Shown: positions 1 to 64,000 of the stretch, piece after piece
Position numbering within the stretch: position 1 is the first letter of the stretch
Layout: every line of letters starts with the position of its first letter
NCBI RefSeq assembly: GCF_014189855.1
Contig: NZ_BJFN01000002.1
Span: forward strand, 434,001-498,000
Length of the DNA: 64,000 bases
Source: Buttiauxella sp. A111
GTDB taxonomy: Bacteria > Pseudomonadota > Gammaproteobacteria > Enterobacterales > Enterobacteriaceae
Reading direction: 5' to 3'
The notes under the pieces: generated by a model
Told to the model about the DNA's origin: nothing
The model's database searches: none
Seen by the model: the letters and a program-made list of their open reading frames with translations, nothing else
Translations under genes and position numbers: made by a program

Positions 1-15
1 GTAATACTCATCGTT

Positions 16-91
16 TTTCTCCGGCCCAAGGAGAACTGCTGAATCAGCATAGCAAGGTTAATCGATTAACCGAATAGTTGGACCGGAGAAA
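16..91 (-). ncRNA. Candidate three-way-junction structured RNA between rihC and (off-window) dapB
   Basis: A long outer stem pairs 16-29 with 78-91. It encloses two smaller palindromes: TGCTGAATCAGCA at 37-49 and GGTTAATCGATTAACC at 56-71. On the plus strand the outer stem has a C/A mismatch (25/82), but on the minus strand the same position is a G-U wobble, so the fold is complete only in RNA transcribed leftward, the direction of rihC. No T-run follows on either strand, so it is not an ordinary terminator. In E. coli the gene after rihC is dapB, so this probably lies in the rihC-dapB gap. Function is unknown; it could be a processing site, a leader element or a cruciform-forming repeat. Confidence 0.4.
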
Positions 92-114
92 GTCGATCTG
101 CGTCGCGTTAAATA

Positions 115-1032
115 TTACGGGGCCAGCGCCAGCACCTCTGCCACCCATGCCCGGAAACCTGCAACGTCTAAATCCATTGCTACCTGTGCATTGGGCTGTC
201 GTTCTAACCGGCCTTCGAGATCGACAACCGTGGTTCCCGCCGTAAACTCGCCGTGGGTTTCCACCGCCACAAAACATGATTCCATGCGGAAAAGTTCAGG
301 TTTTACCAACCAGGCGATAGCGCAGAGATCATGCATTCTCAGACCCGTAGACATACTTCCGCTGCGATAGTGGCTGAACAGCGCGTGCAGCATTTTCCCG
401 GTTTGATTCAGTTCGGGAAGTGTTGCCAGATATTCTGGGCTAAGCATCGCCTGATTGGTCACATCGAGGCCGCACATCACGATCTCCAACCCGCTTTCAA
501 ACACGCGCGCACCCGCTTCAGGGTCGATAGCCATATTGAATTCAGCGTTCGGTGTGAAATTACCGCGGCCCGCCGATCCGCCCATAATCACCAGACGTTT
601 GATCTTCGGTTTGCACTCTGGGTACTGAGTGAGCAACAAAGCGATGTTGGTCAACGGGCCAATCGCCACCAGCGTGACGGGCTCAGCGCTTGCACATAAG
701 CACTCGAAAATGGCCTGAAAAGCAGGTTTATCCAGCACCTTCCGCTGATGTTCAACGAACGCATAACCTTCCATACCGGACTCGCCATGAACATTAGCGG
801 CGTCACGCAGTTTACGCACCAGCGGGGTTGCGGCACCTTGTGCAACCGGAATATTCTTCTGCCAGAAGTGCATTAATTGCAGAGCATTGCGCGTTGTTTT
901 CTCAACGCTGACGTTGCCTGCGACTGTCGTCAGAAGTTTTAAATCCAGCTGAGGGGAAAAAATCGCGGCGGCTATCGCGACGGCATCATCAATGCCAGGG
1001 TCGGTATCGAGAATGATTGAAGTTTTGTCCAT
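115..1032 (-). CDS. rihC: Non-specific ribonucleoside hydrolase RihC
   Basis: Cytoplasmic enzyme that hydrolyses purine and pyrimidine ribonucleosides to base and ribose. The N-terminus carries the nucleoside-hydrolase calcium signature DTDPGIDDA (residues 9-17, metal ligands D11, D15, D16), and the C-terminal half has the MHDLCAIAW stretch holding the catalytic-type His and a last metal ligand. At 305 aa it matches E. coli RihC (304), and I recognise blocks such as [17 protein letters not shown]. The start follows a GAAGAG Shine-Dalgarno. In E. coli rihC directly follows ispH in the same operon. Here the two are about 9.8 kb apart, and the start faces a divergent regulator with 97 bp between them, so it must use a different promoter or be weakly expressed. 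Confidence 0.96.
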
Positions 1033-1064
1033 AAATCGCGCTCTTCTCTTTTAAGCATATTAGG

Positions 1065-1093
1065 TACATAGGTGGCGATTAGCTTACTATGTA
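1065..1093. promoter_or_regulatory. Inverted repeat in the rihC/regulator divergent intergenic region
   Basis: TACATAG (1065-1071) and CTATGTA (1087-1093) are perfect inverted copies whose centres are 22 bp apart, about two helical turns. They lie in the 97-bp gap between the divergent starts of rihC and the FadR-type regulator, where a dimeric or tetrameric regulator could bind. The sequence does not resemble the TTGTATTACAA palindrome in front of dgoK, so a different protein may be involved. No binding protein can be named from sequence. Confidence 0.3.
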
Positions 1094-1129
1094 GCTCGCT
1101 TCTATTTTTTGGTCTGGTCGAGAAAAACG

Positions 1130-1861
1130 ATGAAAACCCCACAGGCAAGCATTTCAGAATCCGTCACTCAACATCTTGCGCGACGAATTATGCACGGCGA
1201 TCTCGCGCCGGGGCTTTCACTGCCTGGTGAGAACGAACTGGCCGTCGAATATGAAGTCTCACGCACTTCCGTGCGCAATGCGCTCCAGGTTCTTGCGGCA
1301 AAAGGACTTATCTCTATTCAGGCCAAAAAACGCAGCACAGTGAACAGTCGCGAGCAGTGGAGCCTGCTGGATATCGACGTACTGGGCTGGCTGGCTGAAG
1401 GCGAACTTGACCTGAAACTGGTTGAGCAACTGATCGTGACGCGTCTGATTTTCGAGCCAAACGTGGCAACGCTTGCGGCACTCAATGCCAACGGTCACGA
1501 TCTGGCAGCAATGGAAGATGCACTCTTACTGATGCGTAAAGGCCAGCTTGAAGCACAAAAATCCTTGTTTGAAGAAGGCGATATGGCGTTTCACCATGCC
1601 TTATTACGCGCCACGCATAACCCCTTTCTTTTAGCACTCGGAAATGCACTTTCCGCAGCCATGGCGCTCTCCTTCCGGCAAACGCTTGAAAAAGACGTAC
1701 GCCAGACGAAAGCTGCCGTCGATGAACACTACCTGCTGTTTGATGCCATACGCCTTAAACAAATCGATAATGCTCGCCTACAAATGCGCAATATTCTGCT
1801 CAATGCCGCCAAAAAACGGATCTGGCAAGATCGGCCGGAAATGTTCGACCACATAATTTGA
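1130..1861 (+). CDS. GntR-family (FadR/FCD subfamily) regulator of the sugar-acid cluster, DgoR-like
   Basis: Transcriptional regulator with an N-terminal winged helix-turn-helix (about residues 10-75, with ELAVEYEVSRTSVRNALQVL as the recognition part) and an all-helical FCD ligand domain (about 90-230) containing the HHALLRATHNP and EHYLLFDAI blocks, which include the typical metal-binding histidines. The resemblance to E. coli DgoR, the galactonate repressor, covers the whole length. I chose ATG at 1130 (243 aa) over a TTG seven codons upstream because the protein then begins just before the HTH domain, as in relatives; the Shine-Dalgarno is weak (GAGA). It heads the cluster and is transcribed in the same direction. 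By family it should repress the cluster and release DNA on binding a sugar acid or its 2-keto-3-deoxy derivative; which one is not shown. Confidence 0.85.
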   Translation: MKTPQASISESVTQHLARRIMHGDLAPGLSLPGENELAVEYEVSRTSVRNALQVLAAKGLISIQAKKRSTVNSREQWSLLDIDVLGWLAEGELDLKLVEQLIVTRLIFEPNVATLAALNANGHDLAAMEDALLLMRKGQLEAQKSLFEEGDMAFHHALLRATHNPFLLALGNALSAAMALSFRQTLEKDVRQTKAAVDEHYLLFDAIRLKQIDNARLQMRNILLNAAKKRIWQDRPEMFDHII

Positions 1862-1921
1862 TCCTCAACTGATGTAATTTCGATCTCCCTCACACTTCGT
1901 GGCGTTTTTTTGTTCTAGCAT

Positions 1922-1952
1922 TCTTGTATTACAAGATTGCATGGTTTGTATT
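1922..1952 (+). promoter_or_regulatory. Candidate operator and promoter for dgoK
   Basis: TCTTGTA-T-TACAAGA (1922-1936) is a perfect 15-bp palindrome. Its core TTGTATTACAA fits the TNGTNNNACNA pattern expected for FadR-type regulators. A second partial copy (TTTGTATTAC) begins at 1945. A possible promoter is TTGTAT (1924-1929), a 17-bp spacer and TGTATT (1947-1952), so the palindrome would cover the -35 box. The predicted transcription start would then fall on or next to the dgoK ATG at 1959. The operator is the firmer part of this call; the promoter boxes are imperfect. Confidence 0.5.
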
Positions 1953-1958
1953 ACTTGA

Positions 1959-2861
1959 ATGAACAACAACTGGATTGCCATCGATTGGGGAACCACTAAC
2001 TTCCGTGCATTTTTAATGCAGGGTTCGCAGCAGGTATCCCGTATTAGTGAAGCCTGCGGACTACTGTCCGTAGAAAAAAATCAATTTGCCCCAACGCTTC
2101 ACAACCTGCTGCAAACCTGGCTTGAGCAATATGGCAATTTGCCGATTGTGATGGCGGGTATGGTGGGTTCGCAGCAAGGCTGGCATGAGGTGCCTTATGC
2201 GCCACTACCATGCAGCGCGCGTGATTTGTCTTCACGCACACTGGCTTTCACCACTCCGTGGGGAAGCCCGGCATGGGTGATTCCCGGTGCTAACAGCACC
2301 AGTCAGTTTGGTCAGCCAGATGTAATGCGTGGTGAAGAAGTACAATTGTTAGGGCTGGCAGCACGCCATCCGGCAGACCAACTGAGCGCTTTGCTGCCCG
2401 GCACGCACAGCAAACACGCGCAAATGCACAACGGTGAAATAACGTCATTCTCCACCTTTATGACCGGCGAGATTTTCTCGTTACTTTCGCAGCACTCTAT
2501 TCTTGGGCGCGGGTTACCGGAACAGCAAGAAGACGAAGAAGCGTTCCTGCTGGGCGTGAAAAACGCAAAACAGGGTGCGCCATTTACCCATTTAATTTTC
2601 TCCGCGCGCACGCGCCGCCTGGCTGGAGAAATCCCTGAATCCAGCGTCCACAGTTATCTCTCCGGCTTAACGATTGGCTACGAATTACTGGCGTTGCCTG
2701 TTGGGCAGCATACCTGGATCGTGGGCAGCCCGTCGTTAAGCGCTCGCTATCAGCTGGCAGCAAGCTTGCTGGATCTCAATCTATCTCCTGCCAACGGCGA
2801 TGACTGCTTCATTCATGGCCTGTGGCACCTCTTTACCCTGCTTCAAGGAAACCCGTCATGA
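1959..2861 (+). CDS. dgoK: 2-dehydro-3-deoxygalactonokinase
   Basis: Phosphorylates 2-keto-3-deoxygalactonate (KDGal) with ATP to KDPGal in the cytoplasm. The N-terminal IAIDWGTTN stretch (about 7-15) is the phosphate-binding loop of the ASKHA kinase fold. VMAGMVGSQQGW, VMRGEEVQLLG, LPGTHSKH and MTGEIFSLL are DgoK family blocks. Length 300 aa compared with 292 in E. coli. The protein begins where the E. coli enzyme does, but I see no Shine-Dalgarno before the ATG. A five-codon frame starting at 1941 ends in TGA immediately before it, so translation may be leaderless or coupled. The stop overlaps the next start as ATGA. First structural gene of the cluster. Confidence 0.93.
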   Translation: MNNNWIAIDWGTTNFRAFLMQGSQQVSRISEACGLLSVEKNQFAPTLHNLLQTWLEQYGNLPIVMAGMVGSQQGWHEVPYAPLPCSARDLSSRTLAFTTPWGSPAWVIPGANSTSQFGQPDVMRGEEVQLLGLAARHPADQLSALLPGTHSKHAQMHNGEITSFSTFMTGEIFSLLSQHSILGRGLPEQQEDEEAFLLGVKNAKQGAPFTHLIFSARTRRLAGEIPESSVHSYLSGLTIGYELLALPVGQHTWIVGSPSLSARYQLAASLLDLNLSPANGDDCFIHGLWHLFTLLQGNPS

Positions 2862-3505
2862 TCCCGGAAAATTTCATTGCTCAATGGCAAAAAGAGCCAT
2901 TACCACTGGTCGCCATTTTGCGCGGCATCACCCCTGCCGACGCTGCCGAAGCGGCAGGAATCTTGCTGGAATTCGGCTTCCGTTATCTTGAAGTACCGCT
3001 CAATAGCCCCTCGCCGCTGGAATCCATTTCCCTGATGCGCAAAGTCGTGGGTGAACGCGGTTACGTAGGCGCAGGCACGGTGCTGACGGTTGCGCAGGTT
3101 GATGCGGTTGCCGAGTGCGGTGGGCAACTGATTATTTCGCCAAACTGCTGCCCTGATGTTATCCGCCACACCAGTAAACTCGGGCTAATCAGCATGCCTG
3201 GCATCATGACACCCAGCGAAGCGTTCAGCGCCATTGCCGCCGGTGCCAGCGCTCTGAAACTCTTTCCAGCCGAACATGTCAGCCCTGTGATAACCAAAGC
3301 TTTTCGCGCGGTGGTCCCACGCGAAGTGGCGTTGTTACCGGTTGGCGGTATTCAGCCAGATGCCGCGCAAATGCGTAGTTACATGCAGGCAGGTGCCAAC
3401 GGTTTCGGCCTTGGCGGCGGGCTTTATCAGGCAGGAATGAGCCTGGATTTGCTGCGTGAACGTGCGCAGGCTTATCAACACGCCTGGCGCGCGGTTGCGG
3501 AGTAA
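2858..3505 (+). CDS. dgoA: 2-dehydro-3-deoxy-6-phosphogalactonate aldolase
   Basis: Class I aldolase cleaving KDPGal to pyruvate and glyceraldehyde-3-phosphate. The KDPG-aldolase TIM barrel has E45 in LEVPLNSP and the Schiff-base lysine K134 in SALKLFPAE; the phosphate loop is GGIQPDAAQ followed by GLGGGLYQAG. ATG at 2858 sits within the end of dgoK, with AAGGA eight bases upstream, giving 215 aa (E. coli DgoA, 205). A longer in-frame start at 2822 would add residues not expected for the family. The overlap with dgoK implies translational coupling. E. coli KDPG aldolase Eda belongs to the same fold, but the dgoK partner favours the galacto substrate. Confidence 0.92.
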   Translation: MIPENFIAQWQKEPLPLVAILRGITPADAAEAAGILLEFGFRYLEVPLNSPSPLESISLMRKVVGERGYVGAGTVLTVAQVDAVAECGGQLIISPNCCPDVIRHTSKLGLISMPGIMTPSEAFSAIAAGASALKLFPAEHVSPVITKAFRAVVPREVALLPVGGIQPDAAQMRSYMQAGANGFGLGGGLYQAGMSLDLLRERAQAYQHAWRAVAE

Positions 3506-3508
3506 ATC

Positions 3509-4378
3509 ATGAATCAGGCATTCGGTGGGAATATCGAGGTGATTGGCGATTATCGCGCTCAGTTGGGTGAAACGCCGGTGTGGTGCAGCCGTAGCGACTC
3601 GCTGCTATGGGTCGATATTCTGCAAAACCGCCTGCTGCGTTACTGGCCAAATCAAGCCGGACGCGTGGATATTCACCCGATGCCTATTTTCACCAGTGCG
3701 GTACTGCTGACAACTCAGCCTGAGACATTTCTGGTGGTAAGCCAAAGCGGTATCGCGCTCTATCACTATCAAAACCAGCAATTTAGCAGCCTTTGCGCGT
3801 GGCCTGATGATGCCGCCGGAACGCGCCCTAACGAAGCCGCCATAGCACCCGATGGTTCACTGTGGTTTAGCACCATGGACCCGGCGGCGCAAAGCGCGAT
3901 CGGAGGCTGGTATCGCGTCAGCATTCACGCACTCACGCCCCAACGTTTGCTGGGCGATTTACTCGTCCCCAATACCCTGCAATGGATCGATGGAAACGTC
4001 TGGTTTGCCGATTCGCTGCGCCACATGTTTTACCGCGCAACGCTGCAACCAGACGGCTTGCACATCGAACAAGAATACCCGGTATCCGGCATTCCCGACG
4101 GCTCAACGCTCACCGCCAAAGGTGAACTCATCAATGCTTGTTGGGGAAGTTCGTGCCTGATGCGCTACCAAATCAACGGCCACCAAATGATTGAGGCCGG
4201 GCAGCTGGAACTTCCGGTCAGCCAGCCCAGCAGTTGCACCTTCGGTGGCCCTAATTTGTCCGATCTCTACATCACTTCTGCACGAGATGGACTTGCTCTA
4301 CCCGTCGCCCAGGATGGCGCGGTTTTAAAAATAACAACAACAGTTGCGGGCAGACCCGCCTGCGAATTCAGGCTCTAA
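3509..4378 (+). CDS. SMP-30/gluconolactonase-family lactonase
   Basis: A six-bladed beta-propeller that by family hydrolyses an aldonolactone to the free aldonic acid using one divalent metal. The metal-ligand positions are visible: the Glu of GETPVW near residue 17, the Asn of VPNTLQW and the Asp of IPDGSTL; the substrate-side motif RPNEAAIAPDGSLWF is also present. 289 aa, no signal peptide, so cytoplasmic. It begins three bases after the dgoA stop with GGAG upstream, in one transcript with dgoKA. In this context it would open galactonolactone or a related lactone produced by the SDR dehydrogenase at the end of the cluster. That substrate is inferred. Confidence 0.88.
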   Translation: MNQAFGGNIEVIGDYRAQLGETPVWCSRSDSLLWVDILQNRLLRYWPNQAGRVDIHPMPIFTSAVLLTTQPETFLVVSQSGIALYHYQNQQFSSLCAWPDDAAGTRPNEAAIAPDGSLWFSTMDPAAQSAIGGWYRVSIHALTPQRLLGDLLVPNTLQWIDGNVWFADSLRHMFYRATLQPDGLHIEQEYPVSGIPDGSTLTAKGELINACWGSSCLMRYQINGHQMIEAGQLELPVSQPSSCTFGGPNLSDLYITSARDGLALPVAQDGAVLKITTTVAGRPACEFRL

Positions 4379-4402
4379 GTCAAAAAATTTTGAGGTGTTA
4401 CC

Positions 4403-5827
4403 ATGAGCACAATTTCTAACCCTACACATACGAATCGCCAGACGATCCTCGTCTGTTTCCTCGCGGCCCTGGCCGGGCTGCTGTTTGGCCTGGACATGGG
4501 CGTCATCGCAGGGGCACTGCCCTTTATTGCGAATGAATTTGGTTTAAGCAGCCACCACCAGGAAATTGTTGTCAGCATCATGATGTTGGGTGCCGCACTC
4601 GGCGCCTTATGCAGCGGCCCCATGTCTTCCAGTCTTGGGCGTAAGAAAAGCCTGCTGCTGGGTGCGGTGCTGTTTGTCATTGGCTCCATCGGTTGTGCCG
4701 TGGCGCACAGCATGGAGATCCTCGCCGTATCACGTTTTATCCTCGGACTCGCCGTAGGCGTTGCGTCCTTCACCGCCCCGCTGTATCTGTCTGAAATCGC
4801 GCCGGAACGTATTCGCGGCAGCATGATTTCGCTTTATCAGTTGATGATTACCATCGGTATTCTTGCCGCATTCCTGTCTGATACCGCACTCAGCGAAGGT
4901 GGCCACTGGCGCTGGATGCTCGGCGTTATTACCTTCCCGGCAATCATCCTCTTTATTGGCGTACTGACCCTGCCGGAAAGCCCACGCTGGCTGGCGATGA
5001 AAGACAAGCACGAACTGGCCGGAAAGGTGCTGAAACTACTGCGTAACTCCGATAAAGAAGCGCAGGACGAACTCAATCAGATCCGCGAAAGCGTGAAGAT
5101 GAAGCAGCGCGGTTTGCAGCTTTTCCGCCATAACCCTAACTTCCGCCGCTCCACTTACATGGGCGTGTTGCTCCAGTTTATGCAGCAGTTTACCGGTATG
5201 ACGGTGATCATGTACTACGCGCCAAAGATCTTCGAGATCGCCGGATTCTCTACCACTAAAGAACAAATGTGGGGCACGGTTATCGCGGGTTTAACCAACG
5301 TGCTGGCGACGTTTATTGCCATTGCGTTGGTCGACCGCTGGGGGCGCAAACCTATCCTGAAACTGGGCTTCTCTGGAATGGCCATCTGCATGGGCATCCT
5401 GGGATATATGTTCCACAGCGGAATTTCTAACCCAACCGAGCAATACACCGCCGTTATCGTGCTGCTGATTTTCATCACTGGTTTTGCCATGAGCGCAGGC
5501 CCGCTTATCTGGGTGCTGTGTTCTGAGATCCAACCGTTGGCAGGTCGTGATTTTGGCGTCACCTGCTCCACGATGGCGAACTGGATTGCCAACATGATCA
5601 TCGGCGCAACCTTCCTGACGCTTATCGACACCATCGGCAGCCCGAACACCTTCTGGCTGTATGGCGTGCTGAATGTCGTTTGTATTGTGCTGACTATTCT
5701 TTTCGTCCCTGAAACCAAAAACATTTCCCTGGAACACATCGAACGCAACTTAATGCGCGGCAAGCCGCTGCGTGACATCGGCCAGCCACAACAAGGCAAG
5801 GCCACACAAACAACTGCAACAGAATAA
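4403..5827 (+). CDS. Sugar:H+ symporter of the MFS sugar-porter family, GalP-like
   Basis: Twelve-helix inner-membrane proton symporter. Sugar-porter hallmarks are all present: [17 protein letters not shown] in helix 1, GRKKS after helix 2, PESPRWL after helix 6, [17 protein letters not shown] in helix 7, DRWGRKP after helix 8 and VPETKN at the end of helix 12. Resemblance is close to E. coli GalP (464 aa) and somewhat less to AraE; the length here is 474 aa with a short extra C-terminal tail. GAGGTG precedes the ATG. Placed 24 bp after the lactonase, it would bring in the free aldose (galactose or a pentose such as arabinose) for oxidation. An E. coli-type galP elsewhere in the genome cannot be excluded, so this may be a second, cluster-specific copy. 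Confidence 0.87.
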
Positions 5828-5837
5828 AACAACAACA

Positions 5838-5860
5838 GGCCTGAGGCATGAACTCAGGCC
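5838..5860 (+). promoter_or_regulatory. Hairpin between the two transporter genes
   Basis: GGCCTGAG (5838-5845) pairs perfectly with CTCAGGCC (5853-5860) across a seven-base loop. No T-run follows, so it is unlikely to terminate transcription. It more likely acts as an mRNA stability or processing element that sets different levels for the sugar porter upstream and the anion porter downstream. Confidence 0.5.
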
Positions 5861-5881
5861 CCCTCTACCCTGGAGATGAAC

Positions 5882-7270
5882 ATGAGTGAATTAATAGAAA
5901 GAAAATCAGCGGACTCCACTGCTGAATCAAAGGTCTACAACAAGATTACCCGGCGGCTGATCCCGTTTTTAATCTTGTGTTATTTCTTCGCCTATCTGGA
6001 CCGCGTTAACGTCGGGTTTGCCAAGCTGCATATGCAGGATGCGCTGAATTTCAGCGATACGGTGTACGGCCTCGGCGCAGGCATTTTCTTCATCGGCTAC
6101 TTTCTGTTTGAGATGCCAAGCAACTTGCTGATGCAGAAATTTGGCCCACGCTTCTGGATTGCCCGCATCATGGTCACCTGGGCGGTGCTCTCCGCCGGCA
6201 TGATGTTCGTCACCACGCCCACACAGTTTTACGTGGTGCGCTTTTTGCTCGGTGTAGCAGAAGCCGGGTTCTTCCCAGGGATCGTGTTTTATCTCACGCT
6301 GTGGTTCCCGTCATGGCGCTCGGCTCGCACGCTGGGGCTGTTTATCCTGGTGACCCCGCTGTCGACCATTATTGGCAGCCCGCTTTCCGGCCTGATCCTC
6401 AAAGTATTTGAAGGTGTCGGTCATCTGCATAACTGGCAATGGCTGTTTTTGGTCGAAGCGATCCCCTCTTTCTTGCTGGCCTTCGTGGTTCTGCGCTATC
6501 TCGATAACGACGTGAAATCAGCCAAATGGTTGAGCGATGCTGAGAAGCAGGTCGTCATTAATGATCTCGCCAAAGACGCAGCCAACCGGGCGCTCGCCAA
6601 TAAAGGCAAAGTGGACAGTAGCCTGAAAGGGATGCTGAAAAATGGCTATGTCTGGCTGCTGGCGCTGGTATTTTTCAGCTTCAACATTGGTTACTACGGC
6701 ATCAACTTCTGGCTGCCGTCGATTATCAAAACTTCCGGTGTGAGCGACGATTTCCATATCGGCTTGCTGGCTGCCCTACCGTACGTCTTCGGGGCTGCAT
6801 TTATGGTGTGGAACAGCCGTCACTCTGACCTGAAGCAAGAGCGCCGCTGGCATATCGCGATTCCGGCTCTGATTGGTTGTGTCGGGCTGACGCTGAGCGC
6901 GTATTGCAGCGGCTCCACCTTCTGGATGATGGCATGGATTTGCGTGGCGATGTCCGGCACCCTGGCGCTAATCCCAACGTATATCAGCCTCCCCGGCGCG
7001 TTGCTATCAGGCACGGCCGCCGCTGCGGGCATCGCTTTTGTTAACTCCATCGGCAACCTTGCCGGATTCTTTGGCCCAACGGTGCTCGGCTGGCTGAAAG
7101 ATACCACCGGGCGTACAGACATCGGTTTATACATCCTGGCGGGCTTCCTGCTGCTGTGTGTGCCGTTAATCCTGGCGCTGCCCGCACGTCTGGCGAACCC
7201 GAAAAAAGTTATCGCTTCACCTGAACAGAACGATGCGCAGTCTGAAACTGCACATCACATTAGTCGTTAA
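5882..7270 (+). CDS. MFS transporter of the anion:cation symporter family, probable aldonate permease
   Basis: Twelve predicted membrane helices. The first carries the anion:cation symporter signature YLDRVNVGFAKLHM, and helix 5 has GVAEAGFFPGIVFYLTLWFP, as in hexuronate, galactonate and tartrate permeases (DgoT, ExuT and relatives). Two ATGs lie six bases apart. The second (5882) has GGAG at proper distance and is preferred, giving 462 aa. By family and context it would import a sugar acid such as galactonate by proton symport, so the cluster can be fed by aldose or by preformed aldonate. The N-terminal tail is charged and cytoplasmic. Substrate assignment is inference. Confidence 0.87.
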   Translation: MSELIERKSADSTAESKVYNKITRRLIPFLILCYFFAYLDRVNVGFAKLHMQDALNFSDTVYGLGAGIFFIGYFLFEMPSNLLMQKFGPRFWIARIMVTWAVLSAGMMFVTTPTQFYVVRFLLGVAEAGFFPGIVFYLTLWFPSWRSARTLGLFILVTPLSTIIGSPLSGLILKVFEGVGHLHNWQWLFLVEAIPSFLLAFVVLRYLDNDVKSAKWLSDAEKQVVINDLAKDAANRALANKGKVDSSLKGMLKNGYVWLLALVFFSFNIGYYGINFWLPSIIKTSGVSDDFHIGLLAALPYVFGAAFMVWNSRHSDLKQERRWHIAIPALIGCVGLTLSAYCSGSTFWMMAWICVAMSGTLALIPTYISLPGALLSGTAAAAGIAFVNSIGNLAGFFGPTVLGWLKDTTGRTDIGLYILAGFLLLCVPLILALPARLANPKKVIASPEQNDAQSETAHHISR

Positions 7271-7291
7271 CGTGAGAAAGAGATTAAGCAT

Positions 7292-8998
7292 ATGAGTGGA
7301 TGTGGCGGATGTGCCAGTTGTGGCACGCATTTCAACCCAATCCTTGAAGGTGACGACGGCGCGCTAAAACGTGCGCTGTATAAATCCATGGGGCATACCG
7401 ACGAGCAATTACGCAAACCGGTGATTGCCGTGGTTAACAGTTACACCAATGCAACCGCAGGTCATGCCAACCTGAATGAACTCACGGCAAAAGTGTTGGA
7501 AGGTATTGAAGAAGCCGGTGGTGTTGGCATGGTGTTTGGCACCATCGCGCCGTGCGACGGCATTGCAGAAGGGCATCTGGGGATGCGTTATATCCTCGCC
7601 GCCCGCGAGGTGATTACCGCGTCCATCGAAGTGATGATGCGCGCCCACCGTTTTGACGGCATGGTGCTGCTCGGTTCGTGCGATAAAATCGTACCCGCAA
7701 TGCTCATGGCGGCCGCGCGGCTGGATATCCCGGCGATTATGGTCAACGGCGGCCCGATGTATCCAGCTGAATACAAAGGCAAACACTGGGACGGTAACAT
7801 TGTAACCGAAGCCATTGGCTGGAAAAAACGCGGTGAAATCAGCGAGGAAGAATTCGCTCATATTGAAAACATCGCAGAACCTGGGCCGGGTTCATGCACC
7901 ATGTACGGCACGGCGAACACCATGTGCTGTATTGGTGAAGTGCTGGGCATGAGCCTGCCGGGCAGCAGTACCTTGCCAGCTGTCTCGCAAGAACGCCGCG
8001 ATTGCGCCGTAGAAACTGGCCGTCAGGCGGTGGAACTGGTGCTAAATGGCGTGAATGCTCGCCAGATTATTACGGCGGAATCTATTCATAACGCGATGGT
8101 TTATCTGCTGGCAACCGGTGGCTCAACCAACGCGATTCTGCATCTCCAGGCGATTTATTACGAAGCCGAACTGGGCCATCTGCCGCTTTCAGCCTTTGAC
8201 AAACTGAGCCACAAGGTTCCGTTGGTTGCCTCACTTTACCCAGCTTCTGAGCACGACATGATCGACTTCTGGGAAGCAGGTGGCGTGCAGGCAGTGGAGC
8301 ATGAAATCAGCACACTGATGCATCTGGACGCACTGACTGTCGCGGGTAAAACCAAACGCGAATTGCATGCCGAAGGAAAACGCAGCTGCCGCCCGGAAGT
8401 CATCCATACGCTCGCGATTCCAGTGCGTAACGAAGCGGGCGTCGCCGTGCTTCACGGCAATCTTTCTCCGCTGGGTTGTGTGGTGAAACCTGCGGCGGTA
8501 CCGGAAAACCTGATGGTATTCCGTGGCCCGGCGGTGGTGTTCAACAGTGAGCAAGAATCCGTTGATGCGATTATGTCCGGGGAAATCAAACCGGGCAGCG
8601 TGCTGGTGTTGCGTTATGAAGGGCCAAAAGGCGGGCCTGGCATGCCGGAAATGTACAAGCCAATGAAATCCCTGGAAGGCATGGGGCTTTCCGATACCTG
8701 CGCGCTGATCACCGATGGGCGTTTTTCTGGATCCAACCGCGGGTTATTTGTCGGCCATATTTCGCCTGAAGCGGTGGATGGCGGTGAACTGGGTCTGGTG
8801 GAAGACGGTGACGAAATCTCGATTGATATTCCAACACGTATGCTGACGTTACACGTTTCCGAAGAAATCCTGGCCACACGTCGTGAAAACTGGAAGCCAG
8901 TGAACAAAGAAGTACCGCGTGGTTTCCTGCGTTTGTATCGCCGTTGGGCGTTGCCAGCCGCTCAAGGTGCGGTGCTGGCAGACAGGGAGGATGACTAA
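7292..8998 (+). CDS. IlvD/Edd-family iron-sulfur sugar-acid dehydratase
   Basis: Belongs to the dihydroxyacid/6-phosphogluconate dehydratase family, which removes water from a 2,3-dihydroxy acid using a [2Fe-2S] or [4Fe-4S] cluster plus Mg2+. C130 in GSCDK, with the next lysine K132 a probable carbamylated Mg ligand, and C202 in PGPGSCTMYGTANTM are cluster ligands; the catalytic serine lies in ITDGRFSGSNRG. The N-terminus is unusual, with Cys at 4, 7 and 10. At 568 aa it is about IlvD length and shorter than YjhG/YagF (about 655). Beside dgoKA it most likely makes 2-keto-3-deoxyaldonate from galactonate or a stereochemically similar acid, replacing the enolase-type DgoD, which is absent. Its stop overlaps the next start (TAATG). 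Confidence 0.88.
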   Translation: MSGCGGCASCGTHFNPILEGDDGALKRALYKSMGHTDEQLRKPVIAVVNSYTNATAGHANLNELTAKVLEGIEEAGGVGMVFGTIAPCDGIAEGHLGMRYILAAREVITASIEVMMRAHRFDGMVLLGSCDKIVPAMLMAAARLDIPAIMVNGGPMYPAEYKGKHWDGNIVTEAIGWKKRGEISEEEFAHIENIAEPGPGSCTMYGTANTMCCIGEVLGMSLPGSSTLPAVSQERRDCAVETGRQAVELVLNGVNARQIITAESIHNAMVYLLATGGSTNAILHLQAIYYEAELGHLPLSAFDKLSHKVPLVASLYPASEHDMIDFWEAGGVQAVEHEISTLMHLDALTVAGKTKRELHAEGKRSCRPEVIHTLAIPVRNEAGVAVLHGNLSPLGCVVKPAAVPENLMVFRGPAVVFNSEQESVDAIMSGEIKPGSVLVLRYEGPKGGPGMPEMYKPMKSLEGMGLSDTCALITDGRFSGSNRGLFVGHISPEAVDGGELGLVEDGDEISIDIPTRMLTLHVSEEILATRRENWKPVNKEVPRGFLRLYRRWALPAAQGAVLADREDD

Positions 8999-9903
8999 TG
9001 GCTAAGCACTTTACCGCGCAGGAAATTGTTGGCGTTAACCCGATTACCGCCATGCCATTTACCACCAGCGGAGAGATTGACGAACACAGTTTTGTGCGTC
9101 TGCTGGAACATCTCTCCACCAGTGGCGCGCAAGGCACTACGCTGTTCGGCATCGCCAGTGAGTTTCCAAAGTTGCATGACATGGAACGTGACCGCCTGGC
9201 GCAAGTGTTTGTTTCAACGCTGGCGGGCAGCCCGCTTTACCGGGCGATGTCGGTCACCGACCACAGCACCGAGCTTGCCGTGAAACGCGCACGTGACTAC
9301 GCAAAATTGGGCGTGGACGTGCTAATGCTTCTCCCACCCTTTTTCCTGAGCCCGAGTCCACAGGCAATTCAGGAACATATTTTTGCGGTGTTGGAAGCGG
9401 TAGATATTCCGGTCATGGTGCAGTACGCGCCGGGTGAAACCGGTTTGCCGATAACACCCGAGCAAATGGCAGAGATCGCCGCGCGTTACCCGCATGCGGT
9501 ATTTAAAATCGAGTGTAATCCACCGGTGGATTACACTCGCGAGTTCTTAAGCAAAGCGCCGCAGGCCAGCGTACTCAACGGTTACGCCGGGCTGTATATG
9601 CTGCAAATGCTGGCGGCAGGCGGCAAAGGCGTGATGCCTGGCTGTTCATTTACCGAAGCCTACGTGCGTATTTATCGCCACTGGCAAAACGGCGAACAGC
9701 AGCAGGCCGAAGCATTGCATCAGGCGCTGCTGCCGTACATCCAGCGCTGGATGACCCATTGTGAATACATCATTCAGGTTGAGAAAACGATTCTCGCGCG
9801 GCGTGGGATTATTGCGACCGACTACTGCCGCCGCCCAGGCTGGCAGTTGACCGCCGAAGATAGCCAATTAATCGACCGCTTCCTTTCCGATTTCCTACTC
9901 TAA
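8998..9903 (+). CDS. DapA-family (dihydrodipicolinate synthase-like) pyruvate aldolase
   Basis: A class I pyruvate-dependent aldolase TIM barrel of 301 aa. The Schiff-base lysine is K170 (VFKIEC), the catalytic tyrosine Y143 (VQYAPGETG), and the substrate loop is GTTLFGIASEF, where DapA has GTTGES, so it is not housekeeping lysine biosynthesis. Relatives such as E. coli YagE and YjhH cleave 2-keto-3-deoxyaldonates without phosphorylation. It overlaps the dehydratase stop by one base, which suggests the two act in sequence: dehydratase product cleaved to pyruvate plus an aldehyde. Having this as well as DgoA gives the cluster two possible exits, phosphorylated and non-phosphorylated. The real substrate is unknown. 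Confidence 0.87.
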   Translation: MAKHFTAQEIVGVNPITAMPFTTSGEIDEHSFVRLLEHLSTSGAQGTTLFGIASEFPKLHDMERDRLAQVFVSTLAGSPLYRAMSVTDHSTELAVKRARDYAKLGVDVLMLLPPFFLSPSPQAIQEHIFAVLEAVDIPVMVQYAPGETGLPITPEQMAEIAARYPHAVFKIECNPPVDYTREFLSKAPQASVLNGYAGLYMLQMLAAGGKGVMPGCSFTEAYVRIYRHWQNGEQQQAEALHQALLPYIQRWMTHCEYIIQVEKTILARRGIIATDYCRRPGWQLTAEDSQLIDRFLSDFLL

Positions 9904-9907
9904 ACTT

Positions 9908-9931
9908 AAGCTGCGGCGAGCCCGCAGCTTT
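9908..9931 (+). terminator. Hairpin with short T-run before the SDR gene
   Basis: AAGCTGCGG (9908-9916) pairs with CCGCAGCTT (9922-9930) across a five-base loop and runs into a short T-run. It looks like a weak intrinsic terminator or attenuator placed directly in front of the SDR gene, whose GAGG ribosome site begins four bases later. It would reduce SDR expression relative to the upstream genes. Confidence 0.55.
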
Positions 9932-9943
9932 TTGAGGTTTATT

Positions 9944-10726
9944 ATGAGCAATCAAAAATCCGCACGCGTAGTGATTGTGACCGGGACCAGCCAGGGCATC
10001 GGCCAGGCTATCGCGCAAACCTTTTTAGATAACGGCGATATTGTTATTGGCTGCGCGTTTTCACCGCTGGAGAAAGCGCCTCGAGCCCAGAAAATGCTGG
10101 CTGAAAATCCCGAGCGCTATTTCTATTTTTCCGTCGACGTCACCAAAACCGAGTCGATCAAACAGTTCGTCAGCGACGCGGAAAAACTGTTTGGCCGTAT
10201 TGATGTGGTGGTGTCCAACGCCGGGAAAAACGTCTTCAAAGGGATCGATTGTGAAGTGAGTGATTGGGCGCACAACTTTGATCTTAACCTGCGCTCCCAC
10301 TGGTATCTGGCGAAATGCGCCCGCCCGGCGCTTGCCAAAAGCAAAGGCACGATCCTGGTGATCACTTCCAATCACGCGTTTTCCACCATGCCAGGCTGTG
10401 CGCCGTATAACATTAGCAAACGCGCCCTGCTTTCACTGGTACAAAGCCTGACTATCGAATGGGGGCCAGAGATTCGTACCGTGGGTATTGCGCCAGGTTT
10501 TATTGATACCGACGGTAACCAGGTATGGTTTGATTCTCATGCTGATGGAAAATCGGCGCGTGAAAAAACCATCAAAAAGCACCCGGTTGGGCGTATTGGA
10601 CAGCCGGAAGAAGTGGGTGATTTGTGCCTGTTTTTAGCCAGCGATAAAGCCGGTTTTATTGCGGGAACCACGATTGTGATGGACGGCGGGCGCAGTGCGA
10701 TCATGCAGGATGAAGACGACGAATAG
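9944..10726 (+). CDS. Short-chain dehydrogenase/reductase, probable aldose dehydrogenase
   Basis: Classical SDR of 260 aa with a Rossmann TGTSQGIG loop (residues 13-20), NAG at 92-94 and the catalytic triad S142, Y155, K159 (YNISK); the C-terminal SDKAGFIAGTTIVMDGG is typical. ATG at 9944 has GAGG six bases upstream and is preferred over an upstream TTG. The Asp of DVT fits NAD(P) binding, but the cofactor cannot be decided from sequence. As last gene of a cluster with a lactonase and a sugar porter, the simplest role is oxidation of the imported aldose to its lactone. The alternative is reduction of the aldehyde released by the DapA-type aldolase. Followed by a strong terminator. Confidence 0.83.
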   Translation: MSNQKSARVVIVTGTSQGIGQAIAQTFLDNGDIVIGCAFSPLEKAPRAQKMLAENPERYFYFSVDVTKTESIKQFVSDAEKLFGRIDVVVSNAGKNVFKGIDCEVSDWAHNFDLNLRSHWYLAKCARPALAKSKGTILVITSNHAFSTMPGCAPYNISKRALLSLVQSLTIEWGPEIRTVGIAPGFIDTDGNQVWFDSHADGKSAREKTIKKHPVGRIGQPEEVGDLCLFLASDKAGFIAGTTIVMDGGRSAIMQDEDDE

Positions 10727-10732
10727 CCAAAA

Positions 10733-10758
10733 AAATGGGGAGCCAAAGCTCCCCATTT
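10733..10758. terminator. Bidirectional terminator between the sugar-acid cluster and ispH
   Basis: AAATGGGGAGC (10733-10743) and GCTCCCCATTT (10748-10758) form an 11-bp stem with a CAAA loop. Read leftward the stem is followed by seven T residues, a strong end for the ribF-ileS-lspA-fkpB-ispH operon. Read rightward the tail is weaker but sufficient to end the sugar-acid operon. Confidence 0.88.
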
Positions 10759-10768
10759 GATGGTGTTA

Positions 10769-10806
10769 TATACCCAAAATAATTCGAGTTGCTTGAAGTA
10801 TGACGG
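10769..10806. repeat. Internally deleted ERIC element (about 38 bp)
   Basis: The left end TATACCCAAAATAATTCGAG is joined directly to the right end TTGCTTGAAGTATGACGGG. Both ends match the full ERIC copies at 46930 and 57942, but the roughly 85-bp middle is missing. It lies between the terminator and the ispH stop. Confidence 0.75.
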
Positions 10807-10820
10807 GAATAAGTGCGGTA

Positions 10821-11771
10821 TTACTGGACTTCTTTGATATCCAGTCGCAATTCGCGCGGCACTTCGAAAATAATATTTTCTTCGCGTCCGACGAGCTCAC
10901 GGGCTTCGCTGCCGCCGAGTTCGCGCAAACGTGCCAGAACGTTTTGCACCAGAATATCTGGCGCGGACGCGCCCGCAGTAACACCCACACAGGTAGCACC
11001 TTTAACCCACTCTTCCTGGATATCCGTCGCATCATCAATCAGATACGCCGCTTTCCCCATACGCTGCGCAAGTTCGGCAAGACGGTTGGAGTTAGAAGAG
11101 TTTTTCGAGCCAACAACCAGCACGACATCGGCTTCATCTGCCAAAGCTCGCACTGCTTCCTGACGGTTAGTGGTGGCGTAGCAAATGTCGTCTTTACGCG
11201 GGCCGATGATTTTCGGGAAGCGTTTACGCAACGCGTCAATCACGTCAGAAGTGTCATCCACAGAGAGCGTGGTCTGGGTCATAAACGAAAGTTTGGCTTC
11301 GTTTTTCACATCCAGCTTGCTGACATCTTCCGGTGATTCGACCAGGTACATTCCCCCTTTCGGGTTGCTGTACTGACCCATGGTGCCTTCCACCTCTGGG
11401 TGGCCGGCATGGCCAATCAGAATGGACTCTTCACCACGACGGCTGGCGCGAGCCACTTCCATATGCACTTTGGTGACTAATGGGCAGGTCGCATCAAACA
11501 CGGTTAAATCACGGCCTTTGGCTTCGCTACGCACAGCCTGGGAAACTCCGTGAGCCGAGAAAATCAGGATTGCGCCATCTGGCACTTCACTAATTTGTTC
11601 GATGAAAATAGCCCCGCGCTCACGCAGGCTGTCTACCACGTAACGGTTATGCACCACTTCGTGGCGGACATAAATTGGCGCGCCGTAAATGGCCAGCGCG
11701 TTTTCAACAATGCTGATAGCGCGGTCTACCCCGGCACAAAAACCCCGAGGGTTAGCCAACAGGATCTGCAT
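10821..11771 (-). CDS. ispH: 4-hydroxy-3-methylbut-2-enyl diphosphate reductase
   Basis: Last enzyme of the MEP isoprenoid pathway, reducing HMBPP to IPP and DMAPP with a [4Fe-4S] cluster. The cluster cysteines are C12 (RGFCAGV), C96 ([11 protein letters not shown]) and one in the NRQEA[15 protein letters not shown] region of the third domain. 316 aa, the same as E. coli IspH. The start lies inside the fkpB 3' end with a 20-base overlap, so the two are translationally coupled. In E. coli rihC follows directly; here the operon ends at a strong terminator and unrelated genes follow. Confidence 0.98.
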
Positions 11772-12222
11772 TCAACGCCTCCAGTACCGGGTTAACTTCC
11801 AGTACTTCGATATCAAAATGAATGGTTTGCCCGGCCAGTGGGTGGTTAAAGTCAACGGTGATGGAATCCCCGTTAACTTCACGCACTACGCCAGGCATCT
11901 CGCTGCCATCCATTGCGGTGAACAACATAATTGCACCCGGCACCGGCTCGCCCGCGTCAATAAATTCACGACGCGAGAAATACTGGATCATGTCTGGGCT
12001 TGGAATACCAAACGCCGACTCCGGTGCCAAAGAGAATGCTTTCTTATCCCCTGCTTTCAAACCGACAAGCTGGTCTTCCATGCCTGGCGACAGCGTTTCG
12101 TCGCCCAGCGTGAAGAGTGCCGGCTTGCCATTATTGCGCGTTGACTCGGCAGTGGAACCATCTTCGAGTTTCAGCGTGAAATGCACCAAAACTCTGCTAT
12201 TGGCCTGGATAGACTCAGCCAT
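11752..12222 (-). CDS. fkpB: FKBP-type peptidyl-prolyl cis-trans isomerase FkpB (SlpA)
   Basis: SlyD-like FKBP with an FK506-binding fold interrupted by an insert-in-flap chaperone domain, which catalyses proline isomerisation in the cytoplasm. [37 protein letters not shown] and [13 protein letters not shown] are family blocks. It is 156 aa, slightly longer than E. coli FkpB (149), with the extra residues at the C-terminus running into ispH. Three bases separate it from the lspA stop. It sits within the ileS-lspA-ispH transcript, as throughout enterobacteria. Confidence 0.96.
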
Positions 12223-12225
12223 GGA

Positions 12226-12732
12226 TTACCCTTTTTGCTTTGCGGGCTTGTCGGAGGAGACAAAGAACCCCTCCAAAACAATCAGCGCCGCACCGATACA
12301 GATTGCCGTATCGGCCAAATTAAACGTTGCGAAGTGCCAATCGCCGACATAAAAATCGATCATGTCGACCACAAAACCGTGCCACAAGCGATCAAACAGG
12401 TTGCCAAGTGCACCGCCAATAATTAAAGCATAGGCGATGTTATGCAGCTTCTGCGTTGCTTTGGAACGATACATCAGCACCGCCAGAATCACGCAAATAC
12501 CAATGGCGATTCCTGCAAAGAACCAGCGCTGCCATCCGCCTTTATCCGCAAGGAAACTAAACGCAGCACCATAGTTACGGGCGTAATGCAGGTTCAGCGA
12601 CGGGAACAGCGATACTGTGTCCCCCAGCATGAAATGCTGGAGGATCAGGTATTTGCTGCCCAGGTCGACGATAAGAACCACGACCACCAGCCACAGCCAA
12701 CGCAAACCAGTCGAACAAATCGATTTACTCAT
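12226..12732 (-). CDS. lspA: Lipoprotein signal peptidase (signal peptidase II)
   Basis: Inner-membrane aspartic protease that removes the signal peptide from diacylglyceryl prolipoproteins. Four hydrophobic helices are visible. The catalytic aspartates lie in the conserved [19 protein letters not shown] and FNLADTAI stretches, and NYGAAFSFL is the family motif before helix 2. 168 aa, near E. coli (164). The start overlaps the ileS stop as TGATG, indicating coupling. Confidence 0.97.
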
Positions 12733-15548
12733 CAGGCAAACTTACGCTTTTCGCCGTCACCGGCTACGTTGGTGACACAGCGGCCACAGATTTCTGCGTG
12801 TTCCGCTACCTGACCGACGTCAGTGGTGTAATGCCAGCAGCGCGGGCACTTCTCACCATCGGCTTTACGCAGAGCCACTTTCAAACCTTTGAGGATTTCG
12901 CTTGGCTGAGCGTCTTCAGTTGCCTGCGCATAATCGGCAACTTCAGCACCAGAGGTCAACAGGACAAATCGTAATTCATCGCCGAGACTGTTGAGCTTCG
13001 CGGCCAGGTCGTTGTCGGCATACAGGGTGACTGCTGCTTCCAGAGAACCGCCCACACGCTTGTCAGCACGCGCTTGTTCGATAACTTTGTTCACTTCGCC
13101 ACGCACGGTTAACAGCGTGTCCCAGTAATCATTGTTCATCGTTTCGCTATCAGCCAAACCGAACAGACCCTCGTACCATTCGCCGGTGAAGACGTATTTC
13201 TCACGGTTACCAGGCAGGTAAGCCCAGATTTCGTCAGCGGTGAAGGACATGATCGGTGCCATCCAGCGAACCAGCGCCTCTGCAATGTGGAACAGAGCAG
13301 TCTGGCAGCTACGACGTGCAACACTGTCGGACTTCGCGGTGTACTGGCGATCTTTAATGATGTCGAGATAGAACGAGCCCATTTCGATGGAGCAGAAACG
13401 CATCAGGCGTTGCACCACTTCGTGGAAATCGTAGTTTTCGTAAGCCGCAAGGATATCGGCCTGCGCTTCTTGCGCACAACCCACTGCCCAGCGATCCAGT
13501 TTCACCATCTCTTCTGGTTTCACCATATCGGTTTCTGGATTGAAGCCGTTCAGGTTCGCCAGCAGGAAGCGTGCGGTGTTACGGATACGACGATAAGCGT
13601 CAGCAGCGCGTTTCAGGATTTCGTCAGAAACGGCCATTTCGCCGGTGTAATCCGTAGATGCCACCCACAGACGCAGAATATCCGCGCCCAGTTTGTTCAT
13701 CACATCTTGCGGAGAAACGGTGTTACCGATGGATTTGGACATTTTGCGGCCCTGACCATCAACGGTGAAACCGTGAGTCAGTACCTGGCGGTAAGGCGCT
13801 TTGCCTTTCATCGCAGTCGAAATCATCAGTGAAGACATGAACCAGCCGCGGTGCTGATCTGAACCTTCCAGATACATGTCTGCCGCGTGGCCATTGAATT
13901 CAGGGCGCACATCAACAACAGAGGAGTGCGTAGAACCGGAGTCGAACCACACGTCCAGGGTGTCTGGCACTTTGGTGTAGTTGTCAGCATCGTCGCCCAT
14001 GATGTCGCGTGGGTCGAGATCCCACCACGCCTGGATGCCGTCTTGCTCCACGCGTTTAGCGACTTCTTCCATCAGTTCCAACGTGCGCGGGTGCAGCTCT
14101 TCAGTGTCTTTGTGAACGAACAGAGACATTGGCACGCCCCAGGTACGCTGACGAGAGATACACCAGTCCGGACGGTTAGCGACCATCGATTCGATACGCG
14201 CCTGGCCCCAGTCAGGGATCCACTGCACGCCTTTGATCTCTTTCAGAGACTGCTCGCGCAGGCCTTTCTGATCCATGCTCACAAACCACTGAGGCGTTGC
14301 ACGGAAGATAATCGGCGTTTTGTGACGCCAGCAATGCGGGTAGCTGTGCAGCAGTTTTTCAACGTGCAGCAGAACGCCTTTATCACGCAGGATGTTGACC
14401 ACCAGGTCGTTCGCTTTGAAGACCTGAACACCGTCCAGTCCTTCATAAGTGCCTGGCAGATAGCAGCCATCCGGGCCAACCGGGTTAGCCACTTCCAGGC
14501 CGTATTTCTGGCCAATGACGTAGTCGTCCGGGCCGTGGCCAGGTGCTGTATGAACTGCACCCGTACCGGCTTCCAGCGTAACGTGCTCACCCAGAATCGC
14601 TGGAACGTCGAAATCTAAGAACGGGTGTTTGAAACGCATCAGGTCCAGTTCTGCACCTTTCACGGTGCCCAGAACTTGCCATTCGCCGATACCTGCGCTT
14701 TTCATTACGCTTTCGAGCAAATCTTTTGCCACGATCAGCGCCTGGCCATCAACCTGTACCAGCACGTATTCGAATTCTGCATTCAAAGAAACAGCGCGGT
14801 TAGCAGGCAGAGTCCACGGAGTGGTGGTCCAGATAACCAGAGATACCGGGCCATTAACTTGCGTTGCGCCAAACTTAGCTTTTACCGCGTCGGCATCAAC
14901 AGCATGGAAGTTAACAAAGATGGACGGCGAAGTTTTGTCGTAGTACTCAACTTCCGCTTCAGCCAGCGCTGAACGGCAGTCGACGCACCAGTGAACAGGT
15001 TTAGCCCCTTTATGCAGGTGGCCATTACCCACGATTTTGCCGAGCGCACGGATGATGTTCGCTTCGGTTTTGAAATCCATCGTCAGGTACGGACGTGACC
15101 AGTCGCCCAACACACCCAGACGGATGAAGTCAGCACGTTGACCATCAACTTGTTCTGCCGCGTATTTACGACAGGCTGCACGGAATTCCGCCGCAGACAC
15201 TTTCTCGCCTGGCTTACCAATAAGCTGCTCAACTTTCAGCTCGATAGGCAGACCGTGGCAGTCCCAACCTGGCACATACGGGGAATCAAAACCGCTCAGT
15301 CCTTTGGACTTCACGATAATGTCTTTCAGAATCTTGTTTACTGAGTGACCAATATGAATGTTGCCGTTCGCGTATGGAGGGCCATCATGCAAAATGAAGG
15401 ATTTTTTGCCTTTCTTTGCATTACGGATGATGCCGTACAGGTCATCATCATTCCAGCGAGCCAGCATGCCCGGTTCACGTTTAGCGAGATCGCCACGCAT
15501 CGGGAACCCTGTTTCCGGTAAATTCAGGGTAGATTTAAAGTCACTCAT
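12732..15548 (-). CDS. ileS: Isoleucyl-tRNA synthetase
   Basis: Class I aminoacyl-tRNA synthetase, 938 aa as in E. coli. The HIGH motif is [11 protein letters not shown] (about residues 58-68) and the KMSKS loop [10 protein letters not shown] (about 600); the CP1 editing domain lies between, with [13 protein letters not shown] and the [12 protein letters not shown] editing-site stretch. The C-terminal zinc finger is CPRCWHYT plus CGRCV. It charges tRNA-Ile and hydrolyses Val-tRNA-Ile. It lies 28 bp after ribF in the same operon. Confidence 0.99.
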
Positions 15549-15576
15549 TAGATTCTCAGTTCCGTAGTTAGCTTGC

Positions 15577-16509
15577 TCAGGTATTAGACCCGAAAAATTC
15601 GCGGGCGGTTACCACATCTTTGGCGATTTGCGCTTTCAGTTCATCAAGCGAAGCAAACCGTTGTTCATTACGTATTTTTTTACGCAGCACCACATCAATA
15701 TGGCGCCCATATAAGTCCATTGCAACGTCCAGCAAATGGACTTCTAACTGTTGACGCAAGCCCGCCACCGTTGGGCGTGTACCAATGTTGGCTACACCTG
15801 GCAGCAGTGTATCGCCAAGGCCTGCGACTTCTACCGCAAACACCCCTTTTACCGGGGATACCTGACGACGAAGCGGTAAATTCGCCGTTGGGAAACCAAT
15901 GGTTCTTCCTAGCTCATCGCCGTGGACAACTCGCCCGGAGATGCTAAACGGGTGACCGAGCAAACTCTCGGCCAAAGCTAAGTCGTCTTCGGCCAGAGCC
16001 TGACGCACCGCTGTACTGCTAATGCGCACACCACCCTCGCAGAAAGTTTGCGTGCTGGTGACGTCAAAGCCATATTCCAAGCCAGCCTTCTGTAATAACA
16101 AGAAATCCCCCTGGCGACCAGCGCCAAAGCGGAAATCATCCCCCACCGCGAGAAATTTTACCCCGAGGCGGTTAACCAACAGATCGCTGACGAAGTTTTG
16201 TGCAGTGAACGCCGCAAAGCGACGATCGAACCGTACGCATAGCACGTAGTCCACACCACATTCGGCCAGATAACGAAGCTTTTCGCGCAGTCGTGTCAGG
16301 CGCGCCGGAGCTTTATCGCCCGCGAACAATTCAAGCGGTTGCGGTTCAAAGATCATGACCATCACCGGCAGATTGCGCGCACGCCCTTCCGCACACAGCC
16401 CTTTTAACAGGGACTTGTGGCCTCGATGAACGCCATCGAAATTACCAATGGTGAGGACACACCCGTGGTGGTTCTGGCGTAAATTATGTATGCCGCGTAT
16501 CAGCTTCAT
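15577..16509 (-). CDS. ribF: Bifunctional riboflavin kinase/FAD synthetase
   Basis: Converts riboflavin to FMN and then FAD. The N-terminal nucleotidyltransferase domain has [10 protein letters not shown] (about residues 22-31) and the ISSTAVR loop. The C-terminal riboflavin-kinase domain begins around residue 185 with [22 protein letters not shown]. 310 aa compared with 313 in E. coli. It is the first gene of the ileS-lspA-fkpB-ispH transcript, divergent from rpsT, with its promoter in the gap that follows. Confidence 0.98.
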
Positions 16510-17100
<591 letters not shown>

Positions 17101-17122
17101 TCGCCTTTCTGTTGTTAGCTTG

Positions 17123-17150
17123 AAAAAAACCGGCTTATGCCGGTTTTTTT
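17123..17150. terminator. Bidirectional terminator between rpsT and nhaR
   Basis: AAAAAAACCGGC and GCCGGTTTTTTT form a symmetric stem around a TTAT loop, with A and T runs on both sides. It can end rpsT rightward and nhaR leftward. Confidence 0.92.
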
Positions 17151-17170
17151 ATATCTAAAATTCAGGCTGC

Positions 17171-17201
17171 TATACCCTATGCATCAAGAATGACGGGTAT
17201 C
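17171..17201. repeat. Minimal ERIC remnant overlapping the nhaR stop
   Basis: The two ERIC termini TATACCCTA and ATGACGGGTATC are separated by only about ten bases. The nhaR stop codon (17184-17186) and its last five to six codons lie inside this remnant, so the C-terminal residues of NhaR are repeat-derived. Confidence 0.65.
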
Positions 17202-18086
17202 TTTGAACAGCGCAGAATAATCCCGGTTACATACGCGCTGTACTGCCGGATGCTGAATCATTCGCTCCGCAAAGATCGCGTGATACTCTTCCATTACATT
17301 CTCAATGCGCCCAATCTCAACAATGTTCTCATCATTGTAGATATCCTGTCCGTACAGCGTCGGTGCGACGAAAATTGCATTGTGTGCGGCACCAAAGGCT
17401 TTCATCAGTGCGGCATCATCAAACTCCCCGAGAATTTCAACGTTTAATCCCTGAGTGTTGATCCAGTTGAGGATCTTACGCCCTAGCATCGAGCGGCGGC
17501 CAGGGATCAATAAACGTCGGGTTTCAAGGCATGCAGGGAAAGGCAAATCAGGCACCGGATTCTGGCTCCAGAAGCTAATACCACACTCGCCGATTTTCAC
17601 CGAGAACAGCCCTTCTTGCTGAGTTGAATCAATCGGGCAATCAGAGATGATCATATCCAGCTTGTGCTGGCTTAATTGCTCCAGCAGCATTTCATGGGTC
17701 GACTCAAAACAGCGCAGGTGAATTTGTTCATCTTCAACGACCGCCGCATCAAGCACGCCACTGACCAGGCGTTTTGACAACGCATCCGCAATCCCGACGT
17801 CAAACAATAGACTGGACTCTTTGCGATAGTTCACGATATCCAGCATTTCCTGGCTTAACGTAAACATGCGATCCGCATAACGGAAAACGAGTTGGCCCAG
17901 CTCAGAAGGCTCGAGGCCGCGCCCTTTGCGCTTAAATAGTTTACCTTGCAGACGCTCTTCTAATGCTTTGATCTGGCCGGTGATAGTTTGTGGCGTTAAA
18001 TATAGCGCTTCAGCGGCACCGACCACGGAACCTTCTTTGCAGACATGCCAGAAGTAGTAGAGGTGATTGTAATTTATGTGTGACAT
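17184..18086 (-). CDS. nhaR: LysR-family transcriptional activator NhaR
   Basis: Na+-responsive activator of nhaA. N-terminal winged HTH (about residues 1-65: [30 protein letters not shown]) and a C-terminal co-inducer domain. 300 aa compared with 301 in E. coli. The last residues (KDTRHS) differ from what I remember of E. coli and are encoded by the ERIC remnant at its 3' end. It lies 62 bp downstream of nhaA in the same direction, the usual nhaAR operon. Confidence 0.97.
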
Positions 18087-18148
18087 ATTCGCTCCCTGAT
18101 AAATAATCCATTCACTAACGGCCCCAAAAGGAGCCGTTAGTGCGACAA

Positions 18149-19327
18149 TTAATGATGCTGTAACTGCGAGCTGAAACGGCTTCTCAACATGCAGTAACCC
18201 ACCACCGCCGAAAGCAGTGACCCCAATAAGATACCCAGTTTTGCCCAGGTAACCAGTGCTGGGTCCGCCCCATCAAAGGCCAGTGATGCGATGAAAATCG
18301 ACATAGTAAAGCCAATCCCACACAGCACGCCCACCGCCATAATTTCTTTGCAGGTGGTGCCTTCCGGCAATGTCGCCAACTTCAGCTTCAGCGCTGCCCA
18401 ACAGAACAAGCTAATGCCTAGCGGCTTGCCGATGAACAGACCCGCCATAATCCCCATCGGTAACAATGAGGTTAAGCCCGCAAACGTGACACCATCCAAA
18501 GAGACGCCCGCATTGGCGAAAGCGAACAAAGGCAGAATCAAGAACGCGACCCAAGGATGAAGCACGTGCTCCAACTCTTTCGCCGGTGAATGCCCCTTCT
18601 CTTCTTTAAGCGGGATCAGGAAACCGATGATGACCCCTGCAAGCGTTGCATGGACACCGGATTTCAGCACTGCGGTCCACAACACCACACCGACCAGGAT
18701 ATACAAACCGGTACGGCGAACGTTGCAGATATTCAGCAATGCCAGGACAGCAATGGCACCTGCGGCAACGGCCAACGAAAGCACGGAAAGATCGTTGGTG
18801 TAGAACAGAGCAATGATAACAATCGCGCCCAAGTCATCAATAATTGCCAACGCCATCAGGAACACTTTGAGTGCAACCGGTACACGATTTCCCAGTAGTG
18901 CCAGAATACCCAGCGCAAAAGCAATATCCGTTGCCGCCGGAATCGCCCATCCCTCACGAGTAACCGGGTCCTGGAAGTTGAACAGCAGATAAATTGCCGC
19001 AGGGATCACCATGCCACCCAACGCGGCAATCACCGGGAACGACGCCTGACGCATGCTGGCAAGCGAGCCGCTAACCATTTCGCGTTTTACTTCCAGACCA
19101 ACCATCAGGAAGAAGATGGCCATCAGCGCATCGTTAACCCATAACAATAGGTTTTTACTGATATCCAGCGCGCCAATGCGTACCTCAACCGGCGTTTCTA
19201 AAAACGCGTGATAAAAAGCACTGGTCGCGTCAAGGTTGGCAAATATCATGGCCATTGAGGCAGCAATGATCAGCAAGATGCCGCTTGCGGCCTCGCTATG
19301 AAAAAATCGCTGTAATGTTTTGATCAT
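18149..19327 (-). CDS. nhaA: Na+/H+ antiporter NhaA
   Basis: Electrogenic inner-membrane antiporter (2 H+ in, 1 Na+ out) for sodium and alkaline-pH tolerance. Twelve helices. The essential ion-binding aspartate pair is in [10 protein letters not shown], the helix IV/XI crossing is visible as [11 protein letters not shown] and [10 protein letters not shown], and the pH-sensing region contains [10 protein letters not shown] start at ATG 19327 (392 aa; E. coli 388). It has a GGGAG/GAAGGG ribosome site, and the upstream TTG would only add MGDEG. Confidence 0.98.
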
Positions 19328-19484
19328 CCCTTCATCTCCCAAACAAGCAGCAAAAACAGTTAAGCCGCTAATAGGTTGTTAGAGTAATGGTTATGACACA
19401 TCGATAAAAGCAGATTATATTGCATGAATAGATCGGAATAAACGAAACATACTATTCGTCACGCTAATCAAAATCGGAAGCATA

Positions 19485-19523
19485 AAAAAGCCTGAACCAA
19501 AGATATTCGATTCAGGCTTTTAA
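19485..19523 (-). terminator. dnaJ terminator
   Basis: AAAAAGCCTGAA (19485-19496) pairs with TTCAGGCTTTTAA (19511-19523). On the minus strand the stem is followed by a run of T residues, 22 bp after the dnaJ stop. Confidence 0.85.
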
Positions 19524-19544
19524 CTGCACAAAGGAGAATGGTGT

Positions 19545-20684
19545 TTAGCGGGTTAAATCATCAAAGAATTTCTTCACGCCATCAAAGAAGCTCTTTGAAC
19601 GCGGACTATTCTTCTCACCACTTGGCCCACCAAAACTTTCAGCCAGATCGCGCAGTAACTGCTTCTGCTTTTCGTTCAGACTGACAGGTGTTTCCACCAC
19701 AACGCGGCATAGCAGGTCACCCTGAGCCCCGCCACGTACGGATTTCACCCCTTTGCCACGCATTCTGAACAATTTGCCCGTTTGCGTTTCGCCTGGAACT
19801 TTAAGGTTTACACGACCATCCAGTGTTGGCACTTCAATCTCGCCACCCAGGGCAGCCATTGCAAAGTTAATTGGCACTTCGCAATACAGGTTATTGCCTT
19901 CACGCTCAAAGATTGGGTGTTGTTTAACCTGCACCTGAACGTACAAATCACCTGATGGTGCACCGTGTTCACCCGCTTCCCCTTCACCTGCAAGACGAAT
20001 GCGGTCACCGGTATCAACGCCTGCCGGGATTTTCACCGACAGTGTTTTTGTTTTTTCTACGCGACCATGTCCATGACAAGTATTGCACGGATCTTTAATA
20101 ATCGAACCGCGACCCTGACAGTGTGGACAGCTTTGCTGCACCGTGAAGAAGCCCTGGCGCATTTGCACCTGACCTTGCCCATGACACGTCGGGCAAGTCT
20201 GCGGCTTGGAGCCCGCTTTCGCGCCGCTACCATGGCAAACGCCACACTCTTCAAGCGTTGGGATGCGGATCTCTTTGGTGACGCCACGAACCGCTTCTTC
20301 CAGCGTTAAGTCCATGTTGTAGCGTAAATCGGCACCACGGGAAGCACGTTGACGACGGCCACCACCGAAGATGTCGCCGAATACGTCGCCAAAAATATCG
20401 CCAAAGTCCTGGCCGCCACCACCAAATCCACCGTGACCGCCACCGCCCATACCGCCTTGCTCAAACGCAGCATGACCATACTGGTCGTAGGCTGCACGTT
20501 TTTGCTCGTCGGTAAGGATTTCGTAGGCTTCTTTAATTTCTTTAAACTTCGCCTCAGACTCTTTGTCACCCTGATTACGATCCGGGTGGAACTTCATTGC
20601 CAGGCGTTTATAGGCTTTCTTGATTTCACGCTCTTCCGCGTTTTTCGGAACGCCTAAAACCTCGTAATAGTCTCTCTTCGCCAT
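19545..20684 (-). CDS. dnaJ: Chaperone DnaJ (Hsp40)
   Basis: Co-chaperone that delivers substrates to DnaK and stimulates its ATPase. J domain (1-70) with the HPD motif in MKFHPDRN; Gly/Phe-rich linker (about 75-115); four CxxCxGxG zinc repeats ([32 protein letters not shown]); C-terminal substrate-binding domains. 379 aa (E. coli 376). It is separated from dnaK by 85 bp containing a strong hairpin that may reduce its share of the transcript. Confidence 0.99.
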
Positions 20685-20710
20685 CTTTTTTGTCTGCCCC
20701 TAACATGCGT

Positions 20711-20743
20711 GCACGGGCGTAGAGGAAAACCTCGACGCCCGTG
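20711..20743 (-). promoter_or_regulatory. Hairpin in the dnaK-dnaJ intergenic region
   Basis: GCACGGGCGT-A-GAGG and CCTC-G-ACGCCCGTGC form a long stem with one mismatch and an AAAA loop. No T-run follows leftward. It probably acts as a partial attenuator, or protects the dnaK message 3' end so that DnaK is made in excess of DnaJ. Confidence 0.6.
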
Positions 20744-20769
20744 CCAGTTACAAACCGCTCAAAGGGCGA

Positions 20770-22689
20770 TTATTTTTTGTCTTTAACTTCTTCGAACTCA
20801 GCATCAACAACATCGTCGTCTTTGCTAGCAGAGTTGCCAGCATCTGTCGCGTTGCCTGCTTGCTGTTCAGCGTGCTGTGCCTGAGCCAGTTCCATCAGTT
20901 TCTGAGAAACTTGCGCCAGTGCCTGCATTTTCGCTTCGATGTCAGCTTTGTCTTCGCCTTTCAGAGAAGTTTCCAGCGCGCTCAATGCAGACTCGATTGC
21001 AGTTTTGTCATCAGCTGGCAGTTTGTCACCGGCTTCTTCAACTTGCTTACGAGTGCTATGCAGCAAGTGGTCACCCTGGTTACGGGTCTGAACCAGTTCT
21101 TCAAACTTACGGTCAGCTTCTGCGTTAGCTTCTGCATCACGCACCATTTTTTGGATTTCTTCTTCGTTCAGACCAGAAGAAGCCTTGATGGTGATTTTCT
21201 GCTCTTTACCGCTGTTTTTGTCTTTCGCGGAAACGTGCAGAATGCCGTCAGCATCGATATCGAAGGTCACTTCGATTTGCGGCATGCCGCGTGGTGCTGG
21301 GCTGATGCCATCCAGGTTGAACTGACCCAAAGATTTGTTATCAGAAGCACGTTTACGTTCACCCTGAATCACATGGATGGTCACCGCAGACTGGTTATCT
21401 TCAGCTGTGGAGAACACCTGGCTGTGTTTAGTCGGGATAGTGGTGTTTTTGTTAATCAGTGAAGTCATCACACCGCCCATGGTTTCGATACCCAGAGACA
21501 GCGGGGTAACGTCCAGCAGCAGTACGTCAGTTACATCACCAGCAAGCACACCACCCTGAACAGCAGCACCGATTGCAACAGCTTCGTCCGGGTTCACGTC
21601 TTTACGTGGTTCTTTACCGAAGAACTCGGTCACTTTTTTCTGCACCATTGGCATACGAGTCTGACCACCAACCAGGATAACGTCCTGGATATCGGAAACA
21701 GACAGGCCAGCATCTTGCAGTGCAACTTTCAGCGGCTCGATAGAACGGTTTACCAGGTCTTCGACCAGGGATTCCAGTTTCGCGCGAGTCACTTTGATGT
21801 TCATGTGTTTTGGACCGGTCGCGTCTGCTGTGATGTACGGCAGGTTCACGTCGGTCTGTTGAGCAGAAGACAGCTCAATTTTCGCTTTTTCAGCAGCTTC
21901 TTTCAGACGCTGCATAGCCAGTGGATCGTTACGCAGATCGATACCTTGATCTTTCTTGAACTCTTCCACTAAGTAGTTGATCAGACGGCTATCGAAGTCT
22001 TCACCACCCAGGTGGGTATCACCATTGGTTGCCAGAACTTCGAAGGTTTTCTCGCCATCAACTTCATCAATTTCGATAATAGAGATATCGAAAGTACCAC
22101 CACCCAAGTCGTAAACCGCGATAGTACGGTTGCCAACTTCTTTATCCAGACCGTAGGCCAGAGCCGCTGCGGTTGGTTCGTTGATGATACGTTTTACTTC
22201 CAGACCTGCGATACGGCCAGCATCTTTAGTTGCCTGACGCTGTGCATCGTTGAAGTATGCAGGAACGGTGATAACAGCTTCAGTTACTGGCTCACCCAGA
22301 TAATCTTCAGCGGTTTTCTTCATTTTCTTCAGCACTTCAGCAGAGATCTGCGGAGGTGCCATTTTCTGGCCTTTTACATCAATCCATGCGTCGCCGTTAT
22401 CAGCGCCGATGATTTTGTACGGCATGATAGCTTCATCGCGCTGGACTTCTTCGTCCTGGAAGCGGCGGCCAATCAGGCGTTTGATCGCGAACAGAGTGTT
22501 CTGCGGGTTAGTCACTGCCTGACGTTTAGCCGGCTGACCAACCAGAATCTCACCATCCTGGGTGTATGCAATGATAGAAGGAGTGGTGCGGTCACCCTCG
22601 GCGTTTTCCAGAACGCGAGCAGTAGTACCATCCATAATCGCTACACAAGAGTTGGTAGTACCCAGGTCGATGCCAATAATTTTACCCAT
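20770..22689 (-). CDS. dnaK: Chaperone DnaK (Hsp70)
   Basis: Central ATP-dependent chaperone and negative regulator of sigma-32. The actin-like ATPase domain (1-385) has [21 protein letters not shown] and [10 protein letters not shown]. The linker [15 protein letters not shown] leads into the beta-sandwich substrate domain and helical lid; the acidic C-terminus ends in EFEEVKDKK. 639 aa, one more than E. coli. Two heat-shock-type promoters lie upstream. Confidence 0.99.
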
Positions 22690-22737
22690 CTAAACGTCTC
22701 CACTTAAAATTTGTCGTCATATGGTCGTGAACCTGTT

Positions 22738-22762
22738 ATGCGGGCAAACAAGAGTCTTTCAA
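22738..22762 (-). promoter_or_regulatory. dnaK heat-shock promoter P2 (sigma-32 type)
   Basis: On the minus strand TTGAAA, 12 bases and CCCGCAT. Spacing and -35 box match what I recall of E. coli dnaK P2. It is nearer the start codon than P1. Confidence 0.6.
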
Positions 22763-22810
22763 CTGCCCAAACGTGCTTTTTTTCAGGTCCATCAACTGCG
22801 GTTGCATACA

Positions 22811-22841
22811 AGATGGGGTCACTAAACTCTCCATCAAGGGG
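22811..22841 (-). promoter_or_regulatory. dnaK heat-shock promoter P1 (sigma-32 type)
   Basis: On the minus strand CCCCTTGATG, 13 bases and CCCCATCT. This is a near-consensus sigma-32 promoter, closely matching E. coli dnaK P1. Confidence 0.88.
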
Positions 22842-22985
22842 CAAGGTAAAAAAAATTTTCATCTTCACACCTGTTTAGATCATGGACTCTGGACCTTCAC
22901 CTGATTATGATGCCGCGCCCCGCAGCCCTTTCGCGGCTACGAGGCGCTTACATATATCCATTTTCAGACGAATTTTAGAGGAACT

Positions 22986-23552
22986 ATGGGCAACACTAAG
23001 TTGGCTAATCCAGCTCCCCTGGGCTTGATGGGCTTCGGTATGACGACCATCCTGCTTAACTTGCATAACACCGGCATCTTCCCTTTTGATGTCAACATTC
23101 TTGCAATGGGTATTTTTTACGGTGGTATCGCACAAATTTTTGCTGGCCTGTTGGAATTTAAGAAAGGTAATACTTTCGGCCTGACAGCATTCACTTCTTA
23201 TGGCTCTTTCTGGCTGACTCTGGTCGCCATTTTGATCATGCCTAAGATGGGCCTTGCAGACGCTGCAAACGCACATTTCATGGGTGCATACCTTGGTCTA
23301 TGGGGCGTTTTCACCCTGTTCATGTTCTTTGGAACACTGGTTGCTTCCCGCATGCTGCAGTTCGTGTTTGCAAGCCTGACCGTTCTGTTCGCTCTGCTTT
23401 CTATCGGACACTTTGCTGATAGCGAAAGCATCATTCACATTGCTGGTTGGGTGGGTCTGGTTTGTGGCGCATCTGCCATTTACCTGGCGATGGGCGAAGT
23501 GCTCAACGAGCAGTTTGGCCGCACTGTATTGCCAATTGGTGAAAAACACTGA
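22986..23552 (+). CDS. satP: Succinate-acetate/proton symporter SatP
   Basis: Six-helix inner-membrane protein of the GPR1/FUN34/YaaH (AceTr) family taking up acetate and succinate with protons. The family signature NPAPLGLMGFG lies at residues 8-18, with GGIAQIFAGLLEFKKGNTFG in helix 2-3. 188 aa, the same as E. coli. It is divergent from dnaK. In E. coli yaaW and yaaI lie between satP and dnaK; both are missing here. Confidence 0.97.
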   Translation: MGNTKLANPAPLGLMGFGMTTILLNLHNTGIFPFDVNILAMGIFYGGIAQIFAGLLEFKKGNTFGLTAFTSYGSFWLTLVAILIMPKMGLADAANAHFMGAYLGLWGVFTLFMFFGTLVASRMLQFVFASLTVLFALLSIGHFADSESIIHIAGWVGLVCGASAIYLAMGEVLNEQFGRTVLPIGEKH

Positions 23553-23580
23553 TTCCCGCATAGCTGTGGTGTGAAAACAA

Positions 23581-23609
23581 AAACGCGGAGCCAGGCTCCG
23601 CGTTTTTTT
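23581..23609. terminator. Terminator between satP and the MFS gene
   Basis: AAACGCGGAG and CTCCGCGTTT pair around CCAGG and run into seven T residues. It ends satP rightward and overlaps the stop codon of the convergent MFS gene. An A-run on its left allows leftward termination too. Confidence 0.88.
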
Positions 23610-24933
23610 ATGAGTGCTGTAGCGGCCTTTGAACCACTTTATCTTCATGCGTTAAATCATTTCGCAGCCAAATCCCCAGCGCCAGGCCAACCATCGACAG
23701 TGCCAGCACATACCAGGCGGGAGCCATTGGTGATACTGCCGATAGCATGGTGACGAAGATAGGTGTCAGTCCACCGAAAATCGCATACGACATATTATAA
23801 GAGAACGAGATCCCGCTAAATCGCACTTCTGCCGGGAATGCTCTGACCATCACAAACGGCACAGCGCCTACCACTCCGACACTTAAACCGACCAGGCCAT
23901 ATAAAAAGAACAGATACTCAGGATGGCTGGCAGTCAGGTGATAGAACATCCAGCTGCATACCGCCAGTAACAAACTCCCGATAATAAAGGTTTTGCTGGC
24001 ACCAATACGGTCGATAATCAGCCCCGCCATGATACAACCGATACACAGCATGACAATCGCAATACTGTTCGCCTGAAGCGTCAATGCTGGCGCGATACCC
24101 AATTGTTTTTGTAGCCAGGTTGGCGCCATTAATATGACGACCACAATCCCTGCGGACAGCAACCAGGTCAACAGCATCGAAACCACCACGGCTTTTTTAT
24201 GGTTCACGATGACCGATTTCAACGGCAACTCTTCCGCCAGGGTTTTGCGTTGCTGCATCTCAATAAAGATTGGAGTCTCTTGCAACCAGCGGCGCAGATA
24301 CATCGCCACCAGTCCAAAAATACCGCCAAGGAAGAAGGGAATACGCCAGCCGCCATCGTGAATGGCCTGCTGCGTCATCGAGGTATTAGTAATGGTCGCG
24401 ACAACAGAACCCAGCAAGATCCCGGCCGTTAGCCCTGCCGTTAACGTACCGCAGGCGATCCCGATTCGTTTATAAGGGACATGCTCGGCAACAAATACCC
24501 AGGCACCCGGCACTTCACCCCCGATTGCCGCTCCCTGAAGCACACGCATCAGAAGCAGTAATACCGGCGCGGCGATACCGAGAGTTTCGTAGGTTGGCAA
24601 CATCCCAATCGCCAAAGTTGGCAACGCCATCAGCAAAATGCTCAGGGTGAACATTTTTTTACGACCAACCAAATCACCAAAGTGGGCCATGATAATGCCG
24701 CCCAAAGGGCGCGCCAGATAACCGGCGGCAAAAATACCGAAGGTTTGTAGCTGGCGAAGCCATTCAGGAATATCCGCAGGGAAAAAGAGAGCCCCTACCA
24801 CGGTGGCAAAGAAAACAAAGATGATGAAGTCGTAGAATTCGAGTGCGCCACCGAGGGCGGCAAGAGTCAGGGTTTTGTAATCCTGACGATTCAGAGGTCT
24901 TGTGCGTTGTGTTGAATGTAATTGTTGTGACAT
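23608..24933 (-). CDS. MFS metabolite:H+ symporter (ProP/ShiA/KgtP-type)
   Basis: Twelve-helix MFS protein with metabolite:H+ symporter hallmarks: LGGALEFYDFIIFVFFA in helix 1, HFGDLVGRKKMF between helices 2 and 3, LLLMRVLQGAAIGGEVPGAWVF in helix 4, and GGWRIPFFLGG before helix 6. Relatives carry organic acids, betaine/proline or shikimate; the substrate cannot be fixed here. I start at ATG 24933 with AGG six bases upstream (441 aa) rather than further upstream, where no ribosome site is visible. E. coli has no such gene between mog and satP, so this is a lineage-specific addition. Confidence 0.85.
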   Translation of the reverse strand: MSQQLHSTQRTRPLNRQDYKTLTLAALGGALEFYDFIIFVFFATVVGALFFPADIPEWLRQLQTFGIFAAGYLARPLGGIIMAHFGDLVGRKKMFTLSILLMALPTLAIGMLPTYETLGIAAPVLLLLMRVLQGAAIGGEVPGAWVFVAEHVPYKRIGIACGTLTAGLTAGILLGSVVATITNTSMTQQAIHDGGWRIPFFLGGIFGLVAMYLRRWLQETPIFIEMQQRKTLAEELPLKSVIVNHKKAVVVSMLLTWLLSAGIVVVILMAPTWLQKQLGIAPALTLQANSIAIVMLCIGCIMAGLIIDRIGASKTFIIGSLLLAVCSWMFYHLTASHPEYLFFLYGLVGLSVGVVGAVPFVMVRAFPAEVRFSGISFSYNMSYAIFGGLTPIFVTMLSAVSPMAPAWYVLALSMVGLALGIWLRNDLTHEDKVVQRPLQHS

Positions 24934-25058
24934 AAGAACCTGCGCATGAAAATGAGTGTGGTTTTTAGTTTCCATTTTGCTGTAAAGCAAAACTTACTAT
25001 AACGATCCCCACTCGACATGCCAGAGCCACTACATCTTATGTCACAAACAACCTATTT

Positions 25059-25646
25059 TTAGAGCTTTATTTCACGGATTGCGCTTTTAGGACGAAAAGC
25101 TGCTACTACCTTGCTCTCAGTCTCGATATAAGGACCATCCAGAAGCTGTATACAATACGGTACACTTGCGAATATTCCCGGCACGACAACGTTGCCATCA
25201 GCATCTTTGACGCCCTCGAGCGTTTCTTGAATCGATTTCGGCTGGCCTGGTAAATTCAGGATCAACGCCTGCTTACGGATAACGCCAACTTGCCGCGAAA
25301 GAATCGCTGTCGGCACAAACTGCAGGCTGATCTGGCGCATCTGCTCGCCGAAACCAGGCATCACACGGTCAGCGATGGCAAGTGTCGCATCAGGTGTCAC
25401 ATCACGACGAGCGGGGCCAGTGCCACCCGTGGTTAACACCAAATGACACGCCATCTCATCCACCAACTCACACAGCGCTTGTTCAATAAGCGGCTGTTCA
25501 TCAGGGATTAAGCGGGTTTCGATTTGAAAAGGAGTCGTTAAGGTTTTTTCCAGCCAGTCAACAAGGGCCGGAATGCCTTTATCTTGATAGACACCGCTTG
25601 AAGCGCGGTCAGAGATGGAAACTAAGCCAATGCGTAAGGTATTCAT
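25059..25646 (-). CDS. mog: Molybdopterin adenylyltransferase Mog
   Basis: Adenylylates molybdopterin before molybdenum insertion in molybdenum cofactor synthesis. The MoaB/Mog fold has the TTGGTGPARRDVTPDAT phosphate-binding signature and NLPGQPKSI. 195 aa, identical in length to E. coli Mog. About 110 bp separate it from talB, which lies upstream in the same direction. Confidence 0.98.
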   Translation of the reverse strand: MNTLRIGLVSISDRASSGVYQDKGIPALVDWLEKTLTTPFQIETRLIPDEQPLIEQALCELVDEMACHLVLTTGGTGPARRDVTPDATLAIADRVMPGFGEQMRQISLQFVPTAILSRQVGVIRKQALILNLPGQPKSIQETLEGVKDADGNVVVPGIFASVPYCIQLLDGPYIETESKVVAAFRPKSAIREIKL

Positions 25647-25718
25647 ATCATTCCCGGAGAGTCAAAACTTTAACGGAATGATACACGGCGAAGTGCGTTG
25701 CAGACAGGGTGAAACACT

Positions 25719-25747
25719 AAAAAGCGTGGCCGGAATGCTCCGGCCAC
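25719..25747 (-). terminator. talB terminator
   Basis: GTGGCCGGA and TCCGGCCAC form a nine-bp stem with a four-base loop. On the minus strand GC then TTTTT follow. It lies just after the talB stop, so mog probably has its own promoter. Confidence 0.85.
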
Positions 25748-25755
25748 TCGAATGA

Positions 25756-26709
25756 TTACAGCAGGTCGCCGATCATTTTTTCCAGTTTTTCCTGGTCGAT
25801 AGCAAACTTACGGATGCCGTCAGCCAGTTTATCAACAGCCATCGGATCCTGGTTGTGGCTCCACAGGAACTCGGATTCTGTCATACGCTCTGGACGTGCT
25901 TTAACTTCGCCGGTGTAAGCCAGTTTACGCTCAACCGCACCTTCGCTTTCAGCCAGCTCTTTGAGCAGAGCAGGAGCGATGGTCAGGCGGTCACAACCAG
26001 CCAGTTCGATAATCTCACCCAGGTTACGGAAGCTTGCGCCCATAACAACGGTTTCGTAACCGTGTTCTTTGTAGTACTGGTAGATTTCAGAAACAGAAAC
26101 TACACCTGGATCTTCTGCCGGTGCGTACTCTTTCTTATCAGTATTCGCTTTGTACCAGTCCAGAATACGGCCTACGAATGGAGAAATCAGGAACACGCCT
26201 GCTTCTGCACATGCACGAGCCTGAGCGAAGGAGAACAGCAGAGTCAGGTTGCAGTTAATACCTTCTTTTTCCAGCTGCTCAGCAGCACGGATGCCCTGCC
26301 AGGTAGAAGCCAGTTTGATCAGGATACGGTCATTGCTGATACCCGCATCGTTGTACATTTTGATCAGGCGTTTTGCTTTAGCGATGCTGGCATCGGTGTC
26401 ATAGGACAGACGCGCATCAACTTCAGTAGAAATGCGACCCGGGATCAGTTTCAGGATTTCCAGACCAATATTCACCGCCAGCTTGTCAGTTGCATCCACA
26501 ACTTGCTGTGCATGAGAGCTGCTCTGCTCACGCGCCCAGGCAACCGCATCATCAATCAGTTTGCGGTATTCAGGAATTTGCGCAGCATTCAGAATCAGAG
26601 ATGGGTTGGTGGTAGCATCTTGCGGTTGATACAGCTTCATTGCCGCAATATCCCCGGTGTCCGCAACAACTGTGGTTAGCTGACGCAGGGAGGTCAATTT
26701 ATCCGTCAT
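25756..26709 (-). CDS. talB: Transaldolase B
   Basis: Pentose-phosphate-pathway enzyme moving a dihydroxyacetone unit from sedoheptulose-7-phosphate to glyceraldehyde-3-phosphate. TIM barrel with Schiff-base lysine K132 (RILIKLAST) and the TTNPSLIL motif near residue 33. 317 aa, as in E. coli. Single gene with its own terminator. Confidence 0.99.
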
Positions 26710-26914
26710 GATAGTGTTTCTCGTTAGGTGGAACTTGTTAGGGGGATGTAACCGGTCTGGCTTGATGATATCACGACGTAATTCAGGTGCAACCGCAGCA
26801 ACACATTGGCAGGAACAGAACGCTAAACGAGTAAATCCAGTGTATTATTCCCCAGCAATGTAAAGGACTATACGCGGCCACAATGCCTGTAACTCAAGCA
26901 AACGAGAGATGTTA

Positions 26915-28360
26915 ATGGCAGATTTTTTTCTTTTTATCAATGAAATACTCTGGGGTTCAATCCTCATCTATTTGTTAGTCGGGACGGGCCTTTGGTTCAC
27001 CTGGCGATGTGGTTTTGTACAATTTCGCTATCTGACGAAATTACGTAGCCTCATCATGTCGAAAAATGAAGCCGATCCTTCCGGAATTTCCTCATTTCAG
27101 GCGCTTTGCACAAGCCTTGCTGCTCGCGTGGGTAGTGGCAACCTTTCGGGTGTCGCGCTGGCCTTAACGCTTGGCGGCCCCGGCGCTATTTTCTGGATGT
27201 GGGTGGTTGCCATGCTCGGCATGGCGACATCCTTCGTGGAATGCTCCCTTGCCCAGCTTTATAAAACCCGCGACGATGAAGGCAATTACCGCGGTGGCCC
27301 TGCGTGGTATATGGAACGCGGACTGGGAATGCGCTGGATGGGCGTAATGTTTTCCATCTTCCTGATGATTGCCTTTGGGCTCATATTCAATGCGGTGCAA
27401 GCTAACTCAATCGCCAACGCGGTGAACGTTGCTTTTGGCATTCCAAAAACCTGGGTTGGCATCGGGCTCGTTGTCTTAACAGCAGGCGTTATTTGGGGAG
27501 GAATGCGTGGTACTGCGCGCATCTCACAATGGCTGGTTCCGTTTATGGCGCTTATCTGGGTACTAATGAGCCTGGTCGTCATGGCGATAAACATCGAGCG
27601 CTTGCCTGATGTCGTTTCTCTGGTGTTCAAAAGCGCGTTCGGCTGGAAAGAGGCAGCATCAGGCGCTCTGGGGTTCACCATCAGCCAGGCTATCACCACT
27701 GGTTTCCAGCGCGGAATGTTCTCTAACGAAGCTGGAATGGGCTCCTCACCTAACGCGGCAGCAGCCGCTTCGGCATGGCCTCCGCACCCCGCCTCACAAG
27801 GGTTGGTGCAGATGTTTGGCGTGTTTATCGATACGATAATCATCTGTTCTGCTACCGCGGGAATCATCCTTTTTTCAGGGATTCTGGATACGCCCAACCC
27901 GAACATGAATGGCATCGCACTGGTTCAACAAGCACTGAGCAGTGTGGTTGGCTCGTGGGGAGCCGGGTTCATTGCGTTTATCGTTATGCTGTTTGCGTTC
28001 ACATCAATAATCGCTAACTATGCCTATGCAGAAAACAACTTGATGTTTCTGCAACAAAAAAGCCCATTCGCCACCGTGTTATTCCGCTGCCTTGCGCTGG
28101 TGATGGTCATGTTTGGCACCCTTTCGCCATTACCGTTAGTCTGGCAAATGGCTGACGTGGCAATGGCGTTTATGGCGGTCACCAATCTCACGGCGATTTT
28201 GCTGCTTTCTCCTGTCGCACGCGAGCTAAGTAATGATTACTTGCGTCAACTGCGGCTCGGCGTGACGCCAGTTTTTGACCCGAACCGTTTTCCGGAAATT
28301 AAAAGCCAGCTTGCGCCGGGAATTTGGGATACACCAAAGCCCCCTGAAACGAAGCGTTAA
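26915..28360 (+). CDS. yaaJ: Amino acid:Na+ (alanine/glycine) symporter YaaJ
   Basis: Inner-membrane sodium symporter of the AGCS family. Signature blocks are FQALCTSLAARVGSGNLSGVA, GGPGAIFWMWV, AQLYKTRD, FQRGMFSNEAGMGSSPNAAAA and FVARELSNDYLRQ-type ending. About eleven membrane helices. I prefer ATG 26915 (481 aa): GAGAG sits six bases before it but directly touches the earlier ATG at 26909. Similar in length to E. coli YaaJ (476). It is divergent from talB. Confidence 0.94.
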   Translation: MADFFLFINEILWGSILIYLLVGTGLWFTWRCGFVQFRYLTKLRSLIMSKNEADPSGISSFQALCTSLAARVGSGNLSGVALALTLGGPGAIFWMWVVAMLGMATSFVECSLAQLYKTRDDEGNYRGGPAWYMERGLGMRWMGVMFSIFLMIAFGLIFNAVQANSIANAVNVAFGIPKTWVGIGLVVLTAGVIWGGMRGTARISQWLVPFMALIWVLMSLVVMAINIERLPDVVSLVFKSAFGWKEAASGALGFTISQAITTGFQRGMFSNEAGMGSSPNAAAAASAWPPHPASQGLVQMFGVFIDTIIICSATAGIILFSGILDTPNPNMNGIALVQQALSSVVGSWGAGFIAFIVMLFAFTSIIANYAYAENNLMFLQQKSPFATVLFRCLALVMVMFGTLSPLPLVWQMADVAMAFMAVTNLTAILLLSPVARELSNDYLRQLRLGVTPVFDPNRFPEIKSQLAPGIWDTPKPPETKR

Positions 28361-28446
28361 TCGCAACCATTGGCGGATACTATCCGTAAATTTGCTACCA
28401 TGTAGCCAAAATATGTCGAGTGACATCGCGGCGACAAGGAACAGAT

Positions 28447-29220
28447 ATGCTCATTCTAATTTCACCTGCAAAAACGTTGGATTATCAAAGCGATCTCCCT
28501 ACAGATCGTTATACGCAACCCGAACTGCTGGATTATTCGCAGCAGTTGATTGCCGTGGCGCGCAAACTTAGCGCGCCGCAAATTTCGTCACTGATGCACA
28601 TTAGTGACAAGCTGGCGTCACTGAACGAAACCCGTTTTCACGAATGGCACCCTGATTTCACGCCACAAAATGCGCGTCAGGCCATTCTGGCCTTCAAAGG
28701 CGATGTGTATACGGGATTACAAGCTGAAGATTTTAGCGATGCCGATTTCGAATTCGCCCAGCAGCATTTACGCATGCTCTCCGGTTTATATGGCGTATTG
28801 CGCCCACTGGATTTGATGCAGCCTTATCGTCTGGAAATGGGCATTAAGCTTGAAAACCCGAAGGGTAAAGATCTGTATCACTTCTGGGGTGACACCATCA
28901 CCGAAAAACTGAATCAGGCGCTGGCAGCTCAGGGCGATAATATCGTGGTTAACCTGGCATCAGATGAATATTACAAATCGGTAAAACCGAAAAAGCTCAA
29001 CGCAGAAATTATCAAGCCCGTATTCCTTGATGAGAAGAACGGCAAATTCAAAGTGATTAGCTTCTACGCCAAGAAAGCTCGCGGTTTGATGAGTCGCTAT
29101 ATCATCGAAAATCGACTCACGAAACCTGAACAACTGACCGGCTTTAACACGGACGGATACTTCTTTGATGAAGCCGCGTCGGGTAAAAATGAGTTCGTGT
29201 TTAAGCGTCACGAACAATAA
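28447..29220 (+). CDS. yaaA: Peroxide-stress resistance protein YaaA
   Basis: DUF328 family protein that in E. coli lowers intracellular free iron and DNA damage during H2O2 stress. It begins [15 protein letters not shown], as in E. coli, with AAGGA seven bases upstream, giving 257 aa. Conserved blocks are [48 protein letters not shown] and [10 protein letters not shown]. It lies 86 bp downstream of yaaJ in the same direction. Confidence 0.97.
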
Positions 29221-29224
29221 AACA

Positions 29225-29249
29225 AAACGCCAGCGTTATGCTGGCGTTT
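29225..29249. terminator. Bidirectional terminator between yaaA and the DUF2502 gene
   Basis: AAACGCCAGC and GCTGGCGTTT pair around GTTAT, flanked by A and T residues. It lies between two convergent stops. Confidence 0.85.
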
Positions 29250-29252
29250 GAT

Positions 29253-29555
29253 TTAGTGATGTTTGTAGTGGCCATTGTGATTGCCGTTGTCATGATGATC
29301 TTTATCATGATGGCCCTTGTCATGGTGATCATTGTCATAGTGATGATCATGCGGGTGCCATCTGTTATCACGCCACTCATAGTGATCATCCCACCAGCCA
29401 CGGTCTCGCCAGTGGCCACCGTCCCAGTAGTTTCCTCCACGGTCCTGATCGCCAATTTGCAGTTTCACTGCCGGGACAAGGGTAATTTCTGAAGCCTGCA
29501 CAGCCAGCGGAGCCACCACCAGAATCGATAACGCCAACATCATTGATTTCAACAT
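29253..29555 (-). CDS. Secreted His/Asp-rich DUF2502 (YpeC-like) protein
   Basis: 100 aa. A clear Sec signal peptide (about residues 1-21, cleaved after VQA) precedes [16 protein letters not shown] and a Gly/Trp segment [14 protein letters not shown] that resembles E. coli YpeC (DUF2502). The last third is almost only His, Asp, Asn, Lys and Gly, with repeated HHDK/HHDN units and KHH at the end. Such a tail would bind Ni2+, Zn2+ or Cu2+ in the periplasm; that is inference, and YpeC itself has no established function. The start is preceded by GGAGTGA. It is absent from this position in E. coli. Confidence 0.75.
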
Positions 29556-29793
29556 AAGTCACTCCTTACAACATTCACACCCGCTATGGGTTATTAAGGA
29601 GAGCATATGCCGAATAAGTCAGTGTTGTTATTCTCCGCAATCCTAATCTGTAAGCGCCCGCATTTAATGGGAATTCCTCCTTTTTCCCTCCTTTTTTATT
29701 GCACAATTTCTCCATGATTCAGGCCCACAGTGAAAAACCTGGCTGCCCTTTTCCCACATTGACTTATTTTGTCAAAAGCGTACTTTTTAGGAC

Positions 29794-30774
29794 ATGAAAA
29801 CATTTTTAATTATTGTCCCGGACGGCGGAATGCTGTTCGAATCCGCTGGGATTGCCGATATCCTGATGCAGGCCAACCGCTTACAGACGGAAGGTCTGTC
29901 TGAACCTCGCTATCAGATAAGCCTGGCGACCACTCAGGTTCACCAGGTTATCCACGGTCAGTCCGGGCTAAATTTGTTGGCCGACCATCGCCTGCACGAA
30001 CTGGATCCTTATGAACCCCGAGACACCATTATGATCACGGGACGAGGATTAAATGAGCAGGAAGGTACGGCGGTAGTCGACTGGCTAAAGCTAGCAGCAC
30101 CTCACGCCCAGCGTATCGTTTCCATCTGCGGCGGAGCGTTGCTACTGGCGCAGGCAGCACTCCTTAACGGTCGCCGTGCAACAACCCACTGGCGATTGCT
30201 CGAAACCATGCAATCCACCTGGCCACTAGTCAAAGTTGAAAGTGGCCCGCTCTATCTTCAGGATGGGCCCATCTGGACTTCCGGCGGCGTAAGCTCAGGC
30301 TTTGATCTGACCCTTGCGCTTATCGAAGAAGATTATGGCTTTACGCTTGCTCGCGACGTAGCACAGGATCTGGTGATGTTCCTTCGTCGTCCAGGCGGAC
30401 AATTGCAATTCAGTCGTTATCATCTCCAGCAAAGCGACGCCTCCACTCCGATAGGCCAATTGCAAAACTGGCTACTTGAGAATCTCTCCGCCGATTTGTC
30501 AGTTGAGAAACTGGCTGAGCGGGTAGCGATGAGCCCCCGAAACTTCACTCGTGTTTTCACCAAAGAAACGGGTGTTACCCCAGCGCGCTACGTTGAAGAA
30601 GCTCGCCTTGCCGCCGCCCGGCATCGCCTTGAGCAAACTAAAGAAACGCTCGATCAAATTGCGAGCAAAGCCGGATTTGGCAACACCATCACCCTGCGCC
30701 GCGCCTTTGAGCGCCAGCTCCATCTCACTCCGGGCGAATACCGCGAACGCTTTCACTGCCGCAAAATGGCGTGA
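29794..30774 (+). CDS. GlxA-family transcriptional regulator (DJ-1/PfpI-like domain plus AraC HTH)
   Basis: 326 aa with two parts. Residues 1-190 form a DJ-1/PfpI-type domain with C112 in the nucleophile-elbow position (SICGGALLLA) and a TTHWRL block. Residues 215-320 form an AraC-type double HTH (LSVEKLAERVAMSPRNFTRVF; DQIASKAGFGNTITLRRAF). Related to FtrA and GlxA regulators; the amidotransferase-like domain is expected to sense a small molecule rather than catalyse. It lies 78 bp upstream of the GAPDH gene in the same direction, so it probably controls that gene. Effector unknown. Confidence 0.86.
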   Translation: MKTFLIIVPDGGMLFESAGIADILMQANRLQTEGLSEPRYQISLATTQVHQVIHGQSGLNLLADHRLHELDPYEPRDTIMITGRGLNEQEGTAVVDWLKLAAPHAQRIVSICGGALLLAQAALLNGRRATTHWRLLETMQSTWPLVKVESGPLYLQDGPIWTSGGVSSGFDLTLALIEEDYGFTLARDVAQDLVMFLRRPGGQLQFSRYHLQQSDASTPIGQLQNWLLENLSADLSVEKLAERVAMSPRNFTRVFTKETGVTPARYVEEARLAAARHRLEQTKETLDQIASKAGFGNTITLRRAFERQLHLTPGEYRERFHCRKMA

Positions 30775-30852
30775 ATTGATCCTTTTTTGTCGTTTACGCC
30801 ATTTTGCCAGAAGCCTACAGTGACTTCAGACATTTCACAGAAGGAGTCAATC

Positions 30853-31863
30853 ATGGTTAAGCTCGGTATTAATGGTTTCGGCAGGATTGGTCGTAGCGTA
30901 TTACGCGCCGCGCTCGGCAACGCTGACGTTCAGATTGTGGCAATCAACGATCTAACAGACAGTAAAACCCTCGCTCACCTGCTGAAATACGATTCATTGA
31001 TGGGCACCTTGCCGGTTCCGGTTGAGGTGGCCGACGGGCAATTGCAGGTAGACAGCAAACTTATTCGGGTATTCAGCGAAAGAGATCCGGCAAAGATCCC
31101 GTGGCGTGATGCAGGTGTCGATATTGTTATCGAGGCGACTGGTTTCTTTACCAGCCGCGAACAGGCTGCCGTACACATCAATAACGGTGGAGCCAAACGC
31201 GTCATCATTTCCGCACCGGGTAAAGATGACGACCTGACGATAGTGATGGGCGTTAACCATCAGCAGTACGATCCCGAACGCCATTTCGTCGTGAGCAACG
31301 GGAGCTGTACCACCAACGGCCTTGCTCCTGCCGCACAGGTTTTGCATCAGCAGTTTGGTATTGAACACGGCCTAATGAATACCACTCACGCTTACACCAA
31401 CAGCCAGGCGCTGCACGATCAGCCGGAAAAGGACCTGCGTGGTGCGCGAGCCGCCGCTCTTTCGATTGTTCCTTATTCTAGCGGCGCGGCGAAAGCGTTA
31501 GGTAAAGTCATCCCTGAACTGGACGGACGCCTGACGGGTTACTCATTACGCGTACCCGTACCGGTCGTTTCTATCGTGGATTTAACCGTGACCTTAAAAC
31601 GTCCGGTCACCGTCGAAGAAGTGAACGCCGCATTCCTGGAAGCTGCAACAAGCGGCCCGCTAAAAGGAATTTTGGGCTACAGCGATGAACCGCTGGTATC
31701 GAGTGATTATCAGGGCGATCCGCGATCTTCTATCATCGACGGGCTTTCAACGCTGGTGATTGGGGGCAATCTGGTCAAGATTTTGGCCTGGTACGATAAC
31801 GAATGGGGCTTCTCTAATCGCCTGGTCGACCTGGCGGAAATGATGGCGAAACGTGGGCTTTAA
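30853..31863 (+). CDS. Type I glyceraldehyde-3-phosphate dehydrogenase, divergent paralogue
   Basis: 336 aa with N-terminal Rossmann LGINGFGRIGR, catalytic C152 (NGSCTTNG) and H179 (NTTHAYTN), and WYDNEWGFSNR at the C-terminus. The start follows AAGGAG six bases upstream. It is not the usual GapA or Epd: the second Cys of the canonical SCTTNC is Gly here (G156), and NDLTDSKTLAHLLKYDS and the GYSDEPLVSSDY region look more like GapB-type enzymes. It could be an anabolic or NADP-using GAPDH, an erythrose-4-phosphate dehydrogenase variant, or the GAPDH partner of arsenate handling; no arsJ is nearby, which weakens that last option. It is monocistronic after the GlxA-type regulator, with its own terminator. 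Confidence 0.85.
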   Translation: MVKLGINGFGRIGRSVLRAALGNADVQIVAINDLTDSKTLAHLLKYDSLMGTLPVPVEVADGQLQVDSKLIRVFSERDPAKIPWRDAGVDIVIEATGFFTSREQAAVHINNGGAKRVIISAPGKDDDLTIVMGVNHQQYDPERHFVVSNGSCTTNGLAPAAQVLHQQFGIEHGLMNTTHAYTNSQALHDQPEKDLRGARAAALSIVPYSSGAAKALGKVIPELDGRLTGYSLRVPVPVVSIVDLTVTLKRPVTVEEVNAAFLEAATSGPLKGILGYSDEPLVSSDYQGDPRSSIIDGLSTLVIGGNLVKILAWYDNEWGFSNRLVDLAEMMAKRGL

Positions 31864-31894
31864 CGCCCTCTTCAGGACCTAATCCCCATTCTTT

Positions 31895-31923
31895 AAAATC
31901 CACGCACCCGCGTGGATTTTTCT
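31895..31923 (+). terminator. Terminator of the GAPDH gene
   Basis: AAAATCCACGC and GCGTGGATTTT form an 11-bp stem around ACCC and continue into T residues. It separates GAPDH from the phytase. Confidence 0.9.
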
Positions 31924-32037
31924 TTTGCACACTAAACAGCAACAACGAGACGAATTCGACGTTACCCCTTTGCTTCTGGAGTATATTTGGCGGACTCAAG
32001 ATCCCGCTTTAGCACTCCAAAAATAAAGAGGCTGCAA

Positions 32038-33375
32038 ATGACAATCTCTGCTCTTGAACGCCAAAAACTCATGCTACGTCGTGGAATACTCGTCGCGCTT
32101 AGCGCCACATTTTCATTAGGTTCAACGGCGTATGCCAACGAAACTCCCGCTTCAGGGTATCAGGTTGAAAAAGTGGTGATACTCAGCCGCCACGGCGTAC
32201 GAGCGCCCACTAAAATGACGCAAACCATCCGTGACGTAACGCCTGATGCCTGGCCGGAATGGCCGGTAAAACTGGGTGACATCACGCCCCGCGGCGAACA
32301 TCTGATTAGCCTGATGGGTGAATTTTATCGCGAGAAATTTCAACAGCAGGGGATTTTATCGCAGGACAATTGCCCTGCCCCAAACTCGGTTTATGTCTGG
32401 GCAGATGTCGATCAGCGCACGCTTAAAACGGGTGAAGCTTTCCTCGCAGGGCTTGCCCCGCAATGTGGTTTAACTATTCACCACCAGCAGGATCTCGACA
32501 AGGCCGATCCTTTGTTCCACCCGGTGAAAGCGGGTACTTGTTCAATGGAGAAAGCAAAAATCCAACAGGCCGTTGAAAAACAAGCCAAAACACCTATTGA
32601 TAACCTGAACCAGCACTATCTTCCTTCCCTGGCCTTGATGAATACGGCTCTCAACTTTTCGAAATCGCCCTGGTGCCAGAAACATAGCGCGGATAAAAAC
32701 TGCGATTTAGGGCAATCCATGCCGAGTAAACTGTCGATAAACGATAATGGCAACAAAGTTGCCCTCGACGGTGCCGTTGGCCTTTCATCTACGCTGGCTG
32801 AAATTTTCCTGCTGGAGTATGCACAAGGGATGCCGCAAGCGGCGTGGGGAAATATTCATTCTGAACAAGAGTGGACTTCGTTACTAAAACTGCATAACGC
32901 CCAGTTTAATTTAATGGCGCGCACGCCTTATATCGCCAGACATAACGGAACGCCTTTATTGCAGGCCATCAGCAATGCGCTGGAGCCGAACGCCACCGCA
33001 AGCAAACTGCCTGGCAGCTCACCGGATAATAAGATCCTGTTTATTGCCGGGCACGATACCAATATCGCCAATATTTCAGGCATGCTAAACATAAGCTGGA
33101 CATTGCCAGGGCAGCCAGATAACACCCCACCAGGCGGTGCTCTGGTCTTTGAGCGTTTGGCTGATGAATCAGGGAAACAATATGTTAGCGTGAGTATGGT
33201 GTATCAGACGCTCGAGCAGTTGCGCGCTCAAACTCCACTTAGCCTCAAGGAACCTGCGGGAAGTGTGCAGCTAAAAATACCAGGCTGTAGCGACCAGACG
33301 GCTGAAGGATATTGCCCATTAACGACCTTCACGCGCGTGGTTAACCAAAGTGTGGAACCAGGGTGTCAGCTGTAA
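32038..33375 (+). CDS. appA: Periplasmic histidine acid phytase (6-phytase, AppA-type)
   Basis: Histidine acid phosphatase releasing phosphate from phytate. Active-site motif RHGVRAPTK at 51-59 (phosphohistidine H52) and catalytic HD at 339-340 (AGHDTN). A signal peptide covers about residues 1-33, with a cut near YAN/ETPASGYQ. Cysteines fit the AppA disulfide pattern. I chose ATG 32038 (AGAGG upstream, 445 aa); an earlier start would place extra charged residues before the signal peptide. I recall the Buttiauxella feed phytase as nearly the same over long blocks, for example VILSRHGVRAPTKMTQT and KADPLFHPVKAGTCSM. It lies between GAPDH and the convergent thrC, not near cydAB as in E. coli. 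Confidence 0.96.
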   Translation: MTISALERQKLMLRRGILVALSATFSLGSTAYANETPASGYQVEKVVILSRHGVRAPTKMTQTIRDVTPDAWPEWPVKLGDITPRGEHLISLMGEFYREKFQQQGILSQDNCPAPNSVYVWADVDQRTLKTGEAFLAGLAPQCGLTIHHQQDLDKADPLFHPVKAGTCSMEKAKIQQAVEKQAKTPIDNLNQHYLPSLALMNTALNFSKSPWCQKHSADKNCDLGQSMPSKLSINDNGNKVALDGAVGLSSTLAEIFLLEYAQGMPQAAWGNIHSEQEWTSLLKLHNAQFNLMARTPYIARHNGTPLLQAISNALEPNATASKLPGSSPDNKILFIAGHDTNIANISGMLNISWTLPGQPDNTPPGGALVFERLADESGKQYVSVSMVYQTLEQLRAQTPLSLKEPAGSVQLKIPGCSDQTAEGYCPLTTFTRVVNQSVEPGCQL

Positions 33376-33384
33376 TTTGCACAA

Positions 33385-33417
33385 TAAAAATGCCGCCAGC
33401 TGTTAAGCAAGCGGCAT
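33385..33417 (-). terminator. thr operon terminator
   Basis: ATGCCGC (33390-33396) pairs with GCGGCAT (33411-33417). Read leftward the stem is followed by TTTTTATTG, ending the thrC message. The phytase transcript probably also stops here. Confidence 0.7.
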
Positions 33418-33453
33418 GACTCTGCGGAATGATTTTATAAAACGTAGAAACCG

Positions 33454-34740
33454 TTACGCTTTGCTCATCATCAATTTGCGCAGCGCGGCAAAATCCGCTG
33501 GCAGATTATGGGAAAGCAGCGGTAAATCAGCACGCTCGGCGAGCTCAGCTGGCAGCGGCAGTGTTTCACCGAGGATCTCTTCCACGCTTTCTTTGAACTT
33601 CGCCGGATGCGCAGTCCCGAGGAACAAGCCGTATTCACCCGGTTGGAGCTGATCACGCAGCGCACGATAAGCAATCGCCGCGTGCGGTTCTGAAACGTAG
33701 CCCACGGCTTTCAGCTCTTTCATGGTGGCTTTAGTGGTTTCGTCGGTCACGGTCGCATAACCCAGATCGGACAAACGCCAAATCTTACGGCGGAACAGCT
33801 CTTCCACACGCGGCCAGTTATTTGGCTGGCTGACATCCATCGCGTTAGAGAGCGTCGCCACCGTGGTTTTAGGTGCCCATTCGCCGTTGGTTAAGAAACG
33901 TGGAACGGTATCGTTCGCGTTAGTCGCCGCGATAAAACGTTTGATTGGCAAACCGAGCGATTTCGCCAGCAGGCCAGCCGTTAAATCACCAAAGTTGCCG
34001 CTTGGTACGGAAACCACCAGTTGATTGCGCGCTTCTTGAGGGAGTTGTGAAACCGCTTCAAAGTAATAGCAAATTTGTGCCAGCAAACGGCTGATGTTAA
34101 TGGAGTTAGCCGAGTTTAAACCCAACGCCACCTTCAGTTCTTCATCATCAAATGCTTGTTTCACCAGCGCCTGGCAGGCATCGAAATCACCATCGATAGC
34201 CACGGTTTCGATGTTTCCACCCAGCGTACAGAACAGTTTTTCCTGCAATGGACTGATTTTGCCACGCGGGTACAAAATCACCACGCGCACATTTTTCAGA
34301 CCATAAAACGCATGAGCCACCGCCGCACCGGTGTCGCCAGAGGTCGCCGTCAGAATGGTGACCGGCTTGTCGCCGCTGATGTGCGTCAGCATTTGCGCCA
34401 TAAAGCGCCCGCCAAAATCTTTGAATGCCAGAGTTGGGCCGTGGAACAGTTCAAGGCAGCCAACATCAGGTTCAACGCTTTTCACCGGAGCCGGGAAAGC
34501 AAAAGCAGCACGAACACGTTCTTCAAGAATGTCTTGCGGAATTTCATCACCAATAAAAGCAGACAGAATTTTACTGCTGCGGGTGACAAAATCCATTTTC
34601 AACATTTCGTCGATTGCGGTCAGTTCAAATTCCGGTAAATCGTGTGGAAAAAACAGCCCTTGCTGTTTACCCAATCCCTGCACGATTGCCTGGGAAAAAT
34701 TGACCTGCTCGTTATGATCTTTAAGGTTATACAGTTTCAT
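33454..34740 (-). CDS. thrC: Threonine synthase
   Basis: PLP enzyme converting O-phosphohomoserine to threonine. The PLP lysine is in TLAFKDFGGRF (about residue 107), and the phosphate cup is TATSGDTGAAVAHAF. 428 aa, the same as E. coli. Last gene of the thr operon, three bases after the thrB stop. Confidence 0.99.
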   Translation of the reverse strand: MKLYNLKDHNEQVNFSQAIVQGLGKQQGLFFPHDLPEFELTAIDEMLKMDFVTRSSKILSAFIGDEIPQDILEERVRAAFAFPAPVKSVEPDVGCLELFHGPTLAFKDFGGRFMAQMLTHISGDKPVTILTATSGDTGAAVAHAFYGLKNVRVVILYPRGKISPLQEKLFCTLGGNIETVAIDGDFDACQALVKQAFDDEELKVALGLNSANSINISRLLAQICYYFEAVSQLPQEARNQLVVSVPSGNFGDLTAGLLAKSLGLPIKRFIAATNANDTVPRFLTNGEWAPKTTVATLSNAMDVSQPNNWPRVEELFRRKIWRLSDLGYATVTDETTKATMKELKAVGYVSEPHAAIAYRALRDQLQPGEYGLFLGTAHPAKFKESVEEILGETLPLPAELAERADLPLLSHNLPADFAALRKLMMSKA

Positions 34741-34743
34741 GCG

Positions 34744-35673
34744 TTATCCCAGAACTCGTGCGCCCGCCGTGTCCAGACGGCAAATATGTACAAAACCTTC
34801 CTGGTTCTGCAAATAATGTTGGCTGAGCCAGTCAGCCACACGTTGTGCGGTATCCGTGTTATCGCACAACGCAAACAGAGTTGGGCCGGAGCCCGAAATA
34901 CCACTCGCCAGAGCACCAATATCCGCAGCGGCCTGTCGCGCTTCGTTAAAGCGCGGCAGCAGTTTTGCTCGGTACGGCTCGGCAATAACATCACGCATTA
35001 GTTTTGCCGCAAGCTGCGGCTGGCGGGTATGACAGGCGTGAATAAAGCCTGCCAGATGGCGGCCGTGGCTAATGCAATCCTGGCGGCGATACTGCGCAGG
35101 AAGAATGGCGCGCGCTTCAGCGGTAGAGACCTTAATCCCCGGATACGCCAGCACCCACAGCCATTCATCAAAACCCGGAACAGACTGGCTGATGATGCCA
35201 TTTTCTTCAATCATCAATTGCATGCCGCCCAGGAAACATGGGGCAACGTTATCATAATGAACGCTGCCCGAAATGCGCCCTTCCAACTCGCCCATCAGGC
35301 TGAGCAATCGGGTGTCACTTAGCGGCTTGCCGCAGTATTCATTCATCGCCATTAAACCCGCGACCACAGAACATGCGCTCGACCCCAGACCTGAGCCAAT
35401 CGGCATACTTTTTTCCAGCGTCATCTTTACCGGAATATTTTTGCCAATTTCCTGACAGAAACGCTCCCAGCACTGATACACAATGTTCTCGCGCGGTTCA
35501 TCGGGTAATTTGCTGGCAAAGCGCCCTATGTTGTTCAAACTAAATGTGTCTGCCGCTTCAACAGTCACATAATCCCCAAGCAGCGAGCCATCAATAGGCG
35601 AAACTGCCGCACCCAGCACATCAAACCCGACACTCATATTGGCACTGGAAGCCGGGGCGTATACTTTAACCAT
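34744..35673 (-). CDS. thrB: Homoserine kinase
   Basis: GHMP-family kinase phosphorylating homoserine. ATP loop [16 protein letters not shown] and the N-terminal [16 protein letters not shown] are diagnostic. 309 aa (E. coli 310). One base separates it from the thrA stop. Confidence 0.99.
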
Positions 35674-35674
35674 C

Positions 35675-38137
35675 TTAAACTCCTAACTTCCATGACAAAG
35701 TGCGCAATAAGTCGGCGAAAACACCGGCTGCGGTCACATCATTTCCGGCTCCGTAGCCACGAAGAACTAGCGGTAACGGTTGATAGTAGTGGCTGTAGAA
35801 TGCCAGGGCATTTTCACCGTTTTTAACTTTATACAGTGGGTCATTACCATCTACCGCATCAATTTTAACTTTGCAGCTCCCATCAGCTTCAATCACGCCA
35901 ACATAGCGCAGCACTTTTCCTTCGTCGCGGGCTTGTGCCACACGAGCGGAGAACTCGTCATCCAGTTGCGGTATGCGTGCCATGAATGATTCAACATCGC
36001 CGCTGGAATCAAATGTCTGAGGTAAAACGGGCTCAATGACAATATCAGACAGCTCAAGATTGCTGCCTGTTTCACGAGCCAGAATCAGCAGCTTACGCGC
36101 CACATCCATACCGGACAGGTCATCACGCGGATCGGGTTCGGTATAACCCATTTCGCGAGCTACTTTGGTGGCTTCTGACAGGCTCATGCCTTCATCAAGT
36201 TTGCCGAAGATGAACGACAGCGAACCAGAAAGAATGCCGGAGAAACGTTGTAATTCATCACCCGCATTCAGCAAGTTCTGTAGGTTTTCGATAACCGGTA
36301 AACCTGCGCCAACGTTGGTGTCATAGAGGAATTTACGGCGCGATTTTTCCGCCGCGTTACGCATCTGATGGTAGTAATTCATGCTGGAAGTGTTCGCCTT
36401 CTTGTTCGGCGTCACGACGTGGAAACCTTCTCCCAGGAAATCAGCATATTGATCAGCAACCGCCTGGCTTGAGGTGCAGTCGACAATCACAGGGTTCAGC
36501 AGGTGATACTCTTTCACTAAACGGATCAGACGCCCAAGATTGAAAGGCTCTTTCGCCGCCGCAAGCTCTTCTTCCCAGTTCTCTAAATTCAGGCCGTGAA
36601 TGTTTGTCAGCAGCGCTTTGGAGTTCGCCACACCGCACACACGCAAATCGATGTGCTTTTTCTTCAGCCATGCCTGCTGGCGTTTGACCTGCTCCAGCAA
36701 TGCCGCACCCACGCCGCCTACCCCAATAAGGAACACTTCGATGACCTGGTCGGTATTAAACAGCATCTGGTGCGTAACACGAACGCCAGTCACAGCATCG
36801 TCGTTACTGACCACGACAGAGATAGAGCGCTCTGAAGAACCCTGAGCGATCGCCACGATATTAATGTTTGCGCGAGCCAGTGCGGCAAAGAACTTGGCGG
36901 AGATGCCACGCAAGGTACGCATGCCGTCACCCACCACGGAGATGATCGCCAGGTGCTCCATGATGGACATCGGCTCCAGAAGACCTTCTTTGAGTTCGAG
37001 ATAGAACTCATCTTCCATCGCGCGACGAGCACGTGCGCAATCTGCTTGCGGCACGCAGAAGCTGATACTGTATTCAGAAGATGACTGAGTAATCAGCACG
37101 ACGGAAATCCCAGCACGGGACATCGCGGCGAATACACGTGCCGCCATACCGACCATGCCTTTCATGCCTGGGCCTGAGACGTTAAACATCGCCATGTTAT
37201 TCAGGTTGGTGATGCCTTTAACCGGCAGGCCATCCTCGTCGCTTTCTCCACCAATTAAGGTGCCTGGCGCTTGAGGGTTTCCGGTGTTTTTAATCAGGCA
37301 TGGGATTTGGAACTGAGCGATGGGGGTAATAGTGCGTGGGTGAAGGACTTTAGCGCCGAAGTAAGAAAGCTCCATGGCTTCCTGATACGACATCGATTTC
37401 AGCAGCCTGGCGTCTGGAACCTGGCGTGGGTCACAGGTATATACGCCGTCAACATCAGTCCAGATCTCACAACAGTCTGCCCGTAAACAGGCGGCTAACA
37501 CGGCAGCAGAATAATCAGAACCGTTACGTCCTAACACTACCAACTCGCCTTTATCATTTCCGGCAGTGAAACCTGCCATCAGAATCATATGGTCCGCTGG
37601 GATACGGCTGGCAGCGATGCGGCGAGTGGACTCAGTAATATCGACAGTAGACTCAAGGTAATGCCCAACGGCGAGAAGCTTCTCTACCGGATCAATCACC
37701 GTCACGTTGTGCCCGCGAGCTTTGAGCAATTCAGCCATGATGGCGATGGAGAGCTTTTCACCACGGCAAATGATCGCGGCGTTGATGCTGTCCGGACATT
37801 GGCCCAGTAAGCTGATGCCATGCAGAACATGCTTCAGCTGAGCAAACTCCTGGTCAACAGCAGCTTTGAGTTGTTCGAGTGGGAAACCAGACTGTGCATC
37901 AGCAAGCCCCTTCAGGAGTTCACCAAAAATACGTTCTGCGTCGCTGATATTCGGTACTGCATCCTGGCCGCCGATGGTTTTTTCAATCATGGCAACGAGG
38001 TGGTTGGTAATTTTCGCCGGGGCAGACAGCACGGTTGCGACCTGCCCCTGTTTGGCATTGCTTTCCAGGATATCGGCAACACGAAGAAAACGCTCCGCAT
38101 TTGCCACTGAAGTACCACCGAATTTCAACACTCGCAT
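35675..38137 (-). CDS. thrA: Bifunctional aspartokinase I/homoserine dehydrogenase I
   Basis: First and third steps from aspartate to threonine, feedback-inhibited by threonine. The aspartokinase domain starts [17 protein letters not shown]; tandem ACT-type regulatory domains lie around residues 315-460; the homoserine dehydrogenase Rossmann domain begins at about 465 with [17 protein letters not shown]. 820 aa, the same as E. coli. Under attenuation control by thrL. Confidence 0.99.
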
Positions 38138-38164
38138 TTATTATTACCTTTGAGTTTTTGGTCC

Positions 38165-38201
38165 AAAAAAAAGCCCGCACTGTTTAGGTGCGGGCTTTTT
38201 T
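38165..38201 (-). terminator. thr operon attenuator
   Basis: GCCCGCAC (38173-38180) pairs with GTGCGGGC (38188-38195). On the minus strand eight T residues follow. The same GGTGCGGGC sequence occurs at the end of thrL, allowing the alternative anti-terminator pairing. Ribosome stalling at thrL Thr/Ile codons would prevent the terminator. Confidence 0.92.
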
Positions 38202-38218
38202 CGTTTTTCCTGTATGCG

Positions 38219-38287
38219 TCAGCCCGCACCGTTACCTGTGGTAATAGTGGTTGTAATAATTGTTGTCATTGGGCTGATGCGAATCAT
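38219..38287 (-). CDS. thrL: thr operon leader peptide
   Basis: A 22-residue leader, read by hand: MIRISP, then MTTIITTTITT, then GNGAG. Seven Thr and five Ile codons occur, with the regulatory run near the end. The start context ACACAACATCCATG matches E. coli. Translation speed through the Thr/Ile codons decides whether the attenuator forms. Compared with E. coli (21 aa, eight Thr, four Ile, beginning MKRIST) the N-terminus differs and an internal Met is present. Confidence 0.93.
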   Translation of the reverse strand: MIRISPMTTIITTTITTGNGAG

Positions 38288-38322
38288 GGATGTTGTGTGC
38301 TCGTAATCTGATTTACCTATAT

Positions 38323-38351
38323 TGACTAAAGTATCCGGCAGGTTAAGTCAA
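38323..38351 (-). promoter_or_regulatory. thr operon promoter
   Basis: On the minus strand TTGACT, a 17-bp spacer and TAGTCA, followed by CAATATAGG. Position and flanks match E. coli thrLABC. Confidence 0.7.
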
Positions 38352-38430
38352 TTTATTTTTAATTTTAGCGATATGAACAAGGCTACCGCTGAACGCTGAT
38401 AAAACATCAAAAAACGGGATCATTGCGCTG

Positions 38431-38454
38431 AAAAAAGCGGGGCAACACACCGCG
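38431..38454 (-). terminator. Possible yjtD terminator
   Basis: A short GCGG...CCGC stem followed on the minus strand by six T residues, just after the yjtD stop. The stem is weak. Confidence 0.4.
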
Positions 38455-38471
38455 ATTTCACTAGTATCAAC

Positions 38472-39173
38472 TCAGTTTCCAGCATTTTTCTCTGGTAGTT
38501 TTTTTTCAATATCATGAAGCAAACGATGCAACATTGCCGTATCGCGCTGTGCCAAAAGCCCAAGACGTTGCTGCAACCAGTCGACCATTTTTTGGTCGTC
38601 ACTAGCTTCCACACGTTCGAGTAGTGAAGTGATTCTGGCACGCAGTGCACTCAGTTGTTGAGCGTCCACCACATCATGCTCTGGCGCAGCTTGCTGCATC
38701 AAAGCTGACAGTTGATAGCAGTAAACCATCACGGCCTGGCCGAGATTGAGCGACGGATAATCGGCCACCATCGGCACACCGGTTAACACATCGGCCAATT
38801 CAAGCTCTTCATTGGTTAATCCCGAATCTTCACGACCAAAGACCAATGCGGCCGTTCCCACCCAATTACGTTTTTCTTCGAGTAGCGGAACCAGTTGCTG
38901 CGGCGTGGCGTAGTAATGGAATTTGGCGCGGCTACGTGCCGTTGTCGCAATGGTAAAGTCAACGTCATGCAACGCTTGCGCCAGCGTATTGAAATGCTGC
39001 GCATTATCCAGCACATCGCCGGAGCCATGCGCGACCCAACGGGCTTCCGGTTGACGGTCAGCTTCACTGTCAACAACGCGCAATTCAGCAAACCCCATGG
39101 TCTTCATGGCGCGGGCTGCTGCTCCCACATTTTCAGCTCGGGCTGGAGCGACCAAAATAATTAAAAAACGCAT
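38472..39173 (-). CDS. yjtD: SpoU/TrmH-family RNA 2'-O-methyltransferase YjtD (LasT)
   Basis: SAM-dependent RNA methyltransferase with a trefoil knot; target RNA not established here. Motifs: LVAPARAENVGAAARAMKTMG (motif 1), ALVFGREDSGLTNEEL (motif 2) and YPSLNLGQAVMVYCYQL (motif 3). ATG 39173 with GAGAG upstream gives 233 aa (E. coli 228); an earlier ATG would add nine residues without a ribosome site. It lies between thrL and arcA, as in E. coli. Confidence 0.94.
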   Translation of the reverse strand: MRFLIILVAPARAENVGAAARAMKTMGFAELRVVDSEADRQPEARWVAHGSGDVLDNAQHFNTLAQALHDVDFTIATTARSRAKFHYYATPQQLVPLLEEKRNWVGTAALVFGREDSGLTNEELELADVLTGVPMVADYPSLNLGQAVMVYCYQLSALMQQAAPEHDVVDAQQLSALRARITSLLERVEASDDQKMVDWLQQRLGLLAQRDTAMLHRLLHDIEKKLPEKNAGN

Positions 39174-39416
39174 TACAGCTCTCTTTAAAAAAGTATCCAA
39201 AAACGGACAATCACAAAATTCAAATGATAATACGCGGCAAAAATTTACATTAAAGTAACATTCATTTATAAAATATGTTCAATGCAAATCATAAACACAT
39301 TGAATGCATCTTCGTGATTAGACCAGCATCGCGAGGTGATTTAAATCGCATTATCGCATTGTTTTATTTGATTAAAAATAGACAAAATAGCGCTGAACTT
39401 TCAGATTTGCGTTGTT

Positions 39417-39450
39417 TAATAATCAATTCACGTAACTATATTGATTATTA
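39417..39450. promoter_or_regulatory. 11-bp inverted repeat upstream of arcA
   Basis: TAATAATCAAT (39417-39427) and ATTGATTATTA (39440-39450) are perfect inverted copies separated by 12 bases. No T-run follows. Each arm includes a TTGAT half-site of the FNR type, so it may bind a regulator or form a hairpin. Confidence 0.45.
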
Positions 39451-39520
39451 GAAAAATGTGACGCAAGCTCGCAAAACGCTACGATGATTTCATCAAACTG
39501 TTAACGTGCTACAATTGAAT

Positions 39521-39534
39521 TTGATATATGTCAA
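39521..39534. promoter_or_regulatory. FNR-binding site upstream of arcA
   Basis: TTGATATATGTCAA differs from the FNR consensus TTGAT-N4-ATCAA at one position. E. coli arcA is anaerobically activated by FNR from an equivalent place about 280 bp before the gene. Confidence 0.75.
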
Positions 39535-39549
39535 CGAAGCGTAGTTTTA

Positions 39550-39717
39550 TCAGATGTCTAAAGCGGTCCTGCCTGTTATGTTGCTGTTAAAATGGTTAGG
39601 ATAACAACCGTTTTTGACACCGTCGGGTCCAGAGGGAAAAGTACCCACGACCAAGCTAATGATGTTGTTGACGTTGATGGAAAGTGCATCAAGAACGCAA
39701 TTACGTACTTTAGTCAT
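39550..39717 (-). CDS. yjjY: yjjY-like small reading frame with altered C-terminus
   Basis: 55 codons, read by hand. The first 28 residues (MTKVRNCVLDALSINVNN, then IISLVVGTFP) agree with E. coli YjjY as I remember it. After that an extra base in the GGGAAAAG stretch near 39638 shifts the frame: the DNA that encodes the E. coli ending (ILTILTAT) is still present but in another frame. The product continues to a later stop instead. This suggests that the DNA is conserved for arcA leader function and that YjjY may not be a real protein. Expression is not indicated. Confidence 0.3.
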   Translation of the reverse strand: MTKVRNCVLDALSINVNNIISLVVGTFPSGPDGVKNGCYPNHFNSNITGRTALDI

Positions 39718-39813
39718 GTTACGCCAGACATGTTAATTTATGGCATGTATTAGGCAGGTCAGGGACTTTTGTACTTCCTGTTTTGATTTAGTTGGCAATT
39801 TTAGGTAGCAAAC

Positions 39814-40530
39814 ATGCAGACCCCGCACATTCTTATCGTCGAAGACGAATTAGTAACACGCAATACGTTAAAGAGCATTTTTGAAGCTGAAGGTTACGAT
39901 GTATTTGAAGCGACAGATGGCGCTGAAATGCATCAGATTCTTTCCGATAATGACATCAATCTGGTCATTATGGATATCAACTTGCCAGGTAAAAATGGCC
40001 TGCTGCTGGCACGCGAATTGCGTGAGCAAGCTAATGTGGCGTTGATGTTCTTGACTGGTCGTGACAACGAAGTGGATAAAATCCTTGGTCTTGAAATCGG
40101 CGCAGATGACTACATCACTAAGCCATTCAATCCACGGGAATTAACCATCCGTGCGCGTAACCTGTTGTCTCGTACTATGAACCTGGGTGCAATCAGCGAA
40201 GAACGTCGTTCCGTTGAAAGCTATAAGTTCAATGGTTGGGAACTGGATATCAACAGCCGTTCTTTGGTTAGCCCAAATGGTGAGCAGTACAAGTTGCCGC
40301 GTAGCGAATTCCGCGCCATGCTGCACTTCTGTGAAAACCCAGGGAAGATTCAGTCGCGTGCTGAGTTGCTGAAAAAGATGACAGGCCGTGAGTTGAAACC
40401 GCACGACCGTACCGTTGACGTCACGATTCGTCGTATTCGTAAGCACTTCGAGTCGACACCAGATACACCTGAAATCATCGCCACGATCCACGGCGAAGGT
40501 TATCGCTTCTGTGGCGATTTACAGGAATAA
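39814..40530 (+). CDS. arcA: Aerobic respiration control response regulator ArcA
   Basis: OmpR-type response regulator that, when phosphorylated by ArcB under low oxygen, represses respiratory and TCA genes. Receiver domain 1-120 with acidic pair ED at 10-11, phospho-acceptor D54 ([12 protein letters not shown]), T83-type LTGRD and K104-type ITKPFNPRE; winged-helix DNA-binding domain 135-235. 238 aa, the same as E. coli. It has a long leader, an FNR site upstream and its own strong terminator. Confidence 0.99.
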
Positions 40531-40552
40531 ACCTGTAATCAAACATGATTTG

Positions 40553-40584
40553 AAAGGGCGGATAACATCCGCCCTTTTCTTTTT
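40553..40584 (+). terminator. arcA terminator
   Basis: AAAGGGCGGAT and ATCCGCCCTTT form an 11-bp stem with AAC loop, followed by TCTTTTT. It also lies just downstream of the convergent creD stop and may act on it. Confidence 0.92.
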
Positions 40585-40599
40585 ATATCTATAAAGCTG

Positions 40600-41958
40600 T
40601 CACTTCCACAACCTGAAACGCTCGGGATCTTCCTGCCTGTCATCGACGGCCTGAGTCTGCACTTTGCTCCCCATGCGATACCAATCAATATTCCGGGTTA
40701 GCAGCATAATGGCTGACAACGAAGCGAAAAGGACTCCCGTGCCAAGCAGTAAAGCGCTGTCTTCAGACTGGAGGAGTTGCCAGAGCACCGCATCAAGTAT
40801 CAGCAGCCCCAGAGTAAACATCACGCTCGCTTTCCAGCTATTCAGAACCGCTTTAAGATAAAAACCGTTAATCCCCGCGCAGACCAAACTCGCCAGTAAC
40901 CATGCACCGTTAAATCCTGTATGTTCCGAAACCGCGAGCAGTACCAGATAAAACATCACCAGCGACAGCCCGACCAGTAAATACTGCATTGGGTGAACGC
41001 GTAAACCGGTCAGAGTTTCCATCAGGAAGAAGCTCATAAACGTCAAACCAATCAGCAGAATAGCGTATTTCACCGCACGGTCCGTCAATTGGTACTGGTC
41101 AACGGGATTTGCCACGGTGACGCTGAAAGTCGGCAGTCGGCTAACATCAATCAAACGGGCATCATCAAAACTGGTATTGAGGTTATTGGCAAACCATGTG
41201 CTCTGCCAGTTTGCAGTAAAGCCGTTTTCAGAAACGGTACGCTGCTGTGGCAGGAAATCGCCAATAAAATTAGGGTGCGGCCAGTTACTGGTCAGGCTGA
41301 ACTGGCTGTTGCGCCCAAGCGGCACCAGGGCAAGCTGTTTTGTCCCCATTAAATCCAGCGTGAAACGTAACGTGAGTTTGTCGCTCTGAAGCAGTTCCAG
41401 AGGGATTTTCGCATGCAGCCCCTGCTCAACGCCGGGTAAGTGACTTCCAGGTTCGATAGGGTAAGACTGGCCGTTAATATTCAGTTCACCCACCTTGCCA
41501 ATACCACGTGAGTCTCCAATGGCCAGCACCACATAAGGAGTCCCTAAACGAGTCTCTACACCATCATCACCTTTCAGTTGTTGACGATTGAAACTGGCAT
41601 TCAGCGTTAAATCTGTACGCCAAATCTGCCCTTCATAAATACCAATATGGCGCGGTTCAACGGCCTGCTTTCCCACAACGCTGAGGTTCTCCGGCAGATA
41701 GTAACGAATGAAGCTGCTCTCTTTTTTGATCTCTTTATTATCTTCTATGACCGTCGTCAGCTCCGTTACAGGAATTGCAATCAGTGGGCCAGTCACGGTT
41801 TGCGACCCGCTGGTACTCTGGGCCAGCGACTGCTCAACATCATCCCGATAATTGCTGCGTTCATTAATAAGCGAACTCAGCATGCTTAACGGAATCAACA
41901 ACACAACCATACATCCCAACAGGGTCATCACTTTCCAGAACAACGCAGATTTCAACAT
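40600..41958 (-). CDS. creD: Inner-membrane protein CreD
   Basis: CreBC-regulon membrane protein, linked in E. coli to colicin E2 tolerance and to envelope and beta-lactam phenotypes. One N-terminal helix, a large periplasmic domain (about 40-300, with the TSGSQTVTGPLIAIPVTEL block) and five to six C-terminal helices starting TDRAVKYAILLIGLTFMSFF. ATG 41958 with GGAGGGG upstream gives 452 aa (E. coli 450). It is 87 bp after creC, with a perfect Cre tag in the gap. Confidence 0.95.
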   Translation of the reverse strand: MLKSALFWKVMTLLGCMVVLLIPLSMLSSLINERSNYRDDVEQSLAQSTSGSQTVTGPLIAIPVTELTTVIEDNKEIKKESSFIRYYLPENLSVVGKQAVEPRHIGIYEGQIWRTDLTLNASFNRQQLKGDDGVETRLGTPYVVLAIGDSRGIGKVGELNINGQSYPIEPGSHLPGVEQGLHAKIPLELLQSDKLTLRFTLDLMGTKQLALVPLGRNSQFSLTSNWPHPNFIGDFLPQQRTVSENGFTANWQSTWFANNLNTSFDDARLIDVSRLPTFSVTVANPVDQYQLTDRAVKYAILLIGLTFMSFFLMETLTGLRVHPMQYLLVGLSLVMFYLVLLAVSEHTGFNGAWLLASLVCAGINGFYLKAVLNSWKASVMFTLGLLILDAVLWQLLQSEDSALLLGTGVLFASLSAIMLLTRNIDWYRMGSKVQTQAVDDRQEDPERFRLWK

Positions 41959-42020
41959 AATCCCCTCCATTTTTGATGTGGCGAGGATAGCGAGCGAATG
42001 TGGGGGCTAAATGAAGTTGT

Positions 42021-42036
42021 GTGAAGGGACGGTGAA
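42021..42036 (-). promoter_or_regulatory. Cre tag (CreB-binding site) for creD
   Basis: On the minus strand TTCAC-CGTCCC-TTCAC, an exact match to the CreB direct-repeat consensus TTCAC-N6-TTCAC. A third TTCAC lies three bases further upstream (42040-42044). It sits 63 bp before the creD start, just past the creC stop, so CreB can drive creD separately from creABC. Confidence 0.88.
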
Positions 42037-42045
42037 GAGGTGAAA

Positions 42046-43473
42046 TTATTTTCCTGGTAAGACCAACCTGGCTTGCGCGCCTCCCTCGGGGCGATTTTCC
42101 AGAATGATGGTCCCGCGATGCAAACGTGCAACCTCCTGAACAAACGCTAACCCTAAACCACTACTTTTCTGCCCATTACTGCGCGGTAATGAGTAAAAGC
42201 GCTCGAATAAACGGCCTTGCGCGTAGTCCGGGATCCCACTTCCAGTATCTGAAACAAGAATAGTGGTCTGCCCAATGCGTTGCTCAACACTCAACACAAT
42301 CTCACCGCCTGGAGGAGTAAAATCGAGTGCGTTATCCAGCAAATTCCCAATCGATTGTTCAAGTAAGGCCGCATCGCCTTCAACGGATACGCCGGTTGGG
42401 ATATTTTCATCAATGCTTAACGCAATCTGTTTACCGCGAGCGACCACTTCACGGCTATCGCATAACGTGGAAAAGAGTGCGGGCAGATTGATTGTTTGAG
42501 TCGTGATTTCGATTCGGCTTTCTAACTTAGCCTGGCGTAATAAATTATCGACCAATTGCTGCATACGTAGATTTTGCTGAAGAATGTTTGCCGAAAACTT
42601 CTCTACCACTGCAGGCGGGGGACCTTCACGTAAAATCTCTGCTGCCCCCCGAATAGCGGCCATAGGGCTTTTCAGTTCGTGGGTCAAAGCATGAACGTAC
42701 TGCTCGATGCCGTTCTTCCCTTCAAGTTTCACTCGCATACTTTCCAGGGCCATTGCCAGCCTACGTAATTCGCTACTGGCAGGTTTAGGCAGAGGTAAAG
42801 GGTGCTCCGTTGTTACAGAGTCGGCATAGCGAACCAGTTTGCCGATAGATCGGTTAATCCACAGCACAAACCCAAAACCAATCAACAAAGCGATACCAAG
42901 CAGCGCGACGCCTGCCCACAAAATACGCCGTTCGCTACGGCGTATTACCGGTTCCATTGCACTGTTGGGTTTACCCACGCTCAGCACACCGATAATGTTT
43001 TGCTCTTCGCGGACGGGTGCTGCCACATACATCACTGTGCTTTCAGGATTGTTGGCGTTAATTGGCGTACTGCGTGCGCCGTATTTCCCGTGAAGCGTGA
43101 GCCACACATCGTTCCAGCGTGAATAATCCTGACCTGTCGCGTTGCCGCTGGAATCAAACAAGACGATGCCTTTAGCATCCGTCAGATAGACATGGTATTC
43201 ATTTTTAGACTTGGTAATGCCACTGATGTTGGCCCGGAAATTATGCTGATTGAGTCGTGAAAACGCCTGTGCGAGTTGGCCATTATGAGCATTTCCCGCC
43301 AACATGTCGGCTTTTGCAAATTCGGCGAGTAACGTAGCGGTATCAATTAACGTGCCTTCCGTTGCGCGCCGGACGCCGGGTTTCACCTCTTGCAAAAAGA
43401 TCGATAGAACAAACCAGGCTGCAATGGCCACTATCAAAAAATAACCCAGCAACAGACGCATTCCAATGCGCAT
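42046..43473 (-). CDS. creC: Sensor histidine kinase CreC
   Basis: Two-helix membrane sensor with a periplasmic domain (about 30-185). Cytoplasmic HAMP-like linker, H box with H265 (ALTHELKSPMAAIRG), N box NLLDNALDFTP, G1 VSDTGSGIP and G2 SGLGLAFVQE. It phosphorylates CreB in response to carbon source. 475 aa (E. coli 474). The start overlaps the creB stop (TAATG). Confidence 0.97.
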   Translation of the reverse strand: MRIGMRLLLGYFLIVAIAAWFVLSIFLQEVKPGVRRATEGTLIDTATLLAEFAKADMLAGNAHNGQLAQAFSRLNQHNFRANISGITKSKNEYHVYLTDAKGIVLFDSSGNATGQDYSRWNDVWLTLHGKYGARSTPINANNPESTVMYVAAPVREEQNIIGVLSVGKPNSAMEPVIRRSERRILWAGVALLGIALLIGFGFVLWINRSIGKLVRYADSVTTEHPLPLPKPASSELRRLAMALESMRVKLEGKNGIEQYVHALTHELKSPMAAIRGAAEILREGPPPAVVEKFSANILQQNLRMQQLVDNLLRQAKLESRIEITTQTINLPALFSTLCDSREVVARGKQIALSIDENIPTGVSVEGDAALLEQSIGNLLDNALDFTPPGGEIVLSVEQRIGQTTILVSDTGSGIPDYAQGRLFERFYSLPRSNGQKSSGLGLAFVQEVARLHRGTIILENRPEGGAQARLVLPGK

Positions 43474-44168
43474 TAATTCGCTCCAAGGCTGTAACCTAAG
43501 CCACGGTGCGTATTGATCGGTGACAGATCGGGGTTGATCGCACGCAGTTTGGCACGCAACGTTTTGATGTGCGTATCAACCGTTCGATCAAAACTTTCCT
43601 CGGCTGAACTCCACACCAAATCCATCAGCTGTTGACGGGAAAACACGCGTCCAGGCCACTGCAAAAAAGTCTTCATTAACAAATACTCGTAACGCGTGAG
43701 CAGCAGTGGCTGTTGGCACCAGGATATTTGCGCCGCCATTTCATTGAATTCAAACAGCCCAATCCGTTGAACACTTCCCGCCAGGCCTTGCCGTTGTTTT
43801 TGCAAACGACGCAGCACGGTTCGTACCCTGGCACAGACTTCACGAGGTGAAAACGGCTTAGCAATGTAATCATCTGCGCCGATCTCCAGGCCAATCAATC
43901 TATCGACCTCTTCACTGCGCGCAGTGAGAAACAGCAACGGTAATTCTGGATAATCAGCGAGTAAACGGCGACAAAGCTCGAAGCCATTAATATCTGGCAA
44001 GCCAACATCCAGAATAGCCAGATCTGGACGTTCTTCACGTACGGCATCCAACACAGGCAAGCCGCGATCGAAAGCACGTACAGAGAATCCTTCCTGCTGC
44101 AACATATAGATCAACGTATCAGCAATACTGGTTTCATCTTCAACTAACCAGATAGTGGCCTGGCTCAT
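43473..44168 (-). CDS. creB: Response regulator CreB
   Basis: OmpR-family regulator. Receiver with D54 (AILDVGLPDING) and KPFSPREV; winged helix from about 130. It binds Cre tags. 231 aa (E. coli 229). 13 bp after creA. Confidence 0.97.
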   Translation of the reverse strand: MSQATIWLVEDETSIADTLIYMLQQEGFSVRAFDRGLPVLDAVREERPDLAILDVGLPDINGFELCRRLLADYPELPLLFLTARSEEVDRLIGLEIGADDYIAKPFSPREVCARVRTVLRRLQKQRQGLAGSVQRIGLFEFNEMAAQISWCQQPLLLTRYEYLLMKTFLQWPGRVFSRQQLMDLVWSSAEESFDRTVDTHIKTLRAKLRAINPDLSPINTHRGLGYSLGAN

Positions 44169-44181
44169 CGCGCACTCCCTG

Positions 44182-44652
44182 CTATTTCCACGGCATAATC
44201 GGCACGGCGCTTACCGCATTTTTTGGCGAACCTTCGACTACTTTGTCAGAATAAGCCAGATAGGCCAGCGTGTTACGCTTCGCATCATAAAAGCGCACCA
44301 CTTGTAGTTTCTTGAAAACCAGAGAAGTACGTTTCTGGAACACGACATCTCCCTGCGCTTTCCCTGATTTGATCTTCTCACTTAATTCCACCGGACCAAC
44401 TTGCTGGCAGGAAATAGCAGCATCAGAAGTGTCCTCCGCAAGACCCAACCCGCCTTTAATGCCACCGGTTTTAGCACGACTGACATAGCACGTTACGTTC
44501 TGTACATCGGGATCATCAAACGCTTCGACAATAATTTTATGGTCTGGGCCAATCATCTTAAAAACGGTATCCACTGAACCGATTTGTTCGGCTCTCGCAC
44601 CCAACGAGATAATCAGCAATGAACCCAGAACGGCTAAAACTTTATATTTCAT
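44182..44652 (-). CDS. creA: Periplasmic protein CreA
   Basis: CreA family, function not established. Signal peptide about 1-21 ([17 protein letters not shown]), then [19 protein letters not shown] and the [20 protein letters not shown] block with paired cysteines. 156 aa (E. coli 157). First gene of creABC and divergent from rob. Confidence 0.95.
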
Positions 44653-44758
44653 ATTGTTACCATTGGTTAAGATTACCTTTAGAGACTATTAACTCTTCGT
44701 ATTAAAAAATCGTTTAATATCACGTTATTAATAAAATTACCGGAATGAGTTACTGATT

Positions 44759-44777
44759 TTGGCACGTCTTGTTAAAA
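44759..44777. promoter_or_regulatory. Candidate marbox upstream of rob
   Basis: TTGGCACGTCTTGTTAAAA keeps the GCAC and GTTAAA core of the MarA/SoxS/Rob site with two to three mismatches to consensus. It lies about 85-100 bp before rob. In E. coli rob is repressed by MarA and SoxS. Confidence 0.45.
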
Positions 44778-44859
44778 AAAACTCTGAATGTCAAAACAAC
44801 AAAAAGTGCTATCATCGCCGGCATTAACGGCACTCACCGTGTCAGGATGAGGATATTAT

Positions 44860-45729
44860 ATGGATCAGGCAGGGATCATTCGCGATCTATTAACCTGGCT
44901 AGAAGGTCATTTGGATCAGCCTCTGTCACTGGATAATGTGGCGGCGAAAGCAGGTTATTCCAAGTGGCATCTACAACGGATGTTTAAAGAGGTAACCGGT
45001 CACGCCATTGGCGCATACATCCGTGCTCGCCGGCTTTCAAAATCTGCTGTGGCGCTGCGCCTGACTGCACGACCTATTCTTGATATAGCTTTGCAGTATC
45101 GTTTTGACTCACAGCAAACCTTTACTCGAGCCTTCAAAAAGCAGTTTGCTCAAACGCCTGCATTGTATCGCCGCTCCCCGGACTGGAGCTCGTTTGGTAT
45201 GCGTCCGCCGCTACGTTTAGACGCATATACGCTACCGCGAGCGCAATTTGTCACGCTGCCAGAAACTCATTTGGTGGGTGTCACACAAAGTTACAGCTGT
45301 ACGCTTGAGCAAATCTCTGATTTCCGTAATGAAATGCGTATCCAATTCTGGACACAATTCCTCGGCAATGCGCCGACGTTGCCACGGGTGCTGTACGGTT
45401 TGCATGAACCACGCCCAAGCATTGAGAAAGATGACGAACAAGAAGTCTTCTATACCACTGCACTGACACCAGAAATGGCGAATGGATTCTTACCAGACTC
45501 TCATCCGGTCAGGTTGGAAGGCGGGGATTACGTTCAGTTCGACTACGAAGGGCCAGGCACGGGCTTGCAGGAGTTCATCCTGACAATTTACGGCACCTGC
45601 ATGCCATCGCTTAATCTGACCCGTCGTAAAGGCCAGGATATTGAACGCTTCTTCCCGCAAGAAGAAGCGCGTGTTCAAGACCGACCAATGCAGATCCGTT
45701 GCGAGTATCTGATTCCAGTACGCCGTTAA
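44860..45729 (+). CDS. rob: AraC-family regulator Rob (right origin-binding protein)
   Basis: Constitutive regulator of the mar/sox/rob regulon, activated by bile salts and fatty acids. N-terminal double HTH (1-100: LSLDNVAAKAGYSKWHLQRMF; RPILDIALQYRFDSQQTFTRAF) and a C-terminal GyrI-like ligand domain (125-289). 289 aa as in E. coli. Its stop overlaps that of convergent gpmB in a shared TTAA. Confidence 0.98.
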   Translation: MDQAGIIRDLLTWLEGHLDQPLSLDNVAAKAGYSKWHLQRMFKEVTGHAIGAYIRARRLSKSAVALRLTARPILDIALQYRFDSQQTFTRAFKKQFAQTPALYRRSPDWSSFGMRPPLRLDAYTLPRAQFVTLPETHLVGVTQSYSCTLEQISDFRNEMRIQFWTQFLGNAPTLPRVLYGLHEPRPSIEKDDEQEVFYTTALTPEMANGFLPDSHPVRLEGGDYVQFDYEGPGTGLQEFILTIYGTCMPSLNLTRRKGQDIERFFPQEEARVQDRPMQIRCEYLIPVRR

Positions 45730-46373
45730 CGCTGTAATTCATCCATTGCAGGGGCGTCGAGATGCGAGATGTCCCCTGCCGTTTCAACCACCCAGCCAGA
45801 AGCTAACCACAGGCTTTGCTGGTGATCCACGCGGGAAATCGAACAGTTTCTTAAACGTAAACGACGTTCAGCCCAGGCCGGTAATCCCAGAATCGTACTC
45901 ATCAGGCAGCCTAGCGCCATACCATGGCTAACCAGTAATGGGCGGCTTCCAAATGGTAAATCCAGGCAAGCATTCAGAGCCGCGTGCATACGCTCACTCA
46001 TTTCAAGCATGCTTTCGCCTTCAGGGATACGCCCATCGGCAGTACCGTTCACCAGTTGACGACGCCAGCCCTCTTCTTCTTCGCTTAGTGTGTCGATATT
46101 GCGACGTTCTAACACGCCCATATCCAGCTCACGTAAACGTGCATCCAGCGTAACGTCTACGCCACATGCCTGAGCGATGATCTCAGCGGTGTGACGGGTG
46201 CGCCCCAAGTCACTGGAAATCACGTGCGTAATACCTAACGTTTTGGCTCGCTCGGCCACCTGCTCGGCCTGACGTTCCCCTTTTTCAGTCAGCGCACTGT
46301 CTGACTGGCCCTGAATGCGACGTTGCGCATTCCACTGCGTTTCGCCGTGGCGAACAAGGTATACCTGTAACAT
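45726..46373 (-). CDS. gpmB: Phosphatase of the phosphoglycerate mutase family GpmB (YtjC)
   Basis: Histidine phosphatase fold: [10 protein letters not shown] with H9, R-rich [15 protein letters not shown], and [10 protein letters not shown] as second His. By sequence family it acts as a phosphatase rather than the main glycolytic mutase. 215 aa, the same as E. coli. Confidence 0.95.
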
Positions 46374-46424
46374 GCGTTTTTTCCGTTATACTGCGGCAAC
46401 AATTTCTTGAGAGTTTCACTGATT

Positions 46425-46943
46425 ATGTACTATGTCGTCTGCTCGACAACCAATCCAGCTAAAATTCAGGCAATTCGCCAGGCATTCGACGACATCTATG
46501 GTGAGGGATGCTGCCATATTGAACCTGTAGACGTCGATAGTGGTGTGCCAGAACAGCCCTTTGGAAACCATGAAACGCGAACTGGCGCACGATGCCGGGT
46601 GATGAATGCCCGTCAGGTTCGTCCTGAAGCTGATTTTTGGGTCGCAGTGGAAGCCGGAATTGATGATGACAGTACATTTAGCTGGGTAGTCATTGAAAAC
46701 CAGAGCCAGCGCGGTGAAGCGCGATCAGCCACTCTCCCGCTCCCCGCTGTCATTCTTGAAAAAGTACGTGCTGGAGAAGCTTTAGGGCCAGTGATGTCGG
46801 CCTACACCGGTATTGATGAAATTGGTCGTAAAGAAGGTGCGATTGGGGTATTTACCGCCGGGAAGTTAACTCGCAGCAGCGTTTACCACCAGGCCGTAAT
46901 TTTAGCCTTGAGCCCGTTCCATAACGACGTATACGCAAAATAA
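46425..46943 (+). CDS. yjjX: Inosine/xanthosine triphosphatase YjjX
   Basis: House-cleaning ITP/XTP phosphatase with the [15 protein letters not shown] substrate loop, [18 protein letters not shown] and [23 protein letters not shown] 46425 gives 172 aa (E. coli about 170). The last residues VYAK and the TAA stop are provided by the left end of an ERIC element. Confidence 0.93.
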
Positions 46944-47055
46944 TTCGAGTTGCTTAAAGGCGGCAAACCCGTAAGTTCCCTGGAGCTTACTCAAGTAAGT
47001 GACTGGGGTGCGCGGGTGCAGCCAACGCATAAGCAGCTTGAAGTATGACGGGTAT
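46930..47055. repeat. ERIC element between yjjX and trpR
   Basis: About 126 bp. Left end TATACGCAAAATAATTCGAG, core CTGGAGCTTACTCAAGTAAG and GACTGGGGTGCGC, right end CTTGAAGTATGACGGGTAT. This is the known enterobacterial repetitive intergenic consensus, a non-autonomous palindromic repeat. It supplies the yjjX stop codon and ends seven bases before the trpR stop. Confidence 0.92.
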
Positions 47056-47061
47056 TTATCG

Positions 47062-47391
47062 TTAGATTTTACCGCTCAACAACTCTTGCTCCAGCCATGC
47101 GCGTAACGCTGGCGGAGCCGATTTCAGGCTATTTGACCCACGCGTGATCGTCGCAATCCCCGCACCCAACTCATTTTTAAGTTCACGCTGGCTCATCTCT
47201 CCACGTAATAACTCTTCAATGATTCGGACCCGAGTCCCGAGGGCAGTACGTTCGTCTGGTGTCAGCAACAACATTAAAAGCGGCATATGCAGCTGTTTAT
47301 CGAACGATTGCTGTAGCAACTCCACAAAGCGGAGCCACTCCTGATTGCTTTGCTCGGCATGCTCTGCCGAGTATTGAGAGTGCTGAGTCAT
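47062..47391 (-). CDS. trpR: Trp operon repressor TrpR
   Basis: All-helical dimeric repressor that binds operators with L-tryptophan as corepressor. The HTH is [27 protein letters not shown]-like, in pieces [11 protein letters not shown] and [10 protein letters not shown]. 109 aa (E. coli 108). Its operator lies just upstream, fitting autoregulation. Confidence 0.98.
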
Positions 47392-47402
47392 GTCATGCCA
47401 CC

Positions 47403-47420
47403 ATACTATTTAACTAGTAC
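47403..47420. promoter_or_regulatory. TrpR operator of trpR
   Basis: ATACTATTTAACTAGTAC has seven of nine symmetric positions and matches the trp operator pattern GTACTAGTTAACTAGTAC closely. It lies 12 bp before the trpR start. Confidence 0.8.
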
Positions 47421-47446
47421 AGCAGCATAACATAGACATTCCAAAA

Positions 47447-49381
47447 TCAATACTTACGTTGCCACTCAGCATCCGTCAGCAATGGCGCTGGTTTACCCAT
47501 GAAGTATTTATAATACGCATCATAAGCCAGTACATTTTTCACATATCCTCGTGTTTCCGAGAACGGAATACTCTCAACAAACGCAACCGCGTCTATGCGT
47601 CCAGCGCTATTACCAAGCCAGGTTCTGACTCGCCCAGGCCCTGCGTTATAGGCAGCGGATGAGAAAATTCGATTATTTTCAAATTGCTGAGAAACGTACT
47701 GCAAGTAGCTGGTGCCAATGTTGATATTGGTTTCCGGATCTAACAGTTGGTTGGTGCTGGTATAACCCGGAATATTAAACATCTTCACGGTATGCGTGGC
47801 GGTTCCCGGCATGATTTGCATTAACCCGCTGGCACCTACTGGCGATTTCACTTTCGGGTTCCAGGCGCTTTCCTGACGAGCAATCGCCATGGCATAACTT
47901 TGGGAGATATCTTTGCCGCTCACGTATCGGGAGAAAATATCTTTGTAAGCCAGCGGGAAGCGTTCTTCCAGATGATCCCAAAGTTTTCCGGCGATCGTCG
48001 CCTGCACGCTGAGATCCCACCAGTTTTGATCGAATGCGTAACGCGCTAACCCTTCCTGCTCTGGTTTGCTGCGACTCGTGATCAAATTCGCCCATTCGCT
48101 ACGTGCCGTGTTATCAAGATTCCAGTACATCAGCTCGCGTACCCGTGCCATTTCTGGCCCCTGCACCAGTGCCGGATTTACAGCAACCGCTTTGTCGACA
48201 CGCAACGGATACTCTTCCCCTAAACGCTGAGCGGCCACCATCGGATAGAATCCGCGTTGCTGCATCAGTGCCTGGAGGATCTCTTTTGCTTCGGTATCAC
48301 GGCCGCGCTCAAGCAACAAATCCGCCTGCCAGTAACACCATTCGTCCTTTTCTTTGGCCTCCATGGGTAAACGTGCAAGCCAGGTATTCAGGCCGGTACG
48401 ATCACCATTTCCCAATGCCATACGCACACGCCGTTCCACTAAACTTGTCGACTCCGAACGCATGATAGCGTCGTCGCGCCAGATAGCTTGGTCTGTCGTG
48501 ACATCATTACCCATTAAACGCCAGGCAACGGTGTCTCTAAGCTCCTGCGCCTGAGCATCATTGAGTTGCTGCGCCTGAACGAGAGACGGGATCATCATGC
48601 GCGCATTTTCTACATCATCCCGTGCGACACGCGTAAACGCCACCGCCGCGGCCTGGCGCGTAAAGTCAGTTGCTTCAACGGTACGGGCAAACGAGAGCAC
48701 GGTATTCGGGTCATTTTGCAGACTGATCAGCGCAGTAGAAATAGTCTGATAGCTCGCCGGCATTTGGCTTGCGAGATTCGTCACCAGTGAAGTGTTGCCT
48801 TCTTTCATCGCCAGACGAATACGTTCGAGATAAGCCAACGGATCTTGTGTTCCTGACGAGCGCCAGGCTGAGAACAGACGATCGCAGCTCGAAGGTTGGT
48901 TTTTCCCGGTTAACCACAGATCTTTGGCTCCAACCCATGCGGCATCCGCCTGGCCGGTATTCCATTTAGCGTAGTAATAGTTGCACTTGGCTTCGGTGGT
49001 ACCCGGTTGTTCCGGGCTAAATGCCAGTAGCCCACGCCAGTCTTCACGGCGCGCCAGTTCATTCACAAAACGTGATTTCAGCGTGCGGGCTGGCGGCAGC
49101 GTTGGATTCGCTTCAATAAAGCGACTGACGACGAGCGTTGGCTCATTCATTAAGTCATCAGTGATTTGGCGATATTCGAGATAGGGATACAGCGGATAAT
49201 CTTGCAAGGTGGGCATTATTCGCGCCACCACATCCATTTGCTTGTTATCCCACGCTTGTTTGATTTGTGCATATCGGCTGCGTTGCTCATCGAGCGAGTC
49301 CGCGCGAACTGCATGAGTTAATGCCGCAAGGCCTACAACTGCTACCAGCAATTGTCCCACGACTTGTTTGGCTTTCCCCAC
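47447..49381 (-). CDS. slt: Soluble lytic murein transglycosylase Slt70
   Basis: Periplasmic exo-lytic transglycosylase cleaving glycan strands to 1,6-anhydromuropeptides. Signal peptide 1-27 (ending THAVRA), an alpha-helical ring domain to about residue 450, then a lysozyme-like catalytic domain with the essential Glu in ARQESAWNP and GASGLMQIMPGTA. 644 aa (E. coli 645). It is just upstream of trpR and divergent from ettA. Confidence 0.98.
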   Translation of the reverse strand: MGKAKQVVGQLLVAVVGLAALTHAVRADSLDEQRSRYAQIKQAWDNKQMDVVARIMPTLQDYPLYPYLEYRQITDDLMNEPTLVVSRFIEANPTLPPARTLKSRFVNELARREDWRGLLAFSPEQPGTTEAKCNYYYAKWNTGQADAAWVGAKDLWLTGKNQPSSCDRLFSAWRSSGTQDPLAYLERIRLAMKEGNTSLVTNLASQMPASYQTISTALISLQNDPNTVLSFARTVEATDFTRQAAAVAFTRVARDDVENARMMIPSLVQAQQLNDAQAQELRDTVAWRLMGNDVTTDQAIWRDDAIMRSESTSLVERRVRMALGNGDRTGLNTWLARLPMEAKEKDEWCYWQADLLLERGRDTEAKEILQALMQQRGFYPMVAAQRLGEEYPLRVDKAVAVNPALVQGPEMARVRELMYWNLDNTARSEWANLITSRSKPEQEGLARYAFDQNWWDLSVQATIAGKLWDHLEERFPLAYKDIFSRYVSGKDISQSYAMAIARQESAWNPKVKSPVGASGLMQIMPGTATHTVKMFNIPGYTSTNQLLDPETNINIGTSYLQYVSQQFENNRIFSSAAYNAGPGRVRTWLGNSAGRIDAVAFVESIPFSETRGYVKNVLAYDAYYKYFMGKPAPLLTDAEWQRKY

Positions 49382-49612
49382 AAGTTCTCCTCACATGTTC
49401 ACCGGCAGCATCATGCCGCCATTAATTACTTCATGCTAACCCTGGTATTGCACTTTCGCCACGCCAGAGGGCGTTATTTTGTCTATAAAAGCGTTAAGGC
49501 CGTTTCGGGTAACACATCCCACTTCCCCTGCTGGGATTACCTGCTGAAAACGGCTACACTTCGCCACTGATATGTACCATCCTACATCACGAAAAAGAGG
49601 CGAAGTCGCACT

Positions 49613-51280
49613 GTGGCTCAATTCGTTTATACCATGCATCGTGTCGGCAAAGTTGTTCCGCCGAAACGTCATATTCTGAAAAATATCTCGCTCAGTTTCT
49701 TCCCTGGCGCCAAGATTGGCGTACTGGGTCTGAACGGTGCCGGTAAATCCACGCTGCTGCGCATTATGGCCGGCATTGATACCGACATCGAAGGCGAAGC
49801 CCGCCCACAACCAGGCCTGAAAATCGGCTATCTGGAGCAGGAACCTAAGCTTAATCTTGAGCACACGGTTCGCGAATCGGTTGAAGAAGCGGTATCCGAA
49901 GTGGTCAACGCGCTTAAAGGTCTGGATGAAGTGTACGCGAAGTACGCTGAACCAGACGCTGACTTCGATAAGCTAGCCGCACAACAAGGCAAGTTTGAAG
50001 AAATCATTCAGGCGCATGACGGCCATAACCTTAACGTTCAGCTCGAACGTGCCGCTGACGCACTGCGTCTGCCAGATTGGGATGCGAAAATCGCTAACCT
50101 ATCCGGTGGTGAGCGCCGCCGCGTGGCACTGTGCCGCCTGCTGCTCGAAAAACCAGACATGCTGCTGCTCGACGAACCAACGAACCACCTGGATGCGGAA
50201 TCCGTGGCGTGGCTTGAGCGCTTCCTGCACGACTTCGAAGGGACCGTTGTGGCGATTACCCACGACCGTTACTTCCTTGATAACGTTGCAGGCTGGATTC
50301 TGGAACTTGACCGCGGCGAAGGTATTCCGTGGGAAGGTAACTACTCCTCCTGGCTTGAGCAAAAAGACGCACGTCTGGCTCAGGAAGCTTCAACGGAAGC
50401 GGCTCGCCGTAAATCCATTGAGAAAGAACTGGAGTGGGTACGTCAAGGTGCTAAAGGGCGTCAGTCTAAAGGCAAGGCGCGTCTGGCTCGATTTGAAGAA
50501 CTGAACAACACCGAGTACCAGAAACGTAACGAAACCAACGAACTGTTTATTCCACCTGGCGCACGCTTGGGCGATAAAGTCGTTGAAGTGACCAATCTGC
50601 GTAAATCCTACGGCGATCGCCTGCTGATTGACGATTTGTCCTTCTCTGTACCGAAAGGCGCGATTGTTGGCATCATCGGTCCGAACGGCGCGGGTAAATC
50701 AACGCTGTTCCGTATGATGTCTGGTCAGGAACAGCCTGACAGCGGCAGCATTGAGCTGGGTGAAACCGTTAAACTGGCTTCCGTCGATCAGTTCCGTGAT
50801 GCGATGGATGGCAGCAAAACCGTGTGGGAAGAAGTTTCCGGCGGCCAGGACATCATGCGTATCGGTAACACCGAAATGCCAAGCCGCGCTTACGTTGGTC
50901 GCTTTAACTTTAAAGGTGTTGACCAGGGTAAACGTGTAGGTGAGCTGTCTGGTGGTGAACGTGGCCGTCTGCATCTGGCGAAACTGCTGCAAGTTGGCGG
51001 CAACGTGCTGTTGCTCGATGAACCAACCAACGACCTGGATATCGAAACCCTGCGCGCGTTAGAAAACGCCCTGTTGGAATTCCCTGGCTGTGCAATGGTT
51101 ATCTCGCACGACCGTTGGTTCCTTGACCGCATAGCGACGCACATTCTGGATTACCAGGATGAAGGTAAAATTGAATTCTTTGAAGGCAACTTTACCGAGT
51201 ACGAAGAGTACAAGAAACGCACCCTGGGTGCGGATGCGCTGGAGCCTAAGCGTATTAAGTACAAACGCGTGACCAAGTAA
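49613..51280 (+). CDS. ettA: Energy-dependent translational throttle EttA
   Basis: ABC-F protein binding the ribosomal E site and gating translation by ADP/ATP ratio. Two ATPase domains: Walker A GLNGAGKST and GPNGAGKST, signatures LSGGERRR and LSGGERGR, Walker B LLLDEPTNHLD and LLLDEPTNDLD. 555 aa, identical in length to E. coli. The start codon is GTG, with the nearest GAGG rather far upstream, which fits low-level expression. Confidence 0.98.
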   Translation: MAQFVYTMHRVGKVVPPKRHILKNISLSFFPGAKIGVLGLNGAGKSTLLRIMAGIDTDIEGEARPQPGLKIGYLEQEPKLNLEHTVRESVEEAVSEVVNALKGLDEVYAKYAEPDADFDKLAAQQGKFEEIIQAHDGHNLNVQLERAADALRLPDWDAKIANLSGGERRRVALCRLLLEKPDMLLLDEPTNHLDAESVAWLERFLHDFEGTVVAITHDRYFLDNVAGWILELDRGEGIPWEGNYSSWLEQKDARLAQEASTEAARRKSIEKELEWVRQGAKGRQSKGKARLARFEELNNTEYQKRNETNELFIPPGARLGDKVVEVTNLRKSYGDRLLIDDLSFSVPKGAIVGIIGPNGAGKSTLFRMMSGQEQPDSGSIELGETVKLASVDQFRDAMDGSKTVWEEVSGGQDIMRIGNTEMPSRAYVGRFNFKGVDQGKRVGELSGGERGRLHLAKLLQVGGNVLLLDEPTNDLDIETLRALENALLEFPGCAMVISHDRWFLDRIATHILDYQDEGKIEFFEGNFTEYEEYKKRTLGADALEPKRIKYKRVTK

Positions 51281-51290
51281 TTGTTGTAAC

Positions 51291-51408
51291 GCCCTCACCC
51301 TAACCCTCTCCCCCAGGAGAGGGGACTAGCCGGTTTTTTCCCACTCCCCCGGAGAGGGAATTGCTCGGTTTTCTCCCTCTCCCTCAGGGAGAGGGCCGGG
51401 GTGAGGGT
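51291..51408. repeat. Clustered CCCTCTCC palindromes between ettA and nadR
   Basis: Outer arms GCCCTCACCC and GGGTGAGGG enclose three hairpins of the CCCTCTCC...GGAGAGGG type, with spacers containing CGGTTTT. It belongs to the same family as the array at 56976 but in the opposite orientation. It sits exactly between two convergent genes. Confidence 0.85.
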
Positions 51409-51412
51409 GATT

Positions 51413-52648
51413 TCACGCTCCCCGCTCGCCGATCATGTTCTTCACCAGCTCAACACAGCGTAAGAAACGAGAATCGTAATCAGACTCTTCCACATGCACA
51501 TAGCTGATATTGTTTTCATTTAGCATCGACACCAACAGATTCTGGAAGGATTTTCGGTCAGTATCGCTGCCAAGACTGCGTAAACCATCAGCCACCCACG
51601 GCGTATTATTTTCCAGCAGAATCACCAAATCAAAACGGTATTCGTCAATCAGCGCCTGCACAAACGGGTGTTCACGCCCCTCATACTTTTTGCAAAACGC
51701 CTGTGTGGTAACAAAGTCAGTATCGATAAACGCGACTTTATTGGCGTATTTAACTGCAAAATCAACGTACTGAGCATGGCCAATGGCAATCTTGTCGTAG
51801 TCGGAATATTGCAGCGCCATCTCGTCACCGCCAAGGTGCGAGAAGACGTAATCACGACCATATTCCCAGGCACTGGTGGTATTAAAAATATTGGCGAGTT
51901 TATTCACCATCCACGACTTACCGCTCGATTCCCCTCCCAGAATAGCGACGGTTCTGACAAAGAACGGTTTTACTTCCGTGGGAATATATTCCCAGTAGCG
52001 GAAAGGGTTTTCACGAATCTGCCCACCGCTGATATTCATGAACGTCCGTTTCGGATCAATCAGCACCGTTTCAATGCCGAGCTGTTCGATAAATCGCGGT
52101 GCATCACTTTCTTCGGAGGTGTAGATACAGTCGGGGTTGATACCTTTGCTTTCCATGAAAGCTTTGATCCCGCGGCTCCAGACATCCCAGCCATGCGGAT
52201 AAGGCTCCATCCCTTCTTCATTAAACGAATGAATGCGGATATTTTTTTGATACTTGAAGGTCTGTAGCAGCCAGCGCAAGCGGTCACCGGTTGTCGGTTG
52301 CTGGGACATCGCGCTGTCTTCAAACAACAAACGATCACGGGTTTCGTCGTAGCCCATGATGATATGGAGTTCGTCTACCTGGCTTGCTGCCCGCTGAATC
52401 AAATAGATATGGCCGGTATGCAGCGGATAAAACTTGCCGAACACGACGCCGACTTTTTTCTCACGCCGTGGAAATTCCAGCCCGAGGAAACGATGTAATG
52501 CTTCCAGTTTCTGCGCGCTTGGACTTTTAATTTTGGCGTTCAGTAACTGGCTAAGATAGCCCTTGGTCATGCCGCAGGATTCTGCCACCTGTTGCAGCGT
52601 AACGCTTTGCTGACGAATTGCGGTCTTCAGGTACTCGAAAGACGACAT
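51413..52648 (-). CDS. nadR: Trifunctional NAD regulator NadR
   Basis: Repressor of NAD synthesis genes, NMN adenylyltransferase and nicotinamide-riboside kinase. HTH 1-55 (VTLQQVAESCGMTKGYLSQLL), nucleotidyltransferase with GKFYPLHTGH near residue 70, and a kinase domain with Walker A GGESSGKS near 240. 411 aa (E. coli 410). Confidence 0.98.
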   Translation of the reverse strand: MSSFEYLKTAIRQQSVTLQQVAESCGMTKGYLSQLLNAKIKSPSAQKLEALHRFLGLEFPRREKKVGVVFGKFYPLHTGHIYLIQRAASQVDELHIIMGYDETRDRLLFEDSAMSQQPTTGDRLRWLLQTFKYQKNIRIHSFNEEGMEPYPHGWDVWSRGIKAFMESKGINPDCIYTSEESDAPRFIEQLGIETVLIDPKRTFMNISGGQIRENPFRYWEYIPTEVKPFFVRTVAILGGESSGKSWMVNKLANIFNTTSAWEYGRDYVFSHLGGDEMALQYSDYDKIAIGHAQYVDFAVKYANKVAFIDTDFVTTQAFCKKYEGREHPFVQALIDEYRFDLVILLENNTPWVADGLRSLGSDTDRKSFQNLLVSMLNENNISYVHVEESDYDSRFLRCVELVKNMIGERGA

Positions 52649-52692
52649 GCTGCCTCCTGCAAAAATACGGCGTTATGCCGGAAATCATTCAA

Positions 52693-54075
52693 TTATAAGT
52701 CGTCAAACACTGATAACGCATCCGCGAGTTTTTTCACACCGAATACCTGCATCCCTTCCGGTAATTTTTTCGGCACATTTGCCTGTGGCACGATGGCACG
52801 TTTAAAGCCGTGTTTTGCCGCTTCAGAGATGCGTTCCTGGCCGCTTGGTACCGGGCGAATTTCCCCAGCCAACCCGACTTCACCAAACACCACTAAATCT
52901 TGTGGCAATGCACGGTTACGTAGACTGGAAACCATCGCCAGTAACAGGGCAAGGTCAGCACTGGTTTCGGTGACTTTCACACCGCCCACCACATTCACAA
53001 ACACATCCTGGTCGGCCATTTGCAGACCACCGTGGCGGTGCAACACCGCCAGCAAAATAGCCAGGCGGTTTTGTTCAAGACCCACGGCGACACGACGCGG
53101 ATTGGACATCATGGATTGATCCACCAGCGCCTGAATCTCTACCAACAATGGGCGCGTACCTTCCCACACGACCATCACTGAGCTACCGGGAGTCACTTCA
53201 TCACCGCGGCTCAGGAAGATGGCGGAAGGATTGCTGACTTCGCGTAACCCTTGCTCCGTCATGGCAAACACACCCAACTCATTCACTGCACCGAAGCGGT
53301 TTTTATGGCTGCGAAGGGTGCGAAAACGGGAGTCGGCGTCACCATCGAGCATCACCGAACAGTCAATACAGTGTTCGAGTACTTTCGGTCCGGCAAGCGA
53401 ACCATCTTTGGTCACGTGACCGACCATGATAATCGCCACACCACGTGTTTTGGCAAAGCGCGTCAGGTAGGCGGCAGACTCACGCACCTGTGCCACGCTG
53501 CCCGGCGACGACTGGACATCGGCCATGTGCATGACCTGGATGGAGTCGATAACCATCAGTTTTGGCGCTTCTTCTTCGGCAATCATGCAGATTTGCTCGA
53601 TCCCGGTTTCCGAAAGCATATTCAGGTTATTGGTTGGCAGCCCCAGACGATGAGCACGCATCGCCACTTGTTGCAGCGACTCTTCACCAGTGACATACAA
53701 TGTTTTCATCTGTTCGCTGAGTTTGCACAAGGTTTGCAGCAGTAGCGTAGATTTACCAGCACCAGGGTTACCACCAATCAAAATGGCGCTCCCTGGCACC
53801 ACACCACCACCCAACACGCGGTCAAACTCTTTAAAACCGGTAGAAAAACGCGGCAATTCTTCGAGGCTTATCTCAGAAAGTTTTTGTACTTTACTGACGC
53901 CCGCACTGCCGGCATATCCTGACAAACGCTCGTTACGCGCAACCGTCGGAGAGGCAGCAATTCGCACCTCTGTGATGGTGTTCCATGCATGACAGGCACT
54001 GCATTGCCCCTGCCAGCGAGGATAATCTGCACCGCACTCATTGCAGACAAATGCACGTTTTGGGGCTTTCGCCAT
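52693..54075 (-). CDS. radA: DNA repair protein RadA
   Basis: RecA-like branch-migration helicase. Zinc finger CNECGADYPRWQGQCSAC (residues 11-28), Walker A GGNPGAGKST, RadA-specific KNRFG motif and a C-terminal Lon-protease-like domain (VNVVGGVKVTETSADLALL). 460 aa as in E. coli. The start overlaps the serB stop (TAATG). Confidence 0.98.
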   Translation of the reverse strand: MAKAPKRAFVCNECGADYPRWQGQCSACHAWNTITEVRIAASPTVARNERLSGYAGSAGVSKVQKLSEISLEELPRFSTGFKEFDRVLGGGVVPGSAILIGGNPGAGKSTLLLQTLCKLSEQMKTLYVTGEESLQQVAMRAHRLGLPTNNLNMLSETGIEQICMIAEEEAPKLMVIDSIQVMHMADVQSSPGSVAQVRESAAYLTRFAKTRGVAIIMVGHVTKDGSLAGPKVLEHCIDCSVMLDGDADSRFRTLRSHKNRFGAVNELGVFAMTEQGLREVSNPSAIFLSRGDEVTPGSSVMVVWEGTRPLLVEIQALVDQSMMSNPRRVAVGLEQNRLAILLAVLHRHGGLQMADQDVFVNVVGGVKVTETSADLALLLAMVSSLRNRALPQDLVVFGEVGLAGEIRPVPSGQERISEAAKHGFKRAIVPQANVPKKLPEGMQVFGVKKLADALSVFDDL

Positions 54076-55052
54076 TAGCGTTCTTCCTGGATAAGGCTAC
54101 CTGAGAGAATGCAGAATACGCCCATCAAATCAGCATGACGAATGGTGACTTCGGTTTTCTCATTCACTTTAGGTTTAGCGTGGAAAGCAATTCCCAGGCC
54201 AGCCGATTTGATCATCGGTAAGTCATTCGCCCCATCGCCAATAGCGACGGTTTGCGCGACAGGAATTTCATATTTATCCGCCAGACGCATGAGCGTTTCA
54301 GCTTTGAATTGCGCATCAACAATTTGCCCCGTGACTTCACCCGTCAGCTTGCCATCGCAAATTTCCAGTTCATTGGCGACGACCGCATCCAGATGCAGCT
54401 TGTCACGCAAATATTCGGCGAAGAAGGTAAAACCACCGGAAGCAATCGCGACTTTCCAGCCTAATGATTCGAGTTTCAACACCAGCGACGTCAGCCCAGG
54501 CATCAACGGCAACGCATCACGAACTTCGCGCAGAATAGTCGCATCCGCGCCTTTTAGCTTTCCTACGCGTTGTTTCAAACTCGCAGCAAAGTCCAACTCG
54601 CCACGCATCGCACGCTCAGTGACTTCAGCCACCATTTCGCCGGTGCCCGCAAGTTTTGCGATCTCATCAATACATTCGATTTGGATGGCGGTGGAATCCA
54701 TGTCCATGACCAGCAGGCCAGGCGTGCGCAAATGTGGAATTTTGCCCAACGGGGCGACATCCAATCCGGCGTCATGCGCAAGTTTAGTTGCGCGCGGCGT
54801 TAATGAACCCGCCAGGCGAATAACCTGATAGTCTTCAACGCACCACGCAGTAACGATAACCATCGCAGCGCCCAGCTTACGTTGGTAGCGATTCAGGCAC
54901 TCTTTATCCAGATTCCGACCATACAGCAGCCAGCCACTGCGGCCAGCACGGTAATCGAGCGGCATAACTTCATCGCCACTTAACGATAGCGGCAAACCAG
55001 GCCAGAGAGATACGTCGGTCGGTAAGTCGCACCAGGTCAGACTATTTGGCAT
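54075..55052 (-). CDS. serB: Phosphoserine phosphatase
   Basis: Last step of serine synthesis. HAD fold with D117/D119 (LLVMDMDSTA), SGGFTFFAEYLR and GDGANDLPMIK; an ACT-like domain precedes it. ATG 55052 has AGGAG five bases upstream and gives 325 aa (E. coli 322). It is coupled to radA and divergent from ytjB. Confidence 0.98.
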   Translation of the reverse strand: MPNSLTWCDLPTDVSLWPGLPLSLSGDEVMPLDYRAGRSGWLLYGRNLDKECLNRYQRKLGAAMVIVTAWCVEDYQVIRLAGSLTPRATKLAHDAGLDVAPLGKIPHLRTPGLLVMDMDSTAIQIECIDEIAKLAGTGEMVAEVTERAMRGELDFAASLKQRVGKLKGADATILREVRDALPLMPGLTSLVLKLESLGWKVAIASGGFTFFAEYLRDKLHLDAVVANELEICDGKLTGEVTGQIVDAQFKAETLMRLADKYEIPVAQTVAIGDGANDLPMIKSAGLGIAFHAKPKVNEKTEVTIRHADLMGVFCILSGSLIQEER

Positions 55053-55249
55053 CACAACTCCTGAAAAATTTTAATATACCATTCAGGATTCGCATTTCCG
55101 GCAGCCGGCAAGAGAGCATAGCCGCGACCCAGGTAATTCGAATGCTGAAGGGTATTGAGAACAAAACAACGCATGAGGCTACCTTGTCTGTGCGGCTTCT
55201 GGCAACATTAAACTGCGCAGTAAAACCGGCAATTTTTCTAAGGTGCATT

Positions 55250-55900
55250 ATGGCTCGGGCAAAAATGAAATTTAGACTGCATCGTGCAGTGATTGTGCTT
55301 ATCTGCCTCGCACTTTTAGTCGCGCTGATGCAGGGCGCATCGTGGTTTAGCCAGGGGCATCAGCAAGCCCGAAACGTACAGCTTGAAGAGCTGGCAAGAA
55401 CACTGGCGCGCCAGGTGAGCTATAACCTTATTCCGCTGATGAAATCTGAAAACCCCGATGAGAAGAAGATCTCGACGGTGCTGAATTTGTTGACTCAGGA
55501 CAGCCGCATTCTGGATGCAGGAGTTTACGACAATGGCGGCAGCCTAATTCTACGCGCAGGTGAAGGGATCGGCGTACGCGACCGACTCGCCCTGGACGGT
55601 AAAAAAGCGGGCAGTTATTTTAATCATCAAATTGTTCAGCCGATTGAAGATAAAGATGGGCCAGTGGGTTATCTGCGTATCACGCTCGACACCCACACGC
55701 TGCCGACTGAAGCTAAGCAAGTGGATAACACCACGAATATTCTGCGCCTGATGATGTTACTGGCGCTGGCAATTGGCATTGTGCTGGCGCGTACTCTTTT
55801 GCAGGGCAAACGCACGCGCTGGCAACAATCTCCCTTCCTTCTGACGGCGAATACCGAAGTTAAAGAAGATGAGGAAGAACAGAGCGCCAATAAACCCTAA
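55250..55900 (+). CDS. ytjB: Inner-membrane protein YtjB (Smp)
   Basis: 216 aa with two membrane helices (about 14-34 and 165-185) flanking a periplasmic domain. RLHRAVIVLICLALLVALMQ and VDNTTNILRLMMLLALAIG match E. coli Smp (214 aa). AAGG precedes the ATG. The molecular function is not established. It is divergent from serB. Confidence 0.94.
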   Translation: MARAKMKFRLHRAVIVLICLALLVALMQGASWFSQGHQQARNVQLEELARTLARQVSYNLIPLMKSENPDEKKISTVLNLLTQDSRILDAGVYDNGGSLILRAGEGIGVRDRLALDGKKAGSYFNHQIVQPIEDKDGPVGYLRITLDTHTLPTEAKQVDNTTNILRLMMLLALAIGIVLARTLLQGKRTRWQQSPFLLTANTEVKEDEEEQSANKP

Positions 55901-55903
55901 GTA

Positions 55904-55925
55904 AGAGCCTAATGGGATAGGCTCT
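55904..55925 (+). promoter_or_regulatory. Hairpin between ytjB and lplA
   Basis: AGAGCCTA pairs with TAGGCTCT across a six-base loop. No T-run follows. It probably affects mRNA processing or read-through into lplA. Confidence 0.4.
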
Positions 55926-55942
55926 AAGAAAGGACTTCTACT

Positions 55943-56959
55943 ATGTCGACTTTACGTCTGCTTATTTCGGACTCTTACGATCCCTGGTTCAACCTGGCTG
56001 TAGAAGAGTGCATTTTCCGCCAGATGCCCGCGACTCAACGCGTACTGTTTTTATGGCGCAATGCGGATACGGTGGTTATTGGCCGGGCGCAAAACCCGTG
56101 GAAAGAGTGTAATACCCGACGCATGGAAGAGGATAACGTGCGGCTGGCGCGACGCAGCAGCGGCGGTGGCGCGGTATTCCATGATTTGGGCAATACCTGT
56201 TTCACCTTTATGGCGGGAAAACCGGAATACGACAAAAGTGTATCGACCGAAATTGTGGTCAATGCGCTCAATCATCTCGGCATTCGCGCTACGGCTTCCG
56301 GGCGCAACGATCTGGAAGTCGCTACCGCTGAAGGGGTGCGCAAGGTCTCTGGCTCGGCCTATAAAGAAACGCTGGATCGGGGTTTCCATCATGGCACTTT
56401 GTTGCTTAACGCTGATTTAAGCCGCCTGGCAAACTACCTCAATCCAGATGAGAAAAAGCTTCAGGCCAAAGGCATAACATCGGTGCGTGGTCGAGTGGCA
56501 AACCTCAGCGATCTGCTGCCAGGCCTGACCCACGAACAAATTTGTGATGCCGTGCGCGATGCTTTCTTCGCTTATTACGGTGAGCGTGTAGAGGCAGAAC
56601 ACATCTCCCCTGATGCCCTGCCCGATCTCCCCGGCTTTGCTGAAACCTTTGCTCGCCAAAGCAGTTGGGAATGGAACTTCGGTCAGGCTCCGGCATTTAG
56701 TCATTTGCTTGATCAACGTTTTACCTGGGGAGGTGTTGAATTGCACTTCGACGTTGAGAAAGGGCATATCACGCGCACGCAAATATTCACAGACAGTCTG
56801 AATCCCGCCCCTCTTGAAGCGCTGGCGGTGCGTTTGCAGGGCTGCTTGTATCGCGCGGATAAGCTACAACAGGAGTGCGACGCGCTGTTGGTGGATTTCC
56901 CGGTGCAGGAAACGGAGTTGCGGGAATTGTCAGAGTGGATTGCGAAAGCAGTACGGTAA
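55943..56959 (+). CDS. lplA: Lipoate-protein ligase A
   Basis: Activates free lipoate with ATP and attaches it to lipoyl domains. [20 protein letters not shown] is the lipoate-binding loop, and the lysine in [14 protein letters not shown] is catalytic. C-terminal accessory domain from about 250. 338 aa, the same as E. coli. Confidence 0.98.
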
Positions 56960-56975
56960 TATCAGTGCGATCTGA

Positions 56976-57148
56976 TGCCCTCACCCCTGCCCTCTCCCAC
57001 TGGGAGAGGGGGAAAACTGCACCGTTTGTCCCCTTTCTCTTGAGAGAGAGGGAAAACCGCACCGTTCTGTCCCCTTTCTCTTGAGAGAGAGGGAAAACCG
57101 CACCGTTTTGTCCCCTCTCCCTTGAGGGAGAGGGTTAGGGTGAGGGGG
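56976..57148. repeat. Tandem CCCTCTCC palindromes between lplA and deoD
   Basis: Four hairpins of the CCCTCTCC/GGGAGAGGG type with a 41-bp period; the two central units differ at one position. The linker reads GGGAAAACCGCACCGTT. Outer ends CCCTCACCC and GGGTGAGGG. It lies between convergent genes and ends four bases before the deoD stop. Confidence 0.88.
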
Positions 57149-57152
57149 TAAA

Positions 57153-57872
57153 TTACTCTTTGTCGCCCAGTAACACAGATTCAAGAGCAATCTTGATCAT
57201 GTCGTTAAAGGTTGTCTGGCGCTCTTCTGCAGTCGTCTGCTCGTGAGTACGAATATGGTCAGACACGGTGCAGATGGTCAGTGCTTTAGCACCAAATTCC
57301 GCTGCCACGCCGTAGATACCCGCCGCTTCCATTTCCACGCCCAGGATGCCGTACTTTTCCATCACGTCAAACATAGTCGGGTCTGGCGTATAGAACAGGT
57401 CAGCAGAGAAGATGTTACCTACGCGAGCGTCAACGCCCAGCGCTTTAGCAGCATCAACCGCGTTACGCACCATGTCGAAGTCAGCAATCGCTGCGAAGTC
57501 ATGGTCTTTGAAACGCAGACGGTTCACTTTGGAATCGGTGCAAGCACCCATGCCGATAACCACGTCACGCAGTTTCACGTCGGTGCGTACCGCGCCGCAA
57601 GAACCCACACGGATGATTTTCTTCACGCCAAAATCAGTGATCAGCTCTTTGGTGTAGATGGAACAGGATGGGATACCCATACCGTGGCCCATTACAGAGA
57701 TTTTACGGCCTTTGTAAGTCCCGGTGAAACCCAACATGCCACGCACGTTGTTAACTTCACGAACATCTTCGAGGAAAGTTTCTGCGATATGTTTAGCGCG
57801 CAGCGGGTCCCCTGGCATCAGTACGACGTCAGCGAAATCACCCATTTCTGCGTTAATATGTGGCGTTGCCAT
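57153..57872 (-). CDS. deoD: Purine-nucleoside phosphorylase DeoD
   Basis: Hexameric phosphorylase splitting purine (deoxy)nucleosides to base and (deoxy)ribose-1-phosphate. [24 protein letters not shown] and [10 protein letters not shown] mark the phosphate and purine sites; the catalytic Asp is in CTVSDHI. 239 aa as in E. coli. Last gene of the deo operon, separated from deoB by a full ERIC element. Confidence 0.99.
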
Positions 57873-57941
57873 CTTTAATATCCTTGTTTTAAGAGGTTAA
57901 CGTCTGGGCGGAATGACACGTGCCCAAATGAATAATCTATT

Positions 57942-58066
57942 GATACCCTAAATAATTCGAGTCGCAGGTAGGCGGCAAGAAAGTGAATCCCCAGGAGCTT
58001 ACTAAAGTAAGTGACTGGGGTGAGCTTTTGCAGCCAACACCCCTGCGGCTCGAAGTATGACGGGTA

Positions 58067-58068
<2 letters not shown>
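57942..58068. repeat. Full-length ERIC element between deoB and deoD
   Basis: 127 bp, the canonical length. It contains GTGAATCCCCAGGAGCTTAC and AAGTAAGTGACTGGGGTGAGC, the classic ERIC primer sequences, with termini GATACCC and GGGTATC. Its right end overlaps the deoB stop codon. It is transcribed as part of the deo mRNA, where it would form a long hairpin. Confidence 0.95.
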
Positions 58069-59335
<1,267 letters not shown>

Positions 59336-59363
59336 AAAAGTGATCAGATCAGTATGCCAGCAT

Positions 59364-60683
59364 TTAGCTAATACGGCGATACACGACTGGCGTTTCGACG
59401 GGCTCTGTACCGTTAACTTTGATTGCCGCTTTTACAGCGCGAGCCGCTTCTTGCCACTGGGCTTCACTTGCTGCGTGAATAACGGCCAGCGGACGGGAAA
59501 TTTCAACGCTATCGCCCAGGCGCACCATGTCAGTAAAACCGACGCTGTAGTCAAGAGAGTCGGAAGCCTGACGGCGGCCACCGCCCATCGCCACGACTGC
59601 CATCCCTAATGCACGGGTGTCCATTTCAGAGATGAAGCCGGGTTTATCAGCATAAACCGCTTTGCTCAGCACCGCGGTTGGCAGGTACTTCGCATAGTTT
59701 TCGACGAAATCTGTCGGGCCTTTTTGCGCCGCGACCATACGTCCGAATACTTCTGCCGCTTTACCGTTATCCAGTACCGCTTGCAGTTTGGCGCGCGCTT
59801 CGGCGTCATCTTTCGCCAGATTGCCGGAAAGTAACATTTCCACGCACAGCGCCATGGTGACTTCATGCAGACGAGGGTTACGGTATTCGCCGGTCAGGAA
59901 CTGTACCGCTTCACGAACTTCAACCGCGTTACCTGCGCTGGATGCCAGCACCTGGTTCATGTCAGTCAGCAAGGCGGTGGTTTTCACACCCGCACCGTTC
60001 GCCACGCCAACAATGGCCTCGGCGAGTAATTCAGAAAGCTCATAAGTCGGCATAAAGGCGCCACTACCGACTTTCACGTCCATCACCAGCGCATCCAGGC
60101 CTTCCGCCAGTTTCTTCGCCAGAATAGAAGCGGTAATCAGCGGGATGGAGTCTACGGTCGCGGTAATGTCACGCGTGGCGTAGAAACGTTTATCCGCTGG
60201 TGCGAGCGAGTTTGTCTGGCCGATAATCGCCACGCCGACATTTTTGATGATGTCGCGAAAACGGTTATCGTCCGGGAAAATATCAAATCCAGGGATCGCT
60301 TCGAGTTTATCGAGCGTACCGCCAGTATGGCCTAAACCACGGCCAGAAATCATTGGCACATAACCGCCACATGCCGCCACCATTGGGCCAAGCATTAATG
60401 AGGTCACATCACCCACGCCGCCCGTTGAGTGTTTATCAACGATTGGGCCATTGAGATTGAGGCTCTTCCAGTCCAGTACGGTTCCAGAATCTCGCATCGC
60501 CATGGTCAGAGATACGCGTTCCGGCATAGTCATGTCGTGGAAGAAAATGGTCATTGCCAGCGCGGCAATCTGCCCTTCCGAGATTGTGTTATCCCGAATG
60601 CCATTGATAAAGAAACGAATTTCTTCATCACTTAGAGCATGACCATCACGTTTTTTACGAATAATTTCTTGAGCGAGAAACAC
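59364..60683 (-). CDS. deoA: Thymidine phosphorylase DeoA
   Basis: Phosphorolysis of thymidine and deoxyuridine. [20 protein letters not shown] is the family signature and phosphate site; [17 protein letters not shown] follows. 439 aa (E. coli 440). Confidence 0.99.
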
Positions 60684-60711
60684 GGTAACCCCCTGAGTAC
60701 ATCAGGTGAAA

Positions 60712-60732
60712 TGCGGCGGGGGAACCGCCGCA
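60712..60732 (-). promoter_or_regulatory. Hairpin between deoC and deoA
   Basis: TGCGGCGG and CCGCCGCA pair across a five-base loop. Not followed by a T-run. It is one of three structures found at the junctions of the deo operon. Confidence 0.45.
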
Positions 60733-60742
60733 AAGGAAGAGA

Positions 60743-61522
60743 TTAATAGCTGCTGGCGCTTTTACCGTCGCCATGACCCAACGCTTTTAACAGGCTCGCA
60801 AGCAGGCTGGATGCACCAAAACGGTAGTGACGGGAATCAGCCCAGTCAGCGCCAAACAGTTCATCAGCAATAGACAGGAACAGCGCAGCATCTTCAGCAG
60901 AACGTACGCCACCCGCTGGTTTGAAACCAACAGATTTCTCAACGCCCATATCACGAATCACTTCCATCATGATGCGTGCGCTTTCAGGCGTTGCGTTTAC
61001 AGGTACTTTACCGGTAGAAGTTTTGATGAAATCAGCACCCGCTTTGATAGAGATTTCAGACGCTTTACGAATAAGCGCTTCTTCTTTCAGCTCGCCAGTT
61101 TCAATGATCACTTTCAGCAAAACGTTCGCCGCAGCACACGCTTCTTTACAGGCTTTCACCAGTTCAAAACCAACCTGCTCGTTACCTGCGATCAGCGCGC
61201 GGTACGGGAATACCACGTCAACTTCGTCTGCACCGTAAGCGATAGCCGCACGGGTTTCTGCCAATGCAATTTCGATATCATCATTGCCGTGTGGGAAGTT
61301 AGTCACGGTAGCAATGCGGATATCAGGTGTGCCTTGGGCGTTCAGAGTTTTACGAGCAATAGGGATGAAACGAGGATAGATACAAATCGCCGCAGTATTA
61401 CCCACCGCTGTTTTAGCTTGATGGCAAAGTGCTACCACTTTTTCATTCGTGTCATCGTCGTTCAGGGTAGTCAGGTCCATCAATTTCAGGGCACGCAGAC
61501 TGCTTGCAGTTAAATCGGTCAT
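60743..61522 (-). CDS. deoC: Deoxyribose-phosphate aldolase DeoC
   Basis: Cleaves 2-deoxyribose-5-phosphate to acetaldehyde and glyceraldehyde-3-phosphate. Schiff-base K167 ([10 protein letters not shown]), proton-relay Lys in [10 protein letters not shown], and [14 protein letters not shown] 61522 with GGAG seven bases upstream gives 259 aa as in E. coli; upstream codons are non-coding leader. First gene of deoCABD. Confidence 0.98.
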
Positions 61523-61659
61523 AACACTCTCCAACAAAAGATATAGAAGTCTCTGGCTTCGAAACTCAACACGTTGGAGCGGACTTGGTTCCTTGAAGAG
61601 CAGAGGCAACACTGGTCACCATCACGTTGAGATCCGTCTCACCGCACATCACAGGTGGT

Positions 61660-61679
61660 AATGTTATAATTATAACATT
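61660..61679. promoter_or_regulatory. DeoR-type operator of the deo operon
   Basis: AATGTTATAATTATAACATT is a perfect 20-bp palindrome whose inner 16 bases differ from the E. coli DeoR operator TGTTAGAATTCTAACA at two symmetric positions. It includes TATAAT-like sequence, so it probably overlaps the -10 box, as in E. coli deoP1. Confidence 0.75.
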
Positions 61680-61696
61680 CACCGCGTTGATAATTT

Positions 61697-61712
61697 TGTG
61701 TCTCGCTTCACA
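61697..61712. promoter_or_regulatory. CRP-binding site upstream of deo
   Basis: TGTGT-CTCGCT-TCACA matches the CRP consensus TGTGA-N6-TCACA at nine of ten positions. It lies about 25 bp from the DeoR-type palindrome, where CRP and CytR act in E. coli. Confidence 0.7.
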
Positions 61713-61797
61713 AAAGCCAAAGGAGAAATTACATGCTTTGTACAGTATATGTGATTTAACAACGTTAGATAGAGTAAAAATGCGATTCGGAAATAAA

Positions 61798-61824
61798 AAA
61801 TGGCCGGCGAAAGTGCCGGCCATT
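61798..61824 (-). terminator. Terminator of the nucleoside transporter gene
   Basis: AATGGCCGGC and GCCGGCCATT form a ten-bp stem with a six-base loop. On the minus strand TTTTTTATTT follows. It insulates the transporter from deoC. Confidence 0.88.
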
Positions 61825-61861
61825 GATTTCACAGGGATGTTAAAATTTTAACATCGCCTTT

Positions 61862-63139
61862 TTATAATGACAGGAACACCCCGGCAATAGTTGCACTCAT
61901 CAGGTTAGATAACGTACCTGCTGCTACCGCCTTCAGACCCAGTTGGGCAATATCATGACGGCGGTTTGGTGCCATGCTTCCAAGGCCACCAATCAGGATA
62001 GCGATAGAAGAAAGGTTAGCAAACCCACACAGTGCGAAGGAAATAATTGCTTTGGTGTGATCTGACAGAACTTGCAGGCCCGCTGCTGCAACGGTGGCGT
62101 CGTCTTTCAGGTATTCCCCGAAGTTCAGGTAGGCCACAAATTCGTTGATGATCAGTTTCTGACCAATGAAGGAGCCCGCAATGTTAGCTTCATTCCACGG
62201 CACACCGATAACCCATGCCAGCGGTGAGAACACCCAGCCCAGAATCAGTTCCATCGAGAGTTGCGGATAGTTGAACCAGCCACCGATGCCAGAAAGCATG
62301 CCGTTAAGCAGTGCAATCAATGCCACAAATGCCAGCAACATTGCGCCAACGTTCAGGGCCAATTGCATACCAGAAGCCGCACCTGATGCCGCAGCATCCA
62401 GCACGTTCGCCGGGCGATCGGGATCGTTTTTCAGGGATTCCAATTCAGGGGCATCGTTCGGTGTTTCTGTTTCAGGCAGGATAATTTTAGCGAACAGTAA
62501 ACCGCCGGGTGCTGCCATGAAGGATGCGGCAATCAGGTACTCAAGCGGCACGCCCATTTGTGCGTAACCCGCTAACACGGAGCCGGCAACAGAGGCTAAA
62601 CCACCACACATGACGGCGAACAACTCTGAGCGGGTCATGGTCGCGATATAAGGACGAACAACCAGCGGAGCCTCAGTCTGGCCAACGAAGATATTTGCTG
62701 TAGCAGACAGGGATTCGGTGCGAGAGGTTTTCAGAATCTTACGCAGGCCGCCGCCAAGGATACGAATAACTAACTGCATGATGCCCAGGTAGTAAAGCAC
62801 AGCAATCAGTGAGGAGAAGAAGACGATAATTGGCAGAACGCGCAGGGCGAAAACGAAGCCGCCGCCGCCAAAGACTTCGAACATTTTGTCCGAAACCAAT
62901 CCACCGAACAGGAAGGAAATACCCGCATTACCGTAAGCGATAACGTTAGCAACCCCTTCAGACATGGCCAAAAGAACTTTACGACCGACTGGAACATACA
63001 GGATGAGAGCCCCGATACCGACCTGGATAAGCCAGGCACCCAGTACGGTGCGCAGATTAATCGCTTTGCGATGACTGGAAAGTAAAACCGCGATCAGCAG
63101 CAAAACGATCATGCCGATCAATCCCATGAGTAGTTGCAT
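61862..63139 (-). CDS. Concentrative nucleoside transporter (NupC/CNT family)
   Basis: Inner-membrane nucleoside symporter, 425 aa. Blocks [81 protein letters not shown] and [14 protein letters not shown] include the nucleoside- and ion-contact motifs GQTEAP and ANLSS. As I remember it, the Vibrio cholerae CNT is closer to it than E. coli NupC or NupX, suggesting Na+ coupling. Directly upstream of deoC in the same direction, it should feed nucleosides to DeoD and DeoA. Confidence 0.92.
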
Positions 63140-63305
63140 ACAGAGTCCCTGTGTATTGTTTGAAAAATGATGACGAGCAAAAAACTTACAGCGGGCGGGA
63201 TTATAGCGGTAGAGATGCCTGCACGTGCCATGGCAATCACATATTTCTACAAATTCAGGAAAGCGTTTATCTCAGATAGTGAGGCACGTCACATTCAGCT
63301 GCTAA

Positions 63306-64000
63306 CTATTCCAAATTAAACAATTCATTGCAGTTATGAATGAAAGTGTTGGCGATAACATCCGCAGGTTCCGGGCGTAGCGAGCAAAGAGTCTGAAAAA
63401 CCTCAACGATACGTTCCGGGCGATTTGCTTGCCCTTGCCAGCCATTGAGAGGCATGTCGGGGGCATCAGTTTCCAGCACCAGGGCGTCCAGCGGTAATTG
63501 CGCCATCACATCGCGCGTTTTGCTCGCTCGCGGATAGGTTATTGTTCCTCCAACGCCAATCTTGTAACCCAATGCCACAAAACGTTCAGCCTGTTGCAGG
63601 CTGCCCGAAAAACCATGCACCACGCCGGTTCGCGGTAAGTCGTAACGTTTTAAATGGGCGGCGAGTTTGTCATGCGTTCGGCGAGAATGGAGAATAACCG
63701 GCAGATCATAACGTTTAGCCAGTCTTAGCTGGGCAACCAGCATCGCTTCTTGCTTCTCAAAAAGCGGATTATCCATATAGAGATCAAGACCGATCTCGCC
63801 AATAGCCACGAGCTTTTGAGGGCGTTGTTGCAGGTGATGTTCCAGCAGCGCCAGCGACGCCTCCTGGTGTTTGTGAATCGCTATCGGATGCAAACCCAGC
63901 GCGGCGTACAGCGGCGGATAATTTTCAGCCAGCGTCAAAACCAAGCCAAAGCGGTCAGCTTCAACCGCTGGAACAATTATTTTTTCGACTCCAGACTGCG
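63306..64000 (-). CDS. yjjV: TatD-family metal-dependent hydrolase YjjV (5' end outside the window)
   Basis: Partial: the frame is open to the right edge, so about the first 28 codons, including the HxH metal motif, are missing. Visible are QSGVEKIIVPAVEADRFG, ALGLHPIA, AIGEIGLDLY (metal Glu), PVILHSRRTHDK, GVVHGFSGS and LETDAPDMPLNG (catalytic Asp). About 231 residues remain, compared with 259 in E. coli. Putative DNase of the TatD family. Same strand as the nucleoside transporter. Confidence 0.94.
   Translation of the reverse strand, partial: QSGVEKIIVPAVEADRFGLVLTLAENYPPLYAALGLHPIAIHKHQEASLALLEHHLQQRPQKLVAIGEIGLDLYMDNPLFEKQEAMLVAQLRLAKRYDLPVILHSRRTHDKLAAHLKRYDLPRTGVVHGFSGSLQQAERFVALGYKIGVGGTITYPRASKTRDVMAQLPLDALVLETDAPDMPLNGWQGQANRPERIVEVFQTLCSLRPEPADVIANTFIHNCNELFNLE

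Follow-up and report, generated by a model that had tools for sequence, protein, structure and literature searches.

The nine genes at positions 1130–10726 of the window, i.e. the whole analyzed stretch of 64,000 nucleotides from Buttiauxella sp. A111, are a real and conserved set. With a probability of roughly 60% they represent a De Ley-Doudoroff-type catabolic operon for galacto-configured sugars and acids of the D-galactose/D-fucose type, with DgoK and DgoA as one exit. More tentatively, the DapA-family protein may belong to an uncharacterised DHDPS/NAL type which has neither the aldolase tyrosine nor the second base of L-2-keto-3-deoxyarabonate (L-KDA) dehydratase. Its action on a galacto-configured keto-deoxy acid could be that of a 4-epimerase or of a hydro-lyase with a single base; paired with the Cys-tailed IlvD-type enzyme, the protein could open the D-galactonate route of enterobacteria and vibrios to a second aldonate, such as D-fuconate or a stereoisomer. 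If the main reading is right, a whole oxidative pathway for sugars is encoded by a single operon in some enterobacteria, in addition to their usual genes for galactose and galactonate, and the reaction of a DHDPS-fold enzyme is not readable from the annotation "dihydrodipicolinate synthase family", which could be corrected in Buttiauxella, Rahnella, Hafnia, Vibrio and Photobacterium.

All nine open reading frames were present on the plus strand and their family assignments were confirmed. As the preliminary description had proposed, they run in one direction between rihC and ispH and overlap or nearly touch. Both neighbours lie on the opposite strand; the eight gaps measured, in order, 97, −7, 3, 24, 48, 21, −1 and 40 bp. 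The GC content of the operon is 54.1%, that of the window 51.3%. The common terminator claimed earlier was recovered in part: a hairpin with an 11-bp stem in the sdr-ispH intergenic region (10733–10758, entered without a strand) folds strongly (−23.2 kcal/mol, z −5.2 against 200 shuffles), but the scan listed it, with its T-run, on the minus strand and hence as belonging to the transcription of ispH. In E. coli K-12 ispH is directly followed by rihC, and the dgo operon is found at another locus with a different dehydratase, in agreement with the earlier comparison. The junction is likewise intact in a Buttiauxella relative without the operon (G004), where ispH adjoins rihC.

The families required for the sequence aldose, lactone, aldonate, 2-keto-3-deoxyaldonate, phosphate, pyruvate plus GAP were all found within this one regulated operon. 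The GalP-like porter (474 aa, 4403–5827; 69% identity to E. coli GalP; TIGR00879, 458 bits, cut-off 238) would import the aldose, which may be D-galactose, the 6-deoxy analogue D-fucose or both, and possibly L-arabinose. Its oxidation to the lactone would be catalyzed by the SDR (260 aa, 9944–10726), a predicted aldose 1-dehydrogenase. The SDR scored below the cut-off of every NCBIfam family among the best 25 of 226; three of its seven PDB rows were named glucose 1-dehydrogenase or related, and its family profile gave no PDB match at 1e-50. The SMP-30 family lactonase (289 aa, 3509–4378; best PDB match 7plb) would open the lactone and seems dispensable. Where the aldose module is absent, the aldonate would be imported directly by the MFS anion porter (464 aa, 5876–7270), which is 21% identical to DgoT and scored below the cut-offs of both its best models, D-galactonate transporter and HpaX. 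The IlvD/EDD dehydratase (568 aa, 7292–8998) would then form the 2-keto-3-deoxyaldonate. At the first exit its 6-hydroxy form would be phosphorylated and split to pyruvate and GAP by DgoK (300 aa, 1959–2861; 2-keto-3-deoxygalactonate-type kinase, 36.5% identity to E. coli DgoK; Pfam DGOK PF05035, 282 bits) and DgoA (216 aa, 2855–3505; KDPGal aldolase family, 44% identity to E. coli DgoA; NF006600, 267 bits, cut-off 207). At the second, the DapA-family protein (301 aa, 8998–9903; DHDPS family, Pfam 107 bits) would engage the keto-deoxy acid through a Schiff base, the substrate probably being a form unusable by DgoK or a stereoisomer, and eliminate its 4-hydroxyl group or otherwise transform it. 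The route, which may bypass the Leloir pathway, had been called self-contained; this fits the genes as far as DgoA but does not place the DapA-family protein.

Among loci elsewhere that encode the DapA-family protein, 19 of 22 also contain gntR, dgoK, dgoA and the IlvD-type gene (exceptions L014, L022 and L024); these loci are kin by descent and their counts are not independent events. This shared content argues that the gene set is not a product of chance. Both dgoK and dgoA were present in 23 of 25 loci. The operon comprises a core (gntR, dgoK, dgoA, acid porter, IlvD-type and DapA-family genes) and an optional aldose part. The SDR was found in 16 of the 25 loci, and all loci with a full-length GalP-like porter (13) or an operon SMP-30 gene (11) were among them; the nine SDR-less loci had neither porter nor lactonase in the operon. 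Such a nested distribution fits a sugar-to-acid role of the three proteins. Broad genome samples revealed the rarity of the system, with 1 of 369 in the class (1e-50), 7 of 394 in the order (1e-60) and, for the IlvD-type query at 1e-150, 3 of 398 in the phylum; they added one new layout, that of genome G780.

The first gene encodes a GntR regulator with an FCD domain (FadR-type; 243 aa, 1130–1861) which shares 36.5% identity with E. coli DgoR. A predicted DgoR-like double operator precedes dgoK on the plus strand. Its first inverted repeat, CTTGTATTACAAG (1923–1935), is a palindrome around a central base; the imperfect second repeat, TTTGTATTAC (1945–1954), follows at a distance of 22 bp (21 in E. 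coli dgo). Compared with the E. coli DgoR sites, 10 of 11 bases of the IR1 core and 9 of 10 of the second repeat are equal. An exact copy of the 13-mer preceded dgoK in 16 of the 23 loci scanned, and a copy with at most two mismatches in 21 (exceptions L023 and L069). That the operator is unique in the genome carries no weight on its own: the pattern, when reversed, gave two places. The GntR protein would repress from this operator until an aldonate-type acid occupies its metal site. Ten homologues of the 23 available were aligned, and all retained the DgoR metal triad Asp146/His150/His195 together with Arg102. From the D-galactonate-binding residues Arg102, Trp181, Thr191 and Arg224, only Arg102 was kept; the others were replaced by Leu/Ile, Ala/Ser and Lys, respectively. 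Since the regulator is devoid of three of the four essential D-galactonate contacts of DgoR, D-galactonate alone explains the operon poorly. Between gntR and the operator a putative CRP-like site with one good half was noted on the plus strand (TTCGATCTCCCTCACA, 1879–1894), judged by resemblance to the CRP consensus. Comparable letters appeared in many of the loci listed (Buttiauxella, Rahnella and others) and were absent from the Photobacterium and Vibrio rows. A second candidate regulatory palindrome, located within dapA (9510–9539), was rejected; the bases there vary among other loci.

The IlvD-type enzyme carries an invariant N-terminal cysteine tail, C4xxC7xxC10, and the further cysteines Cys88, Cys130 and Cys202, the last two in common with E. 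coli IlvD, Edd and YjhG. In the alignments Gly57 faces a cysteine of the dihydroxy-acid dehydratases (DHADs) 6nte and 6ovt. This position probably corresponds to Cys59 of RlArDHT, the first cysteine of the [2Fe-2S] cluster, which would thus be absent here. The predicted structure had a mean pLDDT of 69.5, with values of 31–37 for residues 1–20, which include the cysteine tail. The L-arabinonate enzyme matched the protein at 3e-84, but its specificity transfers weakly, because the DHAD cut-off was passed (TIGR00110, 642 bits, cut-off 618) and the best 12 PDB matches were all DHADs. A plain DHAD role in valine and isoleucine synthesis is nevertheless disfavoured by the sugar operon setting and by Gly57 and Cys88, which differ from the aligned DHADs. 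For a characterised IlvD/EDD enzyme, the excerpt of PMC11316719 (Table 3) gives kcat/Km values per mM per min of 4400 for D-fuconate, 930 for D-galactonate, 570 for L-arabinonate and 68 for D-gluconate.

The DapA-type gene had been taken for an aldolase, a label that inspection of the active site did not support. The Schiff-base residue Lys170 was conserved in all 17 aligned rows. In the same 17 rows, however, the aldolase proton relay is missing, with Gln142, Ile52 and Phe116 in place of Tyr145, Ser56 and Tyr119 (YagE numbering of PMC9795676; in the excerpt of that paper the numbers equal the RefSeq protein numbers plus 7 and fall on the compared columns). E. coli YjhH, YagE, DapA and NanA all have tyrosine at column 142. 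Tyr143, considered as the aldolase tyrosine, was rejected; the full alignment sets Gln142 at this position and Tyr143 opposite an asparagine. Three of the four catalytic residues of L-KDA dehydratase are present in all rows, Lys171, Gln143 and Glu173 corresponding to Lys170, Gln142 and Glu172, and the fourth, Glu200, is replaced by Ala197. With the relay absent and these three residues present, the aldolase label is doubtful.

It appears unlikely that the operon is a classic De Ley-Doudoroff system for D-galactose and D-galactonate only, with the DapA-family protein as an unusual non-phosphorylating KDGal aldolase using Glu172 instead of tyrosine as the base. The dgoK/dgoA families, the GalP-like porter, SMP-30 and the DgoR-like operator agree with it, as do dgo loci of Halomonas that include a COG3386 lactonase and are described as DeLey-Doudoroff in the excerpt of PMC5507952. 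In Vibrio penaeicida TUMSAT-NU1 (L022) dapA persists behind DgoD without ilvD, as if its product acted on KDGal, and 8 of 22 genomes searched (1e-80) have the IlvD-type gene without DgoD, which speaks for the main reading as well. On the other hand, canonical DgoD occurs in 10 of the 22 genomes and within the operon in three more, the anion porter is distant from DgoT, and both the aldolase proton relay and three essential contacts of the regulator are lost. Galactose or galactonate as sole substrate, as first suggested, could consequently not be upheld: D-galactonate alone is a poor explanation also because another contig of the Buttiauxella genome encodes a canonical DgoD, because the genome also has a true GalP (90.5% identity to E. 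coli GalP, versus 69% for the operon porter), and because in four Vibrionaceae loci (L019, L020, L021 and L023) DgoD and the IlvD-type gene stand side by side. Some findings speak against the main reading, too. Other dehydratases of the enolase family may be present where DgoD is missing: G006, G008 and G009 gave 35% matches at about 1e-45 and G003 none, and in G780 one lies near the operon. Two Vibrio genomes have lost ilvD and kept dapA, which a strict IlvD-then-DapA order would fit poorly.

Even less probable is a Weimberg-like oxidative route for L-arabinose or D-fucose, in which the SDR, SMP-30, IlvD-type and DapA-type proteins would correspond to AraA, AraB, AraC and AraD of the oxidative L-arabinose pathway (AraA–E), the last forming alpha-ketoglutarate semialdehyde as 2-keto-3-deoxy-L-arabinonate dehydratase. 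The three shared catalytic residues favour it, and the first nine Foldseek matches were L-KDA dehydratase chains (TM 0.85–0.88, 24–25% identity). But the fold does not discriminate, as DHDPS and YagE rows also reached TM 0.85–0.88, a profile search ranked 3dz1, of unknown function, first, and the catalytic Glu200 is replaced. Furthermore, dgoK-dgoA would be left unexplained and the operon contains no semialdehyde dehydrogenase; the NF042993 cut-off was reached by none of 17 genomes, although 16 of them had weaker aldehyde dehydrogenases and among 14 controls only one passed, and G780 (92% complete) had no match at 1e-100. Very improbable, finally, is a role in series, in which the DapA-family protein would epimerise a keto-deoxy acid of other configuration at C4 by dehydration and rehydration to KDGal for DgoK and DgoA: the elimination residues without the Glu200 equivalent, dgoK-dgoA in 22 of 23 loci with the IlvD-type gene and the dispensability of an aldehyde-handling gene would suit it, but it derives purely from residues, a literature search of openly licensed PMC papers listed no title naming such an enzyme, and Hafnia locus L014 has the IlvD-type/DapA pair without local dgoK/dgoA, though with DgoD elsewhere in the genome.

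The galacto-configured De Ley-Doudoroff reading places the operon among known systems as a probable variant of the galactose bypass with an unusual DapA-family active site. Like E. coli dgoRKADT it has a GntR/FadR regulator first, overlapping dgoK-dgoA, an anion porter and two close repeats of the TTGTA-N-TACAA type; the identities are 36.5% for DgoK, 44% for DgoA and 21% for the porter. The enolase-family DgoD is replaced here by the IlvD/EDD enzyme, the regulator pocket differs, and the DapA-family protein, SDR, SMP-30 and GalP-like porter are extra. An IlvD/EDD dehydratase gene adjoining a DHDPS-family gene is also known from the D-xylonate loci yjhG-yjhH and yagF-yagE of E. coli; identities are 32% to YjhG and 25% to YjhH, and YjhH and YagE retain the aldolase tyrosine. 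In the branched Entner-Doudoroff pathway of Sulfolobales a dehydratase supplies a kinase as well as an enzyme of the DHDPS family, as would be the case here. The gene layout differs, and the archaeal aldolase uses Tyr130 (excerpt of PMC9795676), a residue absent here. The oxidative L-arabinose pathway, in the same excerpt, shares the IlvD/EDD and DHDPS-family steps and the Lys, Gln and Glu of L-KDA dehydratase; it differs from the present operon, which has a kinase and a phospho-aldolase and neither Glu200 nor a semialdehyde dehydrogenase. Galactose oxidation, a COG3386 lactonase (Halomonas), dehydratase, kinase and aldolase follow the same logic in Rhodobacteraceae and Halomonas, with other transporters and regulators and no DapA-family partner named in the excerpt of PMC5507952. 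Among openly licensed PMC papers no title or abstract opening described the gene set. The Gln and Glu pair was also observed in 3dz1 and in a Halocatena protein, and the Gln/Glu type may extend beyond this DapA family. The gene of the Halocatena relative (36%) is located on a plasmid, next to sugar ABC genes and a gene of the enolase family.

The nine plus-strand reading frames at 1130 to 10726 (gntR, dgoK, dgoA, SMP-30, GalP-like porter, acid porter, IlvD-type gene, DapA-family gene dapA and sdr) are flanked by rihC (115-1032) and ispH (10821-11771), both on the minus strand. The window is G000:C2:434001-498000 of the 4.89-Mb genome; among named organisms, Buttiauxella has the closest relatives of its DapA-family protein. 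The intergenic gaps measure, in order, 97, -7, 3, 24, 48, 21, -1 and 40 bp. The preliminary description had claimed a De Ley-Doudoroff aldose operon inserted between rihC and ispH. Profile-based assignments agree with the gene families named there, and E. coli K-12 indeed has rihC immediately after ispH, as had been stated. Of the proposed common terminator a strong hairpin 3' of sdr was recovered, but its T-run faces the ispH side. The operon is conserved and real. It is a variant of the De Ley-Doudoroff/dgo type with an extra, biochemically undefined DapA-family step. Among the titles and abstract beginnings listed by searches of openly licensed PMC papers, none described this gene set.

Comparison of the ispH-rihC junction across relatives placed the operon there in five Buttiauxella loci (L004, L005, L007, L009, L010) and in Cedecea (L008). 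In the genus relative G004 nothing separates ispH from rihC, and in G001 the 3' side of ispH carries neither rihC nor the operon. In locus L003 ispH lies about 6.6 kb past sdr and rihC is absent. The fetched loci of Lelliottia, Budvicia, Rahnella and Hafnia contain neither rihC nor ispH; therefore the operon occupies another site there. The L003 record, named B. agrestis DSM 4586, holds an extra block between sdr and ispH (11903-17727) with two notable ORFs, one AIR-synthase-like and the other HypF-like (of the hydrogenase maturation type). With this block present and rihC missing, the junction is a possible hot spot. In genome G033 the stretch L068 3730-5924 holds a second SMP-30 gene and, after it, a 383-aa ORF without Pfam match at 1e-8. 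This SMP-30 gene, 46% identical to the operon SMP-30 of the same genome, adjoins ispH at the usual position and orientation of the operon, which itself lies on a different contig.

Peptide-pattern scanning recovered 22 loci. The DapA-like gene was detected in 9 of 11 genomes of the genus sample (1e-40), 7 of 394 of the order sample (1e-60) and 1 of 369 of the class sample (1e-50). It is patchy and rare, and extends from Buttiauxella and Rahnella as far as Vibrio and Photobacterium. Among 20,395 E. coli records the top ilvD-dapA-sdr match was a single plasmid (74% query coverage); records ranked after it reached at most 9%, on ilvD. Next to a dgoRKADT set this plasmid, pWP4-S18-ESBL-07_1 (L025), has dgoK, dgoA, a porter, ilvD and the dapA-like gene. 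There, most of the core module and dgoRKADT lie amid transposase remnants, and the plasmid is a possible vehicle for spread.

Gene content was scored in 25 loci (the window, L003-L025 and L069). Both dgoK and dgoA were found in 23; Hafnia alvei GB001 (L014) has neither, and the L022 sequence stops short of that region. The IlvD-type gene was likewise present in 23 (absent from L022 and L024). Sixteen loci have the SDR, 13 a full-length GalP-like porter (L014 has a fragment) and 11 the operon SMP-30. The SDR accompanies the porter in 13/13 and SMP-30 in 11/11 loci, and none of the nine SDR-less loci has either gene inside the operon; three of these (L021, L022, L024) have a 28% SMP-30 relative close by on the opposite strand. 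In B. noackiae and B. gaviniae the operon occupies this same ispH-rihC junction but all three genes are missing, although they sit at two different positions within it. This pattern connects the SDR with the entry of sugar, not with a late step. Given the common ancestry of the loci, the counts are not independent trials, and the nesting falls short of strict pairing (SMP-30 is missing in L007, L016 and L017, SMP-30 and GalP in L013). Genome G780 (L069) shows an alternative order, with SMP-30, IlvD-type, SDR, sodium:solute symporter and DapA-type genes consecutive, and a divergent gntR followed by dgoA-dgoK. In L014 the GalP-like fragment (6267-6824) has 29% coverage; porter, ilvD, dapA and sdr are open frames, and gntR, dgoK, dgoA and SMP-30 are locally absent. 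Expression of D-galactonate genes in cheese was reported for this strain, with no locus given in the excerpt (PMC6706770).

The genome of the window possesses a canonical DgoD, the enolase-family galactonate dehydratase, on contig 5 (89% identical to the protein of the E. coli plasmid). At 1e-80, DgoD was found in 13 of 22 genomes (that of L020 excluded): 10 canonical (81-92%) and 3 within Vibrionaceae operons (55-56%). It was absent at this threshold from nine, of which eight have the IlvD-type gene. In these eight the IlvD-type enzyme would be the only recognised keto-deoxy acid source for the operon kinase at the 1e-80 DgoD search, a reading tempered by weaker enolase-family matches at ~1e-45 in G006, G008 and G009. 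G780 has one enolase-family match near the operon, below the cut-off. In L019, L020, L021 and L023, DgoD (55-56% to E. coli) lies immediately 5' of ilvD and is preceded by a three-gene TRAP transporter (families checked on L019). The IlvD-type enzyme is thus neither a mere DgoD substitute nor DgoK-independent.

This enzyme clears the IlvD profile cut-off. Gly57 stands where the aligned dihydroxy-acid dehydratases (6nte, 6ovt) have Cys, and Cys88, Cys130 and Cys202 correspond to E. coli Edd and YjhG. An N-terminal CxxCxxC tail (7292-7330; Cys4, Cys7, Cys10) is invariant in 17/17 aligned members from Buttiauxella to Vibrio and G780; not one of these residues occurs in E. coli IlvD or YjhG, and Edd has a single aligned Cys. 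The tail is a possible extra metal or cluster ligand. A galacto-family substrate is suggested, on a distant basis, by a characterised IlvD/EDD enzyme whose preferred substrate, in the excerpted report, is D-fuconate, ahead of D-galactonate and L-arabinonate (PMC11316719).

According to the excerpt of PMC9795676, DHDPS-family aldolases use a Tyr/Ser-Thr/Tyr relay and a Schiff-base Lys, and in L-2-keto-3-deoxy-arabinonate (L-KDA) dehydratase Gln143 replaces the relay Tyr and works with Glu173 and Glu200. In the operon's DapA-family protein, Lys170, Gln142 and Glu172 are present in all 17 aligned family rows, the relay Ser and Tyr positions are Ile52 and Phe116, and the Glu200 position is Ala197. 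The same alignment retains the aldolase Tyr in E. coli YjhH, YagE, DapA and NanA; the Gln and Glu also occur in 3dz1, a structure of unknown function, and in a protein from Halocatena. With the structure model (pLDDT 91.5) the first nine search rows were L-KDA dehydratase chains (TM 0.85-0.88, 24-25% identity). DHDPS and YagE followed at similar TM, so the argument rests on residues, not on the fold. For one family of alpha-ketoglutarate semialdehyde dehydrogenase, 0/17 genomes reached the cut-off, which speaks against a full Weimberg route; 16/17 have weaker aldehyde dehydrogenases, and G780 has no match at 1e-100. An aldehyde dehydrogenase resembling that near the Vibrio operon occurs in G000, G006 and G009 (44-46%) and is absent from the remaining genus genomes searched. 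Two Vibrio genomes (L022, L024) have lost ilvD, without a match elsewhere at 1e-100, and keep the dapA-like ORF intact, in L022 immediately 3' of DgoD (54%). The DapA-family protein could be an unusual aldolase, a dehydratase or an epimerase. Unrelated filler marks the ilvD-loss junctions (L022 1180-1370, L024 9920-10004), and L024 also lacks the TRAP and DgoD genes. A 30-base perfect palindrome in dapA (9510-9539), scanned as terminator-like on the minus strand, is probably due to chance, since its bases vary between loci.

Upstream of dgoK, CTTGTATTACAAG is present in 16 of 23 loci scanned and with at most two mismatches in 21 (L022 lay outside the scan); L014, which has no dgoK, lacks the operator. 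The 64-kb window contains a single TTGTANTACAA (0.01 expected), and the whole genome a single place with CTTGTANTACAAG. As the reversed pattern occurs at two places, genome rarity carries no weight, and the case rests on position and conservation. E. coli DgoR binds two repeats, and the excerpt of PMC12288454 gives the IR1 sequence, with which the operator shares 10/11 core bases. The second repeat matches 9/10 bases of that read by us off the E. coli sequence, at a spacing of 22 bp here and 21 bp in E. coli. Based on this operator, the operon is predicted to be regulated. In the 10 regulator homologues aligned, out of 23, D146, H150, H195 and R102 of DgoR are retained, and metal-anchored acid sensing is likely. 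Alanine variants of W181, T191 and R224 lose D-galactonate binding (PMC7674646, excerpt); these positions are L/I, A/S and K in the 10 homologues. D-galactonate is doubtful as the effector; the pocket, presumably less polar, would be suited to a deoxy acid.

In two Vibrio loci (L021 16559-20260, L024 11534-16518) an aldehyde dehydrogenase and an SMP-30 relative lie close to the operon, together with a 377-aa ORF without Pfam match at 1e-8 (checked in L021) and, in L024, an enolase-family ORF. These stretches are perhaps another sugar-acid cluster.
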